DNA from: a virus
Strand: one strand, 5' to 3'
Virus record (IMG/VR): IMGVR_UViG_3300010399_000016
Span: 1-43,733 of that record
Length of the DNA stretch: 43,733 nucleotides
Each line of letters starts with the position of its first letter. Position 1 is the first letter of the stretch. Positions 1 to 43,733 of this stretch are shown in pieces. Under the pieces are notes generated by a model. That model was given only the letters and a program-made list of their open reading frames with translations, had not been told where the DNA came from and did no database searches. The translations under genes and the position numbers were made by a program.

Positions 1-123
1 CGTCCCGCACGCGGACCTTGCGCCGGTGGCCTAGGAAGCCCGCCACGCCAACCATGCCCCCGACTGCGCCGGCTGCACCCATGGCCGCGATGGCCGCATC
101 AGGGATGCCTTTCCGGGCCACCA
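1..123. repeat. Terminal redundancy, copy 1 (circular overlap)
   Basis: These 123 bases are identical to 43611-43733. They lie inside a coding frame rather than between genes, and joining the two ends gives one uninterrupted gene. The repeat is therefore best read as the overlap left when a circular or circularly permuted genome was assembled, not as a biological direct terminal repeat. Confidence 0.95.
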
Positions 124-418
124 TGGGCCAGTCACCCCCAGATCGCCACAGCAGGCCCGGCGCGAGGATGCTCTCGGGCTCCGGTGCGGCCCCAGGCGGC
201 TCCACGATCGGGAACTCGGCCGGCGCCAAGTGGACGACCTCGACCTCAGCCGGAACGGGTCGCGCTTTCGGCTTCTGCGCCACGGCTTGCCAACAGTGGC
301 GAGCGACCTTGACCTTGTGCTCGGTCGCCCGGAACTCGCGTTGCGTCAGGCACTCCCGCGCGGAGGCCGGGGCGAGTAGCGCGGCGGAGAGCAGGAGGGC
401 GGCGGCGATGCGGGTCAT
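1..418 (-). CDS. Exported single-span membrane protein, N-terminal part (gene cut by window edge)
   Basis: ATG at 418-416 overlaps the stop of the upstream gene (ATGA). The frame runs off the left edge and continues at 43610 down to a TGA at 43537-43539, giving 163 aa in the closed genome. Residues 1-20 form a signal peptide with an ASA cleavage site. A short Cys-containing segment follows (C23, C42), then a Pro/Glu-rich linker (about 50-85), a Gly/Ala-rich transmembrane helix (about 108-129) and a basic tail (HRRKVRVR). The predicted topology is periplasmic head, one membrane span and cytoplasmic tail. No family was recognised. A role in host-envelope interaction or superinfection exclusion is only a guess from topology. 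Confidence 0.8.
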   Translation of the reverse strand, partial: MTRIAAALLLSAALLAPASARECLTQREFRATEHKVKVARHCWQAVAQKPKARPVPAEVEVVHLAPAEFPIVEPPGAAPEPESILAPGLLWRSGGDWPMVARKGIPDAAIAAMGAAGAVGGMVGVAGFLGHRRKVRVRD

Positions 419-798
419 AGCCGGCCCTCCGCCTTGGCGATCACGTCACGCGCTTTCTCGTACTTTTCGGCTCTCCATGCATTCCACGCCGCTTCCATTT
501 GTTCGCGCGGGACTGCTCCGATGGCATCGTCTTTGCCGGGGGCGAGAATGCCTGTTTCCTGATGAAAGCGCTCGGCGACTCGCTCGAAGTAGTCGAGCGA
601 ATTCTCTCCCGGCAACTTGCCCAGATTGACGAGTCCCTTCAGCGCCGCCAGCATCTCGTCCACCGAGTCTCTGTGCGGTATGGCGCCCAGTTGCACAAAG
701 CCCAAGGCAGCGGCAATAGCATCAACCAAGCGATGCGGCTGCGGAATTGCCCCGTAACAGGCAAAGTGATCCTCGACGATCTTGCGCGCGCGCTTCAT
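415..798 (-). CDS. Conserved hypothetical phage protein (127 aa)
   Basis: The start ATG at 798-796 (MKRARKIVEDHF) is chosen because it lies just after the stop of the upstream gene; an upstream in-frame ATG at 858 would overlap that gene by about 50 bases. The product looks soluble and mainly alpha-helical, and its C-terminus is rich in Ala, Glu and Lys. No domain was recognised. It is translationally coupled (ATGA) to the exported membrane protein that follows. Confidence 0.7.
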   Translation of the reverse strand: MKRARKIVEDHFACYGAIPQPHRLVDAIAAALGFVQLGAIPHRDSVDEMLAALKGLVNLGKLPGENSLDYFERVAERFHQETGILAPGKDDAIGAVPREQMEAAWNAWRAEKYEKARDVIAKAEGRL

Positions 799-806
799 GG
801 GCCCAC

Positions 807-1031
807 TCACCGCCCATCCTCCCACTTGCACGGCGCCCCGAGCCCGTGCTTCGCGCACGTCGCGTCAAAGTCATGCATGCCCTCGGAGCCCGATGCATGC
901 TGAGCCCGGAGTTCCAACAGAAACGCCCGCAGCTCAGGCGTGGCGTGTATGTGCGCCGTGTCAGGGCTCTCGATCGTGACGAGCACTTGGCCGCTGATTC
1001 CGCCGTTGCCCTCGTAGCCAGACCACATCAT
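807..1031 (-). CDS. Hypothetical small protein (74 aa)
   Basis: The preferred start is the ATG at 1031-1029 (MMWSGYEG), which has AAAGGTG about seven bases upstream. An in-frame ATG at 1049 would add six residues and overlap the upstream gene. There is a short conserved-looking block with Asp, His and Cys (HDFDATCAKHG) and a C-terminal CKWEDGR. It lies within the leftward operon. No function can be assigned. Confidence 0.6.
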   Translation of the reverse strand: MMWSGYEGNGGISGQVLVTIESPDTAHIHATPELRAFLLELRAQHASGSEGMHDFDATCAKHGLGAPCKWEDGR

Positions 1032-1042
1032 GGTTGCACCTT

Positions 1043-1186
1043 TCACCATCCGGACGCGATGACGATAAGCGTCCCCAAAAGCGCGAAGCCGTATAATCTC
1101 AAATCGGTTGATGACAGGGGCTCTCCGCGAATCGCATGCGCAACGGCGGAAGCGCCGATGATGATAGCCAGCGCGATGCCCCTCAT
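1043..1186 (-). CDS. Small two-helix membrane protein (47 aa)
   Basis: ATG at 1186-1184 overlaps the upstream stop as ATGA, which supports this short frame. The sequence is almost all membrane: helix 1 at residues 3-18 (GIALAIIIGASAVAHA), a short polar turn (RGEPLSSTDLR), and helix 2 at 31-46. Hairpin-like two-span proteins of this size occur among phage holins and inner-membrane modulators. Its place in the early leftward operon, far from the late membrane genes, argues against a straightforward holin. Function unknown. Confidence 0.65.
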   Translation of the reverse strand: MRGIALAIIIGASAVAHAIRGEPLSSTDLRLYGFALLGTLIVIASGW

Positions 1187-1440
1187 GGATTCACCGCACG
1201 CGGGGCGTGGTCTTCGCACATGTGCCCATCGGTACGGCACCTGCATGGCAGTTCACGATGCGCCCGCGGCTTCGGCCGCCAGTCCGTCTCGGCGATCAGC
1301 GCCTCAGTGGCCGGCAGTGCGCCCCCGGTCTGCGCCATCAGCGTTGCGAGGCGCCTGTACGCCGCGGCATCCTTCGGGCTGCGCGTCGAGTGCGGCATCG
1401 TCGGCAAATTCTCGGCGGCGTCGTTGTGCAGGTCGCTCAT
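1183..1440 (-). CDS. Hypothetical protein with C-terminal Cys/His cluster (85 aa)
   Basis: The start ATG at 1440-1438 (MSDLHNDAAENL) overlaps the stop of the 30-codon gene before it (TGATG). The middle part is helical. The C-terminus holds two Cys, a His, then Cys and His (CRCRTDGHMCEDH), a plausible metal-binding cluster. It is coupled by ATGA to the next, two-helix membrane protein. Unrecognised family. Confidence 0.6.
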   Translation of the reverse strand: MSDLHNDAAENLPTMPHSTRSPKDAAAYRRLATLMAQTGGALPATEALIAETDWRPKPRAHRELPCRCRTDGHMCEDHAPRAVNP

Positions 1441-1532
1441 CACAATCCCCCGATTGCCCACATAGCGCCGCACCACACGGCGATCATGGCGAAGTCCGCG
1501 GCGTGCTCCGCGAGCGTGGAGAGGCGGGTCAT
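1440..1532 (-). CDS. 30-aa single-helix membrane peptide
   Basis: ATG at 1532-1530 overlaps the preceding stop as ATGA, and its own TGA (1442-1440) overlaps the next start as TGATG. Overlap at both ends, filling exactly the space between two neighbours, is the evidence for this very short gene. The sequence starts MTRLSTLAEHA and continues as one hydrophobic helix containing MIAVWCGAMWAIGGL. It would be a tiny inner-membrane peptide. Function unknown. Confidence 0.5.
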   Translation of the reverse strand: MTRLSTLAEHAADFAMIAVWCGAMWAIGGL

Positions 1533-1714
1533 GAGGTGGACTCTGTCCGGAATGTAATTCCATCATCCTCGATCTTCATGTGGGTGACCCTCTCATTGTC
1601 AAACACGCCGAGAATGGTAGACAGGCGCCGCCAAGAGATGAAACCGACCGCACCGGATGGCATATGCTCATTGTCGGTGAATTTGTGATTTTCGACATCG
1701 TAGATCGCCTTCAT
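1529..1714 (-). CDS. First gene of leftward operon, hypothetical (61 aa)
   Basis: The chosen start is ATG at 1714-1712 (MKAIYDVENHKF), which follows the leftward promoter candidate and has a GGAGCAGGGG purine run upstream. The reading frame is open further upstream into the opposite-strand regulator, but that part is probably not translated. The predicted protein is small and beta-rich, with a repeated pattern of short strands. No family was recognised. As the first gene it may be the earliest leftward product. Confidence 0.6.
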   Translation of the reverse strand: MKAIYDVENHKFTDNEHMPSGAVGFISWRRLSTILGVFDNERVTHMKIEDDGITFRTESTS

Positions 1715-1759
1715 CACCGCGCCCCTGCTCCCTAGCCGGTCATCCCGGCCGACGACGCG

Positions 1760-1788
1760 AGGATGCTCCGATCCGTGGGCAGCGTCAA
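1760..1788 (-). promoter_or_regulatory. Candidate leftward sigma-70 promoter
   Basis: On the minus strand the -35 is TTGACG (1788-1783), then 17 bases, then CATCCT as -10 (1765-1760). The -35 is strong and the -10 weak. It would start a transcript about 40 bases before the ATG at 1714. It faces away from the rightward promoter at 1796-1824, with only seven bases between the two -35 boxes. Confidence 0.45.
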
Positions 1789-1795
1789 TAGCTGG

Positions 1796-1824
1796 TTGCA
1801 AAAATATTTTCCTGGTGCTATAGA
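1796..1824 (+). promoter_or_regulatory. Rightward promoter with palindrome in the spacer; predicted leaderless start
   Basis: TTGCAA (1796-1801), a 17-base spacer and TATAGA (1819-1824) form a good sigma-70 promoter. A transcript starting six to seven bases past the -10 would begin at the ATG at 1831, and no Shine-Dalgarno sequence precedes that ATG. The spacer contains a perfect 10-bp palindrome AAAATATTTT (1801-1810), a natural operator candidate for a dimeric ribbon-helix-helix repressor such as the one encoded immediately downstream. Confidence 0.6.
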
Positions 1825-1830
1825 CCACCC

Positions 1831-2025
1831 ATGAAGAAAACCCGAGGTCGCCCCAAAGTCGGCTCGAAACCCATCCACGTGCGGTTTCCGCCAGCAGAGC
1901 TAAAGCGGCTTGACGCATGGATACTGCGCCAGCCTGACTCCCACCGCGTTACCCGTCCTGAGGCCGTTCGACGGATCGTGGCCGCAGCAGCGAACGCTGC
2001 GCTCGCCGCCGCAAAGGGGGAATGA
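1831..2025 (+). CDS. Ribbon-helix-helix transcription regulator 1 (64 aa)
   Basis: The short protein opens with a basic TRGRPKVG tail resembling an AT-hook, then has the RHH pattern: a beta strand (PIHVRF) followed by two helices (PAELKRLDAWIL and RPEAVRRIVAAA). RHH proteins bind DNA as dimers through the strand and usually repress their own promoter, as Arc and Mnt do in P22. The ATG lies at the predicted transcription start and lacks a ribosome-binding site, so translation is probably leaderless. A role as autorepressor or switch protein for both divergent operons is inferred from position and the palindrome in its promoter. Confidence 0.8.
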   Translation: MKKTRGRPKVGSKPIHVRFPPAELKRLDAWILRQPDSHRVTRPEAVRRIVAAAANAALAAAKGE

Positions 2026-2026
2026 C

Positions 2027-2335
2027 ATGACCGCCGAAGAACAGGCCGCCGAGCGGCTCACTTGCCCTCATTGCGGCAACGCGCTGGGGCTTGAAGTCAC
2101 CACCAAGCTGATGGCCGAATCGCGGGTAACTCTGCGCCTGGAGCCTCATCCCGGCGAGCGCCTTGATGCGAAGACTGTGGGAGGTTCGATCGAGAACATC
2201 AGCGAGCTTCTCAGCGCAGTCGGCGACGAGATGGGCGTCAAAACGATGGTTATCGTGGATGGCATCGAATCGCACGAAGGCAACATCGCGGTGCACCTGA
2301 TCGTGGCGCGTAACAAGGCAGAGGTGACGACATGA
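2027..2335 (+). CDS. Hypothetical protein with N-terminal CPHC motif (102 aa)
   Basis: ATG at 2027 follows an AGGGGG ribosome-binding site by six bases. Residues 13-16 are CPHC, half of a zinc ribbon, without a matching second pair. The rest alternates strands and helices and is acidic. It sits between the RHH regulator and a phage ABA-sandwich protein and ends in an ATGA overlap. Function unknown. Confidence 0.7.
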   Translation: MTAEEQAAERLTCPHCGNALGLEVTTKLMAESRVTLRLEPHPGERLDAKTVGGSIENISELLSAVGDEMGVKTMVIVDGIESHEGNIAVHLIVARNKAEVTT

Positions 2336-2715
2336 CCATCGCCGAGATCATCGCGCGCCTCGAAAACGCCACCGGTCCATCTATCGAGTTGGATGAGGAA
2401 ATCCGCTTGGCTGTAGGCGCGGAGTCGATCAACTACGGCTCGGCTGAGGGATTGGTCTCGACCGATGAGTGCTGCGGCCCTCCGGAATACACGTCGTCGC
2501 TCGACGTAGCGCTGACGCTGATGCCGGATGGTTGGAACATCAAATTGGAACGGTTTGCCGATGGCGACCTGTGGCAATGCTTCATTAGCCGGTATGTCGA
2601 TCACCAGAAAGAATATTACGCCAGTTGGGATGCCAAATTTGTGGCATATCCACCCGCCATCGCCCTGACGATAGCCGCCCTCCGCGCCCGCGAAGCCACG
2701 GAGCGCGCCGGATGA
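2332..2715 (+). CDS. Phage ABA-sandwich domain protein (127 aa)
   Basis: The N-terminus IIARLENATGPSIELDEEI, the middle TSSLDVALTLMPDGW and the C-terminus PAIALTIAALRARE match the pattern I associate with the phage ABA-sandwich family, a common small domain in accessory regions of phages with no known activity. Start ATG at 2332 overlaps the upstream stop and has GAGGTG six bases before it. It is coupled by ATGA to the RusA gene. Confidence 0.75.
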   Translation: MTIAEIIARLENATGPSIELDEEIRLAVGAESINYGSAEGLVSTDECCGPPEYTSSLDVALTLMPDGWNIKLERFADGDLWQCFISRYVDHQKEYYASWDAKFVAYPPAIALTIAALRAREATERAG

Positions 2716-3143
2716 GAGAGATCGTGCTTAGCCTACCGGCGCCCATATCCGTGAATCGCACGCGGCGGATCGACTGGCGAGCGCACCGCACCGTCTCGAC
2801 ATGGCAGTCCAGCGCGGACGGGTGGTTTCTGTCGCAGAAGCGGTCGCTAGCCCCTCCCATCGCCGGCCCCTACGAGCTGACCCTGACGCTGGCGGAAGGC
2901 TCCCGGATCGACGCGGACAACGCCTGCAAGCTCGTGATCGACGCCGTGCGCCGGTTCCGTCTCGTGACCGACGACGATCCGAAGCACATGCGCCGGCTTG
3001 TGGTCGAGTTCGGCGACGTGACCGGCTGCCGCGTGACGCTGCGGCCATGGCATCCGAGCACGGAATCCCTGATCGACGCTGGCGATCCGCCGTTGGACGA
3101 GGCCCTTGCCGCAGTGCGCAAGGCTGCGGAGGACATCCGATGA
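2712..3143 (+). CDS. rusA: RusA-family Holliday junction resolvase (143 aa)
   Basis: RusA enzymes cut four-way DNA junctions as dimers using three Asp and one Lys. Here D67, D69, K73 and D88 have exactly the spacing of the E. coli RusA residues D70, D72, K76 and D91, within RIDADNACKLVIDAVR and the following VTDDDP. The N-terminal PISVNRT is the usual family start. The length fits the family (about 120-145 aa). ATG at 2712 overlaps the preceding stop. The probable job is clearing branched DNA made by replication and the ERF recombinase before packaging. Confidence 0.9.
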   Translation: MREIVLSLPAPISVNRTRRIDWRAHRTVSTWQSSADGWFLSQKRSLAPPIAGPYELTLTLAEGSRIDADNACKLVIDAVRRFRLVTDDDPKHMRRLVVEFGDVTGCRVTLRPWHPSTESLIDAGDPPLDEALAAVRKAAEDIR

Positions 3144-3346
3144 AGATCCGCGCTGAGCCCTACGACAAGATTTCATATCGGCTCCTCGACGAATCCGGGA
3201 AGGTCGTCGGGTTTGCCCTCCTACTCGCCAATGGGCGGTGGGCGCCCTCCGACAAAGACGGACGACTCATTGCCAAGCGCAGTTTTCCAGCGCCGTCCGA
3301 CGTAGCCGACTGGTGGCCCGGAACCCCCCTTGCGCCGCCCCCGTAG
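3140..3346 (+). CDS. Hypothetical small protein (68 aa)
   Basis: ATG at 3140 overlaps the rusA stop, with GGAGG seven bases upstream. The predicted product is small and beta-rich, containing YRLLDESGKVVGFALLLANG and ending in a Pro-rich tail. It is the last gene of the first rightward block, followed by a 106-bp gap with inverted repeats. Unrecognised. Confidence 0.65.
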   Translation: MKIRAEPYDKISYRLLDESGKVVGFALLLANGRWAPSDKDGRLIAKRSFPAPSDVADWWPGTPLAPPP

Positions 3347-3452
3347 TTATGCCATCGTCACGCGTCGGCTAGCTACCGACACATGGAAACGGCGCGCGCG
3401 GCCTAGGGTCCCTTCCTAGGCCCGCCGCCTGCTCCGAAGGGACCGGAGTCTA
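3347..3452. promoter_or_regulatory. Intergenic region with two inverted repeats
   Basis: This 106-bp gap separates the first rightward block from the replication-type genes. It holds a near-perfect palindrome at 3364-3380 (GTCGG, bulged C, TAGCTA, CCGAC) and a perfect 8-bp inverted repeat at 3400-3422 (GGCCTAGG, 7-base loop, CCTAGGCC). Neither is followed by a T run, so they look more like operators or an RNA structure than a classical terminator. No convincing sigma-70 promoter was seen. The GGAG at 3445-3448 serves the next gene. Confidence 0.45.
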
Positions 3453-4238
3453 ATGACCTCCCGACCATGGATGCCATTGTATATCGCCGACTACCTGGCG
3501 GACACACAGCATTTGACGGCCAATGAACACGGGGCATATTTGCTCCTTCTGATGCATCACTGGCAGCACGGAAAACTTCCCAAATCGCAAGAGATGATGG
3601 CCCGCATAGCACGGGTTCACCCACCCCACTGGGCTAAGGTCTGGCGGGTCTTGAGTTCATTTTTCGAACCTCAAGAGGACGGGTCTTGGATTCAGAAACG
3701 GCTTGCTCTTGAGTTGATCAAGACCGCCGAAATCTCCAATAAACGCAAGGCAGCGGCCATGCAAAAGCACAGCAAAAGCTGTGCACATGCAGAGCAATTG
3801 CACACACACGCGCGCGCGTCTTCACAACCACAGCCACATAGTTCCGAAGCTAAAGCTTCGGCCCCGAAGCCGGCGCTGGCGGTGCCGATAGATGTCGACG
3901 TGGTCGGGGAAGATCCGAAAGCCAAGCTATTCCGAATCGGGAAAACGATTCTCGTGAGCTTCGGCGTTGCCGAACGCCGAACCGGAGCGCTTATCGGGCA
4001 ATGGCTCAAAGTCAGGCCAGACCCTGTCGGACTGCTTGCCGCAATCCAATTTTCCCGAGACCAGAACGTTGCAGAGCCAGTCGCCTACATCTCCACGATG
4101 CTAGCAAATGGCGGAGCGAGAAATGGAAAATCGAAGCCTAATATCTCAGAACTCGCCTTTGAACTTGCCGACGAAGTCCGCGAGCGGGAACGTCAGGCAA
4201 GCTCTTTCCGAGAGAATGACATTCTCGGAGGCCATTGA
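3453..4238 (+). CDS. DUF1376 replication-associated protein (261 aa)
   Basis: The N-terminal 90 residues match DUF1376: WMPLYIADYLADTQHLTANE at 6-25, then HGAYLLLLMHHW, KLPKSQEMMARIARV and a final strand with a basic helix. In phages this domain sits at the front of replication-initiator-like proteins (YdaU type), where it resembles a winged helix. Residues 115-150 are a low-complexity Ser/Pro/Ala linker, and the C-terminal part (from about 155) is helical. ATG at 3453 has GGAG five bases upstream. The next gene overlaps its end by 23 bases, as usual for initiator and loader pairs. A role in recruiting the host replisome is inferred. Confidence 0.75.
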   Translation: MTSRPWMPLYIADYLADTQHLTANEHGAYLLLLMHHWQHGKLPKSQEMMARIARVHPPHWAKVWRVLSSFFEPQEDGSWIQKRLALELIKTAEISNKRKAAAMQKHSKSCAHAEQLHTHARASSQPQPHSSEAKASAPKPALAVPIDVDVVGEDPKAKLFRIGKTILVSFGVAERRTGALIGQWLKVRPDPVGLLAAIQFSRDQNVAEPVAYISTMLANGGARNGKSKPNISELAFELADEVRERERQASSFRENDILGGH

Positions 4239-4932
4239 GGCTGTCGGACGGTTGATCTCCGCTTTCCCCAACGGTACACCACAAGACCCAAAGGGGTATA
4301 TCGGCGCCCTTTCCGGCATCTTGCTTGAATATCCACGGTCGATTGCGCTTCGGTGTGCCGACCTCAGGCTTGGCGTCGCGCGGGAAACGCGTTTTCTTCC
4401 GACCGTCGCCGACCTTGTCGCGTGGTGCGAGCGTGAAACCGCCTCCATGCGAGGAATCGTGGAGACGGAGGATCGAGAGGCTCGCATAATCCGCGAGATG
4501 GAGGCCCGCCGTTTGGAATCTGAGAAAATTGAAGCATCTCGCAGAGCGAGGCCGAGTTACGACGAGCTGAAGGCCAAGCATGGCCCAAACTGGGGGCTGA
4601 AGGGTGCGGCCGAGATCGACCACGCCGCCAAGGCGGCCCAGCGAGCGCAGTTGGACCGGGCGAACGAGCGCGTGCTTGCCAAAGCCTATGCCGCAGCCGG
4701 TGCGGAGCCCGCTGGTGCGCTATCGGCGTCGCCCTTGCTGGCCGCGGTCATTCGGCAGCAGGACGCATACAGGGCGGCAATACCGTCCGATACGCGGGAC
4801 CGGACCAAGCCGGCATACGACGGAGGCCCGACCATGCAACGCGTCGGAGCGCTCGCCCGCCATGTCATCGAGGATGCGCCGCCGGCCAGCCGCGACGACT
4901 TCCCGGTCGACACGTCCGAAATTCCGTTCTGA
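4216..4932 (+). CDS. Possible helicase-loader-like replication protein (238 aa)
   Basis: The chosen start is MTFSEAIEAV at 4216; an ATG at 4108 would overlap the upstream gene by 131 bases. The N-terminal 75 residues have a helical pattern with FPNGTPQDPKGYIGALSGIL, YPRSIALRCADLRLG and RFLPTVADLVAWCE. I know this arrangement from proteins next to DUF1376 initiators, and it recalls the small G39P-type loader domain. A charged coiled-coil stretch follows (about 85-125). No Walker motif is present, so it is not a DnaC-type ATPase. The replication role rests on context and weak similarity. Confidence 0.5.
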   Translation: MTFSEAIEAVGRLISAFPNGTPQDPKGYIGALSGILLEYPRSIALRCADLRLGVARETRFLPTVADLVAWCERETASMRGIVETEDREARIIREMEARRLESEKIEASRRARPSYDELKAKHGPNWGLKGAAEIDHAAKAAQRAQLDRANERVLAKAYAAAGAEPAGALSASPLLAAVIRQQDAYRAAIPSDTRDRTKPAYDGGPTMQRVGALARHVIEDAPPASRDDFPVDTSEIPF

Positions 4933-4943
4933 GAATCAGCGAA

Positions 4944-5099
4944 ATGGACAGCAGCGCCAAGCCATTGGCTGCAGAATTTCAGCCCAAGGGAATCGCCCCG
5001 CATGTGCTGGCTGAGCGCGACCGCCGCGAGACCGAGCTACGGTGCCGCCGGCTCGCCCGTGAGGCGGACCGGCTCGTGGCGGAGGACGCGGAGCGGTGA
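4944..5099 (+). CDS. Small charged helical protein (51 aa)
   Basis: ATG at 4944 begins an open frame of 51 codons filling the space between the loader-like gene and the convergent reverse gene at 5106. The sequence begins MDSSAKPLAAEFQPKG and then becomes a single highly charged Arg/Glu-rich helix (LAERDRRETELRCRRL). The ribosome-binding site is weak. Codon use fits its neighbours. Function unknown. Confidence 0.5.
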   Translation: MDSSAKPLAAEFQPKGIAPHVLAERDRRETELRCRRLAREADRLVAEDAER

Positions 5100-5105
5100 G
5101 GCTAT

Positions 5106-5363
5106 CTAGCTTGCCGCATACTCCGTGCACATGATCTCGACCCACTTTGCGGCCCAAGGAGCGACTTCGGTTCTGCGGTTCGAGGCCACCTGCCAAGCAG
5201 CGCCGAGCACGTCCCCATCTTCGTTTGAATACCGCATGCCATCGCGAACCAGATTGCGCACGGCCTGAATGTGGGCGCACTGCAGAGGGATGGCCGGGTC
5301 CAGCATGGCGATGATATCGTCCGCTGATTTTCGGTTGTCGCCAATTCCGATGCCGTATGTCAT
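5106..5363 (-). CDS. Lone reverse-strand hypothetical protein (85 aa)
   Basis: This is the only minus-strand gene inside the rightward early block. ATG at 5363-5361 has GGAG seven bases upstream and a good promoter (5391-5419) in front, and it ends in TAG at 5108-5106, facing the preceding gene. The protein (MTYGIGIGDNRKSADDIIAM at the start) appears helical, with a Trp-rich second half (AAWQVASNRR, APWAAKWVEIM). No family was recognised. Divergent pairing with an RHH regulator suggests a switch partner, antirepressor or toxin-like product; none of these is demonstrated. Confidence 0.65.
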   Translation of the reverse strand: MTYGIGIGDNRKSADDIIAMLDPAIPLQCAHIQAVRNLVRDGMRYSNEDGDVLGAAWQVASNRRTEVAPWAAKWVEIMCTEYAAS

Positions 5364-5390
5364 GTCCGTGCTCCGTTGTTCGATGAGGAG

Positions 5391-5419
5391 AATGTAAGAC
5401 GCGGTTGGACGTTATGCAA
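5391..5419 (-). promoter_or_regulatory. Leftward promoter of the reverse gene
   Basis: On the minus strand, TTGCAT (5419-5414), a 17-base spacer and TACATT (5396-5391) form a reasonable sigma-70 promoter about 28 bases from the start codon at 5363. It diverges from the rightward promoter at 5456-5484. Between the two -35 boxes lies a small inverted repeat GCAACTTTATTGC (5431-5443) that could be an operator. Confidence 0.5.
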
Positions 5420-5455
5420 TAGAAATCCGCGCAACTTTATTGCTTTCTTTCGGGC

Positions 5456-5484
5456 TTGACGGACAGAGTAAGAGCGTGTATTAC
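5456..5484 (+). promoter_or_regulatory. Rightward promoter; predicted leaderless start of second RHH gene
   Basis: TTGACG (5456-5461), a 17-base spacer and TATTAC (5479-5484) make a strong sigma-70 match. The ATG at 5493 begins nine bases after the last base of the -10, so the transcript would start at or within one to three bases of the start codon. No ribosome-binding site fits in that space. The geometry repeats that of the promoter at 1796-1824. Confidence 0.6.
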
Positions 5485-5492
5485 ATCGCGGC

Positions 5493-5672
5493 ATGAGCAC
5501 GCATGAAGACGATACCGTCACACTCAGGCTTCCGGCCGAACTCAAGATCGCATTGACCCGTGAGGCCAGCGCGGAGGAACGGACCCTGTCCGCGCACATC
5601 CGCATGCTGATCGCAGAAGCTCGTTCGGTGCGCGTCACCACATACCGCAAGCGCAGAGGAGAGGCGAAGTGA
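5493..5672 (+). CDS. Ribbon-helix-helix regulator 2, Arc-like (59 aa)
   Basis: The 59-codon frame starts MSTHEDD, then shows the RHH strand TVTLRLP and two helices (AELKIALTREASAEE and TLSAHIRMLIAEA), ending with a basic tail (TYRKRRGEAK). Size and layout resemble P22 Arc and ParD-like repressors. The start codon coincides with the predicted transcription start, as for the first RHH gene. It overlaps the next gene by GTGA. It probably represses its own and the opposing promoter; this is inferred from family behaviour and position. Confidence 0.8.
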   Translation: MSTHEDDTVTLRLPAELKIALTREASAEERTLSAHIRMLIAEARSVRVTTYRKRRGEAK

Positions 5673-5872
5673 AGACGTTCAACGTCACGATCCCGATCGC
5701 AGGGCACGCTTTCGTCGAGGTGGAGGCCGAAGACGAGAAGGCCGCGATTGCCAAAGCGATGGATGAGGTTTCCAGAGAGCATTTGGAGGAATGGACGCCC
5801 CTCGATCGCTTCAACAGTGGCAACGTCTGCTACTGCCCGCACCCGTGGGAAGTCACGGCGGAGGAAGCATGA
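5669..5872 (+). CDS. Small conserved phage protein (67 aa)
   Basis: GTG at 5669 overlaps the RHH stop (GTGA). The sequence has a beta-strand, acidic-strand and helix pattern (VTIPIAGHAFVEVEAEDEKA, then AIAKAMDEV) that I recognise from many small phage proteins, with a late CYCP. No function is known for the group. It follows the RHH gene directly and is coupled to it. Confidence 0.65.
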   Translation: MKTFNVTIPIAGHAFVEVEAEDEKAAIAKAMDEVSREHLEEWTPLDRFNSGNVCYCPHPWEVTAEEA

Positions 5873-6225
5873 CCTCCACCCCCACCGAGCGCGCCGCGAG
5901 GGCGTTCCACATCCGGCATAGCGCCAATTATGGCCTGTCTCCTGAGAAAGCCGCGGATGATTGGGACCATGATGTGAAGGGATGGCGAGATCTGTACGTT
6001 GCCTCCATGACCGCCGCTCTCGCGGAGTACGAGGCGGCGAAGGCGGAGGCGAGCGCGGCCAGGCGCGAGCGGGCGATGCAGGCAGCCACATGCGTGATGC
6101 TCGATTGCATTGGCGATCTGGTCGATGCCGAGGAGGCTCGTGGAATGGCTGATGAAATGACGGAAGCATTCGAGCGCGTCATGGCCGAGCCGGACGCAGC
6201 GCAGCCGCGCAAGGAGGGCGCATGA
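5869..6225 (+). CDS. Hypothetical helical protein (118 aa)
   Basis: ATG at 5869 overlaps the preceding stop and has GGAGG just upstream. The product is Ala/Glu-rich with one long predicted helix (AALAEYEAAKAEASAARRER) and a second helix at the C-terminus. No domain was recognised. The next gene overlaps by ATGA. Confidence 0.65.
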   Translation: MTSTPTERAARAFHIRHSANYGLSPEKAADDWDHDVKGWRDLYVASMTAALAEYEAAKAEASAARRERAMQAATCVMLDCIGDLVDAEEARGMADEMTEAFERVMAEPDAAQPRKEGA

Positions 6226-6383
6226 GCGAGATGACCATGGTGGAGCGGGTTCGTCGGTGCTGCTGCCGGGTATCTGATCCGTTCGAATGTGCGAAACTCA
6301 GGTATCCGATGTCTGAGGAACAGGAGCCCTGCGAATGCGTCTGTCATGACAACAACGAAGATGACGAGGAGTTTGGCGCATGA
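6222..6383 (+). CDS. Small Cys-rich protein (53 aa)
   Basis: ATG at 6222 has a full AAGGAGG ribosome-binding site and overlaps the stop before it; the stop overlaps the next start (ATGA). Seven cysteines occur in 53 residues: a CCC triplet (13-15), C23, and C37, C39 and C41 in PCECVCHD, suggesting metal binding. The tail is very acidic. The first 24 bases (6222-6245) are identical to the first 24 of the gene at 7168, so the two share the N-terminus MSEMTMVE while the rest differs. Confidence 0.65.
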   Translation: MSEMTMVERVRRCCCRVSDPFECAKLRYPMSEEQEPCECVCHDNNEDDEEFGA

Positions 6384-7171
6384 GCGAGATCGTACCAAAG
6401 CTGCGGGTACTCTCACTCGGCGCCGGGGTGCAGTCCACCACACTGGCGCTGCTGGCGGCGCACGGCGAGATCACGCCGATGCCGGACTGCGCGATCTTCG
6501 CTGACACCGGTTGGGAACCGGTAGCGGTCTACGAGCACCTCGGCCGACTGGAGCGCGCGCTGCCGTTCCCGGTCCATCGCGTCACCGCCGGCAATCTGCG
6601 CGAGGCTGCTATCGCAGGCGGCTCATTGCGGGCGAGGGGCTTTGCAGCCATTCCATGGTTCATCCGCAACGCCGATGGATCGGACGGCTTGGGTAAGCGC
6701 CAATGCACCGCACACTATAAGCTTGACCCGATCCGCCGAAAGATAGTCGAGTTGCTCGGTGGGCGTCCGAAAGGTGGCGCCGAGATGTGGATCGGCATCT
6801 CGACCGATGAGGCATTTCGGGTCAAGCCGGCGCGCGTCCAATATCTCGTCAATCGCTGGCCACTCATCGAGCGCGGCATGAACCGCGCGGACTGTCGGGC
6901 TTGTCTCAAGCGCTTCGGTTGGGACGCACCGCGGTCGGCCTGTATCGGCTGTCCGTTCCGCTCCAACGAGGAATGGGAAGCGCTTACGCCTGGCGAGCGG
7001 GCGGACGCGATCACCGTTGACCGCGCCATCCGGCATCAGCCAGGCACGAAAGGTGAGCAGTTCATGCACCGCAGTCGACGGCCTCTCGATGAAGTCGATC
7101 TGCGCTCGCCGTCGGAGCGCGGGCAGTCTGACCTGTTCTTGAACGAATGCGAGGGGATGTGCGGGGTATGA
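6380..7171 (+). CDS. PP-loop ATP pyrophosphatase, PAPS-reductase-like (263 aa)
   Basis: Residues 11-21 (LSLGAGVQSTT) are a PP-loop, the ATP-binding signature of the adenine nucleotide alpha hydrolase superfamily, which includes PAPS reductase and many tRNA- or DNA-thiolating and adenylating enzymes. FADTGWEP at 40-47 is the usual second motif. Cysteines C172, C175, C188 and C191 (DCRAC and CIGC), with C109, could bind a metal or Fe-S cluster. Phage members are commonly labelled PAPS reductase, but sulfate reduction is an unlikely job here. Modification of nucleic acid or a nucleotide is a better guess. It lies in the same transcript as a DNA methyltransferase. Confidence 0.8.
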   Translation: MSEIVPKLRVLSLGAGVQSTTLALLAAHGEITPMPDCAIFADTGWEPVAVYEHLGRLERALPFPVHRVTAGNLREAAIAGGSLRARGFAAIPWFIRNADGSDGLGKRQCTAHYKLDPIRRKIVELLGGRPKGGAEMWIGISTDEAFRVKPARVQYLVNRWPLIERGMNRADCRACLKRFGWDAPRSACIGCPFRSNEEWEALTPGERADAITVDRAIRHQPGTKGEQFMHRSRRPLDEVDLRSPSERGQSDLFLNECEGMCGV

Positions 7172-7509
7172 GCGAGATGACCATGGTGGAGGTCGTGGCG
7201 AGGGCGCTGATTGAGCGCATTGGATCTCCGTGGCGAGACGAGGACATGGATCCGTCCATCAAGCGCCTGTGGCAAGGCCACGCCCGCGCGGCCATCGCGG
7301 CGATGCGGAATCCGAACTCGGCGATGCTCGGGGCGGTCACCGAGATGTGGCAGCAGAGATTGCGCCGCAAAGTGGCTGAGGGAACGATCGGGCAGTACCA
7401 TCCGCACGAGACATTCACTGAGAACTGGCAGGCCATGATCGATGCCGCCCTCCGCGAGTTCCCGGGCGAGCCGCAGGCGCACCAGCGGGCGCAGCAGGAG
7501 GACAGGTGA
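7168..7509 (+). CDS. Hypothetical early phage protein (113 aa)
   Basis: ATG at 7168 overlaps the PP-loop gene stop. The N-terminal pattern (MTMVEVVARALIERIGSPW then ARAAIAAMRNP) is familiar from many small proteins in alphaproteobacterial phages, all of unknown function. It shares its first 24 bases with the gene at 6222. The middle contains an aromatic and His segment (QYHPHETFTENW). A strong AGGAGG near its end (7496-7501) serves the next gene. Confidence 0.65.
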   Translation: MSEMTMVEVVARALIERIGSPWRDEDMDPSIKRLWQGHARAAIAAMRNPNSAMLGAVTEMWQQRLRRKVAEGTIGQYHPHETFTENWQAMIDAALREFPGEPQAHQRAQQEDR

Positions 7510-7859
7510 TGGGCTTCAACACGGTGGCTGTGCTGTACAACGACTGCACACACGATATCCGCGAGCATGGCGGACGGCTGGGCCAGAAATTGGCAACGGC
7601 CATGACTGCCGGCTGGTCGATGCGCAAAGAGGACAAACTCGCCACACGGTTTGGCGCGGGCCAGGTCGTCTCGCAGGCCCATGCCGACTATTCGCAGGTC
7701 GTAGTGGTCGGCCACAACACCGGCCGCCCGATCACTGAATGCGCCGATCTGGACCACTACGCGCTGGGCCAGATCGCCGATGCACTCCGCCGGCATGGAT
7801 GGACGGTCAAGCCTCCGAAGAAGGCCAGGCGGGCGCGGCAGGAGCAGGGCGGGGCATGA
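7509..7859 (+). CDS. Conserved phage protein, GFNTV family (116 aa)
   Basis: ATG at 7509 is preferred because AGGAGG lies seven bases upstream; a GTG at 7506 is in frame but too close to it. The sequence has MGFNTVAVLYND at the start and FGAGQVVSQAHADYSQVVVV then GHNTGRP in the middle, which I recognise as a conserved phage hypothetical family. No catalytic role is known. The C-terminus is basic. It overlaps the next gene by ATGA. Confidence 0.7.
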   Translation: MGFNTVAVLYNDCTHDIREHGGRLGQKLATAMTAGWSMRKEDKLATRFGAGQVVSQAHADYSQVVVVGHNTGRPITECADLDHYALGQIADALRRHGWTVKPPKKARRARQEQGGA

Positions 7860-8191
7860 CAATCACCGTGATCCATCTCCGCGATATCATCCGTGCCCTG
7901 CCCGATCGCTGGGACGAGCAGTATCCCAAAAACCGGGCCACTGCCGACAAGCTTGCAATAGGCAAGCACCTCCGGGTTCTGGATCTGGAGAAGGCTACGC
8001 CGGCCGATATTGAACGAGTCATCGGAAATGGCTCTTGGACAAGCATGAGATGCCATGAATGCCAGCAGGATCAGTCGCCTCTCGTTCGCATTGGGGAGGA
8101 GCCCGATTGCGACGCCAATTGGGTGGATGTCTGCCCTGAATGCTTGGAAAAGGCTGTCCACGCCCTTGCGACAAGCCCGGTGAAGCCATGA
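7856..8191 (+). CDS. Zinc-ribbon-like hypothetical protein (111 aa)
   Basis: ATG at 7856 overlaps the upstream stop. The N-terminal half is helical. The C-terminal half has two CxxC pairs, CHEC and CPEC, about 25 residues apart, as in a zinc ribbon. It is coupled to the next gene by ATGA. A nucleic-acid or protein-binding role is plausible but unsupported beyond the motif. Confidence 0.65.
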   Translation: MTITVIHLRDIIRALPDRWDEQYPKNRATADKLAIGKHLRVLDLEKATPADIERVIGNGSWTSMRCHECQQDQSPLVRIGEEPDCDANWVDVCPECLEKAVHALATSPVKP

Positions 8192-8397
8192 CCGAGTGCC
8201 CCCGCCGTGACGCATGGCTCCGCGGATGCAGGTTCGAGCCGCGGTATGATGAAAACGTTAACAATCGGTTTAGCGTCGACCGGTTCAACGGTACGCCAGA
8301 TCAGTTCATCCGCATTATTCAGGCATCGAAGCCCAGAGAATACGTTCGCGACGTGTGCGTCACGTGCGGGAGGACCGTCGAGAGGGAGGGGAAGTGA
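8188..8397 (+). CDS. Small Cys-containing phage protein (69 aa)
   Basis: ATG at 8188 overlaps the preceding stop. It begins MTECPRRDAWLRGCRFEPRY and ends with VCVTCGRTVEREG, giving one single-Cys pair and one CxxC that could form a four-Cys metal site. GTGA overlap with the next gene. Function unknown. Confidence 0.65.
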   Translation: MTECPRRDAWLRGCRFEPRYDENVNNRFSVDRFNGTPDQFIRIIQASKPREYVRDVCVTCGRTVEREGK

Positions 8398-8546
8398 CAT
8401 ACCACCGATTCGTCCGTTTCGATGCCGCTGACGGCTATCTCCGTGCTGGCTGGATGCCGCTGCCGTCCCTGTCCGGGACGCACCACGGCGCATGGTCCGT
8501 GCACATGATCTGGCTCTGCTCGTGCCCGATGGGAGATCCGCAATGA
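8394..8546 (+). CDS. Small conserved phage protein (50 aa)
   Basis: GTG at 8394 overlaps the preceding stop, and the stop overlaps the methyltransferase ATG. The sequence (GWMPLPSLSGTHHGAWSVHM followed by WLCSCP) matches a short protein I recall from many phages. Two cysteines and three histidines suggest a small metal-bound fold. It precedes the methyltransferase and may be co-translated with it. Confidence 0.65.
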   Translation: MTYHRFVRFDAADGYLRAGWMPLPSLSGTHHGAWSVHMIWLCSCPMGDPQ

Positions 8547-9253
8547 CGTGGCGCACCGAGACGCTCGCTGATGGCGTTACGCTCTATTGCGGAGACTGCC
8601 GGGAGATCCTGCCGACGCTGGGCAAAGTCGATGCGGTGGTGACGGATCCACCGTATGGGATTGCGTATTCCCATGGGACCGGCGGGGGAAAACTGGCGCG
8701 ATCGACGCAGTTCGATCACCATCCCATCCGCGGCGATGACGAGCCGTTTGACCCCGCGCCGTGGCTGCGCTTTCCTCGTGTGGTCCTATTCGGGGCCAAT
8801 CACTTTGCGAACAAGCTGCCAGTGTCATCCAATTGGCTCGTCTGGGACAAGCGAGACAGCATTTGCAGTAATGATCAAGCCGATTGCAAAATGGCTTGGA
8901 CGAACCTCAGCGGCCCAGCGCGGCTCACGCGGCACCTTTGGAACGGGATGCTAAAGGCATCCGAGCGCGGCGAAGTGCGGGTGCATCCAACGCAAAAGCC
9001 GGTCGCAGTCATGGAATGGACGCTGCGGCAAACGACGGCAGACGGCGAAACCATCCTCGACCCCTTCATGGGCTCTGGCACCACAGGCGTTGCCGCCGTC
9101 AAGCTAGGCCGCCAGTTCATCGGGATCGAGATTGAGCCGCGGTACTTCGATATTGCGTGCAAGCGGATCGATGCCGCGTTGCGAGAGCCCGACATGTTCG
9201 TGGATCGGCCAAAGGCGCCAGAGCAGGCTGACTGGATAAAGAATGCACCTTGA
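8543..9253 (+). CDS. Orphan DNA methyltransferase, beta-class DPPY type (236 aa)
   Basis: The catalytic motif TDPPYG (34-39) comes before the SAM-binding motif DPFMGSGTTG (173-182), with HPTQKP (148-153) just ahead of it. This order is the beta class of N6-adenine or N4-cytosine methyltransferases (N6_N4_Mtase family, CcrM-like order). DPPY favours adenine N6. No restriction endonuclease is adjacent, so it is an orphan, probably protecting phage DNA from host restriction or marking it for regulation. ATG at 8543 has GGGAGA six bases upstream. The target site cannot be read from the sequence. Confidence 0.9.
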   Translation: MTWRTETLADGVTLYCGDCREILPTLGKVDAVVTDPPYGIAYSHGTGGGKLARSTQFDHHPIRGDDEPFDPAPWLRFPRVVLFGANHFANKLPVSSNWLVWDKRDSICSNDQADCKMAWTNLSGPARLTRHLWNGMLKASERGEVRVHPTQKPVAVMEWTLRQTTADGETILDPFMGSGTTGVAAVKLGRQFIGIEIEPRYFDIACKRIDAALREPDMFVDRPKAPEQADWIKNAP

Positions 9254-9692
9254 CGCCAGCCCCAAGCCGGGTCCACAAACGACTTGCGCCGGGGAGGATC
9301 GCTCCTCAACCCGGCGCATAATGTCCGAACTGCTTGGCGGCACCGGACACTGGACAGGCATCTACATGCCCCGCGGGGCGCCTGTCGTCAAGACCAGCCA
9401 AGCCAAAATCGGACATACGCCGTCATCCCGGCCGGGGCGCATTCGTGCGTCGAGGCTCGCGCAGCAGGGACGGCAAGGCGCAGGGTGTGAGGGATCTTCC
9501 CTTCCCGGATGTGCCGCTGCGGAAAATGCCGGGATGTCGGTACCGCAAGGCCGGCGGCGGCTCTACAGCGGCTCGTCCCGACGGGTCACAGAGCGCCATC
9601 CATCCCCCTGCCCTGTCCGTAGCATTGCTGCGGGGGGTAAGGGGGGTGTTTTGGCGGATACGCGGCTGAACCGCTCCGGGTCAACCACCTGA
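9243..9692 (+). CDS. Doubtful open frame over palindromic region (149 aa)
   Basis: An ATG at 9243 overlaps the methyltransferase end by 11 bases and the frame stays open to 9692. The first 60 codons look moderately coding (MSELLGGTGHW, GIYMPRGAPVV), but the rest is Arg/Ser/Gly-rich with no recognisable domain, and the frame runs over a 13-bp hairpin, two perfect palindromes and a terminator-like G/C structure. It may be a real small gene at its 5-prime end, or chance openness in GC-rich non-coding DNA. Confidence 0.25.
   Translation: MHLDASPKPGPQTTCAGEDRSSTRRIMSELLGGTGHWTGIYMPRGAPVVKTSQAKIGHTPSSRPGRIRASRLAQQGRQGAGCEGSSLPGCAAAENAGMSVPQGRRRLYSGSSRRVTERHPSPCPVRSIAAGGKGGVLADTRLNRSGSTT
9286..9317. 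repeat. Strong stem-loop after the methyltransferase gene
   Basis: GCGCCGGG (9286-9293) pairs with CCCGGCGC (9310-9317), and inside it GAGGA (9294-9298) pairs with TCCTC (9303-9307) around a TCGC loop, leaving only an AA bulge. That is a 13-bp GC-rich stem 33 bases past the methyltransferase stop. No T run follows, so it is not a textbook intrinsic terminator. More palindromes follow: TGTCCG/CGGACA (9322-9349), GCCCCGCGGGGC (9368-9379) and CCCGGCCGGG (9427-9436). Confidence 0.6.
9604..9652 (+). terminator. Possible terminator-like structure before late genes
   Basis: CCCCC and CCC (9604-9613) can pair with GGG and GGGGG in the run 9632-9646, followed by TGTTTT (9647-9652). The stem is interrupted by a TG/TAA internal loop and the T tract is short. 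The position between the early methyltransferase operon and the terminase genes is where an early-to-late boundary would be expected. Confidence 0.35.
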
Positions 9693-9713
9693 GAAGAGAG
9701 AGGAAGTAAGAGG

Positions 9714-9947
9714 ATGAGTAAGAGTAAAGACCCCGCTGCGCTCGAAGTCCCCGGAGGTCGAGACTGCCCGAAATGCGCTCGCCCGATGCAGCGGTATCAA
9801 CATCATCCGGACTGGCGTCCTCAACCCGGTCGAGGATTTTACCGCTGGTCGGATCGTTGCGCGCCTTGCAAGCACTTCCAGAATTATCCAGCGGCCAAGA
9901 AATCGCCAGCTCAGGCGGTCGGTTTCTTCGGCGCAGTCCCGACTTGA
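9714..9947 (+). CDS. Two-CxxC zinc-binding-type protein (77 aa)
   Basis: ATG at 9714 has AGGAAG seven bases upstream. DCPKC (17-21) and RCAPC (48-52) frame a segment rich in His, Trp and Pro (QRYQHHPDWRPQPG), a layout typical of small treble-clef or HNH-like folds, though the catalytic HNH residues are not clearly present. It lies just before the small terminase, where phages often carry an HNH protein that aids packaging. That role is possible but unproven here. Confidence 0.65.
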   Translation: MSKSKDPAALEVPGGRDCPKCARPMQRYQHHPDWRPQPGRGFYRWSDRCAPCKHFQNYPAAKKSPAQAVGFFGAVPT

Positions 9948-9998
9948 CGCGGCCTGAGTTCATGGGAATAGTGGCGAAAATGCAACAGGATACGCAGA

Positions 9999-10457
9999 GT
10001 GGCTAAGACAGCCGGTCGCCCATCTTCCTACACGCCCGAAGCCGCTACCGAGATCTGTAGCAGGATCGCAGAGGGCGAAACCGTCCGCCAAATCGCTGCA
10101 GACGATCATATGCCAGCTCAGGGTACCATCTTCCGCTGGCTGAACGAGCACGAAGCATTTCAAGAGCAATACGCTCGCGCACGTGAACGGCAGCTTGACC
10201 GGTGGGAAGACGAAATCGTTGAGATCGCAGACGATTCCACCAACGACTGGATGACGCGGGAATCCGCATCTGGCCGGATTGACGAAGTTGCGAACCACGA
10301 TCACATCGCCAGGTCGAGGCTTCGGGTGGACGCCCGTAAATGGATCATGAGCAAGCGGCTGCCGCGGAAGTACGGGGAGCGCCTCGGAGTTGAGGGCGCA
10401 GATGGCGGCCCGGTGCAGGTCGTGGTGAGGCGATTCAGCGAGGAGGAGGGGAAATGA
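9999..10457 (+). CDS. terS: Terminase small subunit, Sf6 gp1-like (152 aa)
   Basis: GTG at 9999 follows CAGGA by about eight bases. The N-terminus GRPSSYTPEAATEICSRIAE followed by ETVRQIAADD and TIFRWLNEH is the helix-turn-helix of the Sf6/P22-like small terminase family, which recognises the packaging site on phage DNA and hands it to the large subunit. A helical oligomerisation region follows (ARARERQLDRWEDEIVEIAD). The length fits the family. It is followed by eight small genes before TerL, an unusually long separation. Confidence 0.85.
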   Translation: MAKTAGRPSSYTPEAATEICSRIAEGETVRQIAADDHMPAQGTIFRWLNEHEAFQEQYARARERQLDRWEDEIVEIADDSTNDWMTRESASGRIDEVANHDHIARSRLRVDARKWIMSKRLPRKYGERLGVEGADGGPVQVVVRRFSEEEGK

Positions 10458-10639
10458 GCGACGTGAGCCTACAGAAGACTGGCATTGATGTGATTATCCT
10501 TGCCGACTTTCCCGGGGTTCGTCGGTTTCAGGAGTTCACCATCGAGACGAAGTCCGCTCCTGCGGTCGTTGTTGCGATCGGGCACATTTCGGTGATCGCA
10601 CCGAACCAGGCGTCTGTGATTCAAGAGAGGATGGCCTGA
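10454..10639 (+). CDS. Hypothetical small protein (61 aa)
   Basis: ATG at 10454 overlaps the terS stop and has GAGGAGG upstream; the stop overlaps the next ATG. The protein appears beta-rich with alternating hydrophobic strands (GIDVIILADF, APAVVVAIGHISVIAP). No transmembrane helix is clear. Unrecognised. Confidence 0.6.
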   Translation: MSDVSLQKTGIDVIILADFPGVRRFQEFTIETKSAPAVVVAIGHISVIAPNQASVIQERMA

Positions 10640-11010
10640 TGTACGAGCCCCCGCACTGGACGAAGCCGCGGCTGGCGAGGATCGCGCGGAAGCCGGATGA
10701 GGCGAGCGAGCAGAAGGCCCGCGAGGCATTGGCCCAAGACGGCATCATGGTTGTCGGTTCTGAGGCTGCAGACATGATAGCCGACCTGCAGAAGCAGCTG
10801 GCCGACATGCGCGAGGGAATGCGCGTCATGGCGATGCAGGTGGAGAAGCTGACCTACCATCTTGCGCAGTCGAAGGAGAGGCCAAATCCGCTTGCGTACA
10901 TGCGATACGAGCAGGCTCGTCGCGATTGGGCTCTGGCTATCGTGAACGGTACGATCCCGGAGCCTGTGAGCGTGCAATTCCACATCGACGGCCGGCAGGA
11001 TCGAAACTGA
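10639..11010 (+). CDS. Hypothetical coiled-coil protein (123 aa)
   Basis: ATG at 10639 is coupled to the preceding stop, with AGAGGA upstream. The centre is a predicted coiled coil (DMIADLQKQLADMREGM and on through VMAMQVEKL). The ends are basic. No family was recognised. It is one of a run of small genes between the two terminase subunits. Confidence 0.65.
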   Translation: MYEPPHWTKPRLARIARKPDEASEQKAREALAQDGIMVVGSEAADMIADLQKQLADMREGMRVMAMQVEKLTYHLAQSKERPNPLAYMRYEQARRDWALAIVNGTIPEPVSVQFHIDGRQDRN

Positions 11011-11186
11011 TGGGCGACAAGCCCGAAGCCCTACCATGGCTGCAAGACGAGCGACTCCTTGATGCATCCAAGTGGAAGTTCGGCCACCAACAGCCAGACG
11101 GTGCCGAAGAAGCAGCCTGGAACAACTACGGCCACCTCTGGTCCGAGATGGCGCGCGGCGAGCGCTGGGTGAGCTACAAGGCATGA
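11010..11186 (+). CDS. Hypothetical small protein (58 aa)
   Basis: ATG at 11010 is coupled to the upstream stop, and the end overlaps the next gene by ATGA. It is rich in Trp, Glu and Asp (LPWLQDERLLDASKWKFG, AAWNNYGHLWSEM). No motif was recognised. Confidence 0.6.
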   Translation: MGDKPEALPWLQDERLLDASKWKFGHQQPDGAEEAAWNNYGHLWSEMARGERWVSYKA

Positions 11187-11362
11187 GCGAGGACTACCTG
11201 ACGAAGCTGAAGTACCTCCACGAGACGTGCGGCGATCCGCTCGACCACGAGGTGCTGGGCAAAGCCGTGGCTGAGATTGAACGGCTGAGAGGCGAAGTCG
11301 AGCGTCTTCAGGATCGCCTGATGAGCGAGGATAACGCCGCCTATGAAGGCGGCTGGAGATGA
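11183..11362 (+). CDS. Hypothetical coiled-coil small protein (59 aa)
   Basis: ATG at 11183 overlaps the preceding stop. It contains a leucine-zipper-like helix (AVAEIERLRGEVERLQDRL). Coupled by ATGA to the next gene. Function unknown. Confidence 0.6.
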   Translation: MSEDYLTKLKYLHETCGDPLDHEVLGKAVAEIERLRGEVERLQDRLMSEDNAAYEGGWR

Positions 11363-11550
11363 CCCTGCTGAGCCCCGCTGAGGCCATCGGAATGCGCGTG
11401 AAGCTCCGCGGTCGCGCGCCTCGCGGCAGAGTGAAGTGCGTGGACGATCGCCGATGGACGTGGGTAGATTGGGATGCCGCCGCCAAGGGGCCGCAGATTG
11501 TGATGCTGAGCGAGTTGGAGATCGAGAGAGATGCTCCTGACGCCCGCTGA
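11359..11550 (+). CDS. Hypothetical small beta-rich protein (63 aa)
   Basis: ATG at 11359 overlaps the upstream stop. The protein has short basic strands typical of small SH3- or KOW-like folds (RVKLRGRAPRGRVKCVDDRR, TWVDWD), followed by a short helix. Its end overlaps the HTH gene by 20 bases. Function unknown. Confidence 0.6.
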   Translation: MTLLSPAEAIGMRVKLRGRAPRGRVKCVDDRRWTWVDWDAAAKGPQIVMLSELEIERDAPDAR

Positions 11551-11701
11551 GGCCGCCCCGATAGCCGGCGTCCCGCCCGTGCAGCTGGAACGCTGGGCCT
11601 GGCTCGAAGTCGGCCCGCGCAATCTCGGGACACGGGGCAAGCCGAGGTATCGCGCGGAGGACATCGAGGCGTGGCGAGAGGCAAAGGAGAAGGTGGCATG
11701 A
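11531..11701 (+). CDS. Excisionase/AlpA-type helix-turn-helix protein (56 aa)
   Basis: The 56-codon frame starts MLLTPAEAAPIAGVPPVQLE and continues RWAWLEVGPRN, RGKPRYRAEDIEAWREA. This is the HTH_17 pattern of excisionase and AlpA-like proteins: helix, turn, recognition helix, a short wing and a final helix. Such proteins bind DNA as bending factors or transcription activators. With no integrase here, a regulator or packaging/recombination accessory is more likely than an excisionase. GGAGA precedes the ATG, and it overlaps both neighbours. Confidence 0.7.
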   Translation: MLLTPAEAAPIAGVPPVQLERWAWLEVGPRNLGTRGKPRYRAEDIEAWREAKEKVA

Positions 11702-11979
11702 GTGTGATTCTGATCGGATTTGTCGCAGATGGCTCAGTGGGCGCAATCGGCGAGTATGAGAGCCCTGAGCGAGCGCAACAGGCAATCCGGTCTCGTGAGG
11801 TACCTAGCGGCTACAAGTATGCGGTGTTCGAGACCATGATGAATCGCACGATGACCGCCGAGCGGATGGGCGCAATCGTGTCTTCCGAGAACTACGAGAG
11901 CCAGCGCAAGGATCGGGATTTTATGCAGCGACTGCGGGCTGTCCGCGACAGGCGCCGGATGAAGGGAGCAGGGGCATGA
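11698..11979 (+). CDS. Hypothetical protein (93 aa)
   Basis: ATG at 11698 overlaps the HTH gene stop and has AAGGAGAAGG upstream. It begins with a beta-strand segment (MSVILIGFVADGSVGAIGEY), then helices, and ends with a strongly basic tail (RLRAVRDRRRMKG). Unrecognised. Confidence 0.6.
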   Translation: MSVILIGFVADGSVGAIGEYESPERAQQAIRSREVPSGYKYAVFETMMNRTMTAERMGAIVSSENYESQRKDRDFMQRLRAVRDRRRMKGAGA

Positions 11980-12236
11980 ACGAGACCATCAACGCATGGC
12001 GCAAGGCTCGCGTGAGGATCTACCAGGCGGTCGCCAGGAACCTGAATGCGCGTGCTGACATGCTCATCCGGCGCGCGAATATGTACGGCAAGATGGATGA
12101 GGTCGTGCGCAGCGACCCGCAGTTCGGAGCGAAGCTGCAGGCGATCCTGAATGCTCATGATGAGGCTGAGGAACGCTCTCGGGCTCTGAGGGTCGAGAAG
12201 ATGCAAGCGGCCATGCGGATTGCATCGCGTCGATGA
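11976..12236 (+). CDS. Hypothetical helical basic protein (86 aa)
   Basis: ATG at 11976 overlaps the upstream stop, with GAAGGGAG ahead of it. It is entirely alpha-helical by composition and Arg/Ala-rich (ARVRIYQAVARNLNARADML). It directly precedes the large terminase and is coupled to it by ATGA. No function can be assigned. Confidence 0.6.
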   Translation: MNETINAWRKARVRIYQAVARNLNARADMLIRRANMYGKMDEVVRSDPQFGAKLQAILNAHDEAEERSRALRVEKMQAAMRIASRR

Positions 12237-13684
12237 CATCCATCGACCTGCCCAACGCTTGGCGACCGCGCGATTACCAGATGGCGTCGTGGAAGGCTTG
12301 GGAGCAGGGGATCAAGCGACTGTTGCTAATATGGCACAGGCGCGCAGGAAAGGACGACGTTGCGCTACATATGACTGCGGTCGCGGCGCATCTGAGGCCG
12401 GCAAATTACTGGCATTGCCTCCCTCTGTTTTCCTCGGCCCGGCGCGCGATCTGGGAGGCCGTCAACCCTCATACCGGCAAGAAGCGCATTGACGAGGCGT
12501 TCCCAAAGGAGCTGCGCAAGTCGACCCGCGAAGACACGATGACCATCGAGTTCAAGGTCGGCTCGGTCTGGCGTGTCGTAGGCTCGGACAATCCTGACAG
12601 CCTCGTGGGTGCTCCGCCGGCCGGCATCGTGTTCTCCGAGTGGGCGATCAGCAATCCGGCAGCTTGGGCCTATCTCGCGCCGATCCTCGACGAGAACGGC
12701 GGCTGGGCTGCATTCATTACCACACCTCGTGGGCGCAACCACGTCTACAAGATGCTGGCGATGGCCCGGAAGTCTCCAGAGTGGTTCTCCGAGGTGCTCA
12801 CGCCGAACGAGACCGGATATCCGCAAAACCGGGTTGAGGTGCAGCGCGAGGAATACCACGCCATCTACGGACCCGACGCAGGTGACGCGCTGATTGAGCA
12901 GGAGTACTGGTGCAGCTTCGAGGCGGCGATCCTGGGTGCCTACTACGGCCGCGAGATGGTCCAAGTCGACGCTGAAGGCCGCATTGGCGAGGTCCCGATC
13001 TGGCCTGACATCCCAGTGCATACGGCGTGGGATCTGGGCGTCTCCCGCGGCTCCGACACGATGACGATCTGGCTGTACCAGATTGCGCCGAGCGACACCG
13101 GAAAGGCGCAAATCCGCGTCGTCGGCTACATCTCGGGCTCAGGCTACGCCATCCCGCATTACCAGGAGCAAATCCGCAAACTTGTGGATAACGCCGGCCA
13201 CCGTAGAGGTACGGACTGGGTGCCGCACGATGCCAAGGTCCCCGAGATGACATCCAGCGGCAAGGACGGGAAGGCCAAGCAGCGGATCGAGGTCATGATC
13301 GAATGCGGGATGAAGCCTCGCCTCGTGCCGAATCACCATGTGGCCGATGGCATCTCGGCTGTGCGGCAAATCATAGGCCGATGCCATTTCGACGAGCTGG
13401 GATGCGCGACCGGGATTGAATGCCTCCGCCAGTACCAGCACGAGTGGGACGACGACCTGAAGGTGTTCAAGCCGACGCCGCGGGCGGACTGGGCTGCCCA
13501 TGGGGCAGATGCATTTCGCTATCTCGCGATGGGCGTGCGTGAGGCGAACCCTGTGGAGGCAAAAGAGCCCGGGAGAATGCTGACGATCGGCCAGGAAGGC
13601 ATTGCGGCATTGCCGCCGGGGGTAAAGCCGGTTACGCTCAACGACTTGTGGGACGCGCGTCGGAGAGAGAGCAAGAGATTCTGA
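12233..13684 (+). CDS. terL: Terminase large subunit (483 aa)
   Basis: The ATP-driven DNA packaging motor and nuclease. The ATPase has a Walker A at 34-42 (WHRRAGKDD), a Walker B-like strand at 131-138 (GIVFSEWA, with Ser where Asp is usual, as in several phage families) and the coupling motif FITTPRG (161-167). The RNase-H-like nuclease has D267 (AWDLG), D333 (PHDAK) and D426 (HGADAFRY) in the expected order. Length is normal. ATG at 12233 overlaps the preceding stop. A 133-bp gap without a recognised gene follows (13685-13817). Confidence 0.93.
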   Translation: MTSIDLPNAWRPRDYQMASWKAWEQGIKRLLLIWHRRAGKDDVALHMTAVAAHLRPANYWHCLPLFSSARRAIWEAVNPHTGKKRIDEAFPKELRKSTREDTMTIEFKVGSVWRVVGSDNPDSLVGAPPAGIVFSEWAISNPAAWAYLAPILDENGGWAAFITTPRGRNHVYKMLAMARKSPEWFSEVLTPNETGYPQNRVEVQREEYHAIYGPDAGDALIEQEYWCSFEAAILGAYYGREMVQVDAEGRIGEVPIWPDIPVHTAWDLGVSRGSDTMTIWLYQIAPSDTGKAQIRVVGYISGSGYAIPHYQEQIRKLVDNAGHRRGTDWVPHDAKVPEMTSSGKDGKAKQRIEVMIECGMKPRLVPNHHVADGISAVRQIIGRCHFDELGCATGIECLRQYQHEWDDDLKVFKPTPRADWAAHGADAFRYLAMGVREANPVEAKEPGRMLTIGQEGIAALPPGVKPVTLNDLWDARRRESKRF

Positions 13685-13817
13685 GTTCGAGCGGCGGTGT
13701 GGAAAGTAGACACACAGGGTGAATTGAGGACCAGGAGTATCGGCCACCTCAAGGCCAGACTCTAGAGCCGGGGTGACGACCGGCCCGCTCGAAGCTTCAC
13801 TTGAAACGGGGATTTAC

Positions 13818-14153
13818 ATGGGATTGCGCACAAGCTCGTCGGTCCCTGGGGCAATCTCGGGATCCTCCGTCCTATCCGGCGGCAGCGCTGTCAGCCAGAT
13901 CTTCTCCAAGGACATCACGTTTACGGCCGGCGCGATTGCCGCTCTGGTCAGCACGGTTGTGACCCAGACGGTCACGGGACTGCTGACGACGGACCAGGTC
14001 GTGGTGCGCTGCATCGGCACGCTGACATCAGGCGCGGTCATCGCCAACACCCGCGTCAGCGCCACGAACACGCTGGAGATCACATTCTCCACGGCCGTTG
14101 CGGTTGGCGTGTCGCTCGGGTCGCTGACGTACCGGATCACGGTTTTCCGCTAG
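13818..14153 (+). CDS. Probable beta-rich virion protein (111 aa)
   Basis: The chosen start is ATG at 13818 with CGGGG seven bases upstream; a GTG at 13773 would add 15 residues. The sequence is rich in Thr, Ser, Val and Ala with alternating strands (SKDITFTAGAIAALVSTVVT, TQTVTGLLTTDQVVVR), typical of small capsid or tail decoration folds. It lies between terminase and portal. No family was recognised; the structural role is inferred from composition and place. Confidence 0.6.
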   Translation: MGLRTSSSVPGAISGSSVLSGGSAVSQIFSKDITFTAGAIAALVSTVVTQTVTGLLTTDQVVVRCIGTLTSGAVIANTRVSATNTLEITFSTAVAVGVSLGSLTYRITVFR

Positions 14154-14162
14154 GGGGCAGGA

Positions 14163-14471
14163 ATGCAAACCACCACACCGTTCACCCCGGATGTCGCCGG
14201 CACAGTTGCGGCGCCCGCTGTCACGACCACGACAGCCTTTGCGCTCCCGTTCACTGGCGAGCAGCAGGTCATGGTCTCCGCGCTCGCGGCCAACACAACG
14301 GTCGCATTCATCCGGTTCGGCATCTCGACGGTGACCGCGACTACTGCGGTGGACACGCCGATTCTGCCCGGCACGGTGCAGATGTTCTCGGTCGGTCCTG
14401 CGACCACGCATGTTGCGGTGGTGAGCGCGAGCGCGGCGACGCTGTACTTTACCTGCGGGCATGGGGCGTAG
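14163..14471 (+). CDS. Beta-rich structural protein, paralogue of 25737 gene (102 aa)
   Basis: ATG at 14163 follows a GGGGGCAGGA purine run. It is Thr/Val/Ala-rich with FIRFGISTVTA, a PGT turn, FSVGPATTHVAVVSA and a final strand. The gene at 25737 has the same order (WVRFGASGAVTA, VGIKTGSTHVALLAD), so the two are probably paralogues. Similar proteins in other phages are small virion components. No catalytic residues are visible. Confidence 0.6.
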   Translation: MQTTTPFTPDVAGTVAAPAVTTTTAFALPFTGEQQVMVSALAANTTVAFIRFGISTVTATTAVDTPILPGTVQMFSVGPATTHVAVVSASAATLYFTCGHGA

Positions 14472-14474
14472 CCG

Positions 14475-14669
14475 GTGCCTGGATCGACGGAAACCGGCCG
14501 TGACATCCTCCGCCGCCTTAGGGCAGGAGAATCGACCCGATCGATTGCCGAAAGCTTGCCACCCGTAGAGCGAAAACCCGGAGAGTGCTGCCTCGCCTTC
14601 ATGCAAGGAGTGGGCATGTTCTGTCCGGATTGCCCGATCAATCATCCTCCGGATAGAGCCGATGGCTGA
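14475..14669 (+). CDS. Small Cys-motif protein (64 aa)
   Basis: GTG at 14475 begins four bases after the preceding stop, and the end overlaps the portal start by eight bases. Residues 1-30 are helical (TGRDILRRLRAGESTRSIAE). Residues 37-54 hold ECC, x5, GVGM, x, C, x, DCP (C38, C39, C50, C53), a likely four-Cys metal site. The same motif with identical spacing is in the otherwise unrelated protein at 40822-41361. Function unknown. Confidence 0.6.
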   Translation: MPGSTETGRDILRRLRAGESTRSIAESLPPVERKPGECCLAFMQGVGMFCPDCPINHPPDRADG

Positions 14670-17202
14670 GGTCGCGGGCGACGGCCCGAACGAGGACTGG
14701 AACTTCTGGCATCGCGAGCTGACCGCGGCGCGCAAGGTTCGCGGCTTCGAAACGTGGCAGAAGCGCGCCAAGAAGATCATCAAGCGCTACCGGGACGAGA
14801 GGGCTGACCGCGCTGAGGGCGATTCGTCGTATGACGGCGCCAGCGACGGCTCGCGGTTCAATATCCTCTGGTCCAACACACAGACGCTCAAGCCCGCCGT
14901 CCTGGCCAAGGCCCCCAAGCCTGTCGTGGCTCGCCGATATCTCGACCGCGACGAGGTCGGCCGCACCGCCTCCACGATCCTTGAGCGCGTCCTGAGCTAC
15001 GAGCTGGACGACGGCACGTATTACGACGCGATCAAGGCTGGCGTGCTGGACTGGCTGCTGCCGGGCCGCGGCGTGGCTTGGGTGCGCTACGAGGCGCGGT
15101 TCATGCCCATGCCGGGCAAGACGCAAGAGGCTGCTGAGCCTGACGAAGCAAAGGAGGTGGTGCCTTCTGACGAATCCACAGTACCTGAGACGCGGCCCCA
15201 GCCCGTCAATGCTGACCAGGCTGGGGCCGATAAGCCGCCTCCGCCCGCGCGCGTCCAAGGCTCCACACCCGGCGAGGACGAGCAGGTCGCCTCCGAATCC
15301 GTCCCGGTGGATTACGTGGACTGGGAGGACTTCGACACGTCGCCGGCCCGCACATGGCCCGAGGTCTGGTGGATCTCGAAGCAGGTCTACATGGACCGCG
15401 ACGAGTTGCGGGCGAGGTTCAAGGGCAAGACCAAGGGCGGCCGGCTGATTGCGGATATCATCCCGCTGGACTGGACCCCGGAGCAGAGCAAGGGCCAGTC
15501 TTGGGAAAGCTGGGGAGCGCAGGCGAACAACGGCAAGAAAGCGCGCATCCGGGAGATTTGGGACAAGCGCAAGCGCCGCGTGATCTGGATGGCGCCCAGC
15601 TGGAACGAGGCGCTGATCGAGGAAATTGATGATCCGTTGAAGCTTGAGGGCTTCTGGCCGGTCCCGCGTCCGCTGTTCGCCGTGATGACGAACAACACTC
15701 TGATCCCGGTGCCGTTCCCGTACGAATACCAGGATCAGGCGATTGAGCTTGACGACTTGACCGCCCGCATCTGCGCCCTAACCAAGGCCATCAAGGCCGC
15801 CGGCTGCTACGATGCGTCATTCGATGCCCTCAAGCGCATGCTGGAAGAGGGATTCGAGAACAAGCTCGTGCCTGTGGATAACTGGGCCGAGTTCTCGCAG
15901 AAGGTCCAAGGCGGTGGCGGCGTCTGGCTGCTGCCGATGAAGGACCTGATCGAGACCCTGATCCGGCTGTATGAGGCGCGCGAGCAGGTCAAGCAGGTCA
16001 TCTACGAGATTACCGGCATTTCCGACATCGTCCGCGGCCAGGGAAGCGGCGCTGCCAAGACGGCGACCGAACAGCGCATCAAGGGCCAGTTTGGCAGCAT
16101 GCGCCTCAATGACCTTCAGGCCGAGGTCGCCCGATTCGCCCGCGACGTTCTTGTGATCATGGGCGAGATCATTTCCGAGCATTTCGACCCGATGACGCTC
16201 TACCTCGTGTCGGGATTCGAGCAATACGCGAAGGAGCAATGGCCTCCCGAGCAAGCCCCTGCCATGCCGTCATCGCCGATGATGGGCCACAACGGCGGAC
16301 CGCCCCTGCCCCCTGTCTCTCCCGTCCCCGGTCCCGGCATGGTTCCTCCTGCACCCGGAGGAGGTGTCCTCCCGCCTCCCCCGGGTAATGGCGCGGCCGG
16401 TGGAGTTGCGACCCCTCTCATGGCGCCCCCCGGCCAGCTGCCCCTTCCCGTCGATCCCGCGATGGCCGCGCGGGAGAAGTCCATGCAGATGTTCGCTGCG
16501 GCGGTAAAGCTGCTGCGCGATGACAAGCTGCGTGGCTTCCGGATCGACATCGAGACCGATTCGCTCATCGAGCCTGACCAGCAGCAGACGCAGCAGGCGA
16601 GATCGGAATTCCTTGCGGCAGTCGGGCAGTTCCTCGCGCAGGCCGTCCCGCTCGGGCAGACCATGCCGCAGTTCATGCCGTTGCTCGGCCGCATGCTGCT
16701 GTTCGGAGTGAGAGGCTTCCGCGCCGGCCATGACTTGGAGGCGGCATTCGAGCAACTGATTGACGACTTGGCCAAGGCGGCCAAGAACCCCCCGCCGACG
16801 CCGCCGAGCCCCGAGGAACTCAAGGCGCAGGCCGCCCAGCAGCAGGCCGCCATGGACGCACAAGCGGCACAGCAGAAGCTCCAGGGCGACATGGAGTTGA
16901 TCAAGGCCAATTTGCAGGCCAAGCAGGTCGAGCTGGAGATCGAACGCCAGCGGGCGCAGATTGAGCGCGAGAAGATGGCCATGGAGATGCAGCGCGAGCA
17001 GGCCAAGCATCGCATGGAGATCGAGAAGATGGCCATGCAAACTCAGGCCGAGCAGCAGTCAGCGCAGATCCGTGGTGCTGCAGAGCAGCATGCAGCGTCG
17101 CTGGACACGGAGGCGAGGGAACGCGAACATGCGATCGGGCTTGAGACGCTGGAAGCCAAGGCCGCGGCGGCCAAGGCCAAGCCGAACGGAGCATCGACAT
17201 GA
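14662..17202 (+). CDS. Portal protein, large P22-like type (846 aa)
   Basis: The portal is the ring at the capsid vertex through which DNA is packaged and ejected. The first 520 residues follow the podovirus portal pattern (FNILWSNTQTLKPAVLAKAP, VPVDYVDWEDFDTSPARTWP, GSGAAKTATEQRIKGQFGS). A Pro/Gly-rich linker (about 526-595) includes GHNGGPPL at 542-549. Residues 680-840 form a long Gln/Glu/Lys coiled coil that could be the barrel-like C-terminus of P22-type portals or bind scaffold. ATG at 14662 overlaps the previous gene. The size is similar to or slightly above the P22 portal (725 aa). Confidence 0.88.
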   Translation: MAEVAGDGPNEDWNFWHRELTAARKVRGFETWQKRAKKIIKRYRDERADRAEGDSSYDGASDGSRFNILWSNTQTLKPAVLAKAPKPVVARRYLDRDEVGRTASTILERVLSYELDDGTYYDAIKAGVLDWLLPGRGVAWVRYEARFMPMPGKTQEAAEPDEAKEVVPSDESTVPETRPQPVNADQAGADKPPPPARVQGSTPGEDEQVASESVPVDYVDWEDFDTSPARTWPEVWWISKQVYMDRDELRARFKGKTKGGRLIADIIPLDWTPEQSKGQSWESWGAQANNGKKARIREIWDKRKRRVIWMAPSWNEALIEEIDDPLKLEGFWPVPRPLFAVMTNNTLIPVPFPYEYQDQAIELDDLTARICALTKAIKAAGCYDASFDALKRMLEEGFENKLVPVDNWAEFSQKVQGGGGVWLLPMKDLIETLIRLYEAREQVKQVIYEITGISDIVRGQGSGAAKTATEQRIKGQFGSMRLNDLQAEVARFARDVLVIMGEIISEHFDPMTLYLVSGFEQYAKEQWPPEQAPAMPSSPMMGHNGGPPLPPVSPVPGPGMVPPAPGGGVLPPPPGNGAAGGVATPLMAPPGQLPLPVDPAMAAREKSMQMFAAAVKLLRDDKLRGFRIDIETDSLIEPDQQQTQQARSEFLAAVGQFLAQAVPLGQTMPQFMPLLGRMLLFGVRGFRAGHDLEAAFEQLIDDLAKAAKNPPPTPPSPEELKAQAAQQQAAMDAQAAQQKLQGDMELIKANLQAKQVELEIERQRAQIEREKMAMEMQREQAKHRMEIEKMAMQTQAEQQSAQIRGAAEQHAASLDTEAREREHAIGLETLEAKAAAAKAKPNGAST

Positions 17203-17879
17203 CCAAGCGGCAGGATGAGAAGGACGAGAAGGACGCGCAGGACCAGCAGCGCCGGGAATCGCAGCAGCGGGTTGACGAGGAGGCGAGGCGGCGCGAAACG
17301 CTCGCCCGGCAGAGTGCGGAAGAACAGCGCTACAAGGCGGCTATGGCGCAGGCTCAGTCCAAGCCGGAAGCCAAGGCTGAGCCCGAAGCCCCGAAGCCCC
17401 CGCCCGTGTTTTCTGTCGCATCCCGCCCGCCGGTCGACCTGTCCCGTGAGGACGGAGAGCCGCTCGGCGATATCCCCGCCCCGTGGGTCTACACGCTCGT
17501 CGGCATGGATGGCACAATCGGCGGCGCGCTGATGGCCGATGCTGAGGCGGAATGGCTGGATGTCGGCCCGCATCACCTCCGCGTCGAGATGGTCCCGGTG
17601 CCGACGCTGACGCGAGGTGTCCCGGTGGTTTTCCTGCCCCCAGCGATGATTTCGGAGGTCGCGGACCCGAAGGTGACCCCGCCGGATGTGTTCTCGGGTC
17701 AGACCGGGCTCGCGGGCACGGCCAATGAGGCGCTGATGCGGAATTACCACAATCGGCCGCTGCGCGGACTTGCTGGCGCCGCAAGCGATTCCCAGAAGAT
17801 CGCCCGGCGCGTCGTCATCGCCGATCCGGCCAAGCCTGCGCCTGCGAAGCCAGCCAAGAAGGCTGCCAATGTCGACTGA
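17199..17879 (+). CDS. Head-module protein with charged N-terminal coiled coil (226 aa)
   Basis: ATG at 17199 overlaps the portal stop with GGAGC upstream. Residues 1-65 are a highly charged Lys/Glu/Arg/Gln helix, followed by a Pro-rich hinge, a globular part (about 70-190, with VYTLVGMDGTIGGALMA) and a basic Ala/Pro/Lys tail. No family was recognised. Position between portal and scaffold suggests an assembly or minor head protein. Confidence 0.65.
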   Translation: MTKRQDEKDEKDAQDQQRRESQQRVDEEARRRETLARQSAEEQRYKAAMAQAQSKPEAKAEPEAPKPPPVFSVASRPPVDLSREDGEPLGDIPAPWVYTLVGMDGTIGGALMADAEAEWLDVGPHHLRVEMVPVPTLTRGVPVVFLPPAMISEVADPKVTPPDVFSGQTGLAGTANEALMRNYHNRPLRGLAGAASDSQKIARRVVIADPAKPAPAKPAKKAANVD

Positions 17880-18081
17880 TTCTTTCAGAGAACACATGTC
17901 GGCGAGGGCCGCTCGCGATTGCGGGGTTCCATTCGACCCGGCGAAGTGGCTGCCGGAGGCGTGGATTCCCTGCAAGCCAAGCAATCCGACGAAGCTGACG
18001 CTGCATGTGCTCGCCGATGGCGTTTGGCATCGCACCGCGTTTTCGAAATTTGCCAGAGCGGAGCCACCCGATGCCGCGTGA
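17869..18081 (+). CDS. Hypothetical small protein (70 aa)
   Basis: ATG at 17869 (MSTDSFREHMSARAA) has AAGAAGG upstream and overlaps the preceding gene by 11 bases. It contains a Trp/Pro segment (WLPEAWIPCKPSNPTKLTLH). It overlaps the next gene by 11 bases too. Unrecognised. Confidence 0.55.
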   Translation: MSTDSFREHMSARAARDCGVPFDPAKWLPEAWIPCKPSNPTKLTLHVLADGVWHRTAFSKFARAEPPDAA

Positions 18082-18367
18082 GGTCTACGTCTACCGGAAT
18101 GGGCGGCTTGTCCCGAAGCACGAGGCCGAGCCGCCCGGCGGAGGCAGCGGAGGCGTTTACGTCATCTCCGACACGATGGTCGCGCTGCGCCATCCGATTA
18201 CCGGTCGGATCATGGACAGCAAGTCGCAATTCCGCAGCGTCACCAGAGCACACGGCTGCGTCGAAGTCGGAAATGAGCGGCAGCGCGACACGCGGAGGCT
18301 GTCGGAATTTGACAAGACAAGTCGGATAAATGATATTCGTCGCGCAATTACAGAATTAGGTGGATGA
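18071..18367 (+). CDS. Conserved phage head-module protein (98 aa)
   Basis: ATG at 18071 has GGAG eight bases upstream. The sequence opens MPREVYVYRNGRLVPKHEA, continues YVISDTMVALRHPITG, DSKSQFRSVTRAHGCVEVGN, and matches a protein I recall between portal and scaffold in many phages of Proteobacteria. Its role in the virion or in assembly is not established. It overlaps the scaffold gene by eight bases. Confidence 0.75.
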   Translation: MPREVYVYRNGRLVPKHEAEPPGGGSGGVYVISDTMVALRHPITGRIMDSKSQFRSVTRAHGCVEVGNERQRDTRRLSEFDKTSRINDIRRAITELGG

Positions 18368-19511
18368 TTTGCCAGTAGATTCCCTCGCCGAGCCGGACGA
18401 CCTGCGGGCCTCGCTGGAGGCGCAGTTTGCGGCGCTGTCGAGCAATGAGGGTGACGAGAAAGCCGTTGGGGAGACCCACGAGGCGGATTCGGTGGCGTCC
18501 GAATCTGGCAAGGACATTGCTCAGGATGTCGCGGCGAGCGCCCCTTCTGACGACCGACCTCGCGGTCCTGATGGCAAGTTTCTCCCCAAAGACGCGGCAG
18601 CAGCGCCTGACAAGGCCGCAGCGCCCGTAGCCGACCCCAAGATTTCCCCGGCCAAGGACGATCCGGCAAAGGCAAGCGCTCCAGCGGCTCAAACCGCTGC
18701 AGACGCCCCTCCTGGCGGCTGGCCGGCTGACGCGAAGGCCGAATGGTCGAAGCTCTCCCCAGCCCTCAAGGCTGCGGTTGCCAAGCGAGAGCAGGAGATC
18801 AGCGACGGAGCGCGACAGTGGTCCGAACAGCGACGACGCTACGAGACGGTGCTATCGCCCGTCGCGCAGGAAGCGCAGAGGCTCGGGATGACGGTGGATC
18901 AGGGCCTCAACGCCTTGCTTGCCGCGCATCACGCGCTCAACCGCGATCCGGCCGGCGCGCTCCGCAACCTCGCTCAGCAATACGGCGTCGACCTTTCAAC
19001 CCTCGCCGGCTCACCGCCCGCGAATGGTTCCTCCGAGACTGTCCAGAACCAGCAGCCCGACATTCGGGCGCTCGTGCAGCAAGCCGTCCAGCCTATCTTG
19101 GCGCCGTTTCAACAGCGGTTTGTGGACGAGGATCGCCGAACGTCCGAAGCGGTAACAGCCTCAGTCATGCAGTTCGCCCAGAGCCCCGGGCATGAGCACT
19201 TCGACGCCGTGACCGACGAGATCATGGCCATGATTCCGGCCCTCAAGGCCGCGAATCCCGGCATGTCTCGCGATCAGGTGTTGCAGGAGGCTTATGATCG
19301 AGCGGTTTACGCCAATCCGTCGACCAGAGCCGCGGTTCTGGCGTCGCAACAGGCGCAGGCGGACGAGAAACGACGAGCCGAAGCGCGCGCTCACGCGAAT
19401 AAGGCGCGCACGGCGGCGTCATCGGTGACAGGCTCACGATCGGGCGACACAGCCACTGAGCCGGCGGACAGTCTTCGGGCGGAGATCATTCGGGCGATGA
19501 ACGGCGGGTAA
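18360..19511 (+). CDS. Scaffolding protein (383 aa)
   Basis: GTG at 18360 overlaps the upstream stop. The N-terminal third is acidic, Ala-rich and disordered with a GPDGKF element, then GGWPADAKAEWSKLSPALKA and AVAKREQEISDGARQWSEQR, the pattern of podovirus scaffolds. The C-terminal part is helical and basic near the end (DEKRRAEARAHANKARTAAS), as expected for a coat-binding segment. It lies directly before the major capsid gene. It would guide procapsid assembly and then leave or be degraded. Confidence 0.8.
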   Translation: MDDLPVDSLAEPDDLRASLEAQFAALSSNEGDEKAVGETHEADSVASESGKDIAQDVAASAPSDDRPRGPDGKFLPKDAAAAPDKAAAPVADPKISPAKDDPAKASAPAAQTAADAPPGGWPADAKAEWSKLSPALKAAVAKREQEISDGARQWSEQRRRYETVLSPVAQEAQRLGMTVDQGLNALLAAHHALNRDPAGALRNLAQQYGVDLSTLAGSPPANGSSETVQNQQPDIRALVQQAVQPILAPFQQRFVDEDRRTSEAVTASVMQFAQSPGHEHFDAVTDEIMAMIPALKAANPGMSRDQVLQEAYDRAVYANPSTRAAVLASQQAQADEKRRAEARAHANKARTAASSVTGSRSGDTATEPADSLRAEIIRAMNGG

Positions 19512-19527
19512 CCCATAGGGAACCCCC

Positions 19528-20553
19528 ATGGCCTCTCCTGGCCTGTCGGAAATCGTCACCACGACGCTGCGCAACCGCAGCAAGAAGCTCGCAGACAATA
19601 TGCTGCGCAACAACGGCGCGCTCGTGCGATTGAACTCGCGCGGGAACGTCAAGCCAGCGAATGGCGGTCGAACGATCGTCCAGGAGTTGGAGTACGCCAA
19701 CAACACCACCTACAAGCGGTATTCCGGCTACGAGGTGCTCAACATCGCCCCGAGCGATGTGTTCACCGCGGCCGAATTTCCGTGGCGCCAGGCGGCCGTC
19801 GCCGTGTCCATCAGCGGACTGGAGCAGCTGCAGAACAGCGGCCCATCGCAGGTGATCGACCTGCTGGAAAGCCGCATCAAGAACGCCGAGAAGACGTTCA
19901 TGAACGGCCTCGCCTACGACGTGTACAGCGATGGCACGCTGGCCAACCAGATCGGCGGCCTGCAGTATCTCATCGCCTCCACGCCAACATCGGGCATCAT
20001 CGGCGGCATCGATCGCGGCACCTGGAACTTCTGGCGCAATATCACCTACAGCGCGCTCACCAACGGCGGCGCCGCCCTCACGTCGGCCAACGTCTACAGC
20101 TACATGCTGGCGCTCTATACGCAGTTGATCCGCCAGCAGGACAGGCCCGACCTGATCCTGGCCAGCGACACCGCCTGGCGTGCCTACAACGAGTCGCTCC
20201 ATGCCATCCAGCGCATCACGTCGACCGACACTGACGTGGCCAAGGCCGGCTACATGAGCGTCAAGTTCATGGACAGCGACGTGGTGCTCGACGGCGGCTT
20301 CCAGGGCGTCACCGGCGATGGCGCGAACTGGGGCGCGGCGGATGCATTCGTCACCGGCGGCGTGCCGAGCGGCGTGCACTTCTACTTCCTCAACACGAAC
20401 TACATCTATCTGCGGCCCCATCCCGACCGCAACATGAGCCCGATCGAGCCGCGTCGGTTCAGTGTAAATCAGGACGCGATGGTCGAGCTGCAGGGCTGGG
20501 CTGGGAACATGACACTCTCGAACGCATTCCTGCAAGGAGTTCTTACGACGTGA
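19528..20553 (+). CDS. Major capsid protein (341 aa)
   Basis: ATG at 19528 has AGGGAA six bases upstream. Sequence features such as ARG-rich N-terminal arm (TTLRNRSKKLADNMLRNNG), the segment FTAAEFPWRQAAVAVSISGL, AEKTFMNGLAYDVYSDG and the C-terminal MVELQGWAGNMTLSN identify a podovirus coat protein predicted to have the HK97 fold. Direct adjacency to scaffold and a length in the usual range support it. The following 65 bases contain no gene and precede an inserted endonuclease-like gene. Confidence 0.88.
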   Translation: MASPGLSEIVTTTLRNRSKKLADNMLRNNGALVRLNSRGNVKPANGGRTIVQELEYANNTTYKRYSGYEVLNIAPSDVFTAAEFPWRQAAVAVSISGLEQLQNSGPSQVIDLLESRIKNAEKTFMNGLAYDVYSDGTLANQIGGLQYLIASTPTSGIIGGIDRGTWNFWRNITYSALTNGGAALTSANVYSYMLALYTQLIRQQDRPDLILASDTAWRAYNESLHAIQRITSTDTDVAKAGYMSVKFMDSDVVLDGGFQGVTGDGANWGAADAFVTGGVPSGVHFYFLNTNYIYLRPHPDRNMSPIEPRRFSVNQDAMVELQGWAGNMTLSNAFLQGVLTT

Positions 20554-20618
20554 CCTTGCAATTGCACTCAGGAGCCTCTAAGAACCACTTTCCTATCATG
20601 GAAACGTGGAGGCTTCAA

Positions 20619-21248
20619 GTGCGACTTATCGATCGGGTTGGCCATCGCTACGAGCGCCTTACCGTCATCTCCCGTGCCCCTAACTCTGGGGTTGGACGTG
20701 ATTGCAATGCCAGATGGAATTGCAAGTGCGACTGCGGGAATTTGGTCTTGGCTTATGGCCAGGACTTGGCGAAGGGTAAGGTAAAATCCTGTGGATGCTT
20801 GAATGCCGAGCGGATCCACAAGCATGGCCATTCGAGAAGCAAGGTTTACGGCCTTTGGAAAGGCATGCTGCAGCGATGCGAGAACCCCAAGGCACCGGCA
20901 TATGAGAACTACGGAGGTCGCGGCATTTCGGTCTCAGCCGAATGGCACGACTTCACGGTTTTCTTGGCCGACATGGGATTTCCTCCCAGCGGAGGCACCA
21001 TCGATCGCATCGACAACAACGGCAACTATCGCAAAGAAAATTGCCGTTGGGCGACGGTAAAAGAACAGCGGAACAATACCCGCCTGAACGTCAGCCTGAC
21101 GTTCGACGGGCGTACGCAAACGATCTCGGAATGGGCCGATGAGCTTGGCTTTACCCGGGAATGCTTGCGGGGCCGCATTCGTGAGGGATGGTCGGTTGAG
21201 GAAACCTTGACGCGACCACTCACTTTCGTCTCTCCGAAAAGGAAATAG
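20619..21248 (+). CDS. Freestanding HNH-like (homing-type) endonuclease (209 aa)
   Basis: GTG at 20619 (MRLIDRVGHRYERLTVIS) has GGAGG six bases upstream and is preferred over a GTG at 20550 overlapping the coat gene. The protein has a CKCDCG and SCGC Cys cluster, then YGLWKGMLQRCENP, NYGGRGISVSAEWHDF and TIDRIDNNGNYRKENCRW, the layout of a phage HNH/AP2-like endonuclease family, and a C-terminal DNA-binding helix repeat (ISEWADELGF, GWSVEETLTRP). It interrupts the structural genes between coat and decoration, brings its own ribosome-binding site and looks less GC-rich, as expected for a mobile homing gene. Confidence 0.75.
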   Translation: MRLIDRVGHRYERLTVISRAPNSGVGRDCNARWNCKCDCGNLVLAYGQDLAKGKVKSCGCLNAERIHKHGHSRSKVYGLWKGMLQRCENPKAPAYENYGGRGISVSAEWHDFTVFLADMGFPPSGGTIDRIDNNGNYRKENCRWATVKEQRNNTRLNVSLTFDGRTQTISEWADELGFTRECLRGRIREGWSVEETLTRPLTFVSPKRK

Positions 21249-21251
21249 CCA

Positions 21252-21809
21252 ATGCCTACAATCGTCTCTCAGTCGATCGAAGGCGTCAATCTTGCGGCGC
21301 TTTACACGGCCTATGACCAGACGGCCGCGATCTCCACCACCAACGACCCGAGCAATCCCGGCCCGCCGTTCAAGGTCGGGACCGAGGTCACCGCGACCGA
21401 TGGCTCACTCTGGGTGTTCACCAAGTTCACGGCCGGCGTGAACCAGTACGACGTTGTCATGATCGACAACTCGACCGGGTTCGCCAAGCAGATCCTTGGT
21501 GGCGGCGCCTCCGAGGCCAATCGGTTCCGCGTCGGCTTCTACCAGAACTCGACCGCGGCCGTGGCGAACAACTTCGGCTGGGTCATGCTGTCGGGCGTCC
21601 CGACCATCAACGTGCTCGGCTCCTGCGCCAAGCTCGTTCAGCTGTACACGACCGACACCAGCGGCAAGCTTGACGACGCGATCGCGACCGGCTCGCAGTA
21701 TCCGGTGCGGAACGTCGTTCTGACCACCACGATCTCGTCTACTACGGCGAGTTCGAATACGGCTCAGGCGGCTTGGCCGTCCATCGGACCGCTGGGGGCG
21801 CTGCTCTGA
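21252..21809 (+). CDS. Probable capsid decoration protein (185 aa)
   Basis: ATG at 21252 has AAAGGAA upstream. The protein is beta-rich with few charged residues (FTKFTAGVNQYDVVMIDNST, RFRVGFYQNSTAAVANNFGW) and a Thr/Ser-rich C-terminus. Small proteins of this type follow the coat gene in many podoviruses and coat the capsid. The assignment rests on position and composition, not on a recognised domain. Its stop overlaps the glycosyltransferase start (ATGA). Confidence 0.6.
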   Translation: MPTIVSQSIEGVNLAALYTAYDQTAAISTTNDPSNPGPPFKVGTEVTATDGSLWVFTKFTAGVNQYDVVMIDNSTGFAKQILGGGASEANRFRVGFYQNSTAAVANNFGWVMLSGVPTINVLGSCAKLVQLYTTDTSGKLDDAIATGSQYPVRNVVLTTTISSTTASSNTAQAAWPSIGPLGALL

Positions 21810-22522
21810 TGACGGGTGGCCCGTCCATATTCATCGGCTACGACGCGCGGGAGGCAGAGGCGTTCAACGTCTGCCGCGCGTCGATCCGGAGGCGCTTGAC
21901 CGCACCGGTTCCCATCCGGTCGCTGATGCTGTCAGACCTGCGCCATCGGGGCTTATATCGGCGCCCCACGGAGGTCCGAGACAGCCGGCTGTGGGATGTC
22001 ATCTCCGACGCCCCGATGGCCACCGAGTTCGCGATCTCGCGGTTTCTGACGCCGATCCTGGCCAAATCGGGCTGGGCGCTGTTCATGGACTGCGACATGC
22101 TTGCGCTCGACAACCTCATTCGGGTGTTCGATCTCGCCGACCCGTCCAAGGCCGTGATGTGCGTCAAGCACGTGCACGAGCCGGCATCCGGGACCAAGAT
22201 GGACGGGCAGTTGCAGACCTTCTACCGGCGCAAGAACTGGTCAAGCTTCTGCCTGTTCAATTGCGAGCACCCTGCGAACGCAGCCTTGACTGTCGACATG
22301 GTCAATACGCTGCCGGGACGTGACCTGCATGCCTTCAGCTGGCTGCAGGACGACCAGATCGGCGAACTTGATCCGGGGTGGAATTTCCTCGTGGGCCACA
22401 CGTCGCGGGATGTACAGCCGAAAATGCTCCACTGGACCAGCGGCGGCCCGTGGTTCCAGGAGTATGCCGAAGTCGACTTCGCGACGGACTGGCGGAACGA
22501 GAGGGACCGCGCTGTATGCTGA
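21809..22522 (+). CDS. GT8-like glycosyltransferase (237 aa)
   Basis: IFIGYDAREAEAFNVCRASI near the start and LFMDCDMLALDNL at 91-103 are the nucleotide-sugar binding region and DxD-type metal motif (D94, D96) of family 8-like glycosyltransferases. A C-terminal HWTSGGPWF segment fits the acceptor site seen in relatives. It would transfer a sugar from an activated donor. The substrate is unknown: virion protein, host glycan or DNA are all possible. It is coupled by ATGA to the decoration gene and overlaps the next gene by seven bases. Confidence 0.8.
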   Translation: MTGGPSIFIGYDAREAEAFNVCRASIRRRLTAPVPIRSLMLSDLRHRGLYRRPTEVRDSRLWDVISDAPMATEFAISRFLTPILAKSGWALFMDCDMLALDNLIRVFDLADPSKAVMCVKHVHEPASGTKMDGQLQTFYRRKNWSSFCLFNCEHPANAALTVDMVNTLPGRDLHAFSWLQDDQIGELDPGWNFLVGHTSRDVQPKMLHWTSGGPWFQEYAEVDFATDWRNERDRAVC

Positions 22523-23799
22523 TCTCGGAGCCATATCGCGCGCTGCAGGCCGATCTTCACGCCCGGTTCGATTACGGGCATGGCGGTGACGCTGCGGAGT
22601 GTGCGGAGATCGTGCGCGGGCTGGCTCCGTCAAGCGTGCTGGACTACGGCTGCGGCCAAGGGCATCTGGCGCGGCTGCTTGAGGGAATCGAGGTCGAGGA
22701 ATACGACCCGGCCATCCCCGGCAAGCAGGACGAACCCGGCAAGGCTGACGTGGTGGTCTGCGCCGATGTCCTGGAGCACATCGAGCCCGAGTTGCTGGGC
22801 AACGTGCTGCTGCATCTCTACGCCTGCACGCGGCGGCATATCGTGCTGGTGATCGCCACCGGGCCGTCCCGCAAGGTCATGGCGGACGGGCGGACGGCTC
22901 ACCTGATCGTACGTCCGGCGGACTGGTGGCATTCCCGGCTGTCCGGCCTGTTCGAACTCGATCGGTTCGAGGATCGCTCGGTTGCCGGCCGAGGCGTCCT
23001 GGCGGTGTGCCGACCGCGGGTGTTTACGGTGCCACCGCTGCTCCCGGTCGTGAAGGTCCGCAGCACGTCGGCAGTGTCCGATGAGATGCGGAATGAGCAG
23101 GTCCGGGCAAACTGTGCGCGGATTCCGGCACGGCTGGAGATCAACCTGCCGGCGCATAACCGGGTGGCACATCTGGCCTGCTTCGGCCCCTCCTTGGCTC
23201 AGACGTGGCCTGAAATCGCCATGGGCGCGGCAAGGGGCGGTGACGTGTTCACGGTCTCGGGGGCGCACCGGTTCCTGATCGACCGTGGAATCGTCCCACT
23301 GGCGCATATTGACTGCGACCCGCGTCCGCACAAGGCAGCGCAACTCGGTGAGCCTGATCGCCGGGTGCAGTACTGGCTCGCCTCGTGCATCGCGCCGGCC
23401 TATCTCGACAAGCTGGGGGGCTACGATGTCCGACTGTGGCACAGCTACAACGGCAAAGCCTCGCGCATTGCGTTCCAGCTTGATCCCGGCTGCGAAATGA
23501 TCGTTGGCGACGGCTCGGTGGGGCTGCGCGCGATGTCGATCCTATACACGCGCGGGTACCGCCGTTTCGAGATCCACGGCATGGATTGCTCGTTCTCCGG
23601 AGGCGAGGCACACGCTGGCGAGCATCTTGGCAAGCCTCAGGACGCTGTCTCGGTCAAGTGCGGTGATCGCTGGTTCGAGACTTCGGCGCCGTTCGTGACT
23701 TACGCCCGGTTCTTCCACAAGCAGCTTTCCATGATGCTGGACGCGGATATCCGGCTGCATGGGGACGGCCTCTTGCAGCACATGAACAAGGAGACCTGA
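22516..23799 (+). CDS. Fusion of SAM methyltransferase and DUF115/MptE-like domain (427 aa)
   Basis: ATG at 22516 overlaps the glycosyltransferase end. Residues 41-52 (VLDYGCGQGHLA) are SAM-binding motif I, and DVLEHIEPE at 84-92 is the typical class I post-motif, so the N-terminal half is a small-molecule or glycan-type methyltransferase. From about 218 a DUF115 (MptE-like) domain begins: FGPSL (223-227), GDGSVGLRAM (331-340) and HGMDCSF (354-360). DUF115 proteins are best known from flagellin and surface glycan modification (Maf family). Together with the adjacent glycosyltransferase it suggests a two-gene modification unit inside the virion operon. Confidence 0.8.
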   Translation: MLISEPYRALQADLHARFDYGHGGDAAECAEIVRGLAPSSVLDYGCGQGHLARLLEGIEVEEYDPAIPGKQDEPGKADVVVCADVLEHIEPELLGNVLLHLYACTRRHIVLVIATGPSRKVMADGRTAHLIVRPADWWHSRLSGLFELDRFEDRSVAGRGVLAVCRPRVFTVPPLLPVVKVRSTSAVSDEMRNEQVRANCARIPARLEINLPAHNRVAHLACFGPSLAQTWPEIAMGAARGGDVFTVSGAHRFLIDRGIVPLAHIDCDPRPHKAAQLGEPDRRVQYWLASCIAPAYLDKLGGYDVRLWHSYNGKASRIAFQLDPGCEMIVGDGSVGLRAMSILYTRGYRRFEIHGMDCSFSGGEAHAGEHLGKPQDAVSVKCGDRWFETSAPFVTYARFFHKQLSMMLDADIRLHGDGLLQHMNKET

Positions 23800-23800
23800 A

Positions 23801-24439
23801 GTGCCCGACGCAATGATGAGCTATGACGCGCCCGGTTCCGACGAGCGCATTTTCGCCGAGTTCCACACCAAGGCGGTGGTCGACCAAGCGCGATCGAAGG
23901 AATCCGGCTATCCGGTGTTCCGGGACGTGGTGTTCGTGAAGATCATCCAGCCTGGCGACTCGCGGCTGAGCGAGTACAACCAGCCGGCGCGTCCGGTCGA
24001 CATCGAGCGCTTTCCGCGCCAGTACGCGGCGTTCCAGCGCGGTCAGAAGCAGGAGGTGGAGGGTGCTCCCCTATCGCTGCTGTTCCCCTCGGAGCCCGCA
24101 ATCGTCGAGAACTTCCGTCGCGCAGGCGTCTTCGTGGTCGAGCAGTTGGCTGGCCTCAGCGACACCGGCATCCAGGAGATCGGTCTGGGCGGGCGCCAGT
24201 ACAAGATGAAGGCGCAGGAATGGCTGCAGCAGGCCGAGAAGGGAAAGAGCTTCCACGGCATGGCCGATCGGCTTGATGCCCTGGAACTCGCCGGCCGGGC
24301 AAAGGATGACAAGATCGCCGCGCTGGAGGCCGCTCTCATCGAGGCGCAGTCCAAGGCCGAAGATCCGCCCCGCCGCGGTCCCGGCCGCCCGACCAACGCC
24401 GAGCTTGCCGCTCGGGAAGCCCGAAAGGAGATCGCATAA
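23801..24439 (+). CDS. Conserved phage head-tail region protein (212 aa)
   Basis: GTG at 23801 has AAGGAGA upstream. The patterns HTKAVVDQARSKESGYPVFR, VFVKIIQPGDSR, RFPRQYAAFQRGQ and FVVEQLAGLSD belong to a family I recall next to coat genes in many podoviruses. Residues 155-185 form a coiled coil and the C-terminus has RRGPGRPTNAEL, an AT-hook-like DNA-binding element. A virion or maturation role is likely but undefined. Confidence 0.7.
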   Translation: MPDAMMSYDAPGSDERIFAEFHTKAVVDQARSKESGYPVFRDVVFVKIIQPGDSRLSEYNQPARPVDIERFPRQYAAFQRGQKQEVEGAPLSLLFPSEPAIVENFRRAGVFVVEQLAGLSDTGIQEIGLGGRQYKMKAQEWLQQAEKGKSFHGMADRLDALELAGRAKDDKIAALEAALIEAQSKAEDPPRRGPGRPTNAELAAREARKEIA

Positions 24440-24813
24440 TGCTCGCCAAAGACCTCATGGGCGTCGGCATGCCGGCGGAGTTTTCGAGCCGCGAGGGCTA
24501 CCCGTCGCAGGCTGCAGTCACTGCGGCTGGCACCACCAGCGCCAATGCGACCGTCCTGCTCAAGGAGCAGCGCTCCATTCTGGTGACCGGGAGCGGCTCG
24601 GATGGCGTGCGCCTGCCCTCCACCGCTGAATTGATGGTTCCCTACGTTATCGCCGTGACGGGCGGAACGGCCAAGGTCTACCCACCGACCAGCGGCACGT
24701 TCAACGCCGCCGCGGCAGACACCCCGATCGCCATCGTGGTCCAACTTTGCGGCGTCTTCATGCGCTATTCGTCCACCGGCTGGTTCGCCATCGGCACCGT
24801 AGCCCCGGCCTGA
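24439..24813 (+). CDS. Small virion-type protein (124 aa)
   Basis: ATG at 24439 has a clear AAAGGAGA seven bases upstream and overlaps the preceding stop. The product is Ala/Thr/Gly/Val-rich and beta-rich (VTGGTAKVYPPTSGTFNAAA), similar in style to other small capsid or tail proteins here. No domain was recognised. Confidence 0.6.
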   Translation: MLAKDLMGVGMPAEFSSREGYPSQAAVTAAGTTSANATVLLKEQRSILVTGSGSDGVRLPSTAELMVPYVIAVTGGTAKVYPPTSGTFNAAAADTPIAIVVQLCGVFMRYSSTGWFAIGTVAPA

Positions 24814-24816
24814 TCC

Positions 24817-25740
24817 ATGGACCTGCTGACGATCGTCCAGACCGCACTGCAGGAGCTGGGGCTTCCTTCCCCGGCCTCTGTCGTGGGTTCCCAAGACTTG
24901 CAGATCATTCAGATGCTCGCGCTGGTCAATCGCGACGGCATCGAGGTGTTCAAGTCGAAGGACTGGACGAGCCTTCAGGGCGAACAGGTCATCAACCTCG
25001 AAACGCCGATTACGGTGACCGGTGACGTTACGACCGGATCGACCACGATCACCAACGTGTCGAGCACAACGGGCATCGTCTCCGGGGCGTTCTCGGTCTC
25101 GGGCACCGGCATGCCGCAGGCGCAGCGCGTCACCGGCACCGTAACTGCCACCACGGTTGATTGCGAGATGGAGGCCACGGCAACCGACACCGGCGTCACG
25201 CTGACCTTCGCGCGCGACACGTACAACATCGTCAGCAACTTCGACCGCTACATCCCGCACACGTGGTGGGACCGCACGAACCACTGGATGCTCGTGGGGC
25301 CGCAGTCGCCGCAGCTCGACCAGTGGCAGCGCTCGGGCATTGTCACGACCGGCCCGCGGCGGCGCTGGCGGCAAATCGGCAAGAAGCCGACCGCGTTCCG
25401 CCTGTGGCCTCCGCCGGCCGCGACCACGGTCCCCGCCGCGCTCGTGTTCGAATACGTGAGCAATGGCTGGGTCGAGGCCGTGGACGGCACGACGAAGAAC
25501 CGCTTCACCGCCGACACTGACGTTCCGTTGTTTGACGAGGATATGCTGATACTTGGAGTAAAGTGGAGGTTCTGGCAGATCAAAGGCTTCGACTATGGGG
25601 CAATGCAGGCTGAATACGTTGATTTTGTCAATCGCGAGAAGGCACGTGACGGTGGTATGCCTGATCTATCCCTGAACCGCAGGCGGTTCCCCTTGCTGAT
25701 TACTAGCGCAAACGTTAGCGACGGATTCTGGCCCGGATGA
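24817..25740 (+). CDS. Head-to-tail adaptor / tail tubular protein A-like (307 aa)
   Basis: N-terminal helices (IVQTALQELGLPSPASVVG, MLALVNRDGIEVFKSKDW) and the later block FDRYIPHTWWDRTNHWMLVG with QSPQLDQWQRSG match the adaptor family called tail tubular protein A in T7-like phages. The protein would dock beneath the portal. Residues about 66-131 (25012-25209) form a Thr/Val-rich beta domain resembling an Ig-like insertion. ATG at 24817 has only a weak ribosome-binding site, three bases after the previous stop. Confidence 0.75.
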   Translation: MDLLTIVQTALQELGLPSPASVVGSQDLQIIQMLALVNRDGIEVFKSKDWTSLQGEQVINLETPITVTGDVTTGSTTITNVSSTTGIVSGAFSVSGTGMPQAQRVTGTVTATTVDCEMEATATDTGVTLTFARDTYNIVSNFDRYIPHTWWDRTNHWMLVGPQSPQLDQWQRSGIVTTGPRRRWRQIGKKPTAFRLWPPPAATTVPAALVFEYVSNGWVEAVDGTTKNRFTADTDVPLFDEDMLILGVKWRFWQIKGFDYGAMQAEYVDFVNREKARDGGMPDLSLNRRRFPLLITSANVSDGFWPG

Positions 25741-26054
25741 CCCTTTTCGTGCCCAACACCGACAGCGTGGTCCAGGCGGTAACGGCCGTATCGGCGACGT
25801 TGGCATTGCCGACCGCGACGCTCGGGACCAACCCGGCGCTGCGGCTGAAGCGCATGGCAGGCACGTGCAACCTAATCTGGGTGCGCTTTGGTGCCTCCGG
25901 AGCGGTCACTGCGGCGCAGACGAACTCTATGGTCATCCCCGTGACCGGTGAAACGATCATCGTCGGCATCAAGACCGGTTCGACGCATGTCGCGTTGCTG
26001 GCCGATGGCTACACCAACTCGTTCAACATTACGCAGGGCAATGTGCCGGTATGA
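25737..26054 (+). CDS. Beta-rich structural protein, paralogue of 14163 gene (105 aa)
   Basis: ATG at 25737 overlaps the adaptor stop. WVRFGASGAVTAAQ, a central IPVTGETIIVGIKTGSTHVA and a final strand repeat the layout of the protein at 14163. Being sandwiched between two tail proteins makes a tail or capsid decoration role likely. The stop overlaps the next start (ATGA). Confidence 0.6.
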   Translation: MTLFVPNTDSVVQAVTAVSATLALPTATLGTNPALRLKRMAGTCNLIWVRFGASGAVTAAQTNSMVIPVTGETIIVGIKTGSTHVALLADGYTNSFNITQGNVPV

Positions 26055-27694
26055 GGAAGCTGGCATACCAGAGCGGATCGGGGCTCCAAGTGCCGGGCCG
26101 GGTGCAGATTGCTGTTCCTATGGTGGCGACCGGCGCATCCGTTCCGGCACCCATCGAGGGTTGGGATGCCGTCTCGCCGATCGCCGCCATGTCGCCGAAG
26201 CGGGCGATTCAGCTGGACAACTTCTTCCCTCAGCCCGACTTCGTGGAGCTTCGTCGCGGCTTCATTCGGCACGCCGATACGGCAACCACGCTGCCGGTCG
26301 AGACCCTGATGGCCTACGAGGGCGTGGCTACCCGTCGCCTGTTTGCTGCGTCGGATGACAGCATTTTCGACGTGACCGGAGGTACCTCCACCGTCCAGGT
26401 CACCGGGCTCACTAACGCGCGGTTTCAGTACATCAACTTCGCGACGACCGGGGGCCTGTTTCTCTACGCCGTCAATGGAGCGGATGACCCACAGTACTAC
26501 GATGGTACGGTGTGGGCTGTAGCAACCATTACAGGCATGCCAACCGCAGCGATCGATGTGAACGCGCACAAAAACCGCATCTGGTTCGTGGCGCAGGACT
26601 CGTCCGACGCCTACTACCTTCCGGTCGATTCGATCCAAGGCGCGGCGACGAAATTCCCTCTGGGGGGGCTGTTCACTGAGGGCGGCCACCTGCGCTCGAT
26701 GGGCACGTGGTCGATCGATGCCGGCGATGGCCCTGACGACTATGCCGTGTTCCTCTCGTCGCGTGGCCAAGTGGCGATCTATCGTGGGGTGGACCCGGCG
26801 GTCGACTTCGTTCTCGTCGGCGTCTTCGACATGGGTGCCCCGATCGGGCAGCGGTGCCTGACGCGCGTCGGAGCGGATATCGCCATCATCTCGATTGACG
26901 GTGTGGTGCCGCTCTCCCGCGCCATGATCTTCGAGCGCGCCGCGGTGCAGAAGGTGGCGCTGACCGAGCGCATCCAGCGCGTGATGAACCAATCCGCGCG
27001 GGACTGGGGCGATCACTTCGGCTGGCAGCTGATCAGCTACCCTAAGGGCACGAGGGCTATCCTCAACGTGCCTGTCGTCGAGAACGAGACGCAATACCAG
27101 TACGTCATGAACACGCTTAGCGGGGCATGGTGCCGCTTCTTGGGCATGAATGGCTCGTGCTGGGAACTGCTCAACGATACGCTCTACTTCGGCGGCAATG
27201 ATGGCGTGGTCTACGAGGCCGATACGTCGGGAACGGACCACGGCGCGGTGCTGCACGGTGACCTGCGCACGGCGTTCAATTACTTCGGCCAGCGGGGCCG
27301 ACAGAAGCGCTGGACCATGTGCCGGCCGCAGCTGACGACGGACGGCCAGGTCAATCCGGGCTTGGCTCTGAATGTCGACTTCCGCACCGATGCGCCGATC
27401 TCGACTCCGACCACAATTGCCACTTCTGCGGCGCTCTGGGACGAGGCGCTGTGGGATGTCGACGTGTGGCCCACTGAAACGTCGGTGCAGGCCAACTGGA
27501 CCACCGTGGCGGGGCTCGGCTACTGCGCCTCCATCCGCATGGCGGTGGATGTGTCGAGCGGAAGCACGGGCCTTGCGGCGGTGTGGGGCGTAAGCCTGTG
27601 GGGCTTTGGGACATGGGGCGAGGTCACCACCCCCGAGATCGCGCTGCAGGTGAACGCCTTCGACATCACGTACGAAGTGGGGTCGATCGTATGA
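26051..27694 (+). CDS. Tail hub / tail tubular protein B or P22 gp10-like (547 aa)
   Basis: The protein starts MRKLAYQSGSGLQVPGR and has repeated beta-blade-like units (GFIRHADTATTLPVETLMAY, ARFQYINFATTGGLFLYAVN, IDVNAHKNRIWFVAQDSSDA), consistent with a beta-propeller hub as in podovirus tail proteins. Two similar C-terminal ALWDEALWDVDVW and VWGVSLWGFGTWG strings are characteristic. It lies just after the adaptor. Whether it corresponds to T7 gp12 or P22 gp10 cannot be settled by eye. Confidence 0.75.
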   Translation: MRKLAYQSGSGLQVPGRVQIAVPMVATGASVPAPIEGWDAVSPIAAMSPKRAIQLDNFFPQPDFVELRRGFIRHADTATTLPVETLMAYEGVATRRLFAASDDSIFDVTGGTSTVQVTGLTNARFQYINFATTGGLFLYAVNGADDPQYYDGTVWAVATITGMPTAAIDVNAHKNRIWFVAQDSSDAYYLPVDSIQGAATKFPLGGLFTEGGHLRSMGTWSIDAGDGPDDYAVFLSSRGQVAIYRGVDPAVDFVLVGVFDMGAPIGQRCLTRVGADIAIISIDGVVPLSRAMIFERAAVQKVALTERIQRVMNQSARDWGDHFGWQLISYPKGTRAILNVPVVENETQYQYVMNTLSGAWCRFLGMNGSCWELLNDTLYFGGNDGVVYEADTSGTDHGAVLHGDLRTAFNYFGQRGRQKRWTMCRPQLTTDGQVNPGLALNVDFRTDAPISTPTTIATSAALWDEALWDVDVWPTETSVQANWTTVAGLGYCASIRMAVDVSSGSTGLAAVWGVSLWGFGTWGEVTTPEIALQVNAFDITYEVGSIV

Positions 27695-28107
27695 ACCTCG
27701 TGCTCGGCCACGATCAGGCGGTTGCGGACTGGGTCGCCTCGATCCTCGGGAAGCCGTTCCAGGCGCCATTCACTGCGTTCGGCCTTGTGGACGGGACTGG
27801 GCACCTTCGCGGCGGTTTCGTGTTCACCGGCTATACCGGAGATTCGATCGAGATGAGCGTTGCCGGCGCGGGGTGCATGACGCGGGGCGCCTGGCGAGCG
27901 GTCGACGAGTATGTGTTCCGGCAGCTGCGTTGCGCTCGCCTCCAGGTGCACACGCGGAAAGACAACAAGCGTGTCCGCAGGCTGGCCCCGAAACTCGGAT
28001 TCCACCACGAAGGCACCGCCCGCCGGCTCTACGGCGCAATGGACGGGATCGCCTATTCCCTCACGCGGGATGACATGCCCGAATTCCGCAAGCGGTGGAG
28101 GCTATAA
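27691..28107 (+). CDS. GNAT-like acetyltransferase (138 aa)
   Basis: ATG at 27691 overlaps the hub stop. The sequence has the GNAT order: a strand pair (FTAFGLVDGTGHLRGGFVFT), a helix after GAWRAVDEYVFRQL, a strand RLQVHTRKDNKRVRR that supplies the CoA-binding turn, and GFHHEGTARRLYG as the final part. Such enzymes recur beside tail genes in this phage type. The substrate is unknown; a virion or host envelope amine is possible. The C-terminus is basic. Confidence 0.7.
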   Translation: MNLVLGHDQAVADWVASILGKPFQAPFTAFGLVDGTGHLRGGFVFTGYTGDSIEMSVAGAGCMTRGAWRAVDEYVFRQLRCARLQVHTRKDNKRVRRLAPKLGFHHEGTARRLYGAMDGIAYSLTRDDMPEFRKRWRL

Positions 28108-29111
28108 TGCAAGCCCCGTCAGCCCCGGCCGCGCCAGATCCAGTGAAGACTGCGCAAGCTCAGGCGCAGATGAACAAAGACACGGCTGTAGCCCAGTATG
28201 GTCTTAACGCGACAAATCAGGTCACGCCGCAAGGCACGCTCACCTATCGTCAAATCGGCAAGTGGGACGACGGCACGCCTCGGTTCGAGGCCACGCAAGC
28301 ATATTCGCCTCAGGAGCAGGCCCTTGCTGATCTGACGAACCAGACTCAGCAGAACCTGGGCAACATCGGAGTCAGCCAGTCCGCCAAGATCGGAAACCTG
28401 CTCAATCAGCCGGTGACGCTCGGGAACGAGGCGACCGAGGCTAGGCTATACGACCTTGGCAGCAAGCGGCTCGACCCGAGGTTCCAGCAGGAGCAATCGG
28501 CCCTCGAAACGCAGTTGATCAACAAGGGCATCCGGCCCGGCTCGGAGGCGTGGAACAATGCGCAGACCCAATTCGGGCAGAACAAGAACGACGCCTACAA
28601 CCAGCTTCTCCTGCAGGGCCGCGGCCAAGCGATCCAGGAGGGTTTGACCGAGCGCAACCAACCTATCAACGAAATCACGGCGTTGATGAGCGGTTCTCAG
28701 GTCTCGCAGCCGAACTTCACGAATACGCCTCAGCCGGGCGTGGCTCCGACCGACTACATCGGTGCGGTCGGCCAGTCGCTCAATCAGCAGAACGTCGGCT
28801 ACAACGCGCAGCTTCAGAATCAGCAGAACATGATGTCGGGCCTGTTCGGGCTCGGCAAGACCGCGCTCGGGGGCTGGATGATGTCCAGCCGCAAGGCGAA
28901 AACCGATATCGAGAAGGTCGGGAAGCTCGACAATGGGCTGAACCTGTACAAGTTCCGCTATAAGCCCGAGTTCGGCGGCGGACTGATGCAACTTGGCCTG
29001 ATGGCCGATGAGGTCAAGAAGGTCGCGCCGGATGCCACGGCGGAAGTCATGCCGGGGATTGATGCCGTGAACTATACGGCTGTGGCGGAGGCGCTCAATG
29101 GACCCGCTTGA
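28107..29111 (+). CDS. Virion protein with C-terminal S74-like chaperone domain (334 aa)
   Basis: ATG at 28107 has TGGAGG seven bases upstream. The first 250 residues are Gln/Asn/Ala-rich and helical, as in podovirus ejection or internal proteins. Residues about 258-332 (SSRKAKTDIEKVGKLDNGL, LGLMADEVKKVAPDATAEVM) match the peptidase S74 intramolecular chaperone domain normally found at the end of tail spikes and fibres. The mixture suggests a trimerising fibre or internal protein. It is not clear if the domain self-cleaves here. Confidence 0.75.
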   Translation: MQAPSAPAAPDPVKTAQAQAQMNKDTAVAQYGLNATNQVTPQGTLTYRQIGKWDDGTPRFEATQAYSPQEQALADLTNQTQQNLGNIGVSQSAKIGNLLNQPVTLGNEATEARLYDLGSKRLDPRFQQEQSALETQLINKGIRPGSEAWNNAQTQFGQNKNDAYNQLLLQGRGQAIQEGLTERNQPINEITALMSGSQVSQPNFTNTPQPGVAPTDYIGAVGQSLNQQNVGYNAQLQNQQNMMSGLFGLGKTALGGWMMSSRKAKTDIEKVGKLDNGLNLYKFRYKPEFGGGLMQLGLMADEVKKVAPDATAEVMPGIDAVNYTAVAEALNGPA

Positions 29112-29421
29112 CCTTCTCGCGATCGGAATGCAGCCGTCCGGAGGCGATGCCGGCGCCGTTGGCTCGTCGATCATGGACATGCTCAAGGCCGCGCGACCGT
29201 CGCCCGAGCAGGCCAAGCGCATGGATGCCATCCAGCGCATCAGTGGGGTGCTCGACGCGGCGCCGCCCACCCAAGGGCCGCAGCCGGCCACGGCGATGCC
29301 TCAGCATGCCGCGCCAGTCGTTCCGCAGGTGGCGGCGCCCCCACCGCGCCGGCCGGGCGGCATGATGGCGCTGGGCGCGTCCCAACTGCCGATCATGGGG
29401 ATGGGGCGCCCATATGGTTGA
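29098..29421 (+). CDS. Pro/Met-rich virion-region protein (107 aa)
   Basis: ATG at 29098 has GGAGG five to six bases upstream and overlaps the preceding gene by 14 bases. The N-terminal half is helical (SPEQAKRMDAIQRISGVLD) and the second half is Pro/Ala/Met-rich and probably disordered. It sits among ejection-type genes. No domain was recognised. Confidence 0.6.
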   Translation: MDPLDLLAIGMQPSGGDAGAVGSSIMDMLKAARPSPEQAKRMDAIQRISGVLDAAPPTQGPQPATAMPQHAAPVVPQVAAPPPRRPGGMMALGASQLPIMGMGRPYG

Positions 29422-30943
29422 CAGTGGCACCTATACCCCCGAGGCGATTGCCCGGCGCATGCAGATTGCGCAGGTATTGCTCGATTCCAGCAAGTCGAAG
29501 CCGGTCCAGCATTGGGCTCAGGGCCTCGACGAGCTGGCCAAGGGCGCAATCGGCGGAGCGATGTTCGGCCAATCGGAGGAAGCCGAGCGCAAGGCGAAGT
29601 ACGACAACAATGCCGCGCTTTTTGAGGCTTTCCATCTTCCACCACAGGCACCGTACGTGCCGCAATACCAGAGCCCGATTGACCGGGTGGCCTCGCTGTT
29701 CGGTGGCGGATCGTCGCCGGCCGCCGCTGCACCTTTGGAGCCCTCGCCTGCCCCGCCCATGGGGGCCGCTGGTCCTACCGCGATGAGCGCGCCGCCGCCT
29801 GTCAGCCGTGCCGGACCGTCCCTGCCGGTCACCCCTGCTGCGATTGATGATCCGAACAGCGATTACAATCGGTCATTGCTGGCGCCGCCTCCTGCTGGCC
29901 GCGCTGGGGTCGCCGCGGCCCTGAGCCGGCCCGAGGTGATGCCGACGCCGAAGGTGTGGGGCGACAGCGAGGCAGAGGCTGCCGGCCTCTACGAGCCGCG
30001 TCCCGGCGGCCAGCCGTCAGCGCTCGCGCCGGCCGCGCCCATGCCTGTGAGTCCTGCCGCGCCTCCGCCTCCCACGGCCAGCACCGGCCTTCTCGCCGAC
30101 ATGCCCATGGAGAAGCGCCGGCAGATTGCCGCGTTGCTCTCCAATCCCGGCACGCAGGCTATGGGCCAGACCTTGCTTGCCAAGACTCTCGGGGAGAGCG
30201 GGAACACCGACGAGATCAAGGAATACAATCTGTCCGTCCAGCAGGATCGGCAGGCAGGCCGCACGCCGCCGAGTTTCTACGACTGGAAAACGGGACTCAA
30301 GAAGGCTGGCGCGCAAACTCTCACGATTGACCAGAGGGGAGAGAGCGAATTCCAGAAGATTGGCGCCAAGCATCAGGCCGAGCGATTCAACGAACTCGCG
30401 GCGGACGGTCAGAGCGCCAAGCAGATGCTCTCCGACATGAACACGCTTGCCGATCTCGGAAAAACCATCGGCACTGGCAAGGGGGCTGAGGTCAAGGCGG
30501 CGTTGGGCCCCTATGCCGAAGCACTGGGAATCAAGGTTGAGGGCCTGAGCGACATCCAGGCATACGAGGCCATCGTCAACCGGGTCGCTCCGTCGCTTCG
30601 TGTGAAGGGGAGCGGTGCCCAATCCGACTACGAGCTGAAGAACTTCGTCAAGTCTCTGCCTTCGCTCGGGAACACCCCGGAAGGCAATGCGATCATGAAG
30701 ACCACGCTTGATGGCCTCTACCAGAACAAGGTGCGCGCGGCAGCGATCGGAGCCAAGGCGCTGAGCGGGAAAATCACCCGAGATGAGGCCGAGGAGCAGT
30801 TGCAGAAGCTGCCCGACCCCATGGAGGGCTATCGCGAGTTCCAGAAGCAGCGCAAGGAGCCGGCTGCCACGCCGGCCGCAGCTGGTCAGCCTGACCGTTC
30901 CGCGATCGAGGCGGAGATGAAGCGGAGGGGACTCAAGCCGTGA
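29414..30943 (+). CDS. Probable internal virion / DNA ejection protein (509 aa)
   Basis: ATG at 29414 overlaps the preceding gene. The first 80 residues are helical (ARRMQIAQVLLDSSKSKPVQ, LAKGAIGGAMFG), residues 100-230 are a Pro/Ala low-complexity tract, and the rest is helical (KQMLSDMNTLADLGKTIGTG and following). This large helical, low-complexity make-up between the tail hub and the fibres is typical of podovirus ejection proteins. No lytic transglycosylase motif was seen. Confidence 0.65.
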   Translation: MVDSGTYTPEAIARRMQIAQVLLDSSKSKPVQHWAQGLDELAKGAIGGAMFGQSEEAERKAKYDNNAALFEAFHLPPQAPYVPQYQSPIDRVASLFGGGSSPAAAAPLEPSPAPPMGAAGPTAMSAPPPVSRAGPSLPVTPAAIDDPNSDYNRSLLAPPPAGRAGVAAALSRPEVMPTPKVWGDSEAEAAGLYEPRPGGQPSALAPAAPMPVSPAAPPPPTASTGLLADMPMEKRRQIAALLSNPGTQAMGQTLLAKTLGESGNTDEIKEYNLSVQQDRQAGRTPPSFYDWKTGLKKAGAQTLTIDQRGESEFQKIGAKHQAERFNELAADGQSAKQMLSDMNTLADLGKTIGTGKGAEVKAALGPYAEALGIKVEGLSDIQAYEAIVNRVAPSLRVKGSGAQSDYELKNFVKSLPSLGNTPEGNAIMKTTLDGLYQNKVRAAAIGAKALSGKITRDEAEEQLQKLPDPMEGYREFQKQRKEPAATPAAAGQPDRSAIEAEMKRRGLKP

Positions 30944-32667
30944 CCGACCTGACCGCCCTTTCCGATGCGGACCTTCTGGCGCTGGCGCGTGGCAATTCCG
31001 CCACACCCGCAGCCAAGCCGCTTTCGGAAATGACGGATGACGAGCTGCGGGCGGCACATCAGGCTGTCTCGATCCCGATGGATGTCATCCAGTCCGCTGG
31101 CTCGGAGGCTGCCAAGTCGTTCGTGAACACGCCGCGGGCAATCCGTGACCTGCCCGAATTGCCGACGCGAGCCCTCACTTGGATCGCAGAGCATGTGCTT
31201 CCCGAAGGCGTGTCCAGCCAGATCAAGGGCGCTCGGGAGGCGCTCCAGGGGCTCTACGCCCCCGATACGATTGACCGCGCGACGGCCAAGGTTGAAGCGG
31301 CGATTCCGCAGCACGAGCCCGAGACGAAGTATGGAGAGTACGCAAAGACCGCCGGCGAGTTCGTCGGATCTCCGCTCAGCTATCTCGGGCCGGGCAGCAT
31401 TGTCGCCAAAATCCTGACCGCGACCACCGGCGGGGTCGGATCGGAAGCGGCCGGGCAGGCAACGAAGGGCTCAAAGTACGAGGAATTGGCCCGGCTACTT
31501 GGTGGGGCCGCAGGCGCTGCCGGGCCCAGCGCCGCCGCCCGTGTCGTGACGCCGCTCCCGATCTCCGCGCGCCGCCAAGCGCTCGTCGATACACTGACGC
31601 ATGAAGGCATTCAGCCGACTGCCGGCCAGATTACCGGTCGGCCAGCGCTGCGCTATGCCGAAAGCGCGCTGGGGGACTATCCGGGCGCGGGCGGACAAGC
31701 TGCAAGAGCGCAGGAGCGCTCGGCCGAGCAGTTTACCGAGGCGGCCATGGGGCGCACGGGCGAAGTCGTTCGCGCTGCGCCTGACGAGCCCATTCTGGCC
31801 AATCCGGAACGGATGACCGCGGCTAGGGATCGGATCGCGGGCGAGTTCAATGACCTGTCCGCCCGCAATACGCTGATCTTTGACCAGCCATTCGCGAACG
31901 AAATCCATCGGATCGCCACGGACTACGGCCGCACGCTTCCGGTGCAGCAGCGGGAGATCGTTGCGAACTACATCCAAGACTTGACCAATGCTGCGGCGCA
32001 TCCGCCTGGCGGCCTCGCGGCGCTGCCGGGCGAAATATACCAGCGCACTCGGTCGCGACTTTCGGCGCAGTCCAATGCCATGCGGCAGGCTGATGGTCAT
32101 TTCTCCCGCGTACTCGGCGAAATGCGGGATGCCCTCGACGCCGCCATGGAGCGGTCGATCCAAGCCACCAATCCGGCCGATGCTGGCGCATGGGCCGCCG
32201 CTCGCCGGCAGTACGGAAACATGCGGGACATCGAGCGCGGCGCCGCGGCCTCTGGCGAGCAGGCGGCCGAGGGTCTGCTGTCGCCCATGCAACTGCGGAC
32301 GGGCCTTGCATCTGGCGCCAACCGGGGTCGCTATGCCCGAGGCGAGGGCAACTTGGGGCCGCTGGTGCGGGCCGGCAACGCTATCCTGCGACCGCTGCCG
32401 CAGTCCGGATCAATGCCACGTGTGGTCTCAGCGGCCATCCCAAGCGCGATTGGCTCAGCGGCGGGAGCGCTCACCGGTGGCCCGCCAGGCGCAGCGCTCG
32501 GTTCCATGGCCGGCGTGGCGGCGCCCGCTGCAATTGGCCGACTGCTGATGTCCCGGCCGGCGCAGGCATATCTCGGCAACCAGCTCCTCTCTCCTGCCAT
32601 CCGCGATCACTCAACCCGTGCCGCCATCGCTCGGGCGTTGCTGGCCGATGCTATGAGCGAAAGGTAG
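30940..32667 (+). CDS. Probable DNA ejection protein (575 aa)
   Basis: GTG at 30940 overlaps the preceding stop. The protein is Ala/Gly/Arg-rich with many amphipathic helices, Gly-rich hydrophobic segments near 155-180 and near the C-terminus (IPSAIGSAAGALTGGPPGAA, GSMAGVAAPAAIGRLLM) that could insert in a membrane. P22-type ejection proteins form a conduit across the host envelope; this assignment is by position and composition. No transglycosylase or peptidase motif was recognised. Confidence 0.65.
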   Translation: MTDLTALSDADLLALARGNSATPAAKPLSEMTDDELRAAHQAVSIPMDVIQSAGSEAAKSFVNTPRAIRDLPELPTRALTWIAEHVLPEGVSSQIKGAREALQGLYAPDTIDRATAKVEAAIPQHEPETKYGEYAKTAGEFVGSPLSYLGPGSIVAKILTATTGGVGSEAAGQATKGSKYEELARLLGGAAGAAGPSAAARVVTPLPISARRQALVDTLTHEGIQPTAGQITGRPALRYAESALGDYPGAGGQAARAQERSAEQFTEAAMGRTGEVVRAAPDEPILANPERMTAARDRIAGEFNDLSARNTLIFDQPFANEIHRIATDYGRTLPVQQREIVANYIQDLTNAAAHPPGGLAALPGEIYQRTRSRLSAQSNAMRQADGHFSRVLGEMRDALDAAMERSIQATNPADAGAWAAARRQYGNMRDIERGAAASGEQAAEGLLSPMQLRTGLASGANRGRYARGEGNLGPLVRAGNAILRPLPQSGSMPRVVSAAIPSAIGSAAGALTGGPPGAALGSMAGVAAPAAIGRLLMSRPAQAYLGNQLLSPAIRDHSTRAAIARALLADAMSER

Positions 32668-32671
32668 CACA

Positions 32672-33547
32672 ATGCCGTTCGACGGTAATGGGAACTTCAC
32701 AGTCGACCAGCCGGCCTTCACGTCGGGCACGCCGATCTCGTCGAGCGCCACGAACTCGAACAACACCGACTTTGCCGGCGGCCTGACCAACTGCGTCACC
32801 AAGGACGGCCAGTCTTCGCCAACGGCTGTGATTCCGCTTTCCAACGACGGATTCAACTACGCCTCCGACCCAGACACCGGTATCCACCGCACCGCGGCGA
32901 ACACGCAGGCGATGGAATGCGGGGGATCGGATGTCCTCACCGCCTCGACCACCGACCTCACTGACGTGGCTGGCTTCAGCATTCGGCCGATCGTCGGTGA
33001 AATCCGGATCTATGGGCTGACGACGGCGCCAAGTGGATGGCATCTCTGCGACGGCACGGCACTGACCGCAACAAGCCCGCTCCGGACCGCCCTGATCGCC
33101 GCGAGCAATCCCTATGGCGTAAGCGGATCTGACCCGCTGCTGCCTGACCTTCGAGGCCGCTCGCCCTTCGGCAAGGACACGACGGGCACTCGCATCACGG
33201 TTGCCGGCGGAAATGTCAACGGCAACACGCTGGGCGCATCGCAGGACAGGCAGACGAAAACGCTCTCTATTGGAGAAATGCCGGCGCATACGCACCCTGG
33301 CAGCACCGTGGCGATCACGGACCCTAGCCACTTTCATGCCCAAGCCGCGAGCACGCTCACGAGTACCGGAGGCAACAACGGGCAGTCTGGTGGCGACTTC
33401 GCGCGTAGTGCCAGCACGCCAGCCACCGCGCCGGCTCAGACTGGAATTACGGCCACTCCAACGATCGCCAGCCAAGGCAGCGGGACTCCGTTCGGCATCC
33501 TGCCGGGCCTCGTGATCGTCAATTTCATCATTTTCGTGGGGGCCTAG
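32672..33547 (+). CDS. Tail collar fibre protein (291 aa)
   Basis: ATG at 32672 has AAAGGT seven bases upstream. Residues about 109-175 are the phage tail collar domain (GEIRIYGLTTAPSGWHLCDG, then YGVSGSDPLLPDLRGRSPFG). EMPAHTHPGSTVAI and HFHAQA are the His-rich metal-binding part common in such fibres. The C-terminal FGILPGLVIVNFIIFVGA is the usual hydrophobic end. A receptor-binding or fibre-attachment role is likely. Confidence 0.8.
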   Translation: MPFDGNGNFTVDQPAFTSGTPISSSATNSNNTDFAGGLTNCVTKDGQSSPTAVIPLSNDGFNYASDPDTGIHRTAANTQAMECGGSDVLTASTTDLTDVAGFSIRPIVGEIRIYGLTTAPSGWHLCDGTALTATSPLRTALIAASNPYGVSGSDPLLPDLRGRSPFGKDTTGTRITVAGGNVNGNTLGASQDRQTKTLSIGEMPAHTHPGSTVAITDPSHFHAQAASTLTSTGGNNGQSGGDFARSASTPATAPAQTGITATPTIASQGSGTPFGILPGLVIVNFIIFVGA

Positions 33548-33551
33548 ATGC

Positions 33552-33986
33552 ATGCCATATAACCCCACTACCGGAATTTTTACTCGGGTTTCGAATAGCT
33601 TTAGCAATCCGGTCTTTGGGACGGAGATCGATCCTATCGGCGCTGATGGGCTGTTCGACGATTACGACCTAGCGCTGTCGCTGATCAATGGTCACCGCAT
33701 CGTGACTGCGGCCGGCGCAGTTACCGTCACGTCGTCGGATAGTCGAATCCTGATCAATAAGACCGTTGGCGCCGCAACTTCAGTGGTGATGCCATCGAGC
33801 GTGGCCATCGTCCAATCGATCCTCGTTAAGGATCTGAAGGGGGACGCTCCAACGAATAACATCACGGTCACTTTTACCGGCGGAGAACTTGCAGATGGTC
33901 TCTCGTCTGTAGTGATCTCGACCGCGTATGGAGCCTACTGGTTCAGTCCGCTTGTTTCTGGCGGTTGGTATCTCACAACGGGATGA
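33552..33986 (+). CDS. Fibre-region protein (144 aa)
   Basis: The N-terminus (TRVSNSFSNPVFGTEIDPI, FDDYDLALSLING) is a pattern I know from the N-terminal part of phage tail spikes and fibres. The rest is a beta sandwich-like repeat. It is probably a short fibre or a fibre adaptor. Four bases separate its stop from the next ATG. Confidence 0.65.
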   Translation: MPYNPTTGIFTRVSNSFSNPVFGTEIDPIGADGLFDDYDLALSLINGHRIVTAAGAVTVTSSDSRILINKTVGAATSVVMPSSVAIVQSILVKDLKGDAPTNNITVTFTGGELADGLSSVVISTAYGAYWFSPLVSGGWYLTTG

Positions 33987-33990
33987 TGAA

Positions 33991-36900
33991 ATGTCGAGGA
34001 TCTGGAAAACGCTTATTGTTCTCGCAGTTCTTGCGTCGTTCCCTTCTATTGCGGTAGCGCAGTGCAGCGGACAGTTTGCGGCCGGAACGGTATGCGGAAA
34101 CCTGACAGGCGCACAGGCATTGCCGAAGCCTGTCATCTCCACATTGATAGGTTCGGTGAATTGGTCCAAAAATCTTTTGAACAATCCGGATTTCAATACA
34201 TGGACACGATGCCCAACATTTCTATGCACGGTCACCATTACCAACGGCGGGTATACCAGCAGCACCAACTTCGTGATCGCGCCGACTGGGCTTGTCGGGG
34301 CGTGGCCAGATAGCTGGCAGATAAGCTCGGGTGGTGGAGGTACGGTAACCACTCGAACGACCGTGTTTACGCCGTCGAATCAGACAGCGGTCAGCGCTTA
34401 TCCTACGCGGTACTTCGAAGGCCAGTGGACTGTTGCCCCAACGGTAGGGAGCACGACGGAAAATCCCAACCCCTGCGCCGGCCCGAATGCCTCGTTCGGA
34501 ACACTGACTGGTTGCCGCGCAACTTACCTCGAAAATAACAACACGCCGCAACTGCCAAATATCGGAGCGGTCGCTGGTCAGACCGTTACGATGAGCGTGT
34601 GGGTACGCGCCGGCCGCGTTGTCTCTAACGCGGTGAACAACGGCAGCGGACTTTGCCGCCTGACTGTGGAAAGCACGACGGATTGGACCACCGGGCAGTC
34701 CGCTACGGTTAGCGGTATCGGCGGTGCCACGACGTGCAACGGATCTGGAACGATCACGGTCATCAACGGCACAACGGTCGATTTCGCGGCTTCGTTTTCG
34801 GGATCGTACGATACAACCAGCGATCCCCGGATGAACGTGCAGCCCGTGTTCATCACCCCGATCGTCTACTACAGCATGGGCTATCAGACGTGGCTCGGAG
34901 GGCAGGCCCCGGCCTCAGCGGGCGGCTACTTCATGAACACTGGCTCTGATGGTCAGTTTTACGTGTATCAAGCCACTGCTGGCACGACGACCGGCCTGCC
35001 CATTACTGCGGTCGCCAATAACGGAGCCGGTCTGTGCCGGCTGACCGTCAGTTCAACGGCAGCATGGACGACAGGGCAAGCAGCGACCGCAGCCGGTGGC
35101 AACCTTCCTGCGGGATGCTCTGGATCGCACATTTTGACCGTCGTAGACGCCACGCATATCGATCTCGCGACGACCACATTCGCTGGCGGATACACCACCG
35201 GCGCCTATGTTGGCGTTCCTCCGGTTCATGCGACGATTGGCGCCTCTGCCAGCGACGGTGGCGTGACGTGGAGAAACGCGGGATTTGCGAAGGGACGCAC
35301 TTACGACCTTTACCAGGGTCAATACGCATCCGGCGCGATTACCTCGTCAGGCTATAATCAAGGAGCCGCAACGCAGGTCACGGGAGGTACTGACAATCCG
35401 ATTGGAAATTCTTGCTCGGTCGGCGCGGTGTGGGTCCAGTGCGTGGTCACTATTCCTATGCCGGCCCCGCTTTATAACAACACAGGGGATTACGCTTGGT
35501 CAGCCACCGATCCGGTACGTCAGCTTCTTCCTGCCGTTAACTACAATGGTAATTTTGGCTTCCCATCGAGCGGCGTTGTTGTGGCGTCTGTCGACGCGAT
35601 CGGGCCAATTGGCGTGCAGCGTATCGATTATGCGCAATTCCAGCTTGAACGCGGAACCCAGGCGACCGCTTTCTATCCCCCACCGCCTCCGATCGAGCGG
35701 CTTACGTCAATTAAATTTCCAGATATCCTCGGGTATCTACCGGATGCTCAAAGCCCCAGCCAGACAACGGGGTTGTTGACGCAAACGCGCTACAACAGCG
35801 ATGGAAACGTTGCCTTGTTCGCGAGGCGCACAATCGATAGCGGAGTTGCGGGGTTCAGCGTCGCCAACGGTGATGGAGTTTCTGGCAACCCAACGCTTGG
35901 ATTGTCGGGAGCGACCGTTCAACTCTCGCCGTCGCTTCTGGTATATAATAACGCGATAACGTCACTGACTGGCGTCCCATCCGGGACGATCCTGACCGCA
36001 AGAAACGTTGACGCCACCTCAACCAGAATCCTCGCTGACACTGCCGGAACGAGTGTGTCTTCGTCCTTCACCGGACGCTTGGCGCGAGGCACAATCGCTG
36101 CTCCTACGGCCCTGCAGTCCGGCGATACCATGGTGCTGATGCAGGCATTCGGCTATGGATCTACGGGTTACTCTGCAACTGCACGGGGCACGTTCTCCTG
36201 CTCGACAAGCCAGATATGGACGGATGCGAACCAAGGCACTGTCTGCGCGGTCGCTTCCACGCCGAACGGATCGACGACACCCGCGAACGTAATGACGTGG
36301 GAGAACAGCGGCGGCGTGACAGTGCCCTCGACTGTGACCGGGGGCGACAAGGGCGCCGGGACGATTAACTCATCCGGGCTTCACTACGTTGCCGGCAATG
36401 CCGTTGGCTCCAGCGCAACATCTCCGGTTACCCTCAACACGACGACCGGTGCCATTGGATGCGCGACCTGCGGCGTGACCGGGACTGGACTGAACCAGTT
36501 CGCATCAACAACTAGTGCCCAGCTTGCTGGGGTGATCTCTGACGAGACTGGAAGCGGTTCTGCTGTATTCGGCACCGCGCCCACCCTCACAAACGCCACA
36601 CTTGCGACGAGGCTGAACAAGGGCGTCTACATCATCGGAATGTCGGCTGTAACCGGCATGTCGGTGACCGGTACGTTGGTCGAAACCACGCTCGCCACAA
36701 TCTCTGTGCCGGCGAACGCGATGGGTGCTAATGGCGCGCTTCGCATCACTGCACAATGGAGCAAGACCGGAACTGCGGGAACTGGCGAGCCAAGAATAAA
36801 GTTTGGGGGTACCACATTCGTAGATGGTGGAGCGGCGGGCGCCACGGTGATTTCGGGGCGAACCCAGGTCCAGATCCACAATCGAAATGCAACTAATTCT

Positions 36901-37074
36901 CAAGTGGCAATGGCTGCAAATCAGGCCAATTTCTCATTTGGCAATCTTACTGCAACCGTTACCAGTGCTATTGACACAACTTCCAGCCAGGATGTCACTT
37001 TCACATGCCAGCTCGGAAACACGGGCGACACCTGCACGCTGGAGAGCTACTCTATTGAGCTACTTGAACCATAG
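33991..37074 (+). CDS. Large tail fibre / receptor-binding protein with signal peptide (1027 aa)
   Basis: The chosen start (ATG at 33991, MSRIWKTLIVLAVLASF) follows GGGATGATGAA and avoids overlap with the previous gene. Residues 1-22 form a signal peptide ending IAVA before QCSGQFAAGTVCGN. Two Cys-paired beta repeats (about 212-273 and 339-407, each with LCRLTV, WTTGQ and a second Cys) lie in a carbohydrate-binding-like region (NLLNNPDFNTWTRC onward). A central fibre part follows, and the last 150 residues form a jelly-roll-like tip (TLVETTLATISVPANAMG). The signal peptide is unusual for a virion component. A longer in-frame start at 33928 would bury it. Confidence 0.8.
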   Translation: MSRIWKTLIVLAVLASFPSIAVAQCSGQFAAGTVCGNLTGAQALPKPVISTLIGSVNWSKNLLNNPDFNTWTRCPTFLCTVTITNGGYTSSTNFVIAPTGLVGAWPDSWQISSGGGGTVTTRTTVFTPSNQTAVSAYPTRYFEGQWTVAPTVGSTTENPNPCAGPNASFGTLTGCRATYLENNNTPQLPNIGAVAGQTVTMSVWVRAGRVVSNAVNNGSGLCRLTVESTTDWTTGQSATVSGIGGATTCNGSGTITVINGTTVDFAASFSGSYDTTSDPRMNVQPVFITPIVYYSMGYQTWLGGQAPASAGGYFMNTGSDGQFYVYQATAGTTTGLPITAVANNGAGLCRLTVSSTAAWTTGQAATAAGGNLPAGCSGSHILTVVDATHIDLATTTFAGGYTTGAYVGVPPVHATIGASASDGGVTWRNAGFAKGRTYDLYQGQYASGAITSSGYNQGAATQVTGGTDNPIGNSCSVGAVWVQCVVTIPMPAPLYNNTGDYAWSATDPVRQLLPAVNYNGNFGFPSSGVVVASVDAIGPIGVQRIDYAQFQLERGTQATAFYPPPPPIERLTSIKFPDILGYLPDAQSPSQTTGLLTQTRYNSDGNVALFARRTIDSGVAGFSVANGDGVSGNPTLGLSGATVQLSPSLLVYNNAITSLTGVPSGTILTARNVDATSTRILADTAGTSVSSSFTGRLARGTIAAPTALQSGDTMVLMQAFGYGSTGYSATARGTFSCSTSQIWTDANQGTVCAVASTPNGSTTPANVMTWENSGGVTVPSTVTGGDKGAGTINSSGLHYVAGNAVGSSATSPVTLNTTTGAIGCATCGVTGTGLNQFASTTSAQLAGVISDETGSGSAVFGTAPTLTNATLATRLNKGVYIIGMSAVTGMSVTGTLVETTLATISVPANAMGANGALRITAQWSKTGTAGTGEPRIKFGGTTFVDGGAAGATVISGRTQVQIHNRNATNSQVAMAANQANFSFGNLTATVTSAIDTTSSQDVTFTCQLGNTGDTCTLESYSIELLEP

Positions 37075-37086
37075 GGATAGCCTGCA

Positions 37087-37290
37087 ATGAGACAGATGAG
37101 AATTCTGATCGGGCCGACTTTCTGTGTTTCATTGTTGGCTTCGGTGGCACATGCCCAGCAACCCTCCCCACTTGAGCGGGCGTTGAGCGAGAAGCTCCTG
37201 CAAGAGATCAACGCCAGCGTCCAATGCGGAGCGGCGCTGATTACGGCGCAAGAGAAGCTCAAGGACGCGGAGAAGGAGAAAGCGAAATGA
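37087..37290 (+). CDS. Small exported coiled-coil protein (67 aa)
   Basis: ATG at 37087 has AGGGA upstream. Residues 1-23 form a signal peptide (GPTFCVSLLASVAHA), followed by QQPSPLERALSEKLLQEINA and a charged helix (AQEKLKDAEKEKAK). It would be periplasmic. This type of protein often follows the fibre in related phages. It might be a spanin-like or assembly factor, but no lipobox or anchor is present. Confidence 0.65.
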   Translation: MRQMRILIGPTFCVSLLASVAHAQQPSPLERALSEKLLQEINASVQCGAALITAQEKLKDAEKEKAK

Positions 37291-37318
37291 CCCAGAACGC
37301 TCGGCGCAGGGGATAAAC

Positions 37319-37804
37319 ATGGGAATGTACAACCGCGAAGACAACATGCGGGCAATGGGACTGGAGCCATGGGAGGTTCCGACTGCCGACGCGCAGTCCA
37401 CGAAAGGAAAGTCGTTCATGAACTGGCAGCAAGCCCTGTCCGCCCTGCGTACCGCCATTTCGGCCGGCGGCCCGTTGAGCGGGCTCCTGATCGCGCTGGG
37501 GTACACACACACGGAGGATCTCTCTAAGGGCGTCGAGGCGTTGATTGTCCTCGCGTCGGTCATCCCGCCCGTGCTGGGCGGCGTGTGGGGGTGGTTCACG
37601 CACACCAAGAGCAACGCCGTTGCGGTAGTCGCGGCAATGGATGGCCCCGAGAAGCAGAACGCTTTCCTCGGCGTCCCCGACGCGCTCAAGGTCGTCGCCG
37701 CAGACGCCGTCCCCGGCGTCCAGAGCATCAAGATCGCGCCAGGCGCCCCGGCGGCACTCACCGCCATCGCCGAAGACCGCGCGCACCCCAAGGTGACCCA
37801 ATGA
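37319..37804 (+). CDS. Putative holin (161 aa)
   Basis: Hydrophobic segments at 46-62 (SAGGPLSGLLIALGY) and 72-93 (VEALIVLASVIPPVLGGVWGWF) separated by a short acidic loop, then a soluble tail, resemble the Pam3-gp28-type phage holin family. ATG at 37319 has AGGGGA six bases upstream. A second in-frame ATG at 37418 (MNWQQALSAL), preceded by AAAGGAA, would give 128 aa, so two products are possible. A holin would permeabilise the inner membrane at the end of infection; no endolysin was found near it. Confidence 0.6.
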   Translation: MGMYNREDNMRAMGLEPWEVPTADAQSTKGKSFMNWQQALSALRTAISAGGPLSGLLIALGYTHTEDLSKGVEALIVLASVIPPVLGGVWGWFTHTKSNAVAVVAAMDGPEKQNAFLGVPDALKVVAADAVPGVQSIKIAPGAPAALTAIAEDRAHPKVTQ

Positions 37805-38169
37805 CCCGGATCGCCGTTGTCCTCCTCTCCGGGCTGGCGCTCGCCGGCTGCAACCTGGGCACGTTGGAACAGCGTCTTCAGCGAGCGCGCGAGATCGTAC
37901 GGCTCGTCAACTCCAGCGCCATATCGATCGAAGAAGTCGTGCGCGAGGCGTGCCCCACCATCCAGAAGCTGAATGCCGGCGCCACCGCCATCGCCTGCGT
38001 GGCCAAGGCGTCGGGCGAGCGGAAAGACCGGATCGCCAAGGTCAGCGAGTACGGCGACCGGTTCTGCCGGAACCCGACATCTAAGAGCCTCGCCGACATG
38101 ATGAACAACGCCAAGGTCGGGCTTGAAGCGGCGATTGCGGTCACGGCAGCGGAGTGCCCCACGCCGTGA
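37801..38169 (+). CDS. Small lipoprotein (122 aa)
   Basis: ATG at 37801 overlaps the holin stop. The start MTRIAVVLLSGLALAGC ends in a lipobox with lipidation at C17. The mature part is helical, with three further cysteines (EACPTIQKL, IACVAKAS, RFCRNPTS) and a C-terminal AECPTP, which may form disulphides. It could act as an outer spanin or an outer-membrane exclusion lipoprotein; the length is greater than the usual Rz1. Confidence 0.7.
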   Translation: MTRIAVVLLSGLALAGCNLGTLEQRLQRAREIVRLVNSSAISIEEVVREACPTIQKLNAGATAIACVAKASGERKDRIAKVSEYGDRFCRNPTSKSLADMMNNAKVGLEAAIAVTAAECPTP

Positions 38170-38426
38170 TATGGACGCCGATCCCACCGACAAAGGCGTG
38201 GCCACGATGGGTTATCGTCCTGATCCTCGTGGCGCTCGCCCTTGCCATGGTTTTCGGTATCTCGCGGGCCAAGGGAGCCGCGCCGGCTGAGCGCGCATGC
38301 ACCTCTGACGCGGTCCGGTACTGCATGCCGTACATCAACAGCCGGCCGAACATGATCGCGTGTCTGCAGGCGCATAGGTCCGAACTCTCGCCGGCATGCC
38401 GGTCCGTCATCAGGAAAGGGAAATAG
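38166..38426 (+). CDS. Membrane-anchored Cys-rich repeat protein (86 aa)
   Basis: The preferred start is GTG at 38166, which overlaps the lipoprotein stop as GTGA; a GTG at 38154 is also in frame. Residues 14-31 are one transmembrane helix (VIVLILVALALAMVFG). The rest has four cysteines (C45, C53, C66, C78) in the order of the Cys-rich GLG1-like repeat (DAVRYCMPY, MIACLQAHRSELSPACRS). That would place an oxidised, disulphide-bonded domain in the periplasm. Function unknown. Confidence 0.65.
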   Translation: MIWTPIPPTKAWPRWVIVLILVALALAMVFGISRAKGAAPAERACTSDAVRYCMPYINSRPNMIACLQAHRSELSPACRSVIRKGK

Positions 38427-38428
38427 CC

Positions 38429-38578
38429 ATGCTCGGGACCATCCTGCTCGTCTTCGCATTCGTGCTGGCGTGCCTCGCGGCGTTCATCCCTGGACCGATC
38501 TGGGACCGGGTACACCTCGGGTGGGCGTCTCTGGCGTTCTACTTCGCCTCGCTTCTGTTCGGGCACATGATCCGCTGA
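38429..38578 (+). CDS. Small two-helix membrane protein (49 aa)
   Basis: ATG at 38429 has AAAGGGAAA upstream. Helix 1 is LGTILLVFAFVLACLAAF, then a short turn (IPGPIWDRVHLG), then helix 2 (WASLAFYFASLLFG). Two-span proteins of this size could be pinholin-like or antiholin-like. The stop overlaps the next ATG (TGATG). Confidence 0.65.
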   Translation: MLGTILLVFAFVLACLAAFIPGPIWDRVHLGWASLAFYFASLLFGHMIR

Positions 38579-39072
38579 TGGCCCTGTCCGACGCCACATC
38601 GATTGCGGCCATTGGCGCGCTGGTGGCGATGGCGACCACTGCGTCGCCGATCATTCTGTCCGTGATCACCGCGACTCAGCGGCGCAAGGAGAAGGTCGAG
38701 GACTACGCTCGCCAGGATGGCGTGGCAGCGCAAGCCCGCGAGGCCGCGCGGCTGCTGCTGGCCGCTAACGAGCGTGTGGCAAGACAGACGGCCGCCGCCG
38801 CAACCGAGACGCAAAGCCAGTTGAAGCAGATCCACACGCTGGTGAACTCCAAGCTCACCGAAGAAATGAAAAGAAGCCTAATCGCACTCAAAGCACAGAT
38901 CGTCCTTCTCCGCCGGGTCATAAATCTAGACTTTGCCGCCAACACCGAGACAATAGAGGCAGACCGCGCCATGCTGTCGAGCCTCGAACGAACAGTGGAG
39001 GAGTTGAGCAGTTCACTTACGGAGCGGGATGCAGTGACCGAGGCCGCGGCCGATGCGCGGGCGGCAGTATGA
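38578..39072 (+). CDS. Inner-membrane coiled-coil protein, i-spanin-like layout (164 aa)
   Basis: ATG at 38578 is coupled to the preceding stop. An N-terminal helix (IAAIGALVAMATTASPIILS, about 9-31) is followed by TATQRRKEKVEDYARQDGVA and a long charged coiled coil. I recall this N-terminal pattern as a conserved phage family near lysis genes. The layout (anchor plus periplasmic coiled coil) suits an inner spanin, and the lipoprotein at 37801 could be its partner, but Rz/Rz1-type nesting is absent. Confidence 0.65.
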   Translation: MALSDATSIAAIGALVAMATTASPIILSVITATQRRKEKVEDYARQDGVAAQAREAARLLLAANERVARQTAAAATETQSQLKQIHTLVNSKLTEEMKRSLIALKAQIVLLRRVINLDFAANTETIEADRAMLSSLERTVEELSSSLTERDAVTEAAADARAAV

Positions 39073-39401
39073 ATGATCGGAGCCCCGGCAGGCTGCAACC
39101 CGCCGGCGCCCCTAACCACGACGACCAAGAGGCGATCGAAGTGGCTGAAGAAAATAAAATCACAGATGCGGCAAAAGAAGGGTCGCGCCGCGCGTTGAGC
39201 CAAGAGGATCACGCCATCCTTGCGGACCTGATCAAGCGCGAAAAGCGTAGCCGGATCATCCGAGAGTGGCTATGGGTTATCTGGCATCGAGCGCGGGAAT
39301 GGGCGCTCGTCTACGTTGCAATTACGACTGCTATCGTCGCCGGTCGAGAGCAGATCGTGACTTTCCTTCATTGGATTGGCCTCGGAGGAGGCAAGCCATG
39401 A
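39069..39401 (+). CDS. Single-span membrane protein (110 aa)
   Basis: ATG at 39069 overlaps the preceding stop. The first 60 residues are polar, then REWLWVIWHRAREWALVYVA and a hydrophobic helix (about 77-93), with a short Gly-rich C-terminus. The end overlaps the next gene by ATGA. Function unknown; part of the membrane protein block. Confidence 0.6.
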   Translation: MNDRSPGRLQPAGAPNHDDQEAIEVAEENKITDAAKEGSRRALSQEDHAILADLIKREKRSRIIREWLWVIWHRAREWALVYVAITTAIVAGREQIVTFLHWIGLGGGKP

Positions 39402-39895
39402 GCCTTGGCCGGCGATCCGTCGTATGCCATTTCGCGTTCATGATCGGCCTCGTTCTGCTTTCGGCGGCGGAGGTGGCGGAGATCTGGTCACAGTTTCGGC
39501 CGCCGGTTCGACTGTCCGCGATCTACCTTAAGTTTCATGATCCGAGAGAAGACGGAACTGTACGCCCCGCTGATCAAGCTGACCTGATCAAGTGGGGCTG
39601 GTGGTATCGTCTATGCGCGGGCGAGGCTGTCGAGACCATCACCGACAATCAGGGCAATCCGTGGAAGGACCACGAGCCACGAATCCACCCGATCAAGACT
39701 CCGACCAAAATCGGAGAGATCGTGACCGGCCCGCGGCCTCAGCCTTGGGTAGTGCCGCCTGATCTCCCGGACGGGAAATGGATGCTCAATCTGGAACCAC
39801 GTATGTGGTGCTGGGTTGGCGAGCGCCTGTTTCCGATCCAGACGCCTCGGGTGCAGGCGCCGTTTACGGTTCGCCGCGAGACTTTGTCCAAGTAG
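39398..39895 (+). CDS. Membrane-anchored extracytoplasmic protein (165 aa)
   Basis: ATG at 39398 overlaps the upstream stop. One N-terminal helix (about 10-27, AFMIGLVLLSAAEVAEI) precedes a Trp/Pro/Arg-rich domain with KWGWWYRLCAG and EPRMWCWVGERLFPIQTPR, the two cysteines probably pairing in the periplasm. No peptidoglycan-hydrolase motif was recognised. Two bases separate its stop from the next ATG. Confidence 0.6.
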   Translation: MSLGRRSVVCHFAFMIGLVLLSAAEVAEIWSQFRPPVRLSAIYLKFHDPREDGTVRPADQADLIKWGWWYRLCAGEAVETITDNQGNPWKDHEPRIHPIKTPTKIGEIVTGPRPQPWVVPPDLPDGKWMLNLEPRMWCWVGERLFPIQTPRVQAPFTVRRETLSK

Positions 39896-39897
39896 CA

Positions 39898-40083
39898 ATG
39901 CTTCCCGGGTGGCCTCAGACATGGGCGGACTGGGCTGCCGCTACGGTCGTATTCAGCGCGGTCGTAAGCGGCATGACGTGGGGCTGCGTGATATGGAACG
40001 GCTTTCGCCACCGGGCGACGCAGAAGCTTCTGCGGGCGCTAGCGAAGGCTGTGGCGGAGATCCGGGAGGATCAGCCGCATTGA
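39898..40083 (+). CDS. Small single-span membrane protein (61 aa)
   Basis: ATG at 39898 (MLPGWPQTWADWAAATVVFS) begins a protein with one helix at about 12-33 and a basic amphipathic tail (FRHRATQKLLRALAK). It is the last rightward gene. Its stop (40081-40083) overlaps the end of the convergent leftward operon by 13 bases, leaving no room for a separate terminator. Confidence 0.6.
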   Translation: MLPGWPQTWADWAAATVVFSAVVSGMTWGCVIWNGFRHRATQKLLRALAKAVAEIREDQPH

Positions 40084-40340
40084 TCCCTGGCAACAATGGT
40101 CATTGCCCGCAACTGCCGAGCCATCTCCGGATGCATGATTAGCGTTCGGCCTCCGTCAATAGAGAAGGCGCGCTTCTTCGGAACCTGCAGGAATCGGATG
40201 TTCTGTCGGTGACCCTGCCTCAATCGTCGTCTAGCGCGGCTTGGCGAGCGCACCTTGGACCAGTCCTCGACCATGTCGGTGAGGGTGATGTCTTCAATGA
40301 TGCGAACGCCGTCGTACGGATTGGGAAATATTGGGCTCAC
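40071..40340 (-). CDS. Hypothetical basic protein (89 aa), last gene of leftward operon
   Basis: GTG at 40340-40338 overlaps the upstream stop (GTGA). The middle is strongly basic (SPSRARRRLRQGHRQNIRFL), followed by KKRAFSIDGGRTLIMHPEM, a pattern of a small nucleic-acid-interacting protein, though no domain was recognised. Its end overlaps the rightward membrane gene by 13 bases. Confidence 0.6.
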   Translation of the reverse strand: MSPIFPNPYDGVRIIEDITLTDMVEDWSKVRSPSRARRRLRQGHRQNIRFLQVPKKRAFSIDGGRTLIMHPEMARQLRAMTIVARDQCG

Positions 40341-40825
40341 GGCTTCACCTCCTTCCCGGCCGGGGCGAGGGCGGCGCGGGCGCAGTAGACCGCCGCGAGC
40401 GCTTCGGTGCCCGGATCCTCAGTCTCTCGGATGAATGTATCGAGGCAATCGGTGACCCGCCGCAGCGCCGCCTGTAGCTCCGCGATGCGCTCAATCAGCG
40501 CGTCGTTCTCCTCGCTGAGTGCCACGTTGGCCAGCGCCTCGCGAGAGTTTAGTTTCGCGATCTCGGCGGCTTGGGCGGTGAGCAGGTCGGCGGCTTTTAC
40601 CGCATCACCACCAACAATGGTTCGGAGCCAAGTGGAAATATTCTCCACCTCGCCCGCCTGCGGCACCGGCCGCGCGGCTGCGGCGGCCTTCAGTGCCTGT
40701 CGCGCCAGATGGAGGCATCCGCGCTCGCTGTAATTGTCGCCGAGCATCGAGTGCAGCCGAACAGCCGCAGCAGCAATGGCTGTCGTTTCTGCGTTTTCCT
40801 CGATCCACCGGATGTCTGTGCTCAT
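40337..40825 (-). CDS. Hypothetical helical protein (162 aa)
   Basis: ATG at 40825-40823 overlaps the upstream stop. The protein is Ala/Glu-rich and helical throughout; residues about 80-125 form a coiled coil (ADLLTAQAAEIAKLN, EENDALIERIAELQAAL). No enzyme motif was seen. It is one of a run of ATGA-coupled genes. Confidence 0.65.
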   Translation of the reverse strand: MSTDIRWIEENAETTAIAAAAVRLHSMLGDNYSERGCLHLARQALKAAAAARPVPQAGEVENISTWLRTIVGGDAVKAADLLTAQAAEIAKLNSREALANVALSEENDALIERIAELQAALRRVTDCLDTFIRETEDPGTEALAAVYCARAALAPAGKEVKP

Positions 40826-41361
40826 GACCGCTCCTTGGCGAACAGGGGGAGGATGGCGATAGCGAGCTTTCGGTAGTAACCGTCAGCCGCCAGCCGCAAT
40901 GAGTTGGAACGACCGGTATCGGCCATGAAAAGAGCGTGCGCCACCTCCTCGACGCTGAGCATGGCCGGGCGCGCTGGCGCCTCCTCCTTGAGTGGGCAGT
41001 CGGAGCACTGCATCCCCACGCCAGCCAACCCTTGCATGCAGCATTCGCGCTTGGGTTCTGGCGCTGCGTCGGGGCGGCGCAGGGCGCGGATGGTGTCCGC
41101 GGCCTGACCGATGGCATGGTCGAGCGACCGGCTGTCGACGAATTCCGGGCAGTCGCGAACGTGTCGGCTCTCCAGCCATCTATCGAGGCGGCCCAAAAGA
41201 TTGTCCAGCTTCGCGACATCGAGCCCCGCATTCCACTCCCCCGCCATCTCGGCGAGGATGGCGTCTGCGGATCTTCCGAGAACGTCGCTCGTCACACGGA
41301 ACTCGCTGGCGTTGATCTCGTCGTTCATGATCTCGATGAGGCGCTCGCGCTCGCGGGTCAT
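40822..41361 (-). CDS. Hypothetical protein with shared ECC-GVGM-DCP motif (179 aa)
   Basis: ATG at 41361-41359 overlaps the upstream stop. N- and C-terminal thirds are helical (ERERLIEIMNDEINASEFRV and EEVAHALFMAD). Residues 106-123 contain ECC, x5, GVGM, x, C, x, DCP (C107, C108, C119, C122), the same likely metal-binding element as in the protein at 14475-14669. Function unknown. Confidence 0.65.
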   Translation of the reverse strand: MTRERERLIEIMNDEINASEFRVTSDVLGRSADAILAEMAGEWNAGLDVAKLDNLLGRLDRWLESRHVRDCPEFVDSRSLDHAIGQAADTIRALRRPDAAPEPKRECCMQGLAGVGMQCSDCPLKEEAPARPAMLSVEEVAHALFMADTGRSNSLRLAADGYYRKLAIAILPLFAKERS

Positions 41362-41813
41362 GGCTGGGGCTCCGGGGCGGGAGGGGCGCTCTGTGCGGCG
41401 CGGTCAAGCCGCTCAATCTCTGCGAGGATCAGCGCGGCGGCGCGGACGAGGTCGCGGCGCCGACCCCTGGGCTTCCACCACTCATCAGCCCACGGCCATG
41501 CATCGCGATAGCTGGTGTACGTCTCATAGCCGCGGCCAGCCAATTGGCGTGCGATGAATACCCGCTCTGGATGCGCATAGCAGGCGGCGGCCATCGCCAT
41601 CTCGCCCCGGTGGTGCTGATCATCGTGCCATGACGTCCAGCCCTCCGCCTCGATCTGCCGGCGGCGCTCGGCGATGACATCACGGGCTGCTGCGCCGTCC
41701 AGCGCCATGATGGCCCGCGCCGTCGCCTCGATGGCAGCAAGATGAGTCTGTCGATCCATGGCAACCTGCTGGCGTTCCAGGATGCGGCTGATCTCGGTGA
41801 GGCGGTCGGTCAT
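41358..41813 (-). CDS. Conserved phage protein, RRRQIEAEGW family (151 aa)
   Basis: ATG at 41813-41811 overlaps the upstream stop. The signature VIAERRRQIEAEGWTSWHDD, HHRGEMAMAAACYA, WPWADEWWKP and RRRDLVRAAALILAEIERLD is that of a widespread phage protein family of unknown activity. The conserved His and Glu pairs could bind a metal and suggest an all-alpha nucleotide-hydrolase-like fold, which is speculative. Next to the ERF gene, it belongs to the recombination region. Confidence 0.75.
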   Translation of the reverse strand: MTDRLTEISRILERQQVAMDRQTHLAAIEATARAIMALDGAAARDVIAERRRQIEAEGWTSWHDDQHHRGEMAMAAACYAHPERVFIARQLAGRGYETYTSYRDAWPWADEWWKPRGRRRDLVRAAALILAEIERLDRAAQSAPPAPEPQP

Positions 41814-41980
41814 CGGGATGGCTCCTTGGGATCCGGGGGCGCGAATGAGACCTTGATCTCGTCATCTCGCATCCACTGGTGCTCGCCCTCATGCCCATCA
41901 AGAAGCATGCAGGTGGTGGACATCCCGTCTTCGGTGACTGGGCCGTCTTCCCAGCAGTGTGTAGTATGGTGCTCGCCCAT
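41810..41980 (-). CDS. Small Cys/His protein (56 aa)
   Basis: ATG at 41980-41978 (MGEHHTTHCWEDG) overlaps the ERF stop (TGATG), and its end overlaps the next gene by ATGA. It has C9, C25, H30 and H34 in a layout (CxnC, LLDGHEGEHQW) common in small zinc-binding phage proteins. Function unknown. Confidence 0.6.
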   Translation of the reverse strand: MGEHHTTHCWEDGPVTEDGMSTTCMLLDGHEGEHQWMRDDEIKVSFAPPDPKEPSR

Positions 41981-43377
41981 CACTCCCCCTCCCTCGCCGC
42001 GTCGACCTGCGCCGCGCGCTCCTTCAGCTTCTCCTTTGCCGCGACCATCGAGGCGTCTGAGCGCATCCATTTTGGCAGCTTGAACCACTCCGTCTGCAGT
42101 TCGGCTTTGCCGCCCTCAGCCGCATTCCGCAGCGTCGTATCGGCAGCCGACATCTCCGCGATCCGGTCGCCTCCAGCCGCAGTCGGCGGTGGTACGGGCG
42201 GCAAGATTTCCTCCAGGCCATCCGGTTCGCGTGCAGGCTCGTCACCACGCTGCCATGCCCGATACTCCGCGACGAGTTCGCGCCACAGGCGGCCGGACGG
42301 GTGATTGTTGCGGATGTCCTTGCGGCTCTCCACGATGCAGTGCTTGCGGACGAAAGCGGCGCATTCCTCCTGCGATAACAGCGGATTGCCTTCAACTCGC
42401 GTCTCGCTGATGAATGCGGCGAAAGCCCCATCGTTGCACAGGATGCCGGCCTGCTTCGTGGGCGTCAGCGTGTCCCATTGAGGCTCGGGCTCTCGATAGA
42501 ATTTGTTGTCATATTGACGAGGATTTGGCGCCTCCGGATCAACCTCGCTGTTCTGCCACTCCGGTGCAGCCTTCTCCGCGGCGTCACGGTTTGCCTTGTC
42601 CTCTGCCGCGCGCAATTCGCCAAGCCGGCGGGAGCAGTTCATGCGCAGCTCGGCTCGCTGACCTGTCGGCAACTCGTCGATCGTCGCCAGCGATGCCGAC
42701 ATCCACGTCATGAGCGCTGCGCTACTGGTCTGATTGAGCATGTCGCCCTGCAGCTTGTCGAAGGTCATGCGGCTTTCCTTGGCCGCTGGCGCCGCCGACT
42801 TGCCTCCGCCTCGCCCATCATCCGCGTCGTTGTCGATGTCGTCCGTGGTGCGGATCTTGAACGTCTTGATGCAGAAGTACTTTTCGGCCTGCGTCGCACA
42901 CTTCGGCGCCGCCTTGTCGTCGGTCACGCCCTTCCCGTCCCGTAGACGCGACGTGGCCGTCCACTGGATCGGAGGCCACTGCTCGCCCGCACCGTTGACG
43001 ATCGTGAACTCGTACACGATGGCGAGCGTCGACCCTTTGTCGTTCTCCTCGATCAGATTGCGACTGACCTCGGATTGCACGATGAGCAAGTCGTTTTCGG
43101 CCAGCAGCGGCGCCAGCCGGTCGTTCACATCCTGCCATGAGGCATAATTGTAGTTCTGGAACGTGTTGCGGCTCGCCTTGTGAATGCGCCCGACCTCGCG
43201 CGTGACGGCCAGAATCGCCTTGGCAATGGCCGCAGGATAGACCTTGCGCTCGGTCGCGATGGCCACCGGCTTGTCAGCCTTGGACGGATCCTGCCGCGGA
43301 TCGTGCACCGCGGGCAGGTTGTTCGGCGCCATCGTGGCATCCACGACCGCCGGCCGCTCCTTGGTCTTTGCGTTCAT
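41980..43377 (-). CDS. erf: ERF-family single-strand DNA annealing recombinase (465 aa)
   Basis: ERF proteins anneal complementary single strands and circularise or recombine phage DNA, as Erf does in P22. The ERF domain spans about 45-190: AIAKAILAVTREVGRIHKAS, QNYNYASWQDVNDRLAPLL (75-93), ATQAEKYFCIKTFKI (161-175) and TTDDIDND (177-184). The C-terminal half is a helical, charged extension with a Pro-rich segment, larger than in P22 Erf (about 200 aa). The start is ATG at 43377 with GGAGGGAAAACTCAA upstream. No exonuclease or SSB gene was recognised beside it. Confidence 0.88.
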   Translation of the reverse strand: MNAKTKERPAVVDATMAPNNLPAVHDPRQDPSKADKPVAIATERKVYPAAIAKAILAVTREVGRIHKASRNTFQNYNYASWQDVNDRLAPLLAENDLLIVQSEVSRNLIEENDKGSTLAIVYEFTIVNGAGEQWPPIQWTATSRLRDGKGVTDDKAAPKCATQAEKYFCIKTFKIRTTDDIDNDADDGRGGGKSAAPAAKESRMTFDKLQGDMLNQTSSAALMTWMSASLATIDELPTGQRAELRMNCSRRLGELRAAEDKANRDAAEKAAPEWQNSEVDPEAPNPRQYDNKFYREPEPQWDTLTPTKQAGILCNDGAFAAFISETRVEGNPLLSQEECAAFVRKHCIVESRKDIRNNHPSGRLWRELVAEYRAWQRGDEPAREPDGLEEILPPVPPPTAAGGDRIAEMSAADTTLRNAAEGGKAELQTEWFKLPKWMRSDASMVAAKEKLKERAAQVDAAREGE

Positions 43378-43540
43378 TTGAGTTTTCCCTCCACATAAGC
43401 CGCGCTGCTGAGATTTCCTGCTGAGCGGCATTCTTGGCGCACCAAAACGCCGCCCGGATTTCACGGAAAAGAGTCGCCAAATACGAGAAGACAACGATTG
43501 GCGGCAACAATGCAATCAGTAGAAACTTGCGCAGTTTCAC
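43274..43540 (-). CDS. Small single-span membrane protein (88 aa)
   Basis: GTG at 43540-43538 overlaps the upstream stop (GTGA), with GGAGGG four bases before it. Residues 1-25 contain a transmembrane helix (KLRKFLLIALLPPIVVFSYL), then an amphipathic helix (LFREIRAAFWCAKNAAQQ). The frame continues 104 bases into the ERF coding region, so the C-terminal third is read from DNA that also encodes the ERF N-terminus. That tail is Gly/Ala/Arg-rich and may be under no constraint of its own. Confidence 0.6.
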   Translation of the reverse strand: MKLRKFLLIALLPPIVVFSYLATLFREIRAAFWCAKNAAQQEISAARLMWRENSNERKDQGAAGGRGCHDGAEQPARGARSAAGSVQG

Positions 43541-43733
43541 CAAGCCCTCCGCCCGATGTTCACGCCCGCCCCGAGCACCACCGGCATGAGCGCCGGGTCC
43601 ATCGGCTGGGCGTCCCGCACGCGGACCTTGCGCCGGTGGCCTAGGAAGCCCGCCACGCCAACCATGCCCCCGACTGCGCCGGCTGCACCCATGGCCGCGA
43701 TGGCCGCATCAGGGATGCCTTTCCGGGCCACCA
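43537..43733 (-). CDS. Exported single-span membrane protein, C-terminal part (gene cut by window edge)
   Basis: This is the remainder of the gene that begins at 418. The segment 43611-43733 duplicates 1-123, and 43537-43610 supplies the last part of the frame, including RRKVRVRDAQPMDPALMPVV and the TGA at 43537-43539. The transmembrane helix (DAAIAAMGAAGAVGGMVGVA) lies in the duplicated part. The stop overlaps the GTG of the next gene. Confidence 0.8.
   Translation of the reverse strand, partial: VARKGIPDAAIAAMGAAGAVGGMVGVAGFLGHRRKVRVRDAQPMDPALMPVVLGAGVNIGRRAW
43611..43733. repeat. Terminal redundancy, copy 2 (circular overlap)
   Basis: Exact copy of 1-123. Removing one copy gives a 43,610-bp circle with a continuous gene across the join. 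Confidence 0.95.

Follow-up and report, generated by a model that had tools for sequence, protein, structure and literature searches.

How a tailed phage opens its host when no endolysin can be recognised in its genome is the question raised by the locus described here. Tailed phages are generally described as always having an endolysin and a holin (for example in PMC5707550). The stretch of DNA analysed (the window) comprises the 43,733 bases of one virus record and has an exact direct terminal repeat of 123 bp, and with this repeat counted once the genome is very probably complete at 43,610 bases, which means that an endolysin gene has not been lost off a contig end. The phage is a podovirus, the major capsid protein of which is 54% identical to that of Bradyrhizobium phage ppBjS10J-1, 46% to that of Stenotrophomonas BUCT555 and 43–44% to those of Myxococcus Mx8 and Mx9. 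Judging from its phage relatives, together with the related loci L048 and L080, the phage probably infects an alphaproteobacterium akin to Bradyrhizobium; the host of L048 is Bradyrhizobium jicamae. Lysis without a wall hydrolase of the phage's own has so far been described for small single-stranded phages, and the outcome here would be either a new family of lysin or that mode of lysis.

Table 1 Coordinates in the window of the features discussed.
Feature	Length (aa)	Position	Strand	Remarks
Terminase		12233-13684		
Portal		14662-17202		
Major capsid		19528-20553		
Tail nozzle protein, predicted	547	26051..27694	+	Outside the block; phrog_5107 'amidase', E=3e-119
Tail and ejection genes		up to 32667		
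Tail fibres		up to 37074		Lysis block comes next
SP67	67	37087..37290	+	Sec-type signal peptide; directly 3' of tail fibre gene
hol161	161	37319..37804	+	Predicted holin; second start at 37418
hol161, alternative start (M34)	128	37418..37804	+	Ribosome-binding-like stretch GAAAGGAAAG in front
lipo122	122	37801..38169	+	Lipoprotein, LAGC lipobox
cys86	86	38166..38426	+	Membrane-anchored, Cys-rich
tm49	49	38429..38578	+	Two hydrophobic spans by eye and hydropathy
cc164	164	38578..39072	+	N-terminal span, then long charged part
tm110	110	39069..39401	+	C-terminal span
b165	165	39398..39895	+	Inner-membrane-anchored, periplasmic by topology
tm61	61	39898..40083	+	Single span, N-out by positive-inside rule

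An earlier note on this DNA had described, at positions 37087–40083, a block of nine exported or membrane proteins in the place where lysis genes belong. All nine open reading frames are present, each with a signal peptide, a lipobox or a hydrophobic span, and their eight junctions comprise four 4-bp overlaps, one 1-bp overlap, two 2-bp gaps and one 28-bp gap, a pattern which indicates a translationally coupled operon rather than chance reading frames. The assignment to lysis also stood, since gene order in L080, a prophage of the Bradyrhizobium group, backs the holin family and relatives hold an endolysin, a holin and a lipoprotein in the same slot. The block is the late lysis operon of the phage, with its endolysin slot empty. 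The lysis cassettes of L080, ppBjS10J-1 and the IMG/VR relatives L013–L048 likewise lie behind the tail fibres and contain several small membrane proteins, often with a lipoprotein too, and the holin of L080 shares the core of the window's holin. In these cassettes, however, the endolysin is found directly before the holin, whereas the window has there only the 67-aa signal-peptide protein, which is absent from the near relative G001.

The prediction that hol161 is the holin is well supported. The protein has a strong hydrophobic segment (residues 71–89) and a weaker one, followed by a soluble, conserved C-terminal tail. Residues 37–94 cover almost the whole Pfam model Phage_holin_10 (Pam3 gp28, PF23987; E=0.0011), with a score of 19.4 bits that does not reach the curated cut-off of 27, and hol161 differs from this family in its long conserved tail and a 33-aa N-terminal extension; PHROGs and NCBIfam gave no match. 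The G001 protein is 93% identical (dN/dS 0.07, strong purifying selection), and a search of 266 genomes from the genus of the L048 host returned three matches (E=2e-5 to 5e-4). L080 encodes a 95-aa homologue (36% identity). The gene directly 5' of it specifies a protein of 210 aa, the C-terminus of which gives matches to peptidoglycan-binding domains of known structure, while its N-terminus, on reading the sequence, looks like a peptidase; a small lipoprotein comes after the homologue. Through L080, hol161 thus belongs with small membrane proteins that adjoin an endolysin in the lysis cassette of some members, and this synteny both supports the holin assignment and identifies the neighbour missing from the window as the endolysin. 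Both of the starts noticed earlier are present (37319 and 37418). Since the first residue of the L080 homologue corresponds to Met34, the internal start probably represents the ancestral state; synonymous divergence is low in the N-terminal extension (pS 0.19 versus 0.45).

We scanned the block and the fibre as well as 57 further likely genes with Pfam and PHROGs, and 204 other open reading frames (at least 70 aa, all frames) with Pfam. No significant Pfam match to a wall hydrolase family (GH24, GH108, GH19, M15, amidases, SLT, CHAP and others) was obtained in the block or elsewhere in the genome, where the Pfam families present are those of replication, DNA modification, packaging and the tail. 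PHROGs yielded no endolysin among the likely genes except a mislabelled 'amidase', phrog_5107, the one formal match to a known endolysin, which turned out to be a tail nozzle protein (see below). The earlier claim that no endolysin is recognisable in this genome was therefore borne out by both sets of profiles. Local profiles built from the GH24, M15, GH108, amidase, GH19-like and L016-type lysins of relatives also found nothing in the window or in G001 (E at least 0.05).

The relatives reveal what is normally found in this slot. Scans with the ejection protein gave 35 viral loci, and genome contigs scanned with the ejection-protein alignment gave two bacterial loci and no others. Where this position could be seen in the more distant relatives, most had a lysin gene ahead of the holin, of interchangeable kinds: Pfam assigned ten of 24 candidate proteins to GH24, two to amidase_3 and one each to GH108, M15 and Phage_lysozyme2. 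A further type, present in L016, L021, L029 and L030, is 56% identical to a 'peptidoglycan-binding protein' of ppBjS10J-1; it has no match in PHROGs, nor in Pfam or NCBIfam so far as these were applied, which means that all three libraries can miss a lysin. No lysin is in view in L035, L043 and L045/L046, loci which are fragments of records.

The near relative G001 (40,440 bases, structural genes mostly 83–93% identical to the window in DNA) lacks a terminal repeat and is possibly incomplete. Its block contains the holin, tm61 (77%), a lipoprotein (44% identical to lipo122), a span protein of 77 aa and, as counterpart of b165, a 154-aa protein (26%); the final fibre gene runs over the start of the holin gene, leaving no endolysin gene there, so that this slot is empty too. 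The genes at 17199–17879 and 29098–29421, as well as hol161, lipo122 and tm61, were detected in both phages but in none of eight more distant genomes. Early genes restricted to the pair include those at 807–1049 and 1183–1566 and an exported one at 43537–418, which spans the circular junction, and b165 was added to the set through its weak counterpart. If the two phages lyse alike, a wall-acting protein should be found among these shared genes, or a virion protein should play a double role. The combination of a complete genome, a supported holin, an empty slot and close relatives reduces the genes to be searched to a handful.

Among the remaining block proteins, lipo122 carries no Asp at position +2 of its lipobox and has four further Cys; its position is o-spanin-like, and it may function as such. 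It is under weaker selection than the holin (dN/dS 0.45 between the window and G001), whereas tm61 is under clear purifying selection (dN/dS 0.19). Neither lipo122 nor SP67 gave a meaningful family match in Pfam, PHROGs or NCBIfam, and no relatives of lipo122 or cc164 were found in phages. The start of cys86 is most likely the GTG at 38166, which overlaps the preceding stop (GTGA); a longer start lies at 38154. This protein is predicted by the positive-inside rule to lie on the periplasmic side, and it has a Pfam match to Cys_rich_FGFR at E=0.034; a match to an Rz-like spanin (phrog_1026, E=0.0042) covers the membrane span only and was rejected. The charged part of cc164, with positive residues after the span, is predicted to be cytoplasmic, and tm110 has the weakest hydrophobic span of the block (Kyte-Doolittle maximum 1.41). 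cys86, tm49 and cc164 are all absent from G001. The block resembles the Rz/Rz1 system in pairing, within a lysis operon, a periplasmic protein predicted to be anchored in the inner membrane with a lipoprotein of the outer-membrane type, but the anchored protein, b165, is predicted to be a beta-sandwich and not a coiled coil, and spanin profiles matched nothing in the block beyond a membrane span.

The most likely cause of the missing endolysin is that the lysin belongs to an unrecognised family. Under this explanation hol161 would set the timing of lysis, a step for which support is good; b165 and lipo122 would, by their topology, act in a spanin-like manner on the inner and the outer membrane, respectively; and peptidoglycan, which must somehow be cut, would be cleaved by a protein of the phage whose family escapes recognition by Pfam and PHROGs, most likely encoded among the genes common to the window and G001. 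The exchangeable endolysin gene before the holin would have been lost from the lineage of these two phages. We give this scheme, taken as a whole, about an even chance of being correct. It comes with no candidate enzyme, and the shared exported proteins of the block count against it, being small, with b165 and lipo122 diverging fast (26–44% identity), unlike a conserved enzyme. b165 and lipo122 are the only other larger exported proteins of the block retained in G001.

A wall cutter could also be encoded outside the block, by an early orphan or by a virion protein that serves two purposes, a possibility which we hold tentatively and which is in fact a sub-case of the unrecognised-lysin explanation at another location. 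L026 offers a precedent, as it carries GH24 as a domain of a 533-aa ejection protein and has none in its slot, and the genes outside the block that are unique to the window and G001 provide orphans that could encode such an enzyme. Against it, the ejection genes of the window (29414–30943 and 30940–32667) contain no lysin domain in Pfam. No virion-associated lysin is recognisable in the window. The second of these ejection proteins weakly matches phrog_1047, 'tail associated lysin' (E=2e-4), but the matching stretch is conserved in all relatives, those possessing separate lysins included, and for that reason we did not accept it as a lysin.

Lysis might instead proceed without any endolysin, the holin collapsing the membrane and either host wall enzymes or a small membrane protein blocking wall synthesis, such as tm61, finishing the process. 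We consider this unlikely, even though no lysin is detectable in the window, virion-associated ones included, whereas one or both kinds are present in most relatives, and even though tm61 belongs to the small set of block genes retained in both phages. Our survey of the literature, limited in coverage and wording, found no direct precedent in tailed phages, and the arrangement in the endolysin-bearing relatives is classical; an unrecognised family is the simpler cause. The resemblance of tm61 and tm49 to amurins, the small membrane-borne inhibitors of wall synthesis, is one of size only. That these phages represent a lineage of tailed dsDNA phages that has dropped its peptidoglycan hydrolase, lysing by means of a holin and small membrane proteins which inhibit wall synthesis or unleash host enzymes, seems to us distinctly improbable.

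The earlier note had named b165 as one candidate for an endolysin of a new fold. In that case the protein might reach the periplasm by way of its N-terminal signal anchor, with release perhaps as in SAR endolysins. Its topology would permit this, as the positive-inside rule places about 125 aa on the periplasmic side, and the G001 counterpart, at the same place, conserves seven residues (W69, R71, C73, E76, H97, K100 and C138). The proposal is nevertheless not favoured. An AlphaFold2 model, built from two sequences in the alignment and of low confidence (pLDDT 60.6), has a helix at residues 3–33 and strands within 73–158, and its matches in Foldseek and VIA were weak (PDB E > 0.1; Z up to 5.7) and mostly to Ig-like domains, including factor XIII, FimC/PapD and GH2 enzymes; no lysozyme, amidase or peptidase fold was among the matches listed for this weak model. 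b165 is therefore predicted, at low confidence, to be a membrane-anchored Ig-like beta-sandwich, typically a binding fold, which suggests a binding or scaffold domain. Moreover, its 26% identity and nearly saturated divergence (dN/dS 0.61) stand against 93–100% identity in other late proteins of the two phages. No further relatives were found in phages or in viral contigs beyond G001, the 266 genomes of the L048-host genus gave noise only, and a sequence search of the PDB gave nothing meaningful. A match to Roseobacter CRP-345 was judged to be due to chance. We regard the chance that b165 is the endolysin as slim.

That a known endolysin hides in the window under the 'amidase' label of the 547-aa protein, as the phrog_5107 match and the RefSeq records of Mx8 and Sulfitobacter phages (which call the matching gene amidase) would have it, can practically be dismissed, because the predicted fold is that of a podovirus nozzle, no His, such as a zinc amidase would require, is conserved among 20 aligned sequences, and the gene also occurs in relatives with a separate endolysin. 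The AlphaFold2 model (pLDDT 74.8) matched the tails of Pa223, VP1, P22, Sf6, SU10 and T7 in Foldseek (best E=1.6e-19), and has the same fold as the nozzle proteins P22 gp10, Sf6 gp8 and T7 gp12, which are unconnected with lysis, the database label being the sole tie. Annotations of its counterparts in other phages vary between stabilization protein, tubular tail B, neck, head closure, hypothetical and amidase. The label of phrog_5107 is wrong, and it gives genomes such as this one an ordinary look in automatic annotation.

The glycosyltransferase/methyltransferase-MptE-like module of the window phage was nearer to that of its distant relative G006 than to that of its near relative G001, and appears, judging from these sequence relationships, to have been exchanged.

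Synonymous changes were rarer in the 33 codons that extend the holin at its N terminus than in the remaining holin gene, possibly reflecting translation signals located there for the internal start.

Among more distant relatives, the locus L026 encodes an ejection protein with an N-terminal GH24 lysozyme domain, and in this phage the usual slot, directly before the holin gene, holds no endolysin. The endolysin-like family found in three other loci was unrecognised by the profile libraries tested. The window also encodes a member of PHROG family 5107, which carries the label "amidase", a name that recurs for proteins of this type in RefSeq records of the Myxococcus phage Mx8 and of Sulfitobacter phages; this label is wrong, as the protein is the podovirus tail nozzle.

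No counterpart of the 163-aa protein was seen among the more distant relatives; G001 keeps it at good conservation. Its gene lies in the early ERF operon, and the product has a signal peptide, a Cys pair, a Pro-rich linker and a C-terminal span. A Sec signal peptide opens not only the large tail fibre-like protein but also a 188-aa fibre-region product of the locus L013.

Features of the window phage and of related viral loci
Feature	Location	Remark
HNH endonuclease gene	window 20550-21248	directly 3' of capsid gene
Glycosyltransferase/methyltransferase-MptE-like module	window 21773-23799	between capsid and tail genes
PHROG 5107 protein	window 26051-27694	
Large tail fibre-like protein	window 33991-37074	N-terminal classical Sec signal peptide, MSRIWKTLIVLAVLASFPSIAVAQ/C
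Holin extension	window 37319-37417	
163-aa protein	window 43537-43610 and 1-418	minus strand; spans circular junction
Ejection protein	L026 8025-9626	
Endolysin-like family	L016 14813-15667; L021 14758-15465; L029 11441-12217	kin of "peptidoglycan-binding protein" of Bradyrhizobium phage ppBjS10J-1
188-aa product	L013 11115-11681
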